64,000 bases of DNA from Actinostola sp. cb2023 (lineage: Eukaryota > Cnidaria > Anthozoa > Actiniaria > Actinostolidae), in contig JAUJYZ010000398.1 of assembly GCA_033675265.1 (NCBI GenBank), forward strand, positions 1 through 64,000, read 5' to 3'. The position numbers were made by a program, and so were the translations under genes. Positions 1-64,000 of this stretch are shown here, piece after piece. The first letter of the stretch is position 1, and each line of letters begins with the position of its first letter. A model generated the notes under the pieces. It was not told the DNA's origin. It searched no databases and saw only the letters and a list, made by a program, of their open reading frames with translations.

Positions 1-660
1 ATCGTACTGGTCTTGTCCATATCAAAGTTTGGACAAAAGGAAGAAGGACAACTAGATGTCAGCGCATTGGTGGATCTCCGTCATGTAGCCTCGGCTTCTG
101 TACACGCCGCCTGTACAATATCTGCCAATAATGAAAACCTTCACCTTTTTATGGGCCTGTTGCGGCGTTCAAGAAGTCGTCGGTAGGAGAGGGAAGCTAT
201 TCACTGCATTAAGTATGTGCGAGGCCACCAACTTCCAGTCAAATCTTGACGGCCATGCCCTGGACATCACAACGAATCTGCGTTCCATCTTTAACGAGCG
301 TGCTCTCAAATACAGGCTCAATTTTATTCAACTTTACGTTGATGCTCCTCACGTGCATCTTAAAATGCCATACAAACATCCTGTGAGTGGTACCATCGCC
401 ACCTGTGGATTGCTGCACCCAGAAATCAACCGCGCAATGATCAATAGAGCGCTATCCTATATGGATCACATGGAGCAACTAACGCCTCAAACTAGTCAAT
501 CGCCTGGATTGCAGAATTGAGCAAGTTGCTTTTTTCCAAAGGCCTAACAACATACCGGCAGTTATTGACCCTGCAGCATTGTTCAACCAGGATGCTCTAA
601 TGAAACTGCTGACAACACAGCCCATGTTTTTACCCTTCATGGACAATACCAACGGAGAAG
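1..660 (+). CDS. Unrecognised exon A, copy 0 (partial, frameshifted)
   Basis: Right-hand part of the array's coding exon, cut by the window edge. The frame is open across most of it but is broken twice: by an extra T near 150 relative to copy 2, and by an extra C at about 484. The exon appears to end at 660, where the sequence reads GAAG followed by a consensus splice donor, GTAAGC. The protein is not recognised: no signal peptide, no transmembrane segment, no familiar motif. Three Cys lie near the start (WACCGVQEVVG) and there is a conserved CGLLHPEINRAMI stretch. It could be a host gene or part of an uncatalogued element. Confidence 0.5.
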
Positions 661-839
661 GTAAGCATGTAATAACACAGAGACATATTATTCGTGCATT
701 TCAATAAATAAACTATTGGATTGAAGGTATTTAACTTCGTCAGGCAAAGGGAATAGACGACCAACGCGTATTCAGACGTTTCGCCGGTGAAGGCTTCATC
801 AGCGGTATATTTGAACTGAAATCACTATCTTAAATAACT

Positions 840-1000
840 TACAATTGAATTCTGAAATACCCAATGTTATTGGGTTGATTAAACAAAATGCTTTCTATGA
901 AGAAAAAATATTTGAAAAATACACACATCGGGAATCGAACCCAAGATATTTGGCTTGCTAGACCACACTTTACACTTTACACTGTATACTATACTTAGCT
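840..1000 (-). repeat. tRNA-like B-box segment (SINE-like), one per unit
   Basis: On the minus strand the stretch at 929-943 reads GGGTTCGATTCCCG, a good match to the internal pol III B box of tRNAs, preceded by a short anticodon-arm-like stretch. The same segment occurs at about 5281, 9638, 13979 and 18313. The A box is not convincing and no full cloverleaf can be folded, so this looks like the body of a tRNA-derived SINE or relic rather than a working tRNA. Confidence 0.4.
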
Positions 1001-1215
1001 AACTGATAAAGATTGATGGACAAAAAAAACTTTTAGCTGTTTTGATGAAGTTCGTTAACATTGCAGTATACAGAATTGAAAAGCATTTGTTTAGCATTTG
1101 CACTTGGGAATTCCGGAACAATTATCTGATTAATGACATCCTTCTCATATGACCGTCTTTTTTTAGAAAAACTTTGTCAATATTAAATTAAAATAGTTAT
1201 TACCTCGGCCTCGGC

Positions 1216-1527
1216 ATTAAGCCCTATACTTCCCAAAAAATATCACTTGGCTATACTTATAGCGAAAATCACTTGAGGAACTTTATCGGTGTATAAGCGA
1301 TATAACAAGTGTTAGTGAAGTTTAGAAAACGAGAGGCCGTGTTGTATCGGTGGATATAGATACGAGGCGAAGCCGAGCCAGTATCTATATACCCGATACA
1401 ACACGGCATCGCGTTTTCTAAACTTCACTAACACTTGTTATATCGCTTATACACCGATAAAGTTCCTCAAGTGATTTTCGCTATAAGTATAGCCAAGTGA
1501 TATTTTTTGGGAAGTATAGGGCTTAAT
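1216..1527. repeat. 312-bp near-perfect hairpin, TTAA-bounded, array copy 1
   Basis: The two halves are reverse complements over roughly 140 bp each, around a short centre near 1372. The outer ends read ATTAAGCCC and GGGCTTAAT. The arms contain a run from CCCTATACTTCCC to the GTTGTATCGG motif. The compact foldback structure and palindromic ends fit a MITE; a TTAA target is possible but cannot be separated from the palindrome itself. It lies in the putative intron between exon A and exon B. Confidence 0.85.
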
Positions 1528-1794
1528 TTAACTACTTTGCTTTGATTACTCATGAGGCTCTTTCCAAGGCTTTTATTAGTCCCAAGCACACGCTAGTCTA
1601 AAACATCAGTTATTTATTCTAATATCAGTTCTTTATCGGTACTTTATTGAAAATATAGGGAAAATACCAAAGAGAATTTTGTTACAAAATGAGCAGGCTT
1701 AGGCTCTTACCACCCCGCATCCCACCTCTCCCCTCCCCCATTCCCCCCACCCCCAGGGCACGAGTGTACGCTATATTACAGCGTCTAGTTCAGA

Positions 1795-2115
1795 ATGGAA
1801 GAAAGAAGGAAGGAATCTTCTTCATTCGTTGACGTAGCAACTGTAAATACCGAGTATCTTGTGGAAGAGCGTAGAAAGCATGCAACAACAAAAGAATTCC
1901 TCCATTTTGAGGTGCACATTCCTTTTCACTCGTGCAAAATCGATGCTCCACTACTTCATACGAATCAAGTATTTGACATTGATGGGGTAGTGTTGGAGAT
2001 TGATCAGCTTAAGGCCATACGAGCCAGATTGCACTACCTTTTCTTGCCAAAGCTAGAGGCACACATGATGAAGAATCATTATTTCATTCTTAGAAAACAC
2101 TTGCCTCTTGATTGA
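1795..2115 (+). CDS. Unrecognised exon B, copy 1
   Basis: An open frame of 106 codons from ATG to TGA, preserved in all four copies with almost no change, which hints at recent amplification or constraint. It starts MEERRKESSSFVDVATV, is Lys/Arg/His-rich and has no domain I recognise. A strong C-rich polypyrimidine tract ending in AG (1735-1756) lies just upstream and resembles a splice acceptor, so this is probably the last exon of the gene whose earlier exon is exon A. Direct joining of the exon A donor (after 660) to that acceptor meets an in-frame TAG before 1795, so the join is not proven. Confidence 0.45.
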   Translation: MEERRKESSSFVDVATVNTEYLVEERRKHATTKEFLHFEVHIPFHSCKIDAPLLHTNQVFDIDGVVLEIDQLKAIRARLHYLFLPKLEAHMMKNHYFILRKHLPLD

Positions 2116-2202
2116 GTTTAACCATCAAGCGTTGAAATGTCTACGCAACTCACAGGGCCATGTTCTTTCCCACCTGGGATGAAGGTTATTTTGTTAATAT
2201 AA

Positions 2203-3933
2203 GCGTACTACCAAGGTCCAATCTATGATGATCCAAATGATATTAGTAGTTTTCTAAACAAACACTTCTCGGAGGTTGGATCAACCCTTGCTTCTAAGAT
2301 TCCAAATACTAGATCAAAAGTAACAGATTTCATTACGCATTCAAAATCAACTTTTGAATTAACTACAATTTCAACTGATGACATATCTAAATTAATCAAC
2401 AAACTTCCAAATAATATAGCCACAGGACTTGATAATATACCATCACGCCTGCTAAAATTAGCCGCACCGATAATAGTCAGACCTCTGACTTATATAATCA
2501 ATCTCTCAATCACTACTGGGATTTTTCCTGATGATTGGAAGATTGCTAAAGTCATCCCTATTTTCAAAGAGGATGACAAGTCAGATCCTAATAACTATAG
2601 GCCAATATCTGTTTTACCAGTTGTAAGTAAATTGATTGAAAGAGTGATCTTTAACCAGTTATACGCATATCTAAATGAGAATAACCTATTAACTGAGTCT
2701 CAATCTGGTTTCAGGCCAGGGTTTTCTGTGGAAACCTGTTTGTTAGAAGAAACAAACGAATGGTACAAAAATATTGACAACAATTTCTTAAACGGTGTGA
2801 TCTTTGTGGATCTGAAAAAAGCTTTCGATTCCCTGGACCATCAGATATTGCTGGAGAAATTGAAACTTTATGGTATTAAGCCAAACTCCTTAGACTGGTT
2901 TAAATCCTATCTCACCGATCGTAAACAGAAAACCTTGGCAAATGGGACACTCTCAAATCACTATTGTACTCTAAACTATGGCATTCCTCAGGGATCATCT
3001 ATACTGGGACCTTTGTTATTTACCATATACATAAATGACCTCCCCGCTTGTCATTTGTACAAAAAAACGAGAATGTACGCCGATGACACCACTCTGTCAT
3101 TGGCATCACAGGACTCTTCTGCTCTACAATGCCAAATGAACCAGGACTTAAACACCATTCAAACCTGGTTAAATGCTAATAAATTAACTCTCAATGTTAA
3201 AAAATCTAAATTTATGTTGATTGGAAGCTCGTTCAAGCTTTCTCAAGTACATCAAGATTTTAAAGTCGAAATAAATAATGTACAGTTAAAAAGGGAAACA
3301 GTCTATAGATCCCTCGGAATTCAACTAGACGAAAACCTAAACTGGTACTCGCATATTGACACTATTTCTAAGAAAATTTCTGCAGGACTAGCAGTTCTAA
3401 AACGAGTCACTCCTGTTATTCCTTTTGAAACTAGAGTGTGTCTCTATAGGGCCTCAATACTTCCATACCTTGATTACTGTTCTACTGTATGGGGGACCAT
3501 CGGTAAGGGCCTATCAGACAAACTCCAAAAACTACAAAACAGAGCTGCTAAAATCATATCCTTCCCAAATATTAATGATAAACATTCTGAGGAGTTATTG
3601 GATGACCTTGGCTGGGATAGACTTCACCTTAGGAGAGCTAATCACCTTAGGAGAGCTAATCAACTAGCCACTATGATGTACAAAATACAAAATGATCTTA
3701 CTCCAGGTTATCTGAAAAATATATTTAATAATACTTCAAATATACATTCACATAATTTAAGAAACTCAAAAAACAGTCTTCACATTCCCAGACCTATTAC
3801 TGAAGCTGGGAAGTGTACTTTAAACTATAGAGGATCTGTTACCTGGAACAAGATCCCTACAGAGGTGAAAGATAAATCAAGTTTGAAAGCTTTCAAATCT
3901 GCCCTAGTTAAACTAAACACTTTAAATACTTGA
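2203..3933 (+). CDS. Reverse transcriptase of LINE, copy 1 (frame intact)
   Basis: The open frame begins after a stop at 2200 and runs about 577 codons. The RT motifs appear in order: KVIPIFKEDDKSDPNNYRPIS, QSGFRPGFS, FVDLKKAFDSLDHQILL, GIPQGSSILGPLLF, and the catalytic box MYADDTTL (YADD) at about 3073. A thumb region with LDYCSTVWG follows. The upstream endonuclease is absent, so this protein could not mobilise itself. The motif set places it in the Jockey/CR1/L2 supergroup; the exact clade needs a tree. Residues around 3630-3660 contain a tandem duplication of six codons that is shared with copy 2 only. Confidence 0.9.
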   Translation, partial: AYYQGPIYDDPNDISSFLNKHFSEVGSTLASKIPNTRSKVTDFITHSKSTFELTTISTDDISKLINKLPNNIATGLDNIPSRLLKLAAPIIVRPLTYIINLSITTGIFPDDWKIAKVIPIFKEDDKSDPNNYRPISVLPVVSKLIERVIFNQLYAYLNENNLLTESQSGFRPGFSVETCLLEETNEWYKNIDNNFLNGVIFVDLKKAFDSLDHQILLEKLKLYGIKPNSLDWFKSYLTDRKQKTLANGTLSNHYCTLNYGIPQGSSILGPLLFTIYINDLPACHLYKKTRMYADDTTLSLASQDSSALQCQMNQDLNTIQTWLNANKLTLNVKKSKFMLIGSSFKLSQVHQDFKVEINNVQLKRETVYRSLGIQLDENLNWYSHIDTISKKISAGLAVLKRVTPVIPFETRVCLYRASILPYLDYCSTVWGTIGKGLSDKLQKLQNRAAKIISFPNINDKHSEELLDDLGWDRLHLRRANHLRRANQLATMMYKIQNDLTPGYLKNIFNNTSNIHSHNLRNSKNSLHIPRPITEAGKCTLNYRGSVTWNKIPTEVKDKSSLKAFKSALVKLNTLNT

Positions 3934-4100
3934 ATTAATATTTTTACTAACTATTCTGATATTTTCTATTTATATATATACTATTTATTATACAAATTAT
4001 AATTATTTTTAGATGTCACGGCTCTCTGGAAGAGCATTTTTTCCCTTGTAATGAAGAGATTCCGTGTTTAAATAAAGTTTATGTATGTATGTATGTATGT
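2203..4100 (+). mobile_element. 5'-truncated non-LTR (LINE) retrotransposon, copy 1
   Basis: Holds an RT frame, a short AT-rich 3' UTR with AATAAA at 4071-4076, and ends in (ATGT)5 at 4081-4100. A short tandem tail after a polyadenylation-like signal is typical of CR1/L2-type and related LINEs. No apurinic endonuclease domain is present, so the element is truncated at its 5' end, as LINE insertions often are. Equivalent copies end at 8456, 12798 and 17134. Confidence 0.85.
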
Positions 4101-4120
4101 ATCAAGGAACTACTTCCTCC

Positions 4121-5013
4121 ATGAAGACTGTTACAGAAGCAAGGAAGACCTCCGCCTCTGTTATAAGCAAATTATTTGAGGATTTTAAAACCAGCCTGAA
4201 GTCTCTTAACCCGAGGGAGTTGAAGAGACCAACCATACAGAAGAATTCGTTATCGAATTTATCAAGAATGAATATTTTGCAGCCAGACCAAGCCTTCGTC
4301 TTAACACTACTTGATAGGGAGATCCAAAAGCACAATACAGACAACAATGACGATATCGTACTGGTCTTGTCCATATCAAAGTTTGGACAAAAGGAAGAAG
4401 GACAACTAGATGTCAGCGCATTGGTGGATCTCCGTCATGTAGCCTCGGCTTCTGTACACGCCGCCTGTACAATATCTGCCAATAATGAAAACCTTCACCT
4501 TTTTATGGGCCTGTTGCGGCGTTCAAGAAGTCGTCGGTAGGAGAGGGAAGCTATTCACTGCATTAAGTATGTGCGAGGCCACCAACTTCCAGTCAAATCT
4601 TGACGGCCATGCCCTGGACATCACAACGAATCTGCGTTCCATCTTTAACGAGCGTGCTCTCAAATACAGGCTCAATTTTATTCAACTTTACGTTGATGCT
4701 CCTCACGTGCATCTTAAAATGCCATACAAACATCCTGTGAGTGGTACCATCGCCACCTGTGGATTGCTGCACCCAGAAATCAACCGCGCAATGATCAATA
4801 GAGCGCTATCCTATATGGATCACATGGAGCAACTAACGCTCAAACTAGTCAATCGCCTGGATTGCAGAATTGAGCAAGTTGCTTTTTTCCAAAGGCCTAA
4901 CAACATACCGGCAGTTATTGACCCTGCAGCATTGTTCAACCAGGATGCTCTAATGAAACTGCTGACAACACAGCCCATGTTTTTACCCTTCATGGACAAT
5001 ACCAACGGAGAAG
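4121..5013 (+). CDS. Unrecognised exon A, copy 1 (one frameshift)
   Basis: The frame opens at an ATG directly after the LINE tail (MKTVTEARKTSASVIS) and is open for about 139 codons to a stop near 4540. The reading then continues in another frame from about 4485 to the donor-like GAAG|GTAAGC at 5013. A single extra T in a T run near 4500 causes the break; copy 2 lacks that T and reads straight through. No known domain. It is a mostly hydrophilic, mixed alpha/beta-looking protein. Whether it has exons further upstream, displaced by the LINE insertion, cannot be told. Confidence 0.5.
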
Positions 5014-5568
5014 GTAAGCATGTAATAACACAGAGACATATTATTCGTGCATTTCAATAAATAAACTATTGGATTGAAGGTATTTAACTTCGTCAGGCAA
5101 AGGGAATAGACGACCAACGCGTATTCAGACGTTTCGCCGGTGAAGGCTTCATCAGCGGTATATTTGAACTGAAATCACTATCTTAAATAACTTACAATTG
5201 AATTCTGAAATACCCAATGTTATTGGGTTGATTAAACAAAATGCTTTCTATGAAGAAAAAATATTTGAAAAATACACACATCGGGAATCGAACCCAAGAT
5301 ATTTGGCTTGCTAGACCACACTTTACACTTTACACTGTATACTATACTTAGCTAACTGATAAAGATTGATGGACAAAAAAAACTTTTAGCTGTTTTGATG
5401 AAGTTCGTTAACATTGCAGTATACAGAATTGAAAAGCATTTGTTTAGCATTTGCACTTGGGAATTCCGGAACAATTATCTGATTAATGACATCCTTCTCA
5501 TATGACCGTCTTTTTTTAGAAAAACTTTGTCAATATTAAATTAAAATAGTTATTACCTCGGCCTCGGC

Positions 5569-5880
5569 ATTAAGCCCTATACTTCCCAAAAAATATCACT
5601 TGGCTATACTTATAGCGAAAATCACTTGAGGAACTTTATCGGTGTATAAGCGATATAACAAGTGTTAGTGAAGTTTAGAAAACGAGAGGCCGTGTTGTAT
5701 CGGTGGATATAGATACGAGGCGAAGCCGAGCCAGTATCTATATACCCGATACAACACGGCATCGCGTTTTCTAAACTTCACTAACACTTGTTATATCGCT
5801 TATACACCGATAAAGTTCCTCAAGTGATTTTCGCTATAAGTATAGCCAAGTGATATTTTTTGGGAAGTATAGGGCTTAAT
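5569..5880. repeat. 312-bp hairpin, array copy 2
   Basis: Same foldback as at 1216-1527, with identical ATTAAGCCC / GGGCTTAAT ends and the same position between exon A and exon B. Confidence 0.85.
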
Positions 5881-6147
5881 TTAACTACTTTGCTTTGATT
5901 ACTCATGAGGCTCTTTCCAAGGCTTTTATTAGTCCCAAGCACACGCTAGTCTAAAACATCAGTTATTTATTCTAATATCAGTTCTTTATCGGTACTTTAT
6001 TGAAAATATAGGGAAAATACCAAAGAGAATTTTGTTACAAAATGAGCAGGCTTAGGCTCTTACCACCCCGCATCCCCCCTCTCCCCTCCCCCATTCCCCC
6101 CACCCCCAGGGCACGAGTGTACGCTATATTACAGCGTCTAGTTCAGA

Positions 6148-6468
6148 ATGGAAGAAAGAAGGAAGGAATCTTCTTCATTCGTTGACGTAGCAACTGTAAA
6201 TACCGAGTATCTTGTGGAAGAGCGTAGAAAGCATGCAACAACAAAAGAATTCCTCCATTTTGAGGTGCACATTCCTTTTCACTCGTGCAAAATCGATGCT
6301 CCACTACTTCATACGAATCAAGTATTTGACATTGTTGGGGTAGTGTTGGAGATTGATCAGCTTAAGGCCATACGAGGCAGATTGCACTACCTTTTCTTGC
6401 CAAAGCTAGAGGCACACATGATGAAGAATCATTATTTCATTCTTAGAAAACACTTGCCTCTTGATTGA
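6148..6468 (+). CDS. Unrecognised exon B, copy 2
   Basis: 106 codons, ATG to TGA, preceded by the same C-rich acceptor-like tract. It differs from copy 1 by two residues (Asp to Val in the FDIDGVV stretch, Ala to Gly in the IRARLHY stretch). No recognised function. Confidence 0.45.
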   Translation: MEERRKESSSFVDVATVNTEYLVEERRKHATTKEFLHFEVHIPFHSCKIDAPLLHTNQVFDIVGVVLEIDQLKAIRGRLHYLFLPKLEAHMMKNHYFILRKHLPLD

Positions 6469-6555
6469 GTTTAACCATCAAGCGTTGAAATGTCTACGCA
6501 ACTCACAGGGCCATGTTCTTTCCCACCTGGGATGAAGGTTATTTTGTTAATATAA

Positions 6556-8288
6556 GCGTACTACCAAGGTCCAATCTATGATGATCCAAATGATATTAGT
6601 AGTTTTCTAAACAAACACTTCTCGGAGGTTGGATCAACCCTTGCTTCTAAGATTCCAAATACTAGATCAAAAGTAACAGATTTCATTACGCATTCAAAAT
6701 CAACTTTTGAATTAACTACAATTTCAACTGATGACATATCTAAATTAATCAACAAACTTCCAAATAATATAGCCACAGGACTTGATAATATACCATCACG
6801 CCTGCTAAAATTAGCCGCACCGATAATAGTCAGACCTCTGACTTATATAATCAATCTCTCAATCACTACTGGGATTTTTCCTGATGATTGGAAGATTGCT
6901 AAAGTCATCCCTATTTTCAAAGAGGATGACAAGTCAGATCCTAATAACTATAGGCCAATATCTGTTTTACCAGTTGTAAGTAAATTGATTGAAAGAGTGA
7001 TCTTTAACCAGTTATACGCATATCTAAATGAGAATAACCTATTAACTGAGTCTCAATCTGGTTTCAGGCCAGGGTTTTCTGTGGAAACCTGTTTGTTAGA
7101 AGAAACAAACGAATGGTACAAAAATATTGACAACAATTTCTTAAACGGTGTGATCTTTGTGGATCTGAAAAAAGCTTTCGATTCCCTGGACCATCAGATA
7201 TTGCTGGAGAAATTGAAACTTTATGGTATTAAGCCAAACTCCTTAGACTGGTTTAAATCCTATCTCACCGATCGTAAACAGAAAACCTTGGCAAATGGGA
7301 CACTCTCAAATCACTATTGTACTCTAAACTATGGCATTCCTCAGGGATCATCTATACTGGGACCTTTGTTATTTACCATATACATAAATGACCTCCCCGC
7401 TTGTCATTTGTACAAAAAAACGAGAATGTACGCCGATGACACCACTCTGTCATTGGCATCACAGGACTCTTCTGCTCTACAATGCCAAATGAACCAGGAC
7501 TTAAACACCATTCAAACCTGGTTAAATGCTAATAAATTAACTCTCAATGTTAAAAAATCTAAATTTATGTTGATTGGAAGCTCGTTCAAGCTTTCTCAAG
7601 TACATCAAGATTTTAAAGTCGAAATAAATAATGTACAGTTAAAAAGGGAAACAGTCTATAGATCCCTCGGAATTCAACTAGACGAAAACCTAAACTGGTA
7701 CTCGCATATTGACACTATTTCTAAGAAAATTTCTGCAGGACTAGCAGTTCTAAAACGAGTCACTCCTGTTATTCCTTTTGAAACTAGAGTGTGTCTCTAT
7801 AGGGCCTCAATACTTCCATACCTTGATTACTGTTCTACTGTATGGGGGACCATCGGTAAGGGCCTATCAGACAAACTCCAAAAAAACTACAAAACAGAGC
7901 TGCTAAAATCATATCCTTCCCAAATATTAATGATAAACATTCTGAGGAGTTATTGGATGACCTTGGCTGGGATAGACTTCACCTTAGGAGAGCTAATCAC
8001 CTTAGGAGAGCTAATCAACTAGCCACTATGATGTACAAAATACAAAATGATCTTACTCCAGGTTATCTGAAAAATATATTTAATAATACTTCAAATATAC
8101 ATTCACATAATTTAAGAAACTCAAAAAACAGTCTTCACATTCCCAGACCTATTACTGAAGCTGGGAAGTGTACTTTAAACTATAGAGGATCTGTTACCTG
8201 GAACAAGATCCCTACAGAGGTGAAAGATAAATCAAGTTTGAAAGCTTTCAAATCTGCCCTAGTTAAACTAAACACTTTAAATACTTGA
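6556..8288 (+). pseudogene. LINE reverse transcriptase, copy 2 (frameshifted)
   Basis: Near-identical to copy 1, with the YADD box intact. Two extra A's in the A run at about 7879-7885 throw the frame, so the thumb and C-terminal region continue in a second frame (about 7953-8288). It shares the six-codon duplication with copy 1. The 3' end with (ATGT)5 is at 8456. The indel is in a homopolymer, so a consensus error is possible. Confidence 0.85.
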
Positions 8289-8476
8289 ATTAATATTTTT
8301 ACTAACTATTCTGATATTTTCTATTTATATATATACTATTTATTATACAAATTATAATTATTTTTAGATGTCACGGCTCTCTGGAAGAGCATTTTTTTCC
8401 CTTGTAATGAAGAGATTCCGTGTTTAAATAAAGTTTATGTATGTATGTATGTATGTATCAAGGAACTACTTCCTCC

Positions 8477-9370
8477 ATGAAGACTGTTACAGAAGCAAGG
8501 AAGACCTCCGCCTCTCTGTTATAAGCAAATTATTTGAGGATTTTAAAACCAGCCTGAAGTCTCTTAACCCGAGGGAGTTGAAGAGACCAACCATACAGAA
8601 GAATTCGTTATCGAATTTATCAAGAATGAATATTTTGCAGCCAGACCAAGCCTTCGTCTTAACACTACTTGATAGGGAGATCCAAAAGCACAATACAGAC
8701 AACAATGACGATATCGTACTGGTCTTGTCCATATCAAAGTTTGGACAAAAGGAAGAAGGACAACTAGATGTCAGCGCATTGGTGGATCTCCGTCATGTAG
8801 CCTCGGCTTCTGTACACGCCGCCTGTACAATATCTGCCAATAATGAAAACCTTCACCTTTTATGGGCCTGTTGCGGCGTTCAAGAAGTCGTCGGTAGGAG
8901 AGGGAAGCTATTCACTGCATTAAGTATGTGCGAGGCCACCAACTTCCAGTCAAATCTTGACGGCCATGCCCTGGACATCACAACGAATCTGCGTTCCATC
9001 TTTAACGAGCGTGCTCTCAAATACAGGCTCAATTTTATTCAACTTTACGTTGATGCTCCTCACGTGCATCTTAAAATGCCATACAAACATCCTGTGAGTG
9101 GTACCATCGCCACCTGTGGATTGCTGCACCCAGAAATCAACCGCGCAATGATCAATAGAGCGCTATCCTATATGGATCACATGGAGCAACTAACGCTCAA
9201 ACTAGTCAATCGCCTGGATTGCAGAATTGAGCAAGTTGCTTTTTTCCAAAGGCCTAACAACATACCGGCAGTTATTGACCCTGCAGCATTGTTCAACCAG
9301 GATGCTCTAATGAAACTGCTGACAACACAGCCCATGTTTTTACCCTTCATGGACAATACCAACGGAGAAG
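8477..9370 (+). CDS. Unrecognised exon A, copy 2 (longest continuous frame)
   Basis: This copy lacks the extra T that breaks the others, so about 300 codons read continuously from VISKLFEDF to the donor-like site after 9370. It is the best guide to the protein. However, a CT insertion near 8514 puts the ATG at 8477 out of phase with the rest; the open frame instead extends back into the LINE tail. No domain is recognised. Conserved-looking stretches are NDDIVLVLSISKFG, WACCGVQEVVG and CGLLHPEINRAM. Confidence 0.5.
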
Positions 9371-9925
9371 GTAAGCATGTAATAACACAGAGACATATTA
9401 TTCGTGCATTTCAATAAATAAACTATTGGATTGAAGGTATTTAACTTCGTCAGGCAAAGGGAATAGACGACCAACGCGTATTCAGACGTTTCGCCGGTGA
9501 AGGCTTCATCAGCGGTATATTTGAACTGAAATCACTATCTTAAATAACTTACAATTGAATTCTGAAATACCCAATGTTATTGGGTTGATTAAACAAAATG
9601 CTTTCTATGAAGAAAAAATATTTGAAAAATACACACATCGGGAATCGAACCCAAGATATTTGGCTTGCTAGACCACACTTTACACTTTACACTGTATACT
9701 ATACTTAGCTAACTGATAAAGATTGATGGACAAAAAAAACTTTTAGCTGTTTTGATGAAGTTCGTTAACATTGCAGTATACAGAATTGAAAAGCATTTGT
9801 TTAGCATTTGCACTTGGGAATTCCGGAACAATTATCTGATTAATGACATCCTTCTCATATGACCGTCTTTTTTTAGAAAAACTTTGTCAATATTAAATTA
9901 AAATAGTTATTACCTCGGCCTCGGC

Positions 9926-10237
9926 ATTAAGCCCTATACTTCCCAAAAAATATCACTTGGCTATACTTATAGCGAAAATCACTTGAGGAACTTTATCGGT
10001 GTATAAGCGATATAACAAGTGTTAGTGAAGTTTAGAAAACGAGAGGCCGTGTTGTATCGGTGGATATAGATACGAGGCGAAGCCGAGCCAGTATCTATAT
10101 ACCCGATACAACACGGCATCGCGTTTTCTAAACTTCACTAACACTTGTTATATCGCTTATACACCGATAAAGTTCCTCAAGTGATTTTCGCTATAAGTAT
10201 AGCCAAGTGATATTTTTTGGGAAGTATAGGGCTTAAT
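9926..10237. repeat. 312-bp hairpin, array copy 3
   Basis: Same foldback and ends as at 1216-1527. Confidence 0.85.
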
Positions 10238-10506
10238 TTAACTACTTTGCTTTGATTACTCATGAGGCTCTTTCCAAGGCTTTTATTAGTCCCAAGCACA
10301 CGCTAGTCTAAAAAACATCAGTTATTTATTCTAATATCAGTTCTTTATCGGTACTTTATTGAAAATATAGGGAAAATACCAAAGAGAATTTTGTTACAAA
10401 ATGAGCAGGCTTAGGCTCTTACCACCCCGCATCCCCCCTCTCCCCTCCCCCATTCCCCCCACCCCCAGGGCACGAGTGTACGCTATATTACAGCGTCTAG
10501 TTCAGA

Positions 10507-10827
10507 ATGGAAGAAAGAAGGAAGGAATCTTCTTCATTCGTTGACGTAGCAACTGTAAATACCGAGTATCTTGTGGAAGAGCGTAGAAAGCATGCAACAA
10601 CAAAAGAATTCCTCCATTTTGAGGTGCACATTCCTTTTCACTCGTGCAAAATCGATGCTCCACTACTTCATACGAATCAAGTATTTGACATTGATGGGGT
10701 AGTGTTGGAGATTGATCAGCTTAAGGCCATACGAGGCAGATTGCACTACCTTTTCTTGCCAAAGCTAGAGGCACACATGATGAAGAATCATTATTTCATT
10801 CTTAGAAAACACTTGCCTCTTGATTGA
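10507..10827 (+). CDS. Unrecognised exon B, copy 3
   Basis: 106-codon frame identical to copy 4 and one or two residues from copies 1 and 2. Same acceptor-like tract upstream. Function unknown. Confidence 0.45.
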   Translation: MEERRKESSSFVDVATVNTEYLVEERRKHATTKEFLHFEVHIPFHSCKIDAPLLHTNQVFDIDGVVLEIDQLKAIRGRLHYLFLPKLEAHMMKNHYFILRKHLPLD

Positions 10828-10914
10828 GTTTAACCATCAAGCGTTGAAATGTCTACGCAACTCACAGGGCCATGTTCTTTCCCACCTGGGATGAAGGTTA
10901 TTTTGTTAATATAA

Positions 10915-12631
10915 GCGTACTACCAAGGTCCAATCTATGATGATCCAAATGATATTAGTAGTTTTCTAAACAAACACTTCTCGGAGGTTGGATCAACCCT
11001 TGCTTCTAAGATTCCAAATACTAGATCAAAAGTAACAGATTTCATTACGCATTCAAAATCAACTTTTGAATTAACTACAATTTCAACTGATGACATATCT
11101 AAATTAATCAACAAACTTCCAAATAATATAGCCACAGGACTTGATAATATACCATCACGCCTGCTAAAATTAGCCGCACCGATAATAGTCAGACCTCTGA
11201 CTTATATAATCAATCTCTCAATCACTACTGGGATTTTTCCTGATGATTGGAAGATTGCTAAAGTCATCCCTATTTTCAAAGAGGATGACAAGTCAGATCC
11301 TAATAACTATAGGCCAATATCTGTTTTACCAGTTGTAAGTAAATTGATTGAAAGAGTGATCTTTAACCAGTTATACGCATATCTAAATGAGAATAACCTA
11401 TTAACTGAGTCTCAATCTGGTTTCAGGCCAGGGTTTTCTGTGGAAACCTGTTTGTTAGAAGAAACAAACGAATGGTACAAAAATATTGACAACAATTTTC
11501 TTAAACGGTGTGATCTTTGTGGATCTGAAAAAAGCTTTCGATTCCCTGGACCATCAGATATTGCTGGAGAAATTGAAACTTTATGGTATTAAGCCAAACT
11601 CCTTAGACTGGTTTAAATCCTATCTCACCGATCGTAAACAGAAAACCTTGGCAAATGGGACACTCTCAAATCACTATTGTACTCTAAACTATGGCATTCC
11701 TCAGGGATCATCTATACTGGGACCTTTGTTATTTACCATATACATAAATGACCTCCCCGCTTGTCATTTGTACAAAAAAACCGAGAATGTACGCCGATGA
11801 CACCACTCTGTCATTGGCATCACAGGACTCTTCTGCTCTACAATGCCAAATGAACCAGGACTTAAACACCATTCAAACCTGGTTAAATGCTAATAAATTA
11901 ACTCTCAATGTTAAAAAATCTAAATTTATGTTGATTGGAAGCTCGTTCAAGCTTTCTCAAGTACATCAAGATTTTAAAGTCGAAATAAATAATGTACAGT
12001 TAAAAAGGGAACAACAGTCTATAGATCCCTCGGAATTCAACTAGACGAAAACCTAAACTGGTACTCGCATATTGACACTATTTCTAAGAAAATTTCTGCA
12101 GGACTAGCAGTTCTAAAACGAGTCACTCCTGTTATTCCTTTTGAAACTAGAGTGTGTCTCTATAGGGCCTCAATACTTCCATACCTTGATTACTGTTCTA
12201 CTGTATGGGGGACCATCGGTAAGGGCCTATCAGACAAACTCCAAAAACTACAAAACAGAGCTGCTAAAATCATATCCTTCCCAAATATTAATGATAAACA
12301 TTCTGAGGAGTTATTGGATGACCTTGGCTGGGATAGACTTCACCTTAGGAGAGCTAATCAACTAGCCACTATGATGTACAAAATACAAAATGATCTTACT
12401 CCAGGTTATCTGAAAAATATATTTAATAATACTTCAAATATACATTCACATAATTTAAGAAACTCAAAAAACAGTCTTCACATTCCCAGACCTATTACTG
12501 AAGCTGGGAAGTGTACTTTAAACTATAGAGGATCTGTTACCTGGAACAAGATCCCTACAGAGGTGAAAGATAAATCAAGTTTGAAAGCTTTCAAATCTGC
12601 CCTAGTTAAACTAAACACTTTAAATACTTGA
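10915..12631 (+). pseudogene. LINE reverse transcriptase, copy 3 (three frame breaks)
   Basis: The frame is broken by an extra T near 11,500 (before FLNGVIFVDL), by an inserted base near 11,780 (just before MYADDTTL), and by extra bases near 12,010 (after VQLKRE). All RT motifs are present when read across frames. It lacks the six-codon duplication found in copies 1 and 2. The LINE 3' tail ends at 12798. Confidence 0.85.
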
Positions 12632-12818
12632 ATTAATATTTTTACTAACTATTCTGATATTTTCTATTTATATATATACTATTTATTATACAAATTATAA
12701 TTATTTTTAGATGTCACGGCTCTCTGGAAGAGCATTTTTTTCCTTGTAATGAAGAGATTCCGTGTTTAAATAAAGTTTATGTATGTATGTATGTATGTAT
12801 CAAGGAACTACTGCCTCC

Positions 12819-13711
12819 ATGAAGACTGTTACAGAAGCAAGGAAGACCTCCGCCTCTGTTATAAGCAAATTATTTGAGGATTTTAAAACCAGCCTGAAGT
12901 CTCTTAACCCGAGGGAGTTGAAGAGACCAACCATACAGAAGAATTCGTTATCGAATTTATCAAGAATGAATATTTTGCAGCCAGACCAAGCCTTCGTCTT
13001 AACACTACTTGATAGGGAGATCCAAAAGCACAATACAGACAACAATGACGATATCGTACTGGTCTTGTCCATATCAAAGTTTGGACAAAAGGAAGAAGGA
13101 CAACTAGATGTCAGCGCATTGGTGGATCTCCGTCATGTAGCCTCGGCTTCTGTACACGCCGCCTGTACAATATCTGCCAATAATGAAAACCTTCACCTCT
13201 TTATGGGCCTGTTGCGGCGTTCAAGAAGTCGTCGGTAGGAGAGGGAAGCTATTCACTGCATTAAGTATGTGCGAGGCCACCAACTTCCAGTCAAATCTTG
13301 ACGGCCATGCCCTGGACATCACAACGAATCTGCGTTCCATCTTTAACGAGCGTGCTCTCAAATACAGGCTCAATTTTATTCAACTTTACGTTGATGCTCC
13401 TCACGTGCATCTTAAAATGCCATACAAACATCCTGTGAGTGGTACCATCGCCACCTGTGGATTGCTGCACCCAGAAATCAACCGCGCAATGATCAATAGA
13501 GCGCTATCCTATATGGATCACATGGAGCAACTAACGCTCAAACTAGTCAATCGCCTGGATTGCAGAATTGAGCAAGTTGCTTTTTTCCAAAGGCCTAACA
13601 ACATACCGGCAGTTATTGACCCTGCAGCATTGTTCAACCAGGATGCTCTAATGAAACTGCTGACAACACAGCCCATGTTTTTACCCTTCATGGACAATAC
13701 CAACGGAGAAG
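12819..13711 (+). CDS. Unrecognised exon A, copy 3 (one frameshift)
   Basis: Starts at the ATG after the LINE tail and carries the same internal frame break as copies 0, 1 and 4 (here CTCTTT in place of the T run). The donor-like GAAG|GTAAGC follows 13711. It shares the ACTGCC variant near the start with copy 4, against ACTTCC in copies 1 and 2. Confidence 0.5.
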
Positions 13712-14266
13712 GTAAGCATGTAATAACACAGAGACATATTATTCGTGCATTTCAATAAATAAACTATTGGATTGAAGGTATTTAACTTCGTCAGGCAAAG
13801 GGAATAGACGACCAACGCGTATTCAGACGTTTCGCCGGTGAAGGCTTCATCAGCGGTATATTTGAACTGAAATCACTATCTTAAATAACTTACAATTGAA
13901 TTCTGAAATACCCAATGTTATTGGGTTGATTAAACAAAATGCTTTCTATGAAGAAAAAATATTTGAAAAATACACACATCGGGAATCGAACCCAAGATAT
14001 TTGGCTTGCTAGACCACACTTTACACTTTACACTGTATACTATACTTAGCTAACTGATAAAGATTGATGGACAAAAAAAACTTTTAGCTGTTTTGATGAA
14101 GTTCGTTAACATTGCAGTATACAGAATTGAAAAGCATTTGTTTAGCATTTGCACTTGGGAATTCCGGAACAATTATCTGATTAATGACATCCTTCTCATA
14201 TGACCGTCTTTTTTTAGAAAAACTTTGTCAATATTAAATTAAAATAGTTATTACCTCGGCCTCGGC

Positions 14267-14578
14267 ATTAAGCCCTATACTTCCCAAAAAATATCACTTG
14301 GCTATACTTATAGCGAAAATCACTTGAGGAACTTTATCGGTGTATAAGCGATATAACAAGTGTTAGTGAAGTTTAGAAAACGAGAGGCCGTGTTGTATCG
14401 GTGGATATAGATACGAGGCGAAGCCGAGCCAGTATCTATATACCCGATACAACACGGCATCGCGTTTTCTAAACTTCACTAACACTTGTTATATCGCTTA
14501 TACACCGATAAAGTTCCTCAAGTGATTTTCGCTATAAGTATAGCCAAGTGATATTTTTTGGGAAGTATAGGGCTTAAT
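14267..14578. repeat. 312-bp hairpin, array copy 4
   Basis: Same foldback and ends as at 1216-1527. It is absent after the fifth exon A, where the array ends first. Confidence 0.85.
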
Positions 14579-14845
14579 TTAACTACTTTGCTTTGATTAC
14601 TCATGAGGCTCTTTCCAAGGCTTTTATTAGTCCCAAGCACACGCTAGTCTAAAACATCAGTTATTTATTCTAATATCAGTTCTTTATCGGTACTTTATTG
14701 AAAATATAGGGAAAATACCAAAGAGAATTTTGTTACAAAATGAGCAGGCTTAGGCTCTTACCACCCCGCATCCCCCCTCTCCCCTCCCCCATTCCCCCCA
14801 CCCCCAGGGCACGAGTGTACGCTATATTACAGCGTCTAGTTCAGA

Positions 14846-15166
14846 ATGGAAGAAAGAAGGAAGGAATCTTCTTCATTCGTTGACGTAGCAACTGTAAATA
14901 CCGAGTATCTTGTGGAAGAGCGTAGAAAGCATGCAACAACAAAAGAATTCCTCCATTTTGAGGTGCACATTCCTTTTCACTCGTGCAAAATCGATGCTCC
15001 ACTACTTCATACGAATCAAGTATTTGACATTGATGGGGTAGTGTTGGAGATTGATCAGCTTAAGGCCATACGAGGCAGATTGCACTACCTTTTCTTGCCA
15101 AAGCTAGAGGCACACATGATGAAGAATCATTATTTCATTCTTAGAAAACACTTGCCTCTTGATTGA
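14846..15166 (+). CDS. Unrecognised exon B, copy 4
   Basis: 106-codon frame identical in protein to copy 3, with the same upstream C-rich acceptor-like tract. Function unknown. Confidence 0.45.
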   Translation: MEERRKESSSFVDVATVNTEYLVEERRKHATTKEFLHFEVHIPFHSCKIDAPLLHTNQVFDIDGVVLEIDQLKAIRGRLHYLFLPKLEAHMMKNHYFILRKHLPLD

Positions 15167-15253
15167 GTTTAACCATCAAGCGTTGAAATGTCTACGCAAC
15201 TCACAGGGCCATGTTCTTTCCCACCTGGGATGAAGGTTATTTTGTTAATATAA

Positions 15254-16967
15254 GCGTACTACCAAGGTCCAATCTATGATGATCCAAATGATATTAGTAG
15301 TTTTCTAAACAAACACTTCTCGGAGGTTGGATCAACCCTTGCTTCTAAGATTCCAAATACTAGATCAAAAGTAACAGATTTCATTACGCATTCAAAATCA
15401 ACTTTTGAATTAACTACAATTTCAACTGATGACATATCTAAATTAATCAACAAACTTCCAAATAATATAGCCACAGGACTTGATAATATACCATCACGCC
15501 TGCTAAAATTAGCCGCACCGATAATAGTCAGACCTCTGACTTATATAATCAATCTCTCAATCACTACTGGGATTTTTCCTGATGATTGGAAGATTGCTAA
15601 AGTCATCCCTATTTTCAAAGAGGATGACAAGTCAGATCCTAATAACTATAGGCCAATATCTGTTTTACCAGTTGTAAGTAAATTGATTGAAAGAGTGATC
15701 TTTAACCAGTTATACGCATATCTAAATGAGAATAACCTATTAACTGAGTCTCAATCTGGTTTCAGGCCAGGGTTTTCTGTGGAAACCTGTTTGTTAGAAG
15801 AAACAAACGAATGGTACAAAAATATTGACAACAATTTCTTAAACGGTGTGATCTTTGTGGATCTGAAAAAAGCTTTCGATTCCCTGGACCATCAGATATT
15901 GCTGGAGAAATTGAAACTTTATGGTATTAAGCCAAACTCCTTAGACTGGTTTAAATCCTATCTCACCGATCGTAAACAGAAAACCTTGGCAAATGGGACA
16001 CTCTCAAATCACTATTGTACTCTAAACTATGGCATTCCTCAGGGATCATCTATACTGGGACCTTTGTTATTTACCATATACATAAATGACCTCCCCGCTT
16101 GTCATTTGTACAAAAAACCGAGAATGTACGCCGATGACACCACTCTGTCATTGGCATCACAGGACTCTTCTGCTCTACAATGCCAAATGAACCAGGACTT
16201 AAACACCATTCAAACCTGGTTAAATGCTAATAAATTAACTCTCAATGTTAAAAAATCTAAATTTATGTTGATTGGAAGCTCGTTCAAGCTTTCTCAAGTA
16301 CATCAAGATTTTAAAGTCGAAATAAATAATGTACAGTTAAAAAGGGAAACAGTCTATAGATCCCTCGGAATTCAACTAGACGAAAACCTAAACTGGTACT
16401 CGCATATTGACACTATTTCTAAGAAAATTTCTGCAGGACTAGCAGTTCTAAAACGAGTCACTCCTGTTGTTCCTTTTGAAACTAGAGTGTGTCTCTATAG
16501 GGCCTCAATACTTCCATACCTTGATTACTGTTCTACTGTATGGGGGACCATCGGTAAGGGCCTATCAGACAAACTCCAAAAACTACAAAACAGAGCTGCT
16601 AAAATCATATCCTTCCAAATATTAATGATAAACATTCTGAGGAGTTATTGGATGACCTTGGCTGGGATAGACTTCACCTTAGGAGAGCTAATCAACTAGC
16701 CACTATGATGTACAAAATACAAAATGATCTTACTCCAGGTTATCTGAAAAAAATATATTTAATAATACTTCAAATATACATTCACATAATTTAAGAAACT
16801 CAAAAAACAGTCTTCACATTCCCAGACCTATTACTGAAGCTGGGAAGTGTACTTTAAACTATAGAGGATCTGTTACCTGGAACAAGATCCCTACAGTGGT
16901 GAAAGATAAATCAAGTTTGAAAGCTTTCAAATCTGCCCTAGTTAAACTAAACACTTTAAATACTTGA
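15254..16967 (+). pseudogene. LINE reverse transcriptase, copy 4 (frameshifted)
   Basis: Intact through the YADD box and most of the thumb. A one-base loss near 16,615 (CCTTCC run) shifts the frame, and an A-run expansion near 16,750 shifts it again. It lacks the six-codon duplication, as copy 3 does. The LINE tail ends at 17134. Confidence 0.85.
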
Positions 16968-17154
16968 ATTAATATTTTTACTAACTATTCTGATATTTTC
17001 TATTTATATATATACTATTTATTATACAAATTATAATTATTTTTAGATGTCACGGCTCTCTGGAAGAGCATTTTTTTCCTTGTAATGAAGAGATTCCGTG
17101 TTTAAATAAAGTTTATGTATGTATGTATGTATGTATCAAGGAACTACTGCCTCC

Positions 17155-18047
17155 ATGAAGACTGTTACAGAAGCAAGGAAGACCTCCGCCTCTGTTATAA
17201 GCAAATTATTTGAGGATTTTAAAACCAGCCTGAAGTCTCTTAACCCGAGGGAGTTGAAGAGACCAACCATACAGAAGAATTCGTTATCGAATTTATCAAG
17301 AATGAATATTTTGCAGCCAGACCAAGCCTTCGTCTTAACACTACTTGATAGGGAGATCCAAAAGCACAATACAGACAACAATGACGATATCGTACTGGTC
17401 TTGTCCATATCAAAGTTTGGACAAAAGGAAGAAGGACAACTAGATGTCAGCGCATTGGTGGATCTCCGTCATGTAGCCTCGGCTTCTGTACACGCCGCCT
17501 GTACAATATCTGCCAATAATGAAAACCTTCACCTCTTTATGGGCCTGTTGCGGCGTTCAAGAAGTCGTCGGTAGGAGAGGGAAGCTATTCACTGCATTAA
17601 GTATGTGCGAGGCCACCAACTTCCAGTCAAATCTTGACGGCCATGCCCTGGACATCACAACGAATCTGCGTTCCATCTTTAACGAGCGTGCTCTCAAATA
17701 CAGGCTCAATTTTATTCAACTTTACGTTGATGCTCCTCACGTGCATCTTAAAATGCCATACAAACATCCTGTGAGTGGTACCATCGCCACCTGTGGATTG
17801 CTGCACCCAGAAATCAACCGCGCAATGATCAATAGAGCGCTATCCTATATGGATCACATGGAGCAACTAATGCTCAAACTAGTCAATCGCCTGGATTGCA
17901 GAATTGAGCAAGTTGCTTTTTTCCAAAGGCCTAACAACATACCGGCAGTTATTGACCCTGCAGCATTGTTCAACCAGGATGCTCTAATGAAACTGCTGAC
18001 AACACAGCCCATGTTTTTACCCTTCATGGACAATACCAACGGAGAAG
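17155..18047 (+). CDS. Unrecognised exon A, copy 4 (last in array, one frameshift)
   Basis: Same layout as copy 3, with the shared CTCTTT frame break and a Thr-to-Met change in MEQLMLKLVNR. The donor-like GAAG|GTAAGC follows 18047. No exon B follows, because the array ends at about 18,372; if this is a gene, the copy lacks its downstream exon. Confidence 0.5.
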
Positions 18048-18372
18048 GTAAGCATGTAATAACACAGAGACATATTATTCGTGCATTTCAATAAATAAAC
18101 TATTGGATTGAAGGTATTTAACTTCGTCAGGCAAAGGGAATAGACGACAAACGCGTATTCAGACGTTTCGCCGGTGAAGGCTTCATCAGCGGTATATTTG
18201 AACTGAAATCACTATCTTAAATACTTACAATTGAATTCTGAAATACCCAATGTTATTGGGTTGATTAAACAAAATGCTTTCTATGAAGAAAAAATATTTG
18301 AAAAATACACACATCGGGAATCGAACCCAAGATATTTGGCTTGCTAGACCACACTTTACACTGTATACTATA

Positions 18373-19538
18373 CCTAAAACCCAACATTCATTTAAACTGA
18401 TATTTAATAATTTCCGATGGAAAAGGTTAAAGAAAATCACAAAGTCGTTTATGGGGAATATTAAAATCCGTTCACAACATTCTCTCGGGTTCAAGAAAAT
18501 ACAATGTACTTATAATTACTCTACATTGTGATTGAACTTTCCCTTGGGATAGGTGACGTCAGACATGGGGAATAATTACTGAAGTGAGCCGCGATCATAT
18601 CAGCGGTAATCCATGTCTTTTTACAATTCAAACTCAAATTTCTTCTCCATAAAAATAAAAACAATTGGAAATTCATTTAGAAAATGAATGTACACAACAT
18701 TCTCTTTGTTTTTAATTAAAGATAAATGTAGGCTACAGTTCTCCTTTAATGAAACACGAGTGTTCTATCTATCACTTTTAGTTATAACACTCATGTTTAT
18801 GCATGAGTGTTTTAACTAAAAGTGATAGAACACTCATGTTTTATTAATCAGTTATATAACTAAAACCTGGCAGGTCTGTATGGGGGTTTATTACCTGATT
18901 GACAACAGGAGGAGAATTTGCACGAGCATGCGTTCGGCCGCTGAACCGTAATGGCTTGATCGCGGTAATCAATAACAGGAAAGTCCGTTTCAAGACCACA
19001 AATTGCCCCAAAATTACTCAACAATCTTCATAAAGTATCCAACTTTATTTCTAAGCATTTATTTTTAAGGATTTAGGTTTCCAAACTCTCCTATAATTTC
19101 TTTTGAAGCGAAGCGATAAATTACACAGGGACCCCAAAAGGTAAATACAGGCCAAGGACCGTTGATACAACACTAAAATTGTGATTTTTGAACATTTCCC
19201 CATTTTTTTGATGAAAAAACAAGTGCACACATTTAAAATATGTCTGATAAACTTGCAATATTTATAGTAATTTCTTGGGAGATCGTAGATAGATTTCAAA
19301 CAGTAAAGCAAAACATGTTCAAAAATCGAGTAAAAATATGTCATATTCCATACACATAGTTCACTTCATAAACCTCAGCCGATCTCAGTTATATATTATG
19401 TTCTGCAACTAGTAACTGTGGAGTTATAAAAGATACGAAGACATTGTGAGAAATGCAATTCCAAACAGGTTTTTTTGGGGAGCAAAGTTATGTTAAATAT
19501 GCATTTGGGCTCAACATGCCGAAGAAATCGGTCAAAAA
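18373..19538. other. Intergenic; no gene seen
   Basis: After the array breaks off I see no supported coding exon. Short open frames on both strands look random and AT-rich. The only clear structure is the hairpin at 18,751-18,840. Confidence 0.6.
18751..18840. repeat. 90-bp hairpin with ~40-bp arms
   Basis: Inverted repeat built on ACACTCATG and AAAAGTGATAGAACACTC. The left arm is GAGTGTTCTATCTATCACTT and the right arm reads as its complement, around a TTTATG centre. Probably a small foldback MITE. Confidence 0.75.
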
Positions 19539-19544
19539 CACAAC

Positions 19545-19880
19545 TATGGTGGCCGAGAACTGCCATCATAAAAAAGAGAAAAATATTGCTCGGATTTTTT
19601 TAATTTTTTTATTTTTTTATTTTTTCATATATTTTCATTTCATTTCAAATTTTAATTATTTACTTTTATTTGTTTTTATTTTATTTTTCAATTCTAATTG
19701 CGATAAAAAGGAAATTGTTTTTCGTTTTTCCCCTGCTTCTTTCATTTCATTTCATTTTCGTTTCTGTTTTATTTCGTTTCGTTTGTTTTGTTTTCGTTTG
19801 TTTTGTTTTTCTTTGAAAAAAGTCTCGTACGTGGCCGAAGTGTCGAGCGGTCCTGGATTCTAGTCTGTGTGTTCAAAATG
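19545..19880 (+). repeat. Left terminal inverted repeat of the 7.4-kb transposon
   Basis: Matches the reverse complement of 26,571-26,937 over its whole length, with small indels in the T-rich middle. It runs from TATGGTGGCCGAG through an AT-rich tract to TTCAAAATGGCG. The inner boundary falls on the start codon of the kinase, so this repeat supplies the 5' flank of that gene and probably its promoter. Confidence 0.9.
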
Positions 19881-22800
19881 GCGTCGAAGAACTCGCGTAA
19901 TGACTGGCTCAAGTATAATCAGGCTATTAAAGAAAAGAGAACTAAGAAGACCACTTCAAAAGAAAAAACTCAAAGAAAATTCCAAGGAAACTTCCTAACC
20001 ATTCAGCGTTTGTCACCTGATGTTTCTGGCAGGGCCCAAAAGTACGCGAGAGATGGACCACGTGAATTCGTACCAATCGACTCGAGTCAAGATGTAACCT
20101 TGGAAAACATAAAACGCGCCTGTGAAGACTACTTCGAATCCAGAATTGGACCAAACCTTACATGTGATGTGTTAGCAGGAGAACGTGGGCCATCATGCAA
20201 GGCAGTTGATCAGATTCCAGACTTAAAGATTATCCACATAAGGTTTGTCGGCAAAGCAACTTATGAAAGCATCGTTGACAGTGATGCGGCCTCACCTAGT
20301 GGTAGTCAACATTCATCAGCAGCGGCCTCTGCTAGTGCTGAAGGGGAAAACCGAGCAAGATTCCCCGCCCCGATACTGATAGCCCAACCAAATTTCTTTA
20401 AGCTTGTCTGTAACAGAGATGATCAAATTGGGTAAATTAGGTGCTTGTGAAGCCCAAACCACTACAGTTGTCAACATTTATACGTTTGATCTGAGCTCGA
20501 GGTCATGGTCACGAGTACCAATAACCGTAGAATTCCAGGAAGAAAGTAAACCATGCGGCAAAGGTGGATTTCGAAAGGCATACAAGGTGACAAGTAAACA
20601 TCCTGAATTCAGGAATAAAACTTGGGTTATGAAGAAATACCTGCCCAAAGCCAAAGAAGAAATCGAAACACTAGGCCTGACATTGAAGGAACATACAAAG
20701 AAAACTGTTCAGATGCATCTCTTAGCGAGAAACTTTGCATTTCAGCTGGAGAGAAGCATCAAGGAAGAAGATCTCCAAACGTTCGGAAAATCTCTCAAGT
20801 ACACAGGCAGCCCAACCATTGCTTTTGAGGCTAATAAAAATATATTTGCGTCTTTTTTGACGGGTTTCCTGTGGTAGAGCGCGCGCGCGATACGCCGGTA
20901 TTATATTGGGTTCCCTGTGCATAGAAATGTATAATGTTGGGATCCCTGTGTACGCCCTGCGGGACGCGCCCGCAGCAAATGTGTATATTGAAACAAGGTG
21001 TGAAACTGATGGCGTATCATGGCCTGATGTGCGGTACCTGCAGCTGGTGCACTTTTCCGTGAGCCGAAGAGGCGAAGTCGTCGCACGCTACAGGCCCGTG
21101 GGGGGTACCCAGGATAAAGTCGCTGAAGTTTTGAAAAATGGCGGAGAAGTTGATGAAACAAAACATGATTTTTTCGGTGTAATCGTTTGGATTCTATTCC
21201 TTATCCATGGTAAGTTTAGAAGTTCACAATTCATGTCAACTTTACGTAACTTTAGAAGAAGCTCGACGGGTTTAAAGTAGCCTTTTTTCATTTTGAATGG
21301 TGGAGAATTGTATGTTGTGCTCGACACACGACAGTTTTGTTGAAAAGTAAGCTGAACTAAATATGTTTTCTGAAGTGTTTTCTTGAGGTTTTAGTGGTTT
21401 TTGCTCTAACTGTTCTCTAATAAAAGCACTTGCCTATACTAGGGCAGAAGGGCTGCTTAATAATCCTCAGCAAATCAGTTATTTTTTATAACTTATGACT
21501 GAGCTATTTGACTTGTGTAGTTGTCAGTGATCGAAATATATAAGCTTACACTACATGAAAAGGAACCTATAGCTCTCAAATGACTGATAGTTCTTCATCT
21601 GCTTAAACATTATGACTCTCATCTACAAAGTGTTTGACGTTATTTTGTACTTTCTTACAGGACTTCTTAAAACAACAGCATAAATTATCTGAAGCAAAAA
21701 ATGCCAAAATATAGACGAACTCAAATTCACCGACTTCGAAGGAGTCATGAATGGAGATGGACTCATGAAGCTGCCGTGAACTAAAATATTAACAGTTGTT
21801 CATTATTGTCATTGACTGTAGCACAACTCATTTTGCAAATATTATCATCTGAGAGAAACACAGAGTAATTTTAAATACGGTTTTCGTAAGAACGTAAGTA
21901 AGCTTATCCGTTATCGCTTTCAACTCCGATGTTTGTTATTCATTCACAACTTGTCGATCGTATTTAATATCCATGTTATTACTGATCAATATAGTGAATA
22001 AAATTGTACAGAAAGAATGGAAAAACAGTGTGTAAAATGCTGGTAAACTTATTTTAACTGATTGTTGAAATAAATACGTCTGTTTGTCATTTAGTTTAAT
22101 AAGCACTGATAGCAAAAATGTGTTGTGCAGGACTAAATATTGAGACTATTCAGCATTTATAAAACACATTGCCTCAATTTTAAAACATTTTAATCGATAA
22201 AAATCAAAACACAATACAAATACTTTATAAAAATCAAAACAGAAAACAAATAAAGTATATTGTAGATGTTTTGACTTATGTTTAGTGAACATATAAATAT
22301 TAAAACTTGCAAAAAAGAGCACAATGCAGATTTGCCGAGCGCTGGCGATGTCCTCTCGAAGGTAAAATCCGACTGCTTCACGGAAAAGTGCACCAGCTGC
22401 GTGTACCGCACATCGGTCCATGAGGCGCAATATGTCAAAATTAAAATTTCTCAGCGTATGGTGAAGTTATACAGCTGAAACTTATGAAGTGTTTAGAGAA
22501 TACGGTAAAGTTTAGTTATTCGAAGAAAAATTGAATTTTCACGTCATATTGACAAAGATTAGGAGCAAAAACGTATTTGTCACGTGACCGAGTTTCATAC
22601 CTTGTTTCAATATACACATGTACTGGATGTACTGCGGGACGCGCGGGATGCGCACAGGGATCCCAACATCATACATTTCTATGCACAGGGAACCCAATAT
22701 AATACGTATCGCGCGCGCGTTCTACCACAGGAAACCCATCAAAAAAAGACGTGCGCATACTAATATATTTTTATTTAGTATGAGTAGCCTCAGAAACAAT

Positions 22801-23223
22801 GGTTGGGCTGCCTGTGTCAAGTACAGAAAGATTTTTTATGGGGAAACCAAGGGGGAAACTAATGATGCGGAGGTCTTGGACTTTGTAACAGTAGAAGAAT
22901 TTATTGATGGCGATTTTGTAAAATACATTAACAATAACGGTATAACCTGTGTCGATCCATCTGATGTTAATGCACAAAAGGCACAGTGTCTTACGCACTA
23001 TACATATATAAAGTCTGAACAAGAGTTGATGCTTTTAGATGTTCAGGGGAGTGGAGAAGATTTATATGATCCAGAGATGGCTTCAACTCAGCTCTTTGAT
23101 GATAACCAGGCTATTTTATATTGTATTGGTAACCTCTCCAAGATTGCAATTAAAAACTTTGTAGAGGATCACAAGTGCAACAAGTATTGTCAATTGGTTG
23201 GACTACGACCTCTTACTGAGTAG
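19878..23223 (+). CDS. Alpha-kinase, split by a transposon and frameshifted
   Basis: Starts MASKNSRNDWLKYNQ at the inner edge of the TIR. Parts are 19,878 to about 20,435, a one-base frame change near 20,400, about 20,404-20,801, then 22,824-23,223. An unrecognised N-terminal region of about 180 residues precedes the alpha-kinase domain. The N-lobe shows the Gly-rich GKGGFRKAYKV and the lysine strand WVMKKYLPK. The C-lobe shows VEEFIDGDFVKYINNNG, the LMLLDVQGSGEDLYDPEMAS loop, and the HKCNKYCQLVGL His/Cys cluster typical of the alpha-kinase zinc module. These are the hallmarks of the eEF2K/myosin-heavy-chain-kinase family of Ser/Thr kinases. The foldback insert at 20,802-22,816 interrupts the codon series between the lobes; the flanks agree across its target duplication. 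Its substrate cannot be inferred. Confidence 0.88.
20802..22816. mobile_element. 2.0-kb foldback transposon inside the kinase gene
   Basis: The ends are CACAGGCAGCCCAACCATTG and its exact reverse complement. The 7-bp sequence TCAAGTA is duplicated at 20,795-20,801 and 22,817-22,823. The arms extend about 270 bp on the left (to ~21,075) and 440 bp on the right (from ~22,378); the left arm has lost about 150 bp relative to the right. Both arms contain CGCGCGCG and GGGTTCCCTGTGCATAGAAA. The interior has no transposase. A possible small spliced frame runs 21,119-21,210 with a GTAAGT donor. Non-autonomous; superfamily undetermined. Confidence 0.88.
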
Positions 23224-24286
23224 GTAAAAACTAGCTATATGGGAACTAGACATTAAGATCATGCTGATCTTCTTTGATTTGTCAATAATATTGATACAAA
23301 ATCTTGATCTTTGTTAATGTTACTGTTAACTTGCTATTGTTAATGCCAATACTTCCTCTTGAACATTGCACGACATCACAAACAAATATTTGTATGTTTA
23401 TATGTGTCTGAAAACAGTTTAAACTCTAAGAAAATATTATTATAAGTTACTTTCAAGACAGTGATTTAATGTACTGTTCAAAACATATTTTCCTCAATTT
23501 TGATGAGGTATGACAAATGCTTAAAGCTAATTTGCATATTTCAGATGTTTTATTATGGTTTAAACTTTTTTCAGACATATAACAAAAAAATAAAGTTATA
23601 ATAACTTTTTTTTTTGTCATTGCAAGGGGTCTACATGTTTGTGTTCCAAGAAGATACTTGATTTATAGGGCATATTATTGCAAAATTGGCAAGCTGCTTT
23701 TAAAAAGTGCCTATCCAGTCAAATTTTCATTTTGAAAATAAGTGTGTAGTGATTTATGGTTTGTGATTTCTTGATATGTTGACTTGTAAGTTCATTTTCT
23801 GAGTTATAAAATGCAAATGAGATGACATCGAACAAGGGTTTTACCTACATTTATTGTGTGTTTTACAAGAAGTGCTCTTGGATGAAATCACCGATAATTC
23901 TACATGACTTACAAGTATTAATCTGTACATTTCAGCTTTAATGTAAGAAAAGGATTTGCAAATGTAAAACTAGCAGTAATTTGCGTAAGGGTGCTTTTGT
24001 AGAGGAATGAAGCATTTGATGTCATCAAAAAAGCATACAGTACATGTATGACAATTTGAACCTTCTTTTTAAAAAGATGTTTAAAAAGTCCAGGTCCATG
24101 AACCATCTAAGTAATCACTTCACTAAAACTGATTTGAGTGGATAGGCACTTCAGTTATTACAGAATAAATTTACCAGTACATGTAAGCAAGTTATTGAAA
24201 AATGTTCTTATATGTTCACTGTTAAAACTTGTTATTCAGTTAATTTTGTAACAAATATATTATTCATGAACAATAAATCAATGAAT
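23224..24286. other. Spacer between convergent kinase and transposase genes
   Basis: AT-rich sequence without a supported gene. It contains an inverted-repeat pair, AAGTGCCTATCCA at 23,705-23,717 and its complement ending at 24,151, which may bound a 447-bp MITE. It probably holds both 3' UTRs. Confidence 0.55.
23705..24151. mobile_element. Possible MITE with 13-bp TIRs
   Basis: AAGTGCCTATCCA and TGGATAGGCACTT face each other 447 bp apart. The interior is AT-rich and non-coding. No clear target duplication is seen, so the call rests on the TIR pair only. Confidence 0.5.
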
Positions 24287-25341
24287 TTACTGAGAGACTT
24301 GAGGAAAATTTCTTTTTAGCAAAATAAACATTTTACTGCAATCTTTAGGCTCAATATTTTCTGGGTCTGGTACAATGCGTTCACATTCCCTTCTAAAATC
24401 TGGATGCAGGAAGTCATCTGAAACCTCTAGAGCACCAGACATAACTGCAGCTTCATGTAGCTGATCATCTGTAAGAGGTAGACCTGCAAAGAATGTGGTA
24501 TTTTAACCCAGACTTTTTAACCTTTGCTACTTTTTAAAAAGTTCAGAAGTAAAGAATCAGGTACACTAGTGTGATGGCACTTAACCCATGAAACTAAATC
24601 TAATAGTTAGTGACAAAACAAAAGAAAACAATGGAATTAGTGATATATACTTGGTTAATATCTGTTTCATGGGTTAAGTGCCATCACTCTAATAATAATA
24701 ATATTAATAATAATAATATTTATTCAAACCGTATACCAATACAAGTACATCAGCATTAATTGACAAGTGATAAAGAAAGAGCGAGGAGAAAATACAATCA
24801 TATATGCAAGATATATACTAAATTGTTGACAACATCATGTAACTAAATGTCTTTTGGGAAATCAAATGTGTACACTGGAGTGATCAATGCAATATTGTCC
24901 TATATTGAAACTCTGGAATTTTCCCTTAGCTATACCCCTGATTTATGATGTCCTAAGTTCCACAACCCCACCATATATAACTATAAATATAATCACTTTT
25001 GACATTGTGATGAGATTCCTCATTAACCTACCACATTCGTCAAGACCATACACTTCTGGAAATGCATGTATATGGTTTGGTACACCATCTGGGAGCACTG
25101 TGTCTTTTTGACATCTGATGCGGTGAGTATTCCAGATAGTGTCTTTAAAGACATCAAGCTCTTTTTGCAACAGTGGAATCATAAGATAAGCTAACAACAT
25201 TCTAAAATAGAAATGGGGTATCAATCAATCAACATTATTTGCAATTTGATTTTTAAAAGTATAAGACAGTACAGTAATCCATTGACCTGCAAATAGCTGT
25301 AACTAATATTGCATTATACAGTCAAACCTCTACTAATGGCC

Positions 25342-25377
<36 letters not shown>

Positions 25378-26519
25378 CCCAACCAGGGCATAATATACAA
25401 GGCATCCCTAGCTTCACTGAATATCCACACTTGGTTTCAAAGGATACATGTATATATTTGGGGACATTTTTATGTCCAAGATCTACTTTGCTCTCCACTT
25501 CTTTATTGTCAGAAAATAATACCTACCTATCCAATTCATCATGAGGATTATAGTGGCACTGATCAACAAGACGCCGAAGATGCTCTTTGTAGTACTTTTC
25601 CATGCGCTCGTGGAGTTCTTTCCACCATCTTTCAATCTATATCAAGATATGAAAGCATCGACTTTATTACAATATTATAAATTTATAATGGGGAAGAATG
25701 AGACCAGAAGTGACATTATAACACATTCCCTTTCCTTTAGCAAAATGTACGATTTAATTTTTAGGATTTCAATATACCAATGATTCGATCTCTCATAATC
25801 TAGATACTTCAGACATTCCATTGTACTGATTTGTCACTCATTCTCATGATGATCTTGTGGAATGAGTTAATGAAAATTATGTTGACTATGTTGACTATAT
25901 AATTATTCATAACAAAATTAATTACCTGATTGGATGTGGAGACACCAAAGATAACTGTATCCTCGGGTTCTATTCCATCATCGTGATTTCTTCTCAAGAA
26001 AGCATGCATCGTGGCCATTGTACCCGTTTCAGTACCTTTGTCAATTCGTATCATGCTCGCTATGGTCTTGACTTCAACCAGGTAATCCAAATAAAATCGC
26101 GCAATTATTCTCGGATCTGAATTAGTTACCCAAATACGAAGCCAAAGTATCTTTCGACTCGCAGTGTCAATACATCCATAGATAGCAAGCGGAAAAGTAC
26201 TGTTTTGGTATCCCATAAGCTTGTCATGTCCGTCGAGAGAATGTACCCAATTCGGACCCTTGGAAGTAAAGCTTCCTTTCTTTTTACCCTTTTTTGCTCC
26301 AACGCCACCACGAGCCTTCAAGCCACTTGGATCAAGATCAGTCATTACATTGTAAACAGCATCTCGCGATACCAATATATTATGTTTTTGCCTGATCTTT
26401 TTGTGCATTGCTCTATAACCGAGCAGCTTTCCAGGGCCGGCCAGCTCCTTCTTCACAGCTTCTTTTACCTCTTCCACACTTGTCTGGCGATCATTGTAGA
26501 ATATGCTGAAGTGACGCAA
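24287..26519 (-). CDS. Integrase-like DDE transposase, four exons
   Basis: Minus-strand exons by splice sites and continuous frame: 26,519-25,926, 25,636-25,527, 25,201-25,032, 24,483-24,287, ending in TAA; all introns are GT...AG. The integrase-type core shows WVHSLDGHDKLMGYQ (first Asp), MIRIDKGTETGTMA (second Asp, with GTE), and across the first splice NQ|IERWWKELHERME (catalytic Glu). LGYRAMHKKIRQ and WLRIWVTNSDP precede and follow in the usual order. The C-terminal exons carry WNTHRIRCQ and YGLDECG. About 340 residues are visible. An ATG at the TIR inner edge (26,586) is out of frame with the core, and the usual N-terminal helix-turn-helix is missing or reduced, so the 5' part is probably damaged. 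Role: cutting and joining the element's ends. Confidence 0.85.
24567..24691. mobile_element. MITE with ~27-bp TIRs, TA-flanked
   Basis: GTGTGATGGCACTTAACCC and its complement enclose a short AT-rich core, with TA at both edges. It lies in the last intron of the transposase. The right end runs into an AAT/AATATT microsatellite (24,691-24,723). Its ends resemble the TAGAGTG MITE group seen at 36-39 kb. Confidence 0.7.
25343..25380. repeat. Poly-C tract (C32, T, C5)
   Basis: An unbroken run of 32 C's, one T and five more C's in a transposase intron. The complementary strand is a G run able to form quadruplexes. The exact length is likely to be unreliable. Confidence 0.9.
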
Positions 26520-26570
26520 ACGCCGATCCAGCGAACGATTCTAAATCGTCCTTCCATGCATCCGTGGCGT

Positions 26571-26937
26571 CCGCCATTTTGAACACACAGACTAGAATCC
26601 AGGACCGCTCGACACTGGCAGCTTTCGGCCGATGGCAGTCTTCGGCCACGTACGAGACTTTTTTCAAAGAAAAAACAAAACAAACGAAAACAAAACAAAC
26701 GAAACGAAATAAAACAGAAACGAAAATGAAATGAAATGAAAGAAGCAGGGGAAAAACGAAAACAATTTCCTTTTTATCGCAATTAGAATTGAAAAATAAA
26801 ATAAAAACAAATAAAAATAAATAATTAAAATTTGAAATGAAATGAAAATATATGAAAAAAAGAAAAAAAAAGAAAAAAAATTAAAATCCGAGCGATACTT
26901 TTCTCTTTTTTTATGATGGCAGTTCTCGGCCACCATA
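26571..26937 (-). repeat. Right terminal inverted repeat of the 7.4-kb transposon
   Basis: Reverse complement of the left TIR, slightly longer because a sub-terminal motif is duplicated: 26,617-26,652 read on the minus strand contains GGCCGAAGACTGCCATC and then GGCCGAAAGCTGCCA, echoing the extreme end GGCCGAGAACTGCCATC. The inner edge again ends at an ATGGCG. Confidence 0.9.
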
Positions 26938-27375
26938 CACAACTCTTCCCCATTTTTGCCAATCAAAAATATTTTAGATAGCTTTTTAGACAGCATAGTT
27001 TTTAATATTTCTGCTCACAAAACTTGGGAGATCTATAGTAGATTTCGAGTTAATGAAGCATCAAACTTGCTAATACAGGAAAATATACTAGGTTTAAAGT
27101 GTATATCACCTGAAATTTTTTGTTATTTCTATGAAAAGTCTTAGATAAGTAGAAAATAATTTTAAAAGTTTGGAACGAAAATCACAACATTATCATCGTA
27201 TTTTTGGCTCGCAAAGTTCGTAAAAGAGCCAAATTTCCGAGCTTACAAAGAGGACTGGTACGAGTGGCTCGTGACGTCATCGCAGGGATCACTTCTCTTG
27301 GTCAACAAAGAAACACACGAGAGTTCACGAGAGTCTACTTGTAGTTGGTTTCAGTTGGTTTAGTTTTCCCTGAAT

Positions 27376-28136
27376 ATGTCGAGCGATAGCGATATTTCTC
27401 TCTCAGAACAAAGCGAAGTTGACTCTGAAGTCAATTTCCAACAAAATTACGTACTGGAGAGCGAGGATATAAATTCCCTTGTGGCTGAAGATCTCGAACA
27501 CCTACATGTAGGTGCCTACCATTCATACCAGCCATATTCAGATGAACCTCTCGCTGACGAAGACTGGCTTTCCGAATTTTATGACGAAAAAGAACAGGAA
27601 GAAGAACGAGTTCATGCACTTCAAAGACGTCTCGATGGAGATGAAGCTGTTAGTTCGTGGTAAGGAGCCTATTAACTGTTGAATCGTTTTACATTCGCTG
27701 TATAAAGAAGTCACGGCACGGACGTGCCATGCCGTGACTCAGTTTACTTCAGTCATACACAGGCCTACATTTGTAGTCACTAAAGTACCACAAGCATATG
27801 AAATCTGCTCAACAAGTACGTGTGCTAACCTCTATGTAGTCCTTTATATCTCCTCTATTTTATTTCAGGTGCCAATGTGGAAAGTGCGAGATCACATATC
27901 TTCAGAGCGCCAAAGAGTGTTGTTGTTGTCAAGAAATCGAGCAGTGTGTCGAGGCTCTTAACAACGAACGTGTCCACAAGATGGTCGAGACTATACCGCC
28001 ATGCATTACACAACACCCAGGTTTCGATGCTGTATGTCTCAATGAATGGACTTTGAGGCTTGCAGCTGATAAATTTAGACGATTGGACGGAAAGAAGTAC
28101 AGTCAAAGTGGATCTGAAGACGTGTATCAAGTCTAA
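27376..28136 (+). CDS. P2X7 C-terminal (ballast) domain protein, two exons
   Basis: Exon 1 is 27,376-27,659, starting MSSDSDISLSEQSEVDSE: acidic, low-complexity, 94 codons. A GTAAGG donor and a TTTCAG acceptor lead to exon 2 at 27,869-28,136. The splice joins WCQCGKC. Exon 2 then shows ECCCCQEIEQC, PPCITQHPGFDAVCLNEW and LRLAADKFRRLDG. This Cys-rich pattern with the HPGF..VCLN.W signature matches the intracellular ballast domain of vertebrate P2X7 receptors, a zinc- and nucleotide-binding module. No transmembrane segment or P2X ectodomain is present, so this is the free-standing form, not an ion channel. About 183 residues. The frame is intact and splice sites are consensus, so this gene may be functional. 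It converges on the THAP gene. Confidence 0.88.
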
Positions 28137-28200
28137 CCATATATTATTATTTAAAAATTGTCATTTTATTTTCTTGTTTTGCCACATTGAATTGTAAAAT

Positions 28201-28801
28201 TTATATTTCAAAACTAAAATATATATAAATATATATTTCAAAACTCCTAAGACTTCGATCCCCCACATCAATCTCGATGGTTTGATCATCACTCGGCCCA
28301 ACAGCTTGATCTCCCGCTTTAGAATTACTCAGGCCAAGTTCGTCAGTTTTTATGGCAGAAATGGTCTCTTTCAGCACCTAGGGGTAAAAAAGAGCAATAA
28401 CTATCCATGATGAAACTACAGATTAACTCGATCACAACTTTGCTTACCATACGACGTGATCGTGCAGACATTGTCGTGACCTCTTTTGGCTTGTGGATTG
28501 ATGGTACTACACAAATACCCACGCTATCACGCTTGAGCCGAGGACGAATAGCTGCTCTTTGCCCTTCCAATTTAGAAAACATATTGCAGTAATCCTCAGG
28601 CCGAAAGTGCTCGGAGCAGATCACCGAGTTTTTTGTGACTTGCCATTTATCGCGATACCGCAGAACAAAATCAACCCATGTCTTTCTCCTCGCTTTAGCT
28701 TCGGGCCGCTGATCTTCGAAATACGGAATTCTGTGTAATGATATGTTCTTCTGTAGACTGGCTTCATTGTCGCAGTTATAAACTACACAACGATCAAGCA
28801 T
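28201..28801 (-). CDS. THAP-domain protein, two exons
   Basis: Exon 1 runs 28,801-28,448 (start MLDRCVVYNCDNEASLQ), with a GTAAGC donor. Exon 2 runs 28,377-28,201 after a CCCTAG acceptor and ends in TAA. The THAP zinc finger is clear: C-x4-C at CVVYNC, a conserved Pro (HRIPYF), Trp in KTWVDFV, and C-x2-H in ICSEHFRPEDY. This is a C2CH DNA-binding domain. The rest is short and Lys-rich, with no catalytic domain. About 177 residues. Likely role: binding the element's ends or regulating it, by analogy with transposon THAP proteins. The last few codons of exon 2 are AT-rich low complexity. Confidence 0.88.
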
Positions 28802-29118
28802 TTTCGTAAAACAAGAACAAGACTACTAGTTTTTAAAATTTACTCGACCAGAAACTTTTCACACTGAAAGAAACCAAAACAATCACTGCTTGAATCAGCT
28901 CATCCCTGAGATGACGTCACAGAATGCTCGACCCATTCTTACTTCCTTTCTCGAAATTATTTGCACAGGAAGCCCAAATCTAGCTCTTTTACGGACTTTG
29001 CGAGCCAAAAATACGATGATAATGTTGTGATTTTCGTTCCAAACTTTTAAAATTATTTTCTACTTATCTAAGACTTTTCATAGAAATAACAAAAAATTTC
29101 AGGTGATATACACTTTAA

Positions 29119-30012
29119 GACTGTATTCTATGAACGTTTCGTCTTCGATCTTCATCAAAGTTGCATATTCAAGTCACTATCACATGTGTACTTATCATCG
29201 TCCCTACTTATGTAGAAGAGTTTCTTCAGTGCTTGCAATAATTAAACGCGAAACCATTGCTGGTAAATACCAAGACGCCATTTTGTCAACAGAGGGATGT
29301 CCGCTTGCAGTGATAATAAAGTGCTATAGAACAATCTATTAAAGTCCAATTACGTTCTTCCATGATAAATTGAAATATCTAAGTCTTCGTATAGCCTCTG
29401 GTGGCAGTTAAGAGAGCATCCGTCATAGGACCAGGCAGGGGTGATACATGCCATCTCTCCGATTTCAATGAAACTCAGCTAAAAGAAAGGCCTTACCTGA
29501 AAATTCATCAAGCCAAAGTAGCTCCGATTTTAATTAAATTCCGGGGGAGTTAGACCACCCCCCCCTCGTTTTTCAGTAATTATTCAAATATTTCCTTGAA
29601 AAGTACTATAAAAGTAAGCCTCTTTCCTGCTCACCCAATTCAATAGTTTCTTTTCTTCTTTTATGTGAGTAATTGTATGCCTTTTGTTGATTTATAGCAG
29701 AAGCACTGATATCTTTGAAGCTATCCCTGTTGATTGACAGCTGTCAATCTTTACCTATGTCACACAACATTTTTCAATAGTGTAAATTTGACAATTATAG
29801 TAGAACAAGATTTTATACATCTATGGACATTCATCACAGAACATCACAGAACAAGGATGTAGATAATAGCCAGGCAATGGGCCATTGCCCGACTGTTTTC
29901 GAAACCTGGAACCCGAGTCCTCTATTTTTTTCTGCTCTAATTCTTTAAAACATCGTTCTTTTGGTTGATGGTGGTAACTGAATACGAAGACAGCGTGTAA
30001 CGCCATTTTGTT
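29119..30012. other. Intergenic; no gene seen
   Basis: Short frames on both strands have no recognisable domain. No strong inverted repeat was seen. Confidence 0.5.
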
Positions 30013-30456
30013 TAGAACATGTGACAAGCACGCGGATATGTTCCAACATGGGATCCCTGTGGTAAGTCAGTAATAAAGTAACGGATGTTCTCCTTCGCCA
30101 TGTGCTTGCTTGCTTGTTTGCCGAACATCAATATGGTGATAAAATGAAGTTATTTGGTCTTAAATTATAACTGCATTCATTATTGTCATGTGCATGGTTG
30201 AAATTAGCATTATTAGTTCTTAGTATAGGGGCTTGCTATTTGAAACTATTTTGGAAACGTTACCACTGGAAATGACATGAAAGTGGCTTTTCAGAGCCTC
30301 TACATTTCAATTTTTCTGGGGGGCATGCCCCCAAACCCCCTAGAAACTCCCACCTTTTGGCGTATTCGTGACCTCTCTATAACTATCATTGGCCCTGCTA
30401 TCTAAACTTTATGTATATCCCTGCCGAATAGTACACAGAAAAAGCAAATCGAGATC

Positions 30457-30642
30457 ACAAAGCCCTTTGTGTCTGGCTTGTACACGGCGAAGATCGGGGA
30501 AGTTGACAGGACCGACCAACTTCGGTCATCATATTCTGTGGGTCAGCAATGGTATAAAAAATGGTATAGATACCTTTTCCATTATGCACTGAACGTATCT
30601 ATGTACAATGTCTTGGTATTGCAGTGTGAGAATGAACAATAG
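30457..30642 (+). pseudogene. piggyBac-type transposase, C-terminal fragment, copy A
   Basis: A 61-codon open frame that begins without a start codon reads KPFVSGLYTAKIGEVDRTDQ, then SSYSVGQQWYKKWYRYLFHY, and ends at TAG. The (G)GVDR.DQ and KW.RYLF pattern is characteristic of the end of the piggyBac DDE domain (DDE_Tnp_1_7). The catalytic N-terminal part is not found upstream. In this copy the first Gly of GGVD is Glu, whereas copy B keeps Gly. It lies about 110 bp before the kinase fragment. Confidence 0.75.
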
Positions 30643-30754
30643 CAAGAGAAACTGCAGTGTGTTCCTGACAAATTTGGGCTTCTGGGTGTAGTCGTGAAAC
30701 AAGTGCAAACTAGTGCAAACCTTAGCCATAAAGGAAACAAAGGAGGAAGCTTGA

Positions 30755-31320
30755 TTGCTGAATCAGTTCCGACACCCCAAACTTCCAATTGTTATTGGGA
30801 TAATAAGGGAAAAGAATATTCTAAATATAATAACTCGTTTTCATATGCCTTACGGTGAGAGTAAGATGCTGGGGATGGCAGCCAAAGTGAGGAGGTTGGG
30901 AAAGGAAGTGGTGAAGTATGTGGACTGTATTAGACAGTTATCAGTTGTGACTGAGTACCTCCATCGAACTGCTCGAATCCTACATAATGATATTAAGTGC
31001 AACAATGTTATGCTGGAGGGGAAAGGTGTGCCACAAGCCATTCTTATAGACTTCGGCAAGGCTAGCGATCTATATAGCCCCAAAACCTACACCAATGGAG
31101 AAATACGAAGAAATGTCCAGTTGGTAGTTGTACTTGGACAACTTGGAGGAAAACAGAGCTGAGCTAGCGACATTTATTCTTTTGGTCATTTGAAGTCTGT
31201 AATATCTGACTCGCTCAAAGATAATCAGTTGGAAAATGTTATCGTGCTTCTACCAAATCGGTACCAGAAAATTCTCGGCCATTTTTGCTTCCTTCGCTTC
31301 GAAAACCTGTTTGAAGGCCG
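30755..31320 (+). pseudogene. Protein kinase domain fragment with HND loop, copy A
   Basis: Reads QFRHPKLPIVIGI (end of helix C and strand 4), then LHRTARILHNDIKCNNVML (catalytic loop, with HND in place of HRD, catalytic Asp and Asn present), then ILIDFGKASD (DFG). A TGA at 31,160 replaces the Cys codon found in copy B, after which SDIYSFGHLKSV continues in frame. This is a classical protein kinase fold, unrelated to the alpha-kinase at 20 kb. The Gly-rich loop and the VAIK-type lysine are not seen. The nonsense codon and missing N-lobe make it a pseudogene. Substrate class unknown. Confidence 0.8.
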
Positions 31321-31405
31321 TCGTTGGACATGGTATCCACCCTAGAAAGTTCTAGAAGCTTCCCATGAGTTCTAGCATGTGTACAGAATGTGCAAAACAC
31401 ATGAA

Positions 31406-32689
31406 CAGGGTTCTCAGTAGTAGCCGGCAACCGGCGGAAACCGCCGGCTGTGAGGATGATCGTAGCCGTCTGTTCTGGCTAAAATAAAAATTAAATCGAC
31501 TTCCGAAAGGAATATAAAAATGATCGCTTACTAACGGTACTCAATACACATTTGTTGAACTGTTGAATTTTTTTTTCTGATATCAGCTACAGGAAAAAAA
31601 CCTTCTTTGAAAATGCGCTTGTAATAAAGTATGCATCAGTTTGTGTGTCTGTCTAAGAATTGTTTTAAATCTCAGCGAATTAATCAGAAATGCATAATAA
31701 TTACAGTTACGGCATTAAACGCGACGACCATCTCGTGTAAAGATCAATCTCGCAATATTTCGTGCCAGCGTCTCCCACAACGAAGAAGAAGAAGTCTAAC
31801 CAAGATGCAAGTGTTGGAATCCCGGTAAGTTTTGATTCGATAGATTTCAGTTTTTCGTGTTCACGGTATCTAGCCTCCTCCGCAGGCTACTTTTATCGGA
31901 ATGGAATTTTTCTCGGAATTGGAACCGGCCCCAAACCCCAAGGAGTTGCCTGCGGAGGAGGCTAGGTTAGATCTCAACAAATTCTTGTTGGTTTCTTTCA
32001 AGAGATGAAAGCAGATTAGATTTTTTACATGCCAGTAAAGTTAATTTTTCTCGACTTTGCGATGTCAACTTATTTATGCAAATCTCCTTTTCGCTGTGCA
32101 CTCATGCATGACTCCAAAGTTGTGATTCCTAGTTTGGTAATCCAAGTCTTTTTACGATGAAAAGGATCTTAGAGAATTAAATGATTGTGTATGATTTTCT
32201 TTCTTACTTTCTTTCTTTCTTTAATTTTTCTTTTCTTTTGAGCAATCAAGACAGTACGGCGGTAGTTACTTTTGATGTCCAGTAATTTGTGTGCTAATTA
32301 ATAAAAAAAATATTATTGCCGGGATATTATTGCCGGGATATTATTAGGCGTGGACCAACATTTGATAGAAAGCTAAATAAAAGTATCGTAATATTCACAA
32401 ATCAAATTAAAAACAAAACAAAGCAATTTTACACTGTAAAGACTATAAACCTATCGCATTTTGAAACTAGTCGTAAGAAAACGTCATCTACCGGTTTTTT
32501 GCCTTATAATTTCAATGCAAAACTTATTATTTATTACGTATTTGATGAAAACATAAAAAGTGTATTTGGTTACGGAATATTTATCATTTAGCATGTTCTC
32601 AATACGTTTGTTGTGTGTGTGCTTTATTAATTTTTTGCCACCTGTGATCATATTTTTGCCGCCTGTTCAAAATTCTACTGAGAACCCTG
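31406..32689. mobile_element. 1.3-kb non-autonomous transposon with 6-bp duplication
   Basis: Ends are CAGGGTTCTCAGTAG and its perfect complement. CATGAA is duplicated at 31,400-31,405 and 32,690-32,695. Copy B of the segmental duplication shows the uninterrupted site at about 51,188, which proves insertion. The interior is AT-rich with no transposase. It holds a nested hairpin at 31,870-31,965, a CCGGC hairpin near the left end, and a direct repeat of TATTGCCGGGATAT near 32,318. A second copy lies at 62,803-63,869. Confidence 0.9.
31870..31965. repeat. Small hairpin MITE, CTAGCCTCCTCCGCAGGC ends
   Basis: Perfect inverted ends CTAGCCTCCTCCGCAGGC, 96 bp in all. It is nested in the 1.3-kb element and also present in that element's second copy at 63,056-63,149, so it inserted before the larger element spread, or is part of it. 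Confidence 0.8.
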
Positions 32690-32759
32690 CATGAATGTCA
32701 GGATTTTGTGAAAGAGGTCATACAACACAACATGTGCCTTGTTCGCTCACTTGTCATTA

Positions 32760-33579
32760 TTGTCTTATTGAGTACAAAGTATGCATGCAATGGAGCATGG
32801 AAATAAACTCATTTGATGAGAATTTGAGGGAGAAACAAAAGAAGAGAAAAGCAAAATGTCCAACACATAATAATGAACATGTCTGGAAAAAATGTGCCAC
32901 AATCATTGCAAGATCAATAGCATTACCGAAACGAACAGGTAAACAAAATGCCATAATAATTTATATGTTTTTCATTTATGACTGCATTTTACTTGCTGGA
33001 CTATTGGCAATAATGTTTTTAATTTATTATTGTTTTTGTCTTACTTGAAATAAATTATTTACATGACAGCATGAAAAAGACCAATACTAATATTAAAACA
33101 AATTAAGGCAATGCTTGTCGTCACAAAATTTTCAGCTTCTTACAATTAAAATTCAAGAGTGTAGAAGAAGCTGAAGAGTACCCAACATCCAATATGTTGA
33201 TCATGATGTACTTCTTGTCACAGAAGAAGATCAAGAACAAAGATCAACTGGTAAGGGATGTCCAAACATTGAGAAAGGAAATACTACAAGTATCAATAAT
33301 CAGCAAGTTCTAAATATGATATGTCAATTCCACACTCGTTTGTCCAGAACCCAAAAAATCCAGCTCATTTCTGGTCTCTTCAAGCAATATATAAAAGAGA
33401 TTTTTGAAATAAACACTGGTTTTCTGCCAAAATCTTTTTTTGGGAAACTACAGCATCTGCAATGGCAAACCTTGACCAGCATGGCACATCTCAGCTTCAT
33501 CGCAAAACACCAAGAGCATGTACACAGAGAAGCCAAAAAAGCATCACCTCAGCTTCTATGTTCTAGAGAGATTATGTGA
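32760..33579 (+). pseudogene. Unrecognised spliced gene fragment, copy A
   Basis: Three exon-like stretches. The first (to 32,938) reads EKQKKRKAKCPTHNNEHVWK and ends at a GTAAAC donor. The second starts after TTTTCAG near 33,135 (KFKSVEEAEEY) and ends at a GTAAGG donor near 33,252. The third (33,316-33,579) begins ICQFHTRLSRTQK and ends in a stop. Frames are broken by single-base differences from copy B. No domain recognised. It lies downstream of the kinase fragment in both duplicates and may once have been part of the same transcription unit. Confidence 0.35.
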
Positions 33580-33857
33580 CAAGTTTTACACAAATGGCAA
33601 ACATCAGATTGACATTTGATGTCTTCCGTGAAAACGTGAAGGTTTTAGAGTTTAAGCTGCTCGTGATTATGTCAACCGGCAAAAATAGTTCCCTGTCTCC
33701 CACAATGATGTAAACAATGCAGCAACAATTGCGGTGAAGAAAAGTGTCAAAGTTGTTACAAATATGCCAGTATCTTTTAGTTTCATTGTTGTTCGGAAAA
33801 ATTCAATCAATTTTTAGCGTTGTTGGGTCCCTGTAACTGTGCCTAATGCAAAAAAAA

Positions 33858-34908
33858 TATTTCCAATTGCGATTATGTGTTAGTCGAACACACACGGGTC
33901 AACAACATATTTGAGGCTTAAAAGAAGACTGTTGTGGTTGCTACCACACTTACTCTGATGGCGAGCACCCTTTGATTGAAGAACCTAAATCCAAATAAAT
34001 TCTTGAAATCAAATGAGTTCTTCCAGCTTAAAAATCATCTAAACTCATTTCCTTTCAAGATGGCAGGGGGAAATGGCACAGAAGGGAGACTTTGATTTCT
34101 TCTCTGCAAGTATCATATAACAATTTGTCTTTTAGGCTCCTTCTGAATTGCACTGAATGAAAATCGAGTACGCAATGTGGCCGAGTACGAACACAGACAG
34201 GCACTTACAGTCGACCCATAGTAAAAGTTGCTTTGATCCATCCACCCTGCAGAGGGATACAATTAATTTAAACCACAAGATAAATACTGTGCCCTTATCG
34301 GGGCAGAGGAATGGTTCGTTCATATATTGACAGTAAATGATTAACTTTAGATAGAGTACTTTGATTGACATTAATTGATTAGACAGATGTACAGTACCGC
34401 CTAAAAATATTACAACAGCCAAGAACCGCAATTGCGTTTTTTTGCATTTTGCGGTTGGAGGGCGGCAAAAAAGCGCAAAAAGAAACCGCAAACCAAAATG
34501 GCGCCCAAACTCATTAAAAACTGAACACCGCAAATTGCGCTTTCTTTTAGAAGTCTTTTTGCGCTTTCATTGTTCGTGTGCGAGTTGCGTGAATTGCAAA
34601 TAAATTATCTTAGCATTTTTAGTCGATCTACATGTACTACATGTCGACTTTCAATCATTTCAACAATAACAACCAAAGAACTCCTTGTAATAATGCTCAG
34701 AAACTCATGCAATTCCCGGTATACGTAGGCTGAGGATAAATAAAGCAGCCGTTTATCACAACATCTAAAATAGATTTTGTAATGAGATTGTGAAAATGAC
34801 TTGCCGTGACCGTGCAGGGTTTTTTCAGGATTCGAGTCTGTCCATTTACTCACCCAAATTAACAAACTGTTACAAGTAGATCAGTCAACGATGACTAAAT
34901 CTTGATTC
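33858..34908. other. Intergenic; clustered AAAGCGCAA / CGCAATTGCG motifs
   Basis: No supported gene. At 34,425-34,575 short palindromic motifs of the form CGCAATTGCG and AAAGCGCAAAAAG recur in both orientations, of unknown meaning. A CATGTACTACATGTCGACTT palindromic stretch lies near 34,630. Confidence 0.45.
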
Positions 34909-35182
34909 GAAACTAACATTTCGACCACATATTAACAATGTATGCCGTACATCTTCCTTTGCCATCAGGAATATTGGACGTGTGCGTAAATACCTATCAA
35001 AAGACCAGCTAGAAAAACTGATTCACTCCTTCATCTCCTCCAGACTAGATTACTGCAACAGCCTACTTTATGGTTTACCAGCCTGTGATATGGACAAGTT
35101 ACAACGCATCCAAAACACGGCGGCAAGGCTCCTGGCTGGAGCAAAACGAACAGACAGCGCATCGGCTATCCTCAAGTGGTAA
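34909..35182 (+). pseudogene. LINE reverse transcriptase fragment (thumb region)
   Basis: Frame without a proper start reads TFRPHINNVCR, FAIRNIGRVRKYLSKDQLEK, then SRLDYCNSLLYGLPACD and LQRIQNTAARLLAGAKR before a stop. This is the conserved region after the RT palm in L2/Jockey-type LINEs. It is from a different element than the array LINE. The catalytic palm is absent. Confidence 0.8.
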
Positions 35183-35738
35183 AGTAAGACTCTATTTACA
35201 ATGATTCTGTGCTTTTCTGCATCAGTAATCAAGCACAACTTTCAAGCAATGCGTCCAGTGGAGTTCTCGTAAATAATTGTTCAGGTTTTTTGACAATCTT
35301 TATATAATTTCCACCAGGCAAACGATCGCCGAACCAATATCGGTTCGTCAGTTCAGTTGACGGCCACGATGGTCTTCTAGAATATTACATACTTTTAGCA
35401 CAGTATTAAAACATACATTGCTATTACAATTAGTTACAGTTCTATTATATCTGTTCTCTCAAATAAATGATTGTTAAGATTACGAAATGTTCTTCAGGTT
35501 GATTAAATTTTAAATGACAGTCAGATTTTCGTAGTTATTCTCTTCGTGTAGACCAAGGGAGCTGTAGTGACAGACTGTTGTTTGTTGTCGATTTCCGTTC
35601 ATATGACCGTTCATATCGTTTACTTAATTACTTGAAATCTCACTCTTTGATTCTATTCGTTTTATTACTGGCTTCACAGCAGTAGCTACATGCAGTCCTA
35701 GACTGCCTATTTTTTAAAGCTGCATTGATGGCAAGTTC

Positions 35739-38700
35739 TCAACGAAGTTCTTCTGGGATTAAATCTTGAATAGTGTCCTGTGGAATAAATTGTTGTAGGC
35801 AGTGAATTTATAATATCAATTGTATTTATTTATTTATTCTATTGCAGCTATATATATAAATGCTCTATTCTATTCTATTATTATAATACGGTATACCATA
35901 TATAACAAACATACATTTTCAGATTTTTCCTGATCCAAAGGCCTCCATGTAGGTATGGTCGCCAGATAACTAATTGGCTCCTAAAACAACACATAGATGA
36001 TGCAGAATGTCAATTATTGTTTTATAAGCTAATAGAGTGCAAACACTAAAACCATGAAACAACTTACTAAATAGTACTAAATACTGTAGTTCAAAATCTT
36101 TTGTTTTCCATTGTTTAGTTAGTGCTATTTTGTACTATCTAGTTAGTACTTTTTCATGGATAGAGTGATTCCAATAAACCTGGACATTACTAACTACACC
36201 AATACACACTATTAGACACTCACTCTTTTGTTTTCTTTTGTTTCTTTGCATTTAATTAATAAACACTGACAGCTAATTAGTGGTGCCCAGGTTTATTGGA
36301 ATCACTCTAATTTGTTTTTTATTGTTCCATTGGTGCTATTTAACACTAAATAGTTAGTAGAGTAGAGTGGTTTTCATTAACCCATTAAACAAAGTATACT
36401 AATTATAGTGTAATAGTCAGATAAACGCAATAGAAAACAAAAGAAAGTAGAGTGAAGTATAGTGCTAAATATGCTAAAGTGTATTTCACGGGTTTATGAA
36501 AACCATGCAATCTACAAACACTAAAAGCGTGCAACATATGATAAATAGTAGCCGGAGTGATTGTCATAAACCCGTGAAACAAACTGAGTGTAATTTTTAG
36601 AGTGTAATAGTCAAGTGACAACAAAAGAACACAATTGAATTAGAGTGCATTATTATTGGCCGAAACGTCTATTTTAAGAAACAGAAGTCAGAGACAAACA
36701 CTGAATAATCAATAATGTATCATAAACCTGACTGTAACTTCAAGATATATATCATTATAAGGAATTAGTGTGTATTAGTGCTAAATACGCTAAAGTGTGA
36801 TTCACAGATTTATGAAAATCACTCTACTAAATAGTACTTAATAATGCTTTTCCATTGTTTAATTAGTGCTATTTAACACTAAATAGTGCAAAGTATTGCA
36901 TGCCTTTAGTGTTCTGTACTCTACTGTTTCACGGTTTTAGTGTTTGCACTCTACTTGTCATAGTTCGTTTTCTATTATATACATGTGGTATTTTTTTAAC
37001 AACTGACATTTAATTTACAAAAAGTACCAAAAGAATATACAACTACTGATAGACGCAGTATTGTGTCAATCACGTGACAATTATTTGCCAATGTGGCACT
37101 GAACATTTGAACTATTCATTGGTTATTCCATGGTTTTCTATGGATTACAAGCGAATATTTCACGAAAAAATTATATTATTTGGCATACAACGAGCCTTAA
37201 GGCGAGTTGTATACTAAAATAATATAATTTATGAGTGACATTTTCGCCCGTATTCCATAGAAAACCATGGAATAACCATATTATCCTATACACATCAACA
37301 ATTAAAACTGTCAAGTCGTTTCTACTTTAATTAGCTTTTCGAGTTTCGTTGTACGGTTCCTGAGAAATAAATGCTATGAATTTCGAATTCGTTGTGTCAA
37401 CTGTTGTTTTCTAATGCTTCTGAGAGTGAAAGAAGATTTGAATTATTTATCGAACTTGAAGTCATGTTTATAACGCTTTGAATCGCTTTGAATGAGTTTG
37501 GATTTCAAAATTCAAAGCAATTTTTATGCAAAGATTGGTAAATTGTAGCAACACGACACGACGCGAGCGCATATAGTGGAAGAAAAAAGCGGGAAAAATT
37601 TACAACATTTTGATTGGCACTATGATATACCGATGGTGAGCTCTGATTGGCTGAGATGTAATATGTATAGGATAATGTTATATATTCCACGATGAACGAG
37701 CTTTATGCGAAAGACTGCATGTATGTTGCAAAGTTGTGTCTTTTTAAGTAAAAGTATTCAACCTACATTTTCGTGACTTTGTTCTTGAGGAATATTAACC
37801 ATGCGCATCCTCAAGATCATATTTTGGCCAACAACTGGTGCCTGCTACATAGGAAGTGGAGAAGTGCATAAACTACACTTAATTGTCAACTGAAATATCA
37901 AAATAATGTTCTTGAAGATATGTAATAAATTAACCTACGTTAGCAATTTGTTCCAGTTCGACCCTTATCATCTGTGGCACCTCACGGGGACCACTACTTG
38001 GACCTGCTGGCAAATCCTACCAGGAAAAAAAAGGAACAACACTGATTAAGGACAAGAGAACCACACTTTTTCTATGTTTAGTTGACATGACTCGACTGGT
38101 AACTCATATCACTGATATATTGCTGAAAACTGAACTGTATATGTTAAATAACAAGAATTTGAAAAGCTTACATTCTCACACGGTTTCTTTCTAGGTGGAA
38201 GATGCCTCAATGGCAAGTTTTCACCATGTTGTCCCTATAATCATAAAAAAAGACAAACATACACCGTTAATTATTAGATTTTATAGCCTTCTTTCCTATT
38301 TAGACAACAAACTTTTTGACCCGTTATAGAAATGTTCTTGAATTGCTTGTATGAGTAATAAAGTGTGGCATGTATGCCTTCGTTAATCGTGAAGGCATGA
38401 AACGAAATATGAATATGATGATCGAATTTTAAAAGTATAAATTCCTGGAATGTCATCAACATGTGCATCACTTTGTTGATGGAGAAACATCAACAAAATT
38501 GAACAATATTTGCATCAATATAGTACATTTTCTAGACTATAAGAAAACCATATCCATGTATTGGTACATTCGAAATCTCTTGATAAAGGACTTTTACATA
38601 ACATTTTCAAATTCAATTAATAAAACCTTCAAGATCTGTAGAGTGCAAACAATATATCCATGAAAAAGTACTGACTAAATAGTACAAAAAATATCATTAA

Positions 38701-39305
38701 TTAAACAATGGAAAACAAAGGATTTTGTTCTATTTAGTACTATTTAGTAAGTTGTTTCATGGTTTTAGTGTTTGCACTCTAACTCCACAAACTGGCGCAA
38801 CCACAGGACTTTGAAAATAACCTTCAAAGCTTGTAATGAATATAGCAAATTCAAAACTCTAAAAAGTAATTCAAATTGTATTTACAATTAACAACTTCTA
38901 TTCTCTCGAAACCAAGTGTCAACGTACATTTTCACAGTGATATATATATTTATCAGTCAAGGTTATATGTTAGGTACAATTAGATGTAATAAATTAACCT
39001 ACATTAGCACGTTGTTCTGGTTCCCTTATCCTCTGTGACACATCATGGGGTCTACTTGGACCTGCTGGCAAACCCTACCAGAAAGAAAAAGGAACAATTA
39101 ACACTGATTAAGGTCAAGAGAACCACACTCTTTCTATGTTTAGTTGGCATGACTCGACTGGTAACTCATATCACTGATATAATATTGCTGAAAACTGAAC
39201 TTTCTGTTAAATAAGAAGAATCTGAATAGCTTACATTCTCACAGGGTTTCTTTGGTGGAAGACGCCCCAATGGTAAATTTTCTCCATATGTTGTCCCGAC
39301 TGTTC
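35739..39305 (-). CDS. 3' part of a gene built of small phase-0 exons, with a duplicated exon pair
   Basis: Six minus-strand exons between AG acceptors and GT donors: 39,305-39,235, 39,074-39,003, 38,234-38,172, 38,016-37,939, 35,980-35,915 and 35,777-35,739, ending in TGA. Lengths are 71, 72, 63, 78, 66 and 39 bp; the last five are multiples of three and all junctions keep phase 0. Most exons end in Glu-Asn or Ala-Asn. Exons 1-2 and 3-4 are a duplicated pair: YGENLPLGRLPPKKPCEN / HGENLPLRHLPPRKKPCEN, and GLPAGPSRP / DLPAGPSSGP. The end is DTIQDLIPEELR. Upstream exons are not found. The protein is Pro-rich and hydrophilic, family unknown. A regular frame across many junctions argues for a real transcript. 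Confidence 0.55.
36033..36166. mobile_element. TAGAGTG-family MITE, right end truncated
   Basis: Begins TAGAGTGCAAACACTAAAAC and contains the family core of alternating TTAGTACTA-type motifs. Its right end is replaced at ATGGATA by the MITE at 36,161-36,309. Related remnants fill 36,359-36,960. Confidence 0.65.
36161..36309. mobile_element. MITE with 22-bp TIRs, TA-flanked
   Basis: AGAGTGATTCCAATAAACC and its complement bound 149 bp, with TA at both edges. It is inserted into the end of the neighbouring TAGAGTG MITE. The terminal AGAGTG is shared, so they belong to related families. Confidence 0.75.
36310..37120. other. MITE remnants; no exon
   Basis: Several overlapping pieces with ends such as AGAGTGGTTTTCATTAACCC, CATAAACCCGTGAAAC and TTTAGTGTTTGCACTCTA, in both orientations. 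This lies in the long intron of the small-exon gene. Confidence 0.6.
37121..37279. repeat. Foldback repeat, GGTTATTCCATGGTTTTC ends
   Basis: Arms GGTTATTCCATGGTTTTCTA and its complement, with a second inner pair (AATTATATTATTT / AATAATATAATTT). A wider pair, TATTATCCTATACACAT at 37,279 and ATATGTATAGGATAATG near 37,660, suggests a larger foldback to about 37,680. Confidence 0.75.
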
Positions 39306-39930
39306 CTAATCATGAAAAAGACAAACACCATTAGCTCAGTTTTATAGCCTTCTTTCCTATATATTTAGACAACAAACTTCCATTTGTTGAATGTTCTTGA
39401 ATTGCTTGTATGAGTAATAAAGTGTGGCATGTATGCCTTCGTTAATGGTGAAGGCATGAAACGAAATATGATAATGAATTAAGTATATAAATTCCTGGAA
39501 TGTCATCAACATGTGCATCACTTTGTTGATGGAGAAACATCAACAAAATTGAACAATATTTGCATCAATATAGTACATTTTCTAGACTATAAGAAAACCA
39601 TATCCATGTATTGATACATTCGAAATCTCTTGATAAAGGACTTTTACATAACATTTTCAAATTCAATTAATAAAACCTTCAAGATCTGTAGAGTGCAAAC
39701 AATATATCCATGAAAAAGTACTAACTAAATAGTACAAAATAGTGATTGTCAACCACATGACTTTAAAAATAACCTTCAAAGCTTGTACTGAAGATAGCAA
39801 ATTCAAAACTCTAAAAAGTAACTCAAATTGTCTTTTACAATTAACAACTTCAATTCTCTCGAAACCAAGTGTCAACGTACATTTTCACTGAGTGATATAT
39901 ATATGAAGATATTTATCAGTTAAGGTTAAG
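37925..39930. repeat. Direct ~1-kb duplication (exon-pair duplication)
   Basis: 37,925-38,985 and 38,986-39,930 are head-to-tail copies. Each contains the same two exons of the minus-strand gene and a TAGAGTG MITE. The MITE is whole at 38,639-38,781 but internally deleted in the second copy (from about 39,690). The MITE was therefore there before the duplication. Confidence 0.9.
38639..38781. mobile_element. TAGAGTG-family MITE, complete
   Basis: TAGAGTGCAAACAATATATC at one end and GTGTTTGCACTCTA at the other, 143 bp, with a palindromic TTAGTACTA-rich core. Same family as 36,033 and 53,412. Confidence 0.8.
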
Positions 39931-40108
39931 GTTAAGAAATGTGCTTAGGTTAGTTTTAAAGGATTTCATAAGGAAGTGACAATGTCCTAGCTAATACATC
40001 ATACTGCAAAAAGTAAACCAGTGAAAAATACATCATTGTATCATTTTGTATCCTCGATCAGCGGTACCTACATTTATACATGCTTGTTGGTTTCCACTAA
40101 AACAATTA

Positions 40109-40300
40109 TTAGTCTACGAGTTCAAGTTTTCTATGAGAGAAAAGTCAACTCAGCGCTACGGATACAAGCCTCGTTGACTATTAACTCATAGAAAACTCGA
40201 ATTCGTAGTCTAATTTATTGTTAAATAGTCAACTCGACGCTATGGATACACGCCTTGTTGAATATTGACTCATAGAAAACTCGAAATTGTAACTCTAATA
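40109..40300. repeat. Inverted repeat, TAGTCTACGAGTTCAAG type
   Basis: A first hairpin pairs GTCTACGAGTT...TTTTCTATGAG with CTCATAGAAAACTCGAATTC at 40,187. A further half-copy with the same CTCATAGAAAACTCGAA runs to about 40,300. Likely a foldback MITE with a partly duplicated arm. Confidence 0.65.
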
Positions 40301-41321
40301 TTACTGTTAACTAAATGCAGCCTCCTACGCAAGTCTGCCTACTCCGAGGTCCATTGTCGCCTCAACGCCATGCGACATTGGGCAACATTGGCAAATTTTG
40401 TGGAAAAATAGGCGGAATATTGGGTGATATTGTGCGACATTGGTCAAATTTTGTGACAGGGTGTGGTTCTTGTGTAGTATGTATGTATGTAAGGGTTACA
40501 AACAAATTTCATGAATATTTAATCATGCACACGTCGGGCATAAATGACCCCAAAATCGGCAATGTTAAACATGCCTCTTTTACATATACGTTCATATATT
40601 CCACAATTTCACTTCAATTGGGATGAAAGTTTCGGAGGTTGCTTACTACATGTAGCGTTTTATTTTGGCATGCTAAAAGTTGCCACTGACATAACTGACA
40701 TCACGAATTGTTACATTTCTCGGGAAAATTGAGATCACTTTAAAACGTTCTGAAAAGTAGATATTTCGAAAGAGAATAACATTCTCGAAAATTTGGTACA
40801 ACTTTGATCTGGATGCGATAATTTATGGATGAGTTATAAAGGATATTCATTTGGAGCTATGAAAATCGATGAAATGACATTCTCGTGATCATCTATGGTT
40901 AATAATAGATGATTGTAATGAACGAAGCTGAAAATTTTGGTCCACGATCTTTATCAGGGATATTTTAAAATATTGGTGACGTCATTATGACGTAACAGGA
41001 GTCTGCCTATATTTTTTATAAATATCTCTAATACTTATCTTCAAAAAATCAAAAATTTAAAACCATACGATTTGGGGGACTCCTTAGTTCTTTCAATGTG
41101 CAATGTGTAAAGACAAAATATTTTCAAACAAAAAAGCTGAATGAAGAAGTTTATTTAATGAAGAAGTTTATTTTTAGGCATTGATGAGAAGGCATGATAG
41201 TTTATATTTTAGCTTAGTTTATATTAGGTCCTTTTTATTGGTTTACAAATTATATATAAATAAGTAAATTAATTACTGACATAAGTAAGCCAAAAATTGA
41301 CAAAAAGTGGAACTGCTCTTT
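40301..41321. other. Intergenic; no gene seen
   Basis: Only short frames. A loosely periodic GCGACATTGG motif occurs at 40,370-40,445, and TGAAGAAGTTTATTT is repeated in tandem near 41,145-41,175. Nothing else is supported. Confidence 0.45.
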
Positions 41322-41558
41322 TTTGAGCTAGCCGAGTGTTTCAGAAGTCAAGGAAAAGAGCTTGCTGTCATGTATTTTGACAATTGTTGTATCATAAAGA
41401 ACAAAATGAGGAACTATTTCCAAAATCCCAATTTGAAAGTTAAACTTGATCTCTACCACGTGATTAACAGATTGACGACCACGTTACCTTTACATTTAGT
41501 TTTGACGAAAAAGCAGTTAAACCTGCTGACCAATATCGAACTTCATAGCAATCAATGA
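41322..41558 (+). pseudogene. Possible transposase fragment (DNCC...LDLYH)
   Basis: About 79 codons reading AVMYFDNCCIIKNKMRNYF and VKLDLYHVINRLTTTLP. Asp-Asn-Cys-Cys followed some 25 residues later by LDLYH resembles a pattern I associate with RNase-H-fold transposases of invertebrate DNA elements. The match is from memory and short. No start, no flanking domain. Confidence 0.3.
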
Positions 41559-41975
41559 ACACGAACGATCATATGGAATTCAACATTTCATCACAAGTTC
41601 AAACAAGGTGTCATCTGCTCAGAAATATTGTTAACAGGGGCTTTGATGAATTTCACCAACATTACTTCGACTCTTCAATGTTGACATTCAATCCTAACTA
41701 AAGAAATGGTAAAATATTTATCTATACATAAGGAGCAAGGAGTGTAATGAAAACAGAAATTCTACTCTTTACAAATTTTTCCAAGTTGTTAGAACGTGGA
41801 TGTATCCAAACAACTGTCAAACATCCTGAGTTCTGTAATCCCCTTCATGTGGCCATTCAGTTGTGACTCATTCTTCATCTTGCGCATTTGAACCAAATGT
41901 TAGTTAAAAAGTCAGTCAAGTACAATTGTTTTGGAAATATATCATGGTGATGTTTTTGTTTTTACCTTTGATTGG

Positions 41976-42474
41976 GACTAGTACGTAAATAGTTCAAAGT
42001 TTGATTTAGCTGAAACTTCACTGAAAGAATCTCAAAGACCCATACAATCACTAGCGACATTCAGTGACGTCACTTACTCAACCCAAACAATCATCACGGC
42101 TTCACTCCATACATTTCTTCATGTTTAATGTTTTGAATTATTTTATTTCTATGAAGTTAAACGTTTGTGTGAAGGATTTTTTTTTCTTCTATGTGCTTAG
42201 GACTGATTGTTTGACTAGTTTTCTTCAGTGCAGAGCTGTTATCTGAACAAACCGTTCAGATATTTTGATCACAAAATACAAAGAAATGTATGGAGCTGAG
42301 TTTGGGTTGAGTCAGTGACGTCACTGCAGGCACCTCTAAAGATTCATAAAAATGTATTACTTCCCATTGGAATTTTAGAGAAAAAAATTACCCAGTGATT
42401 GTATGGGTCTTTGAGATTATTTCAGTGAAGTTTTAGCTAAATCAAATTTTGAACGATTTACGTACTAGTCCCCC
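41976..42474. repeat. ~500-bp foldback element, GGGACTAGTACG ends
   Basis: Left arm begins GGGACTAGTACGTAAAT and right arm ends with its complement. Arms of about 150-200 bp pair with indels through TCAAAGACCCATACAATCAC and GACTCAACCCAAAC-like stretches. The right end lies within 4 bp of the next element. Confidence 0.8.
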
Positions 42475-42477
42475 TTC

Positions 42478-43685
42478 AAGGTGGCTATATACTGTTTTAA
42501 AGCTCAAGTACTTAATATATCAAGTACTTTTTTTTCACTAATGTGTTGTTCTTACTACTTCGATGTTGTGACGGAGTTTCAGCGCCATTAACTCTTTCAG
42601 TGGTATTTTCGTTAAAAACGCTCTAATGACGCTGATCATGAAACGCCGTCACAACATCGAAAGTATATAGTAAGAACAACACATTAGTGAAAAAAAAGTA
42701 CTATTATTAACGAAAAATCTTGAAATACGGAGGGATGTTTTAAAGCCACATACATTTACTGTAAATATGCAAATTAAACGGTCTTCACAGATAATGAGCT
42801 TGGGCTTCCTGTGTTATAATTAGATATAAAATTGAGCCACCGGAAATGCGCGTGGAAGTGGGACATTAACGGCGTGACAAAAAGTAACGCTAATATGTAA
42901 AATTATTGAAATTGACGTGAACGGCATTGTTAGTGGAACAAAAGGGCAAGACAAAGGCTTGAATATTTTGAGCCCGACCGAAACTGCTACAGGTGAAGGG
43001 GTAGTATTTCTCGGCTTTTTCCCGCGACTTACATCTTTTCGATGCAAATAAAACTTGATGCATTTTGTTGTATATATATTGTATTTAATGTGGAGAAAGT
43101 TTGACAGCAAGTTATGGAGCCATTTCCGAGAAATACGGACCTCACTCGATTTAAAGTTCGGGAAATGTTATGACAAAAAGTACTCTCAATTTGCTGAGCT
43201 CTAGTTCCTCATCGGTATAAGAAAATGGTTTGAAATTGCACAACATCCCTAAGAACATATTAAAGATTTGTCTAGTAAAACACAAGTGAGATATATTTAA
43301 TATATCTTATTTTGGAGCTCTTTCCGTGAACGAGTCGAAACCGAGAAATCAATAATAAACTTAGCAACATCATCATTTTAAAACGGCTAGATTTAATTTG
43401 TTGAAATTCACTCAACGGCAAGGCCTACACTCAAAGTACAACATCCCGAGTTTGAGAAAAATTCTGTCGAGGATTTTCCGAGACCGGCTCCAAAAACAGT
43501 TAATCGGGATTTCCTCATAACATGAGCATACTAATGGAGATTGCCATGCCACACCCACTATTTTAAACTTCAATAATTTAGTCAACACATGTGTAAAAAT
43601 CGTTTCCTGCAAAGAGAGAAAGATATTTTTTGAGCGCTCTGAATATTGCCGGTCGGAGCTTAAAAAAACAGTATATAGCCACCTT
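42478..43685. mobile_element. 1.2-kb element with AAGGTGGCTATATACTGTTTT TIRs, no transposase
   Basis: The left end AAGGTGGCTATATACTG and right end CAGTATATAGCCACCTT are complementary over about 28 bp. The inside has no supported gene. A nested hairpin lies at 42,522-42,704. No target duplication is evident. Confidence 0.7.
42522..42704. repeat. Nested hairpin, AGTACTTTTTTTTCACTAAT arms
   Basis: Arms of about 55 bp: CACTAATGTGTTGTTCTTAC and its complement, plus TTCGATGTTGTGACGG / CCGTCACAACATCGAA. Small foldback MITE. Confidence 0.8.
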
Positions 43686-43980
43686 AAAGTGTTTATGAGT
43701 TGATTTTTTTTCTTTTGAAAATCGATTACATATGAAGTGAATAGTGGGATGGTTCAGTATTTTGTGATTTGAGCTTCGCATTTGCGAGTTATAAAGGTTT
43801 GAAATCGTGATATGCTAATTCGGTGAACTCAGTTGTTTTTGCCATTACTTATTTATATTTTTTCAAGCAGCACTCTTTTCTGAAATACAAAAAAAGTTTA
43901 ACATCATGTATAAGTTGTAGAAAAGTTTTGTCTTTTAAATGGATCATTAAATCCCCTTTCGCTTTATCTCTCATTTTACA

Positions 43981-44163
43981 GGATTGTTCCTTTTCATGCT
44001 AAACTGGGAGAAGACGAACACACATTGCAGTTTCTTCAGTATGGGTATAACTACGAGGTCAGTCCAGTAAAGAAGGAAATTACTGAAGTATCTGGATTTC
44101 GTGGTCTTCCTCCACGCATATGGCAATATCCTTTTGAGCAATACGAAGTTAGAAAACATTGAA
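43981..44163 (+). pseudogene. Unrecognised exon-like fragment
   Basis: After an acceptor-like TTTTACAG at 43,973-43,980 the frame IVPFHAKLGEDEHTLQFL... stays open for 60 codons to TGA. It contains RGLPPRIWQYPFEQYE. No known domain. Could be an exon of a host or element gene. Confidence 0.25.
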
Positions 44164-44837
44164 AGGACAATGCCCAACCAGCAGAACTGTATGGCAGGAC
44201 TACGAGGTTCCAAAGGAAGATTTTGCAACTTCCATCATCCACTCAAGGGGATGCTATCACATACACAGTTCGTCTAGTCACGTCTTCGTTATACAACAAA
44301 GGTATGTGCTTTGTGACTAAATTGATGATAGAAAGAGCACAATTATTCTTGAGGCCAAGAAAATACACTGCATTCACAATGGTAAATGCCAGCGAATGTT
44401 ATCTACAAATATATTTATTTCAATTAATTATTTTCCTCCAACTTATCTGTGATACACACATATGGGGTTCACCTTGAAAAGTGATACGAGCATAGCATAG
44501 CGACATTCAGAAAGAGGGGAGGGTTCCATCAACGAAAAGTTGCGTCAACGACGACATCATGGAGGATATACATAGACCACAATATGCCAGTAGTATTTAG
44601 TTGTGCAACTGTTTATATGAATTCTGGGAGTTTCAAACATCATATATACGAGAAACACATTAAGTACAGACGATATAACTTACTAACATATTGTCAATCA
44701 CCACACCCAAGACTAAAAAGGAGGTATTATTATTAATGGGACTAATCAGTTATTATCCAAGTTAGTTCCTAATTTTGCAGCAATCACAGCACCACTGACC
44801 GACTTGACCCACAATTAAGTTAGCTCTGGAAAAGTGC

Positions 44838-45155
44838 ATGAGTGTGGTATACAAGTTTTCAGTGCCTAGCCCTAACTGGAAGTGCTTTTGTAGCCAAAAA
44901 GCCAATGTTCTACAACAAGGGAATTGTTATGCCTGTGGTGTTTTTATGTGTATGTATGCAAGGGCACTAGCTCTTGGTGATCGTCTTATTGAGCCAGTGT
45001 GCCAGGATTATGTGAAGGAACGATTCTTGTGTTGCATGAGCAAAAGCCAAACCCATTCCCAGCTACAGGACCTGAGCTTAAGCTTCTGCATTCATAACAA
45101 TGCAAAGGGACTACAACCTCTTACTAGACCAGGCGAGATTATGTTGATATGGTAA
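44838..45155 (+). pseudogene. Ulp1/SENP-like cysteine protease, C-terminal fragment
   Basis: Reads QQGNCYACGVFMCMYARALA and DYVKERFLCC. This resembles the Q-x-N-x-x-D-C-G-V-F-x-C box of C48 (Ulp1) proteases around the catalytic Cys; here the Asp before Cys is Ala. The catalytic His/Asp part is not seen upstream. C48 domains are common cargo of invertebrate DNA transposons. Degenerate fragment. Confidence 0.45.
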
Positions 45156-45699
45156 ATCCATTTTGTTTGGTTAAGGTCCAGTTCAGCTAGAAGGCTGTAA
45201 AAGGTATTTTACAAGAAGTGGATCAGTTATTTGATTCTTTCAAGAGAAAAACAAATGTATAAGTAGATCTAGAAGTATCACTATTAGTCGGATGTCAAGT
45301 ACATTAACTTGCAATCAGAGAATTTCAGTAACATGATTTCAGTAACTTATTAAAGAACTATGCATACTCTCTTGACATATTTTTGTTTCCTATAACTTTT
45401 CAAAAGAGAACCAGGGAAACCACAATCAGAAGACTTGGGCTTGGCTTGCAATACAAACATAATCATGTTTTTGTAGTCTGGCTACATAACATCTGTAACG
45501 AAATTCATACCACCAAAAAAAATATTGTTCATGCTGGAGTCTTCCCAAGAGTACGTATTTTGAAAGCCCATCATAAATGTTTACCAATCTTACATACAGC
45601 CCTTAGATGTAGATTTTATTTGCTTTTATTTAAGAAAATTGAAATTGCACTAATTAGGTCAAATTATAACCAAAAAATATTCATATGTTCTCCCTGTGT

Positions 45700-47670
45700 T
45701 TGACTCGCAGTCTTTTTAACTCGTGGATCGCAAATCATGCACGAGTTAATGGATTTGGTTTGGGCTTTTCTAACGCAAGTTGTCACTCACTCACTCACTC
45801 ACTTGAACACTGTTGCTACTGTGTATGCGGACAAGAAGTTAGTCAGAATTTTTCTTGGTCTTCATCATTCTTGTACCCAGAGCTCGATAATGGGTCTTCA
45901 TTTGTAAAAGGATGCGACTCTTTGAATATGAAAACAACTTAAACATCGATCTTGTATCTTGTTGTCGGTGTCAGATCAGATGTCTACAGCTTCCAGATGA
46001 TATCATTCAGCCTTGTCGTCCATGTATTGAAAAGTTTCGGTATGACTATCAGACTTTTTATAGCTAGTAAATATATAAAACATCTGTTTATACTTAATAC
46101 AGCGGATAGAGTGTGTCGAAAATAAATCTAATTTCCAATCGATTGGCTCAAGCGATATTTTACAATAAAGTCCATGTCGTAAACTAACTCGGTACCACCA
46201 ACTCCAATTTTTATCATGGTATTTTAATATTGTCGTCAGTTTCTAAGATGATTATTTTACTTTGCGGGGGAGAAAAGGGAAGAAAAAAACAATCCCTGAG
46301 GACATACTCTTACAGAACGAGTTCCAGAGAAGTTAAATGTATTTTCCGCTGGTATGAAGAGTTATACAAACAGTTATATGATCCAATTGTTAGGAGGTCA
46401 ATTCCATTGAGAGTGGGCAGGGTCTCAAGAGTATATAAGGTGTAGCAGAACAAGCATTCTGCTCACATGCTCGCGGACCCGATTGTGTATTCGAGTTCAG
46501 AGAGTCTTACACCATGACTGATATCGAGCAAGAAGGTCACAGTTCTCATGAAATAATTAGCAAAAGGAGCAGCAAAGCAGCCCGAAGACGCAGCGAGGAA
46601 AAGCCAAGCAACCCTGTCTCAGCATACGATGTGTTCGGACTCTTAAAGGACTACTTTGAAGAAAAGCTTGAAGAAAAAGGCAAACAACTAGAGGGGAAGT
46701 CAAATCTAGACAAGCAGCTATCGCAAATGAAGGGTATCAAGAAGCAATTTGAGCTCAACGCTCAGTTAGACGGAGTTCTCAACTGCATCAAAGAAGAAAC
46801 CAAAGGCACCCAATGGTGAACTCGTGGATTTTCGGTATGTGACTGACGAGGAACGCCTTGAAGAAGACATTAGGGCATGCTTCATTGCTTGAGCATGGAA
46901 CCAGCACATGTCTTTGCAGTTATCTTTCGTGATCAATGCTGTATGTTTTATATTTCGCAATTCCCACTTTGAACTACAAATATACATTGATAGTTATTTG
47001 AGGGTTGAGGCATATTTTGTGGGTTTCCGGGATCAGCTTGAATTCGAGTTGTTTTCAAAATAATAAAAACCAATAAATAATGAAAATCAATATGCACAAA
47101 TGCAAGTAACGCAAATTCAAGTCCAATTCATCTTCAAGTCAGCATGTACATGTATGTAATCGTTGCTTTCAACTGAAAATCCAGGTTATTTTGTAATGAT
47201 TTCTTTACAATGCAACAGCTTAACTTCAAGTTTGTATACATGTAACTGATAAAAGCTTTCAAGGCTTCCATGTGTCTCAGTTCAGTTAGCGCGGAATATC
47301 AGTCTTAGGCATGTTGACATTTAAGCGAAACCAGTAGAGTCAGTACTAGTCGTAGCTACGTAGCCATCTCTTCGTTCTTCTAACAGCTTCCTCACGAATG
47401 GAAGGGGTGACGATATCAAGTTTGAAGATATTATCGTCTTTGACCACACACTGAACACTCTGACGAGTAAAGAGTGCAAGATTTCCTTAGAAAAATTCCA
47501 CATCAAGCGTCTTGGTATCGGAAGCCATTTTGGAAATCTGAAGCCTCATGTCTAGTTCCCCGTCCTGCTCAAAAGTTTACAATTTGCCCCCGAGTGAGTG
47601 AGTGAGTGACACTTCCGGTTCAAAAGTCCCATCCCAATAACTCGTGGATGCTTCCCAATCCACGAGATAA
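45700..47670. repeat. Inverted pair with CACT repeats bracketing a gag-like exon
   Basis: 45,718-45,815 (AACTCGTGGATCG ... TCACTCACTCACTCACTCAC) and 47,592-47,667 (GTGAGTGAGTGAGTGAC ... CCAATCCACGAG) are related in opposite orientation. They may be the ends of one element or two copies of a short repeat. Confidence 0.5.
46514..46819 (+). pseudogene. DIRS/Crypton-type gag-like protein, N-terminal part
   Basis: Starts MTDIEQEGHSSHEIISKR, with a charged segment KDYFEEKLEEKGKQLEG and MKGIKKQFELNAQLDGVLN. The KKQFELNA segment followed (at 47,674) by KRQKLIRIVDKSKDGWKLV is a layout I associate with gag-like proteins of DIRS-type retroelements in cnidarians. The match is from memory. Probably interrupted by an 850-bp insertion or intron. 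Confidence 0.4.
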
Positions 47671-47673
47671 ATA

Positions 47674-48029
47674 GCGGCTCCAACGCCGCCATAGAGAAGC
47701 TCGCAAACGAAGTTAAGCACTTGTTAAAGAAGAGGCAGAAGCTGATAAGAATTGTAGATAAGTCTAAAGATGGATGGAAGTTAGTCGATGAGTATATATC
47801 GGATGAGTTAGCCTCTAACTCCGACGATGAAAAACGCCTCAAGAAAGCCAAGGAAACCGTGGCTCGCAAGAAAAGGTTCAACACACAACCTCAGAGGGCT
47901 ACAGAAGTCAAGAAATTTAAGTTGACACAAGGTGACACAGAGCAGCGTATTTTTCGCTGTAAAGTAGTCCATGCCATGTCCGGTTTAGAATGCAATGCTC
48001 GTATGTTTCATTTCGTTTTTACTTTGTGA
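47674..48029 (+). pseudogene. DIRS/Crypton-type gag-like protein, C-terminal part
   Basis: The frame runs from about GSNAAIEKLANEVKHLLKK through DKSKDGWKLVDEYISDELAS and NSDDEKRLKKAKETVARKK to IFRCKVVHAMSGLECNAR. The last piece may be a degenerate zinc knuckle. A GTATGT after 48,000 could be a donor. No RT or tyrosine recombinase follows, so any DIRS element here is broken. Confidence 0.4.
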
Positions 48030-48600
48030 TTCTCATTGATTATTGGGTCCGCAGCAAACCAACCATAATTTGTAGTCTGTCTTTTACTCGTAATCTTAAG
48101 GGGTAAATAATTTACGTTCGTTTGAACGAAGTGAATGTGTAATGATATAAAATATTTTGTGGCCAATCAGCAGAGCAATGAGTGGCACGATGACAAATAG
48201 TGTGAATTAAGGCAATAATTTGCTCCCTGTCAATCTACTGGTAGTTGTACTCTCTCCGCTAACTTCAATTGTGAAGGACTAAGTCATTTATCTGAGGAAG
48301 CTTGGATTCAGCATTGGATTTGTGGGTGAAAGCAAAAAAAGCCGACAAACAAATCACACAGGGGAAAAGGCCTGTTTGATTTCCTTTATGGCAGCCCCAA
48401 ATTGTTCTTCGGTGATTCAAGATGAAAATAATAGCTCAGGAGCGAATGGGTTAAACAGGACAGGATATTTAGCGTGAAAAAGAGTGAAAACGACATCCAA
48501 GTGACAGAATTTTAGCAAGTGCAGCATGCATGATGAAATGTTGAAGAAAGTTATTTTGCGTTCTCCTGAAGCTTCAAACCACTATTTATATTATATTTCA
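48030..48600. other. Intergenic; no gene seen
   Basis: Short random-looking frames only. Confidence 0.45.
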
Positions 48601-48811
48601 GCAAGAACTATCCTTGTTCACTAATGTAAATAAGCAGAGCGGTAAAGTGATTGGTGCAGAATTCACACCAATTTCCGTTACCAATGTGGTGGACTTTCAA
48701 CACTGTGAAGCTCTGTGTGACAGAGTATATCAATCGCCAACAAAAAGGCTCGAGTCTTTTAGTTATCAAGCAGCTATATTTAAAAAATACTGTCGTCAAT
48801 CTTACTGTTTC

Positions 48812-49800
48812 TACAAACCACCATCTATGTGTACAGACGTATATCCACTCTCAAAGTTGGTATCTTCTCACATATTTTGGACAACAAACCTTCTATAAAA
48901 CAAGTGGAGGTATTCATATTATCTGCACAATTCTCTGATTGCGTTTCTGTTGGGACATTGTTCGGCAGCACCAAACCACCATCTATGTGTACAGAAATCC
49001 ACTCTCACCTGTAAACAATGTTGGTATCTTCTCACATATTTTGGACAGCAAACCTTCTATAGAGGAGTAACCCTTCTCATCATGGAGATTACCAACTTGA
49101 CTCATCAAACAAGTGGAGGTATTCATATTATCTGCACGATTCTCTGATTGCGTTTCTGTTGTGACATTGTTCGGCAGCACCAAACCACCATCTATGTGTA
49201 CAGACACGTACATCTACTCTCATCTGTAAACAATGTTGGTATCTCCTCACATATTTTGGGCAGCAAACCTTCTATAGAAGAGTAACCCTTCTCATCATGG
49301 AGATTACCATCTTGACTCGTCAAACAAGTGGAGGTATTCATATTTATTATCTGCAAGATTCTCTGATTTCGTTTCTGTTGTGACATTGTTCAGAAGCACC
49401 AAACCACCATCTATGTGTACAGACACGTACATCTACTCTCATCTGTAAACAATGTTGGTATCTCCTCACATATTTTGGGCAGCAAACCTTCTATAGAGGA
49501 GTAACCCTTCTCATCATGGAGATTCCCAACTTGACTCATCAAACAAGTGGAGGTATTCATATTATCTGCACGATTCTCTGATTGCGTTTCTGTTGTGACA
49601 TTGTTCGGCAGCACCAAACCACCATCTATGTGTACAGACGTACCTCTACTCTCATCTGTAAACAATGTTGGTATCTCCTCACATATTTTGGGCAGCAAAC
49701 CTTCTGTAGAGGAGTAACCCTTCTCATCATGGACATTACCAACTTGACTCGTCAAACAAGTTGAGGTATTCATATTATCTGCACGATTCTCTGATTGCAT
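48812..49800 (-). repeat. ~213-bp repeat, five units, open on the minus strand
   Basis: CCACCATCTATGTGTACAGA recurs at about 48,818, 48,975, 49,185, 49,402 and 49,616, i.e. at 156 to 217-bp spacing. Read on the minus strand, the better units encode a repeat of about 70 residues containing NRADNMNTSTCLTSQVGN, DEKGYSSTEGLLPKICEEIP and VHIDGGLVLPNNVTTETQ. The frame is open across two units (49,800-49,411) but is broken elsewhere. It may be a repetitive exon of an unknown gene or a decayed coding minisatellite. It abuts copy B of the segmental duplication. Confidence 0.75.
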
Positions 49801-50242
49801 TTCTGTTTAGAACACGTGACAAGCATGCCGATATGTTCCAATATGGGATCCCTGTGTTAAGTCAGTAATAAAGTCCCGGATGTTCTCCTTCGCCATGTGC
49901 TTGCTTGCTTGCTTGTTTGCCAAACATCAACATGGCGATGTAGGGTGATAAAATGAAGTTATTTGGTCTTAAATTATAACTGCATTCATTATTGTCATGT
50001 CGATGGTTGAAATTTGCATTAGTAGTTCTTAGTATAGGGGCTTGCTATTTGAAACTATTTTGGAAACGTTACCACTGGAAATAACATGAAAGTGAGAGCC
50101 TCTACATTTCAAAATTTTCTGGGGGGCATGCCCCCAAACCCCTTAGAAACTCTCGCCTTTCGGCGAACTATCATTGGCCCTGCTATCTTAAACTTTATCT
50201 ACATCCCTGCAGAATAGTACAGAGAAAAAGCAAATCGAGATC

Positions 50243-50428
50243 ACAAAGCCCTTTGTGTCTGGCTTGTACACGGCGAAGATCGGGGGAGTTGACAGGACCG
50301 ACCAACTTCAGTCATCGTATTCTGTGGGTCAGCAATGGTATAAAAAATGGTATAGATACCTTTTCCATTATGCACTGAACGTATCTATGTACAATGTCTT
50401 GGTATTGCAGTGTGTGAATGAACAATAG
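50243..50428 (+). pseudogene. piggyBac-type transposase, C-terminal fragment, copy B
   Basis: As copy A but with the canonical KIGGVDRTDQ, then WYKKWYRYLFHYALNVSM to TAG. No catalytic N-terminal part is present. Directly upstream of kinase fragment B. Confidence 0.75.
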
Positions 50429-50535
50429 CAAGAGAAACTGCAGTGTGTTCCTGACAAATTTGGGCTTCTGGGTGTAGTCGTGAAACAAGTGCAAACTAGT
50501 GCAAACCATAGCCATAAAGGAAACAAATGAGGAAG

Positions 50536-51105
50536 CTCGAATGCTGCATCAGTTCCGACACCCCAAACTTCCAATTGTTATTGGGATAATAAGGGAAAAG
50601 AATATTCTAAATATAATAATTCGTTTTCATATGCCTTACGGTGAGAGTAAGATGCTGGGGATGGCAGCCAAAGTGAGGAGGTTGGAAAAGGAAGTGGTGA
50701 AGTATCTGTATTAGACAGTTATCAGTTGTGACTGAGTACCTCCATCAAACTGCTCGAATCCTACTTAATGATATTTTAAAAGTGCAACAATGTTATGCTG
50801 GAGGGGAAAGGTGTGCCACAAGCCATTCTTATACACTTCGGCAAGGATAGAGATCTATATAGCCCCAAAACCTACACCAATGGAGCAAATACCAAGAAAT
50901 GTCCAGTTGGTAGTTGAACTTGGACAACTTGGAGGAAAACAGAGCTGTGCTAGTGACATTTATTCTTTTGGTCATTTGAAGTCTGTAATGTCTGACTTGC
51001 TCAAAGATAATCGGTTGGAAAATGTTTATCGTGCTTCTACCAAATCGGTACCAGAAAAGTATCACCTATTTTTGCTTCCTTCGCTTCGAAAACCTGTTTG
51101 AAGGC
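50536..51105 (+). pseudogene. Protein kinase domain fragment, copy B
   Basis: Reads EEARMLHQFRHPKLP (helix C with its Glu), then, after frame breaks around 50,705-50,790, pieces of the catalytic loop (LLNDI in place of LHNDI), a HFGKDRD in place of DFGKASD, and CASDIYSFGHLKSVMSDLLKD. It keeps the Cys codon that is TGA in copy A. Loss of the DFG Asp and the catalytic-loop His means this copy is dead. Confidence 0.78.
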
Positions 51106-51371
51106 CATCGTTGGACTTGGCATCCATCCTAGAAAGTTCTTGCAGCTTCCCACGAGTTCGAGCATGTGTACAGAATGTGCAAAACACATGAATGTCAGGA
51201 TATTGTGAAAGAGGTCAAACAACACAACATGTGCCTTGTTCGCTCACTTGTCGGTATTGTCTTATTACTTGGGCTTCCTGTGGAACGCCCAAGTCTAAGA
51301 TTACAGACGGTTATTCTTTTTGGTCGTCGTGTTTCTACGCCAAATCTGCAAGTGCACCATAGCGCATGCGC

Positions 51372-51402
<31 letters not shown>

Positions 51403-51770
51403 TGAGTATACAGAAGTTGTGGTCAGCAGCTTATCAACGAAATTCAAGATGGCAGACGTACGTAACGATAAATCAAATCACCAGCAGCATTCAAAAAGGA
51501 TTTTGCCGTGCTCCCTTGCTCGAGCCAGTCGAGTCGTTCATTAATACTGCTTAGTAAATATGCAAATATCCTAGAGAATACTTTTTGGCCTTGCAATAGC
51601 GTTCCACACTAACTCTAAAAATAGATTTCGTCATATGAGACCCCCCGCCAAGACTCGGACAAACAAATCGATAGTTTTACAAAGCGAGTGTGAGCGGCTG
51701 AACCAAAATATTACGTCTTATCCCTTTTCAAGCACCAAAATACAGCTTAGATCAGATAAAGTACACAGAA

Positions 51771-53314
51771 ATGGTTGGTACTAAGCACTGCTGCTGGGGT
51801 GAGTGCAAAAGCGATTCAAGATACCCCGAAAAGCTACCAAAATCGCTACAAGAGATGACGGCTTCAGGGCAAAAGGCGTTTATCCCGTTCTTAAAGCCAT
51901 CACAAGGAATAGATAAATGCCAGCGCTGGATCACAGCCTGTTCACGAGAGTTTTTCACAACTGCAAGTATTACAAGGAACACTTACATTTGTGCTCTTCA
52001 CTGGCCAGGTGAAAAGGGTCCGACATCAGACCATCCAGATCCGCTTAAAGCGAATTTCACGTCGAGAGAAATTGCAAAGGCTTCGACATCGAAGAGGAAG
52101 GCACCAAAAGTCAGGCCAGATTGTGCTCATAAACAAAGGAAAGTCGAGCCTGAACCAACAGAACAAGTAGAAGAAATAGATGCTATGTCTGTGTCCGATG
52201 TTGGCGTTGAAGCAAAAGTATATTTAAATCCTATAACAGGCCAAGTAGTATCTGACAAAGAGTCTCAAACTGAATATACTAAGCATGAGTTAGCAGCCAA
52301 AGTGGACACGATGGTATTGCGAAATGAGGTGATAACAAAACGAAACTCCAAAGAAAATACCGAAGTTATTAGTTCATTATCTTATGAATATACCAGCCAA
52401 GATTCGGCTTCAATGAAACATTTTGTTGGGCTTGAAAGTGAACAATTCGAAGCCTTGTATAATTTCATAAACAGTGTTTGTCCACTAGATGAGATTATAT
52501 ATTGGACAGGCAAATCAAAGTCTGGAAAGGGCAAAGGTGGAAGAGAATCTATGCTTTCTAACCGTGAGAAGCTTTTCATTTCTCTAGTGCGCCTGAGAAG
52601 AGGTTTCACTATACAAACACTGGCAAGTCTATTAAGTACACCAGAAAGAAGGATAGATGAATCGACAATTCGAAAAATATTCACCACTTACATCCAACTA
52701 ATCTATAAAATATTTAGAGACATGAACGAAGTTATGTTTCCGACCAGGAATGTCTTGCAGAGATACCTGCCTAGAGTTTTCAAGTCTATGAGAAATGTGC
52801 GGTGTATTGTGGACTGTACAGAATTCAGTGTTGAAACCTCAAGAAATTATTCAAGACAAGGAAACACTTATTCTTCTTACAAACACACCAACACGTTCAA
52901 GTGCCTTATTGCTGTCACCCCTAATGGAGGTGCTTGCTTTATTTCAGACCTCTATGAAGGAGATATATTGGTGATGTTGCAATTTTCACAGAATGTGGAA
53001 TTTTAAAACACATAAATCCAGATGATATTGTGTTAGCTGACCGTGGGTTTACAGTGCAGCATCTTTTGAATCCCCTTCGTGCTCACTTAAAGATCCCTGC
53101 ATTTTTAAAAGGAAGGGGAAATTTGAGCGCTGCTGAGGAACTTGAAACAAGAAAAATAGCAAAGGCAAGAATCCATGTAGAACGTTATAATGAGCGCCTC
53201 AAGCAGTTCCGTCTCATTGGAAGGAAGATACCTTTATCGCTTGCTCCCCTTGCTACTCAGATGGTTGTTGTTGCTGGTGGGCTGGTTAATTTCCAGAAGT
53301 GCCTTTGCAAGTGA
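51771..53314 (+). CDS. THAP-domain DDE_Tnp_4-type transposase (one frameshift)
   Basis: Starts MVGTKHCCWGECKSDSRYP. Cys pairs, a Trp (KCQRWITAC) and ICALHW form an N-terminal THAP-like zinc finger (residues 1-90). A charged linker follows, then a helix-turn-helix region with LFISLVRLRRGFTIQTLASL (around residue 270), then the DDE core: RCIVDCTEFSVE (first Asp), ISDLYEGDI (second Asp), a one-base frameshift near 52,972, VLADRGFTVQHLL, and IAKARIHVERYNERLKQF (Glu). This order is that of the DDE_Tnp_4 superfamily. About 510 residues. It would cut and paste the element, whose left end lies 176 bp upstream. Confidence 0.88.
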
Positions 53315-53411
53315 CTAAATGTACACATGTGCACTGCTACTTTTAGTACAGGTGGTTGAGACCATGTATGGTCTAAATAAAAATCACTATATCTATTGTT
53401 GTTGTCTTTGG

Positions 53412-53547
53412 TAGAGTGCAAACAATATAACTGTGAAATAGTACAAGTATTAAATAGTACTAATAGTGTTGTTTGCCATAAGTTTCAACAGTGCTAATTA
53501 GTACTAAATAGTTAGTGCAATTTCACGGTTATATTGTTTGCACTCTA
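53412..53547. mobile_element. TAGAGTG-family MITE
   Basis: TAGAGTGCAAACAATATAAC to GTTATATTGTTTGCACTCTA, 136 bp, same family as at 38,639. Located between the two convergent genes of the 5.2-kb transposon. Confidence 0.8.
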
Positions 53548-53760
53548 AAGTACAAACACTAAATAAAAATGGCAATGATTTCTACTAAATGGCACTAAAC
53601 AACTATAAGTAAACAATAGAGATATCACTATTTACAGTGCGACGACTTCAACCGGGACCACTTACTAGACAATGAGAATGCTATCTGCTGATTGGCTGAA
53701 GTACACATTTGAAAATGGAATTGTTTTCATGTGAATTGTGATTGGTTCTCGTTGTCCAAG

Positions 53761-53850
53761 TGACAAGTTTTCCTTGACAAGTTTTCCTTGACAAGTTTTC
53801 CTTTTTCCTTGACAAGTTTTCCTTGACAAGTTTTCCTTGACAAGTTTTCC
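53761..53850. repeat. 14-bp minisatellite
   Basis: About six head-to-tail units of TTTTCCTTGACAAG, with one longer unit carrying an extra TTTCC. Confidence 0.9.
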
Positions 53851-53869
53851 TTATTATCCAAACAATAAG

Positions 53870-54936
53870 TTAAATGCAGAAAATAAGATAGCTGAGAAGG
53901 TATCCATGTGGCTCTTGAAAGGCAGCCTGAGAATAAGAGAGTCCAGAGTTAGGCTGATGTGCTTCTTTCATGCCATCGTACATTACCCATCTGTTTTTGT
54001 AGTTGAACATTCCTATATAGTGTCCACCATTCCAGAGTGTAGCACCATACAAACAATATTTCTGTCCCTGTAGTAATATGGATGATGGTACCTGAGATAT
54101 CGTTAGGGCTCCTCTTCTACTTAAAAGGTCAACAGAGAAAATGAATATTTTTGGGGGGTTAAGGAGTGAACGCTCTGAATAGTCTCTCATACCTATGCAA
54201 TGCCATGATGGGTGAGGTATACCATTGTCATCTAGGGTGACATCCTGGAGACATGGTATGTGTGCTTGAGGTTCTCCATTAAACCTCCGTCCACAAATGG
54301 AGGCTGCAGGGTGAAGCCATTCATCAAGTGAATCTAAGAACATACTGCTTCTTAGATGAGCTGGTAATCCCAGATTCACAGTACATGAAGTAGGTACATC
54401 TGTTGGGGCAGGACATGTACTCAGGCTGCATGTAGAGGTCACTTTGCTGTATAGGTAAGGTCTTAGGAGCTTGATGAAGTAGTCATCCTCATTGCCATAT
54501 AAATTTATTGTATTGGAGATTAACTGAGGCTGAGTTGTCAATGTTGCAGTTTTTGCATCACCAAACTGATGCTGATCAATAAGCTGAAGTACATACTCTA
54601 TGATGTAACCTGTGTCAGTTAGGTCAGTCAAGTCAATTTGTTTTGATTTTACTAGTGCTTGAAAAATCATCAGCCAATTATCAAGAGGGCAGGTGTTAAT
54701 CAATCTAATACCTGTGCTTGTTACTCCACCCCATGGGATAATCACCAGATCACTGGTTGGATCAGAGATAGGCAATGGTGAGGCTCTTGCTGCTACTTCA
54801 TTTACTAAAATAGAAGCTACATCTAATTCATCTGGAGTGTGGGTCTGAGCGTCGTCAAGGGGATTATCATCTGATAAGATGAAGGGATGCAGGCCTCTGG
54901 GTACACGCATTTCAAAAAGCTCAGGGGCAATTACCC
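53870..54936 (-). CDS. USP/papain-like cysteine protease region, C-terminus of the YqaJ gene
   Basis: About 350 codons continuing the YqaJ frame after a one-base shift near 54,925: the sequence reads through as IAPELFEMRVPRGLHPFIL. Candidate active-site boxes are NTCPLDNWLMIF (Cys) and, about 220 residues later, LWNGGHYIGMFNYKNRWVMY (His) followed by DG. The Cys box, His box and trailing YDG fit a ubiquitin-specific-protease-like fold. Cys pairs (STCSLSTCPAP; ICGRRF) may bind zinc. The function in the element is unknown. It ends 20 bp from the minisatellite. Confidence 0.6.
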
Positions 54937-56000
54937 TTACCCAAAATGCAGTGAGGTTAGATACAATCTCAGCAATGACACTTCATCCCTGTATATTCTC
55001 TTGATTGAGACTTCGCCACATTCTGCATACAAAATGAAATCACAGAATTTCCTCTCTGTGACCAGCAACTGCATCTGTATTTGGTAGAAATAAGCATGTT
55101 TGAGCCTTAGCACACATTTGCCATCTTGGATTCTGAAGCACTGCCTATTAATTATTTCCTTAGAAAGTAAAGCCTTTCCAGAAATAACATCCTCCACAGA
55201 ATGGTCCTTAAAGATCTTCAATGACTTGATCTCCACCAGTCCCTCCTCATCAACAAGACCATCTGGAAAGCAACCAAGAAATGGATACTTGGGATTAACC
55301 CAAAGTCCTGTTTGGCAAACTTTGGATTTAGTTTGCTCTTCATACTTCATGATTGCTTTAGCCTCGCTTTCAATGCCATATTTCATCCAGGATGACTGAA
55401 AATTGTCCTTGTCTAGTTTCCAAACATGCGACTTAATGAAAATGTATGCTCGAACTGAAGCATTGGATGCTGCTTTTTTGACAAGCTCACCAATCTTGGA
55501 TGCAGCTAGGCATTTTGATGCTGTCAATCGCCAAAACCTCTCATTAAACCACCCATCACAACTACTCTGACCCTGTGTTCCTGGGATTTCCATTATGTCA
55601 TCTGGTGTGAGATTTTCTTGAAGGATCTTGGTTTTTTCCCTCAGGTTTAGAGAAATCTCAGCATCTAGAGGATAATCATTGTATTTCATCTGTAACTGTA
55701 CTTCCCACATAGATAGGTCATCTTGTTCTTCAGATATAGGCTGCAGGTTTCTCACAAGTCCATTTATGTGTTCAGAAGTTACCTTTCGGTAAATACTCGG
55801 CCTTGGATCAAAATCAATCAGCTTCAGATCACCTTTTTGAACCTTTGATTTGTAATTTGTGTCTGAAAGCCTTTGAGGGTTTTTGTTTCGTTTTTTTCCT
55901 TTATTCCACGTACATGGCTTGCTTGTGCACGTCGGTGTAGCCAAGAAACCATGCTTTTCAACGTGATCAAGTATGTACAAAGAACTGCTACAACGTGGCT
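54937..56000 (-). CDS. YqaJ-type exonuclease domain
   Basis: The middle of the long minus-strand gene. After GFLATPTCTSKPCTWNKGKK come the nuclease motifs: FWRLTASKC, YGIESEAKAIMKYEE (Glu), YPFLGCFPDGLVDEEG (Asp), LVEIKSLKIFKD (Glu-x-Lys) and HAYFYQIQMQLLV (QxQ). These match the YqaJ / lambda-exonuclease-like fold of the PD-(D/E)XK group. Name aside, this is a transposon protein here, not evidence for a virus. The frame differs by one base from the SWIM part (near 55,970) and from the protease part (near 54,925). Confidence 0.85.
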
Positions 56001-56700
56001 GCAACGACCTAATGCGGCGACTTTGCATGGTTCGCAAGAAGCATGTATTACAGCACCACTTACGTTAGATAAAATTACGAGGACGTTGTGAGGGAGATCA
56101 GTTCTCATCGATGGCCATACGTGAGCTCTTGCGAAATAATATTCGTCCGATTTTGTATCCATAACGTCGTGAACAAAATCCGAGTTAACGTACTTTCGAG
56201 CATTTTTCAGAGGTTTATCCGTCATATGCGCAAGGCCTTGTTCATCTTCGTCTTCTTCATTTTGTTGAGGATTAGAAATTATCGTCTTGACAGACTCCAA
56301 AGCGTAGTGATGTATGTGTCCGTAGTTAAAGTACGGCGGTATATCCTTTGACTGAAAATTATTCCAGCCAGCTGAGGGAGCGATAGGGACATCTGAAGTT
56401 GCTTGCTTGACGTTGTTCTGGGCCTCATTATTTTCTTTGATAACCTTTAAAGCTATCCACTTCCCAGCGTCGATACTACTATTCGAGAACCTTGTGATTA
56501 CCGGAACTGATGCAGTCTGACACACGTTCGATAAGCTCTCCACGTTTGCCGCTTTGCTTCAGCCCTCGACATTTCAACCAGCGTTTCAACTGTTCAACAG
56601 TGTAGTTTGAAGGATCCTTCTCAAAGTAAGAGCCTGGAACGCCATCGCTTTCAGTTAAGATCGTTAAAAGACGAGTAGAAGAACTTATTGTGAATGCCAT
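55960..56700 (-). CDS. SAP and SWIM zinc-finger domains, N-terminus of the YqaJ gene
   Basis: Starts [15 protein letters not shown] at 56,700. A SAP motif, [19 protein letters not shown] followed by ELIERV, gives putative DNA binding (residues about 35-60). After a frame change near 56,490 come a charged linker with NEEDEDEQG and a SWIM-like finger, [20 protein letters not shown] (C..C..C.H), near 55,985. The order SAP-SWIM-YqaJ is seen in many transposon-derived metazoan proteins. Start 102 bp inside the right TIR end. Confidence 0.8.
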
Positions 56701-57122
56701 TCTTACACGGATTGTAAAGAAATCTATACACATGTGTTGTTTGTTTGTCCGAGTCTAGCGGGGGGTCGAATTTTCGTGACGTCATTAGTGCGGAACGCTA
56801 TTCTGTCTGAAAGTGTATTTCTAACAGATGTCTGTGGCTTAGTAAGAACTCGATCGTAATTTTATTGAGTTTGTGAAATCGTTTCTTGCAAGGTAATCGA
56901 AATGTGCTTCGCCATGCAGCTGTCAGCTAGGAGTGTGAGTGTTGAAGCTAATTACGTATGTATGCTCTACTGAGTAACGCAACGAGTGACTTAAATTCTG
57001 CAAGTAATACATGTAGGCTAAAACTACTTCTGTATGATGATACAAGCTATTAGGTTTCACATTTAAAATCTATCAAAACAGCTTTATTAAGAAGCCCAAG
57101 TTCACGCTAGTAGAGCGTCTAG

Positions 57123-58237
57123 TTGAGTACAAAGTGTGCATGCAATGGAGCATGGAAATAAACTCATTTGATGAAAATTTGGAGGGAGAAACAAAAGAAG
57201 AGAAAAGCAAAATGTCCAACACGTAATAATAAACATTTCTGAAAAAATGTGCCACAATCATTTCAAGATCAATAGCATTACCGAAACGAACAGGTAAACA
57301 AAATGCCATGATAATTTATATGTTTTTCATTTATGACTGCATTTTACTTGCTTGACTATTGGCAATAATGTTTTTAATTTATTATTGTTTTTGTCTTACC
57401 GGTACTTGAAATAAATCGTTTACATGACAGCATGAAAAAGACCAATACTAATATTAAAACAAATTCACAATATACATTTTTAAATTTTTAAAAGGCAATG
57501 CTTGTCACAAGCTTCTTACAATTAAAATTCAAGAGTGTAGAAGAAGCTGAAGAGTACCCCAACATCCAATATGTTGATCATGATGTACCTCTTTGTTACA
57601 GAAGAAGATCAAGAACAAAGATCAACTGGTAAGGGATGTCCAAACATTGAGAAAGGAGATACTACAAGTATCAATAATCAGCAAGTCCTAAATATGATAT
57701 GTCAATTCCACACTCGTTTGTCCAGAATCCAAAAAATCCAGCTCATTTCTTGTCTCTTCAAGCAAAATATAAAAGAGATTTTTGAAATAAGCACTGGTTT
57801 TGTGCCAAAATCTTTTTTTGGGAAACTACAGCATCTGCAATGGCAAACCTTGACCAGCCTGGCACATATTAGCTTCATCGCAAAACACCAAGAGCATATG
57901 CACAGAGAAGCCAAAAAAGCATCACCTCAGCTTCTATGTTCTAGAGAGATTATGTGACAAGTTTTACACAAATGGCAAACATCAGATTGACATTTGATGT
58001 CTTCCGTGAAAACGTGAAGGTTTTAGAGTTTAAGCTGCTCGTGATTATGTCAACCGGCAAAAATAGTTCCCTGTCTCCCACAATGATGTAAACAATGCAG
58101 CAACAATTGCGGTGAAGAAAAGTGTCAAAGTTGTTACAAATATGCCAGTATCTTTTAGTTTCATTGTTGTTCAGATAAATTCAATCAATTTTTAGCGTCG
58201 TTATGTCCCTGTAACTGTGCCTAATGCAAAAAAATAG
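57123..58237 (+). repeat. Segmental duplication, copy B, right part
   Basis: Matches 32,777-33,857. It carries the same exon-like pieces: the KRKAKCP-type exon (broken here), FKSVEEAEEYPNIQYVDHD, and the frame at about 57,700-57,957 (ICQFHTRLSRIQK). An extra 28 bp near 57,470-57,492 is absent from copy A. Confidence 0.88.
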
Positions 58238-59825
58238 GGCCACAATGCATGCATGTGGCTACTATAATATGGTACAATACAATATTGTTCAGTACATGCA
58301 GTTCTTGTAAGATTTCATTGCATGGGAAGAAAAAGCTTAAAATTTAAATTCGAATCTCCCTTTCCTTCCCTGTCACCTTCCCCATCCCCTTCCCCCTCCC
58401 CTTGGAGAGCCTGTTCACAGGCTAAGTTTATAAGCAAACAGGAGTGTTTGATTGGATATAAAACCATTGCTGGGTTTATTGTGTTTTCCGAATCACGAAT
58501 GAAAGTTAGTAGATTTTAGTAGAGTTATGGATCGGCAGACGCTGAGCCACTCGAGGTGTTGGAATCACTCGACCATACACCCTATGCATAAATGGTAGAA
58601 TCGTAAAATCACATCCACTTCGTTATTGGGAATATGTTACAGCAATATCTGACCATCTCTTTGAAGAGAGTGTTATCAAAAATGAACACACCAAATTTTA
58701 GGGCTTTACTATGCAATCTTGAAAAGTTATAATGACTTGAAATTACAAAGATTTGTGCCAGAATCTGGACTTTGGCCCTACCAGCCTCGTTTCCATGTAC
58801 TTTACACCTTTCAAACGCTTATTACTTTATGATGGTTTCATTTTTGTTAATGCACTTTTGGGGTAATTACTAAACTGTGGATGATCTTTCAATCTATTAT
58901 TTTACCTTTACTTAACTCGTTGTTCTTTCACAGTTTTTGCAAATTTATGCAAATTACATAAATCGATTTATGCATAGGGTGTATGGCTGCCAAGCAGACA
59001 CTTTGAACTGGTCGTCTATCCGCTGGAAATTCTCATCCGAGACCGTCAAAAATCCTGAAAAATTATTTACGAACAAACAGTTGACCCAGTGATGGAAAGC
59101 TGTGCCTGGTTAATGGTGCAAAATCGCACAAAATCATAGTAAATATAGAGTGATTTTAATAATACCTTCAACCAACGAGTGAATAAAAGCACATGGAAGA
59201 AACGTAGGCATAACGTTTCAATCGATAATAAGTCGACAACCAGACGAGAGATTAAGACAATTCGAAACACGTCATCAAGCGCCGATGTTGTTGCCGATAA
59301 ACTCGATAGTCACAAAAATTCTCGCCAATAAACTCGACAATCACGAAAATACAAAAGTTCATTGAAGAAACACTGAGCGGACATAGGCTTCCGGTGTCGA
59401 TCAAAGAATCCCGATCACTGTGCGATTCGGAACACTATCCGAAGATTGGACTACTTACGGACGGACTTACAACTCGATGGCATAGTGGCTACATCTCCAT
59501 ATATGGAGATAGTAGCCACAAAGTTTGCACACGCAAAGTTTGCCAGGGTTTGCTTTGCGTTTGTTTGGAGTTAACGCAGAACAAGCGAGCGTTTGAGAAG
59601 TACAAAGTAAACAAACCCGAGCAGAAGTTCGAACGAACGTAAATGAAATATGTAAGGTAAATTTCTGGTTCTGAAATTACATATTTGAAGGGTTGCCCAT
59701 GTGTGACTATTTTGATGATTTTCAAAATGTTATGCAATTGCTTCAAAAATACACCTACTGGCTTCTAAATACCTTTATAAAATAACATGTATATAACACG
59801 CGCTCTGATTGGCCTAGAAGCTCCC
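58238..59825. other. Intergenic; no gene seen
   Basis: Contains a C-rich TTCCCC tract at 58,360-58,405, the TIR pair listed at 58,573-58,986, and a small hairpin at about 59,484-59,520 (GTGGCTACATCTCC / GGAGATAGTAGCCAC). No supported coding sequence. Confidence 0.45.
58573..58986. mobile_element. ~414-bp MITE with 20-bp TIRs
   Basis: CCATACACCCTATGCATAAA and its exact complement bound an AT-rich interior. No target duplication is evident. Confidence 0.7.
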
Positions 59826-61900
59826 AAAAACAGTGTTTGTAAAAGTGAATATAAACATGGTTTTCGTGACTTTGAAAGACCTTTGGTTTTGAGGTCTTTG
59901 TGCTATCCAAAATGGCATCTAACTTTACTGAGCCCGAAGAAACTCCTGACTTTGACGTCGGTTTTGACTTCCTCGATGAAAGAAAAGAAAATATACATGA
60001 TAATGAAAAAAATGTCAATGAAACCACAGTTTCAAAAAAGGCAAGGTTTGCCGAGCTTGAAACAAAAGACCTCGACGACATTGTTGCCAGTGCTCCATGC
60101 CAAAGCACTAAGTACGCTACGAAGTGGGGAATTTCTGTTTTTAAAGGTAAACATTCATTAAAGTCAAAAGCCGATAGTAACACGTGAAGTAAAAAATAGG
60201 AATACTTTCATTCACACGAAAATTTGAATTATTTTTACTGTTTATAATCTTTTGTCAAACTTTTTTACGCCGTTTCGGCGTTTGTTTCTCATTCACACAT
60301 TCAAACTCATTTTTGTGTTTCAAGTATCAAAACAAACTAAACAAAAGGAATAATACGCAGAACACAGAATGACATAATAATAAAAATATATAAATATTCC
60401 AATTTTTACTTTCAGAATGGCATGAAGAGAGAAAAATTGAGACAAAGATAGAGGATATGGAGACTGCGAAAGTTTTACGCAGAAGTACGAAGCCGAGATG
60501 GTAATAACTACAGCCGTGCTGCACTTTTGGGTTTTCGTTATGCCATAGAGGTTTCTCAATGGTCCTCCGTTGAATAAAGGCCTCAAGTTCTCCAAAAACC
60601 CCTTGTTTTACCAGTCTAACAAAATGTTAGATGCAAAAATAAAGCAACTAAAGCGAGAAGGGAACGAAAATACCCAACACAAGCCAGCTATCGAAAACCA
60701 AGACCTACTCAAGCTAAAATCAGGTTCTACACTCTTACATTCCAGTCCTCTTGGACTTTTACGAAATGTGTGGTTTCACACTTCACTCTACTGGTGTCGT
60801 AGAGGTCGAGAAGGCCAGAGGGGTTTGAAGAAATCAAGCTTTAGTTTCCAAACAGATGTCAAAGCAATCGCCGTTTTGCTACTATGACTCACGAAGAGTC
60901 AACAAAGAACCATCCTGGAGGACTGAGGACTTGACGATATCCAGAGTTATGAAAAGCTTGCCAGAATGTACGAGACATCCTCTCCCAGCGATGGTTATAC
61001 AGCTCTGAAAACATATTTGTCAAAGCTAAATCCAAGTTGTGAGGCTTTTTACCAATATCCAAAGAGGAATTGGCAACCCGAAGTCGAAGACACTGTTTGG
61101 TATGAAAACCGGCCGCTAGGAGTCAACAAGCTGGCCGCAATGATGAAAGAAATCAGTTCAGAATCAGAGTTGTCCCGAATCTATACCAACCATTCGGTAA
61201 GATCAACTGCTATCACGCTTTGGTCTGATGCTGGTTTACCAGATCGTCAAATTATGGCCATCTCAGGTCACCGAAATGAGTCGTCAAGTTTGAAATCATA
61301 CCATAGTCGGCCAAATTCAAGTGGTCTTCAGCAATGTAGTGATATTCTCTCCAATGCACTGGCAGAAAAAAAAAATTGTTGCTCAGATCTCTCAGACGGC
61401 CACTAACACATCAAATCAGAGCCACAAGCACATCGATGTCGGTAGTATGTTTTCTTCATGCACAATTGACATGGTGGAGATCAATTTCAGCTGTTGAAAA
61501 ATCATGTTTTGCTCGCTTTGAGTTTGACTTTCTTTCCATGTGCTATTGACAGTTGTATCCAAAACTTTTCAATAATCCAAGCAGTTTGCTGAACATTTTG
61601 GTTATCTTGCTTTATAATTGATGCTTTTCTGTTCCTTTAGAACAGCTATTTAGAAAATATTGTATGGATTATTTGATTTTACGACGAAAATGTTTTGACA
61701 AACTCACTAGTTTTGCAAAAATGTAAGAGATATTTTGATTGGTTGAGCGATTGAGTTTGACGATGTAGTGAGATTTTGGAAAATGATCCAGCATCGCAAC
61801 CAATAAAATATTTCACTTTCAGCGGTGTTAGTTATTTTATAAAAGCAATACAACACATTTTCCGTGTTTATATTCACTTTTACAAACACTTGGGATGTTG
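59826..61900. repeat. Inverted pair flanking the tyrosine recombinase gene
   Basis: GTGTTTGTAAAAGTGAATAT at about 59,836 and its near-complement ATATTCACTTTTACAAACAC at about 61,869 face each other. The right side also lies in a hairpin of AAGCAATACAACACATTTTC (61,842-61,960). Known Cryptons lack TIRs, so this may be coincidence of a host repeat or a separate foldback. Confidence 0.5.
59912..61406 (+). pseudogene. Crypton-type tyrosine recombinase, several frameshifts
   Basis: Exon 1 (59,912-60,146) starts MASNFTEPEETPDFDVGF and has KKARFAELETKDLDDIV and TKYATKWGISVFK, ending at a GTAAAC donor. Exon 2 begins after TTTCAG at 60,416 (EWHEERKIETKIEDME). The frame then shifts near 60,470, 60,548, 60,880 and 60,930. 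It continues through NKMLDAKIKQLKREGNENTQ, LLRNVWFHTSLYWCRRGREG and QRGLKKSSFSF. The catalytic C-terminus is clear: TNHSVRSTAITLWSDAGLPD (H-x-x-R), IMAISGHRNESSSLKSYHSR (His and the nucleophile Tyr), then a stop. This is the family behind Crypton elements and the KCTD1/ZMYM-type domesticated domains. Broken here. Confidence 0.85.
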
Positions 61901-61960
61901 GGACAACACTCGAAAAAGTTTGAAAATCACGAGCCTCTGGAAAATGTGTTGTATTGCTTA

Positions 61961-62802
61961 AATTAGATCGATTACACTCGAATTTTGGGCACTACAGTAT
62001 ATTTAATTTCTGCTTGAATTCATCTAGTCTCCTATGCACCCGTTCTTAGTTTCAGGATCCCTGTGCTCCCTCTCCACAATCGGCTGCTTTCTTTTGAACT
62101 ACATTCCTTTCCAGGATCTGACCAATAAGAGTTTGGTTCTCATATCCTGAAACCGTTCGCGCCAAATTTTCTAGCCAATTAGAGTCCGTGTTAGAAATTC
62201 AAGACTCTGACGTTTCAACTTCAGCGTCACTAGTTGAAAGATTGGTCACAGACGCAAGGCTAGCTGAGTGTTTGTTGTTGACTAAAGAGTAAAGATTGCT
62301 CCTCTAATTCCACTACGAGGCAGAAAGAAACATATTATTGTATAGAAGAGAGCTATTTTCGTGAAAGTGGGCATTGCATAGGCTTCAAAAAGTAATTTGG
62401 TAAATCACGAGACCATTTAACCGCCCAGTTTGTTTATTATATCACAGAGGTCAGCAAAGATGTCATCACATTTCAAATCCTACTCTCACGCTGATTGTTT
62501 TTTTGTTTGTTTGTTTTTTTTTTTTTTTTTTTTAAATTATTATCACAGTATGTATTGTACATTTGATAATATTGATATAAATAAAGAGTATAGTGATTTT
62601 TTTAACATATTACTCTACAAATACAATTACATTTAGAAGGTAACAAAACAAAACAAAACAAAATAGAGTGGTATGTAACAACCAGCTTAAATTATGTGCT
62701 TGTACAAGGACTTCCAGTATAAACTAAATAAACACTAAATGTACTGGCACATATGTTGCAGTGATAAAATTTAGTTATATAATTATTTTGTGGGGCATTA
62801 TG
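61961..62802. other. Intergenic with T-run and AACAAA repeats
   Basis: A T-rich run at 62,499-62,533, an AACAAAACAAAAC stretch at 62,643-62,661, no supported gene. Confidence 0.5.
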
Positions 62803-63869
62803 CACTTGTAATAAAGTATGCATCAGTTTGTGTGTCTGTCTAAGAATTGTTTTAAATCTCAGCGAATTAATCAGAAATGCATAATAATTACTTACGGCAT
62901 TAAACGCGACGACCATCTCGTGTAAAGATCAATCTCGCAATATTTCGTGCCAGCGTCTCCCACAACGAAGAAGAAGAAGTCTAACCAAGATGTAAGTGTT
63001 GGAATCCCCGGTAAGTTTTGATTCGATAGATTTCAGTTTTTCGTGTTCACGGTATCTAGCCTCCTCCGCAGGCTACTTTATCGGAATGGAAGTTTATCGG
63101 AATTGGAACCGGCCCCAAACCCCAAGGAGTTGCCTGCGGAGGAGGCTAGGTTAGATCTCAACAAATTCTTGTTGGTTTCTTTCAAGAGATGAAAGCAGAT
63201 TAGATTTTTTACATGCCAGTAAAGTTAATTTTTCTCGACTTTGCGATGTCAACTTATTTATGCAAATCTCCTTTTCGCTGTGCACTCATGCATGACTCCA
63301 AAGTTGTGATTCCTAGTTTGGTAATCCAAGTCTTTTTACAATGAAAAGGATCTTAGAGAATTAAATGATTGTGTATGATTTTCTTTCTTTCTTTCTTTAA
63401 TTTTTCTTTTCTTTTGAGCGATCAAGACAGTACGGCGGTAGTTACTTTTGATGTCCAGTAATTTGTGTGCTAATTAATAAAAAAAAAATTATTGCCGGGA
63501 TATTATTGCCGGGATATTATTAGGCGTGGACCAACATTTGATAGAAAGCTAAATAAAAGTATCGTAATATTCACAAATCAAATTAAAAACAAAACAAAGC
63601 AATTTTACACTGTAAAGACTATAAACCTATCGCATTTTGAAACTAGTCGTAAGAAAATGTCATCTACCGTTTTTTTTGCCTTATAATTTCAATGCAAAAC
63701 TTATTATTTATTACGTATTTGATGAAAACATAAAAAGTGTATTTGGTTACTGAATATTTATCATATAGCATGTTCTCAATACGTTTGTTGTGTGTGTGCT
63801 TTATTATTAATTTTTTGCCACCTGTGATCATATTTTTGCCGCCTGTTCAAAATTCTACTGAGAACCCTG
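62803..63869. mobile_element. Second copy of the 1.3-kb transposon, left end missing
   Basis: Matches 31,618-32,689, ending with the same CTACTGAGAACCCTG terminus at 63,869. The first 212 bp, including the left TIR, are absent. It includes the nested CTAGCCTCC hairpin at 63,056-63,149 and the TATTGCCGGGATAT repeat near 63,491. Confidence 0.88.
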
Positions 63870-64000
63870 TCATCATACATGTGGAATATTACCATTATTT
63901 AGGAGGTTCATTTACTTTACAGAAATAAGGAAAGTGTTGACAAAGATTTCCCAAGAGAAAGGTTGTGAAGAACTCAAAGTTTGGATCAAACCATGTGAAA
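63870..64000. other. Window end; no feature
   Basis: Sequence beyond the transposon copy; too short to interpret. Confidence 0.4.

Follow-up and report, generated by a model that had tools for sequence, protein, structure and literature searches.

The window analysed here is a stretch of 64,000 nucleotides from the sea anemone Actinostola sp. cb2023 (Actiniaria), and its positions 19545-26937 constitute an IS3EU-type DNA transposon in which an alpha-kinase gene on the plus strand converges with a four-exon DDE transposase gene on the minus strand. That the kinase belongs to the element is supported by its other copies. Because the two genes occur together repeatedly in an animal genome, the kinase is apparently a working part of the transposon and not chance cargo. 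The coordinates of the features are summarized in Table 1.

Table 1 Features of the transposon in the window. TSD, target site duplication; TIR, terminal inverted repeat.
Feature	Position	Strand	Remarks	Basis
TSD left, CACAAC	19539..19544	.		
TIR left	19545..19883	+	kinase start codon 19878-19880 at inner edge	
Alpha-kinase, N-terminal domain and first half of kinase domain	19878..20802	+	frame breaks at about 20340-20400	tblastn of intact sister protein P0001; comparison with L014
Nested transposable element inside kinase gene	20803..22816	.	long imperfect TIRs	inverted repeats I3, I7, I10-I12; empty site in L014
Alpha-kinase, second half and stop	22817..23223	+	DVQG, YDPE, HxCxxxC	tblastn of P0001
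Transposase exon 4	24287..24483	-	with stop	
Transposase exon 3	25032..25201	-		
Transposase exon 2	25527..25636	-	third catalytic residue, IERWW	
Transposase exon 1	25926..26577	-	HTH and catalytic Asp 1 and 2; 98-bp deletion near 26538 compared with other copies	
TIR right	26572..26937	-	transposase start codon 26577-26575 at inner edge	
TSD right, CACAAC	26938..26943	.		

A preliminary description of this region had reported a DNA transposon with complete borders, and both the long inverted ends and the perfect 6-bp duplication outside them were confirmed. The outermost 31 nt are perfectly inverted (19545-19575 and 26907-26937), and the two TIR arms, of 339 and 366 nt, were identical at 330 of 369 alignment columns. 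When a 20-nt end sequence was searched with up to three mismatches, two sites were found in the window and none in 100 shuffles, indicating that the element end is unlikely to be a chance match. The termini follow the IS3EU patterns TA..TA and TAYGG..CCRTA, with TATGG at 19545 and CCATA ending at 26937. The TSD has the 6 bp of IS3EU and was perfect in 16 of the 20 end pairs detected in the genome (one mismatch in C790, two in C702, none recognisable in C1048 and C584), and the TIRs exceed 30 bp. These ends, the TSD, the TIR length, an IS3/integrase-like DDE transposase, and the absence of an HHCC motif support the assignment to IS3EU, in line with the earlier proposal of an IS3EU element with an integrase-like DDE enzyme.

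The transposase gene has three introns, GT-AG in every case, which bears out the integrase-like four-exon gene described before, and the transposase of the intact copy C1188 (L014) consists of 408 aa. An NCBI protein of Actinostola sp. cb2023, P0125, which belongs to a second family of the element (family B, below), has exon 1-3 joins identical to those of the window transposase and no exon 4; its residues agree with exons 1-3 of the family B transposase as read in L009-L011. On exon 1, the Pfam profile rva_4 exceeded its cut-off of 26 bits for L014 (31.1) and the window (30) and fell below it for family B (18.8), and HTH_21 gave a match under its own cut-off in all three. Across 91 aligned rows, D148 and D212 were present in every row and E252 in 89. 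No HHCC zinc motif was found ahead of the core, and residues 1-145 of the transposase contain no Cys.

The kinase of L014 is a single open frame of 442 aa. The PF02816 profile matched the kinase of the intact sister copy over its full length (1-185 of 185; 113.6 bits, cut-off 21.3; 1.5e-32), and a model of the relative P0003 was aligned by Foldseek to the alpha-kinase fold of 1ia9 with an E-value of 2.4e-17. The element kinases keep the ATP lysine, DxQ, and the zinc motif HxCxxxC, whose roles are presumably those in TRPM7 and MHCKA, and are predicted to be active Ser/Thr kinases. They also share a conserved N-terminal domain of their own, possibly with a beta-grasp (ubiquitin-like) fold. Thus, the identity of the gene said to carry all alpha-kinase landmarks stands, whereas the copy of it in the window is broken.

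The copy in the window is a dead remnant. In addition to the interrupted kinase frame, its kinase gene contains a nested element of 2014 bp, flanked by TCAAGTAC copies at 20795-20802 and 22817-22824, at a site that is uninterrupted in C1188. The 98 bp missing from transposase exon 1 are retained in the three further copies of family A (below), C578, C1188, and C330. Both genes are open in C1188.

In the genome of 424 Mb (1594 contigs), 67 exact end sites gave 20 convergent pairs within 11 kb, comprising that of the window and 19 others. All six pairs longer than 5 kb held both genes in convergent orientation, most of them with defects, so that the two-gene layout between the TIRs, which the preliminary description had proposed to look for in other copies, is found in two families. 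Between family A (C271, C578, and C1188) and family B (C347, C614, and C1405), identity was 43-45% in the kinase and 67-78% in the transposase; dN/dS was uninformative, with too few changes within the families and mostly saturated changes between them. Parts of both genes remain in C330 (3.5 kb). C521, a fold-back copy, contains two transposase genes but lacks a kinase; it spans 4.6 kb to the nearest right end, beyond which two more right ends follow at a spacing of 836 bp. The remaining 12 pairs are short (0.3-2.1 kb); fragments resembling the kinase N-terminal domain were observed in 11 of them, and transposase fragments in C1048 only. Copies without a whole kinase occur as short or fold-back derivatives.

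The linkage of the two genes was also examined genome-wide by searches that give lower bounds. At least 94 kinase matches were merged into 59 loci, and 102 of at least 108 transposase rows were used, 28 being close (at least 42% identity) and 74 distant (30-37%). A family kinase lay within 12 kb of 18 of the 28 close transposases, within 4.2 kb in 17 of these cases and in convergent orientation in 16 of the 18, versus none of the 74 distant ones. A close transposase was found within 12 kb of 17 of the 59 kinase loci, and inspection of 1.5 kb on either side of the 30 best kinase matches added C1077, C1135, C910, and C1506 as paired loci. The copies, their convergent layout, and this linkage uphold the kinase as part of the element; the opposite pattern, with copies lacking the kinase and kinases elsewhere without TIRs, did not materialise. 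A recent capture by this element is unlikely because the layout is common to two diverged families and many relatives have a matching N-terminal domain.

Database searches yielded 142 relatives of the kinase, or 294 with a profile of divergent members. Among the best 120 of each set, the named relatives were cnidarian (Exaiptasia, Dendronephthya, Paramuricea, Desmophyllum, Stylophora, Actinia, and Actinostola) or tunicate (Ciona and Phallusia), and no fungal kinase was recognisable by name. No relatives of the kinase were confirmed among 112 pattern stretches from viral contigs or 130 from prokaryote genomes, and a viral fold library gave nothing at E ≤0.001. For the transposase, 550 relatives were obtained, and those named among the best 120 were from Actinostola, Exaiptasia, Dendronephthya, Clytia, Acropora, Porites, Ciona, and the mollusc Patella. 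In Exaiptasia, kinase and transposase genes with close locus numbers were located on equal-sized contigs. Six contig sizes (>4 kb) were common to the listed kinase and transposase relatives, compared with a mean of 0.08 and a maximum of 2 in 400 offset controls, and we infer that contigs of equal size are one and the same. In a tree, 47 chosen rows lay on one side of a branch (96/95) from segments of TRPM7, MHCKA, and eEF2K, the outgroup branches being long. Kinase and transposase distances of seven chosen pairs correlated with an r of 0.65, a value reached by 82 of 5040 permutations, with one clear conflict among families A, B, and Exaiptasia. From these comparisons the partnership looks old, and the distances are compatible with exchange of the kinase between elements.

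We consider it fairly probable that the transposon is a two-gene IS3EU element with joint expression, cut-and-paste movement, a docking kinase, and a host target. In family A, both start codons sit at the inner TIR edges, and in family B, identical 462-nt arms stop 48 and 116 bp short of the start codons; these positions suggest shared promoters, such that the TIR copies would drive transcription of both genes and the two proteins would be made together. The transposase would cut and paste the element. The kinase, as an active Ser/Thr enzyme, would dock on a partner via its N-terminal, possibly beta-grasp, domain and phosphorylate a host nuclear factor, such as a silencing, repair, or cell-cycle protein, whereby transposition would be permitted or silencing resisted. 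Given the rest of this mechanism, a host nuclear factor is our best, still tentative, guess for the target, and the transposase itself is a weaker candidate. The kinase has diverged faster than the transposase between families A and B, which hints at a host target and would fit a partner tracking a changing host. Viewed more broadly, and with some doubt, the alpha-kinase could be a second protein, ancient and essential, of an IS3EU lineage that extends over both fungi and animals, that is, a beta-grasp-docked signalling enzyme that would reprogram a host pathway for transposition and from which many "expanded alpha-kinase families" of cnidarian and rust genomes would derive.

If the kinase acted on the transposase or its complex instead, phosphorylation would switch activity, nuclear entry, or copy-number control. 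Such a role would agree with the start of both genes at the TIRs, their joint recurrence, and the correlated distances; however, the kinase evolves faster than this supposed substrate and one pairing in the distances is discordant, and we judge the role unlikely. A purely counter-silencing factor (anti-piRNA or anti-chromatin), dispensable for cut-and-paste, is a sub-case of the host-directed explanation. The fast divergence of the kinase would suit it, as would the fungal IS3EU elements, in which PMC12730594 places TET/JBP genes, proposed silencing-escape aids, beside the alpha-kinase; nevertheless, it is indistinguishable here from other host-facing roles, and so narrow a function seems doubtful to us.

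Neutral carriage of a captured host alpha-kinase, or the presence of a mere neighbour, would be consistent with the 10 close transposases without a kinase nearby and with the passive movement of TET/JBP genes between fungal elements discussed in PMC12730594. On the other side stand the single layout in two diverged families and other loci, the equal-sized contigs shared by kinase and transposase relatives in other genomes, the retained catalytic residues, and the lack of a kinase near any distant transposase. Chance or neighbour capture was rejected on the copies and the linkage, and this account is very improbable. The matches might also be taken for ordinary host alpha-kinases of the TRPM6/7, eEF2K, or vwkA type near repeats, as database names among the best 120 listed relatives would have it ("transient receptor potential cation channel subfamily M member 6-like," "Eukaryotic elongation factor 2 kinase," and "alpha-protein kinase vwkA-like"). 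The relatives, however, align across the N-terminal domain of the element kinase, the 47 chosen rows split from the long-branched host segments, and the copies in their own genome are bounded by TIRs, which makes this reading scarcely credible.

The two-gene IS3EU element thus turns a remark on fungal elements into a testable animal case: since C1188 is open in both frames, the need of a DNA transposon for its own protein kinase can now be tested. A warning for annotation also follows, as some cnidarian genes named TRPM6-like, eEF2K, or vwkA-like may be transposon genes. For rust fungi, PMC4469406 and PMC5295586 describe the alpha-kinases as a gene family that is expanded or enriched; a table row of PMC4469406 lists 79 and 39 genes, which we read as those of the two rusts, and this expansion perhaps consists of IS3EU genes.

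The statement that no element with both genes had been described proved wrong. Kojima 2025 (PMC12730594) describes TET+ IS3EU elements of fungi in which a transposase gene and an alpha-kinase gene are oppositely oriented, so the pairing was already known. According to this paper, a TET/JBP gene lies between the two genes in all TET+ IS3EU families, the rust families combine TSDs of 6 bp with TAYGG..CCRTA termini, and TET/JBP genes are suggested to travel passively between elements and are proposed to aid in escaping methylation-based silencing. As for a TET/JBP-like gene in L014, no ORF of at least 80 aa was found in the approximately 1.1 kb between its two genes, a search that small exons would escape. 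The present element resembles the fungal ones in its 6-bp TSD, TIRs of >30 bp, TAYGG..CCRTA ends, and opposed transposase and alpha-kinase genes and differs in its animal host. Because fungal kinases were not recognisable among the best 120 listed relatives, the relation between fungal and animal elements is drawn from PMC12730594 alone. This was also the one source found with an alpha-kinase in a transposon; animal cases may stand in subscription papers or Repbase Reports, and PMC6505742 and PMC13294678 were false leads in the literature check.

The element shares TA..TA ends, a usually 6-bp TSD, and a DDE transposase without the HHCC motif with IS3EU/GingerRoot as outlined in PMC10045372, the main text of which does not contain the word kinase. 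A precedent for an accessory kinase-domain protein in a DNA transposon is found in the TBE of the ciliate Oxytricha, which encodes a 57-kDa protein with zinc-finger and kinase domains under purifying selection (PMC4724952, PMC12242761); unlike the element here, TBE has a Tc1/mariner transposase, and the passages concerned give no kinase type. Compared with the host proteins TRPM7, MHCKA, eEF2K, and ALPK1, the element kinase shares their domain and fold, including the catalytic and zinc motifs, but possesses its own conserved N-terminal domain. To the known fungal pairing, the present analysis adds animal members, the genome-wide linkage, the conserved N-terminal domain of possible beta-grasp fold, the position of the start codons at the inner TIR borders, and evidence for transposon genes among cnidarian genes named TRPM6-like or eEF2K.

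The Actinostola genome itself contained a large set of distant transposases of integrase-like type, at 30-37% identity and mostly with long open frames. These occupied 74 places, and at none of them was the alpha-kinase of the element families present within 12 kb.

The locus L015 (contig C521) carried, at 517-6747 within the locus, a fold-back derivative of the two-gene element with two transposase genes in inverted orientation and no kinase; its right end together with the flank was present three times, at a spacing of 836 bp. At L017 (C1201), two copies of the end lay at 507 and 8398 with flanks that mirror each other, which suggests that a single insertion locus was duplicated in inverted orientation. 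The element at L019 (C1048) is chimeric at its ends: the left end belonged to family B, one of the two diverged element families, and the right end to another family, with no recognisable target-site duplication (TSD). L034 (C298) and the sister copy L014 (C1188) perhaps represent one insertion in two haplotypes; the final 8 nt of their left flanks were identical.

Other features of the window are listed in the table. The element inserted in the kinase gene appeared hAT-like, as judged from TSD length only.

Other features of the window
Feature	Position	Strand	Remarks
Head-to-tail array	2203-18094		four units, ~4.35 kb each
Reverse-transcriptase ORF	within 2203-18094		one per unit; RVT_1, 3.3e-34 (first unit, the one scanned)
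Second repeated ORF	within 2203-18094		in each unit; no Pfam match (one ORF scanned)
Nested element, 2014 bp	20803-22816		long imperfect TIRs; flanked on both sides by TCAAGTAC
Harbinger-like ORF	within 51702-56558		DDE_Tnp_4; THAP and HTH_Tnp_4 weak
YqaJ-like recombinase ORF	within 51702-56558	minus	1.6e-17
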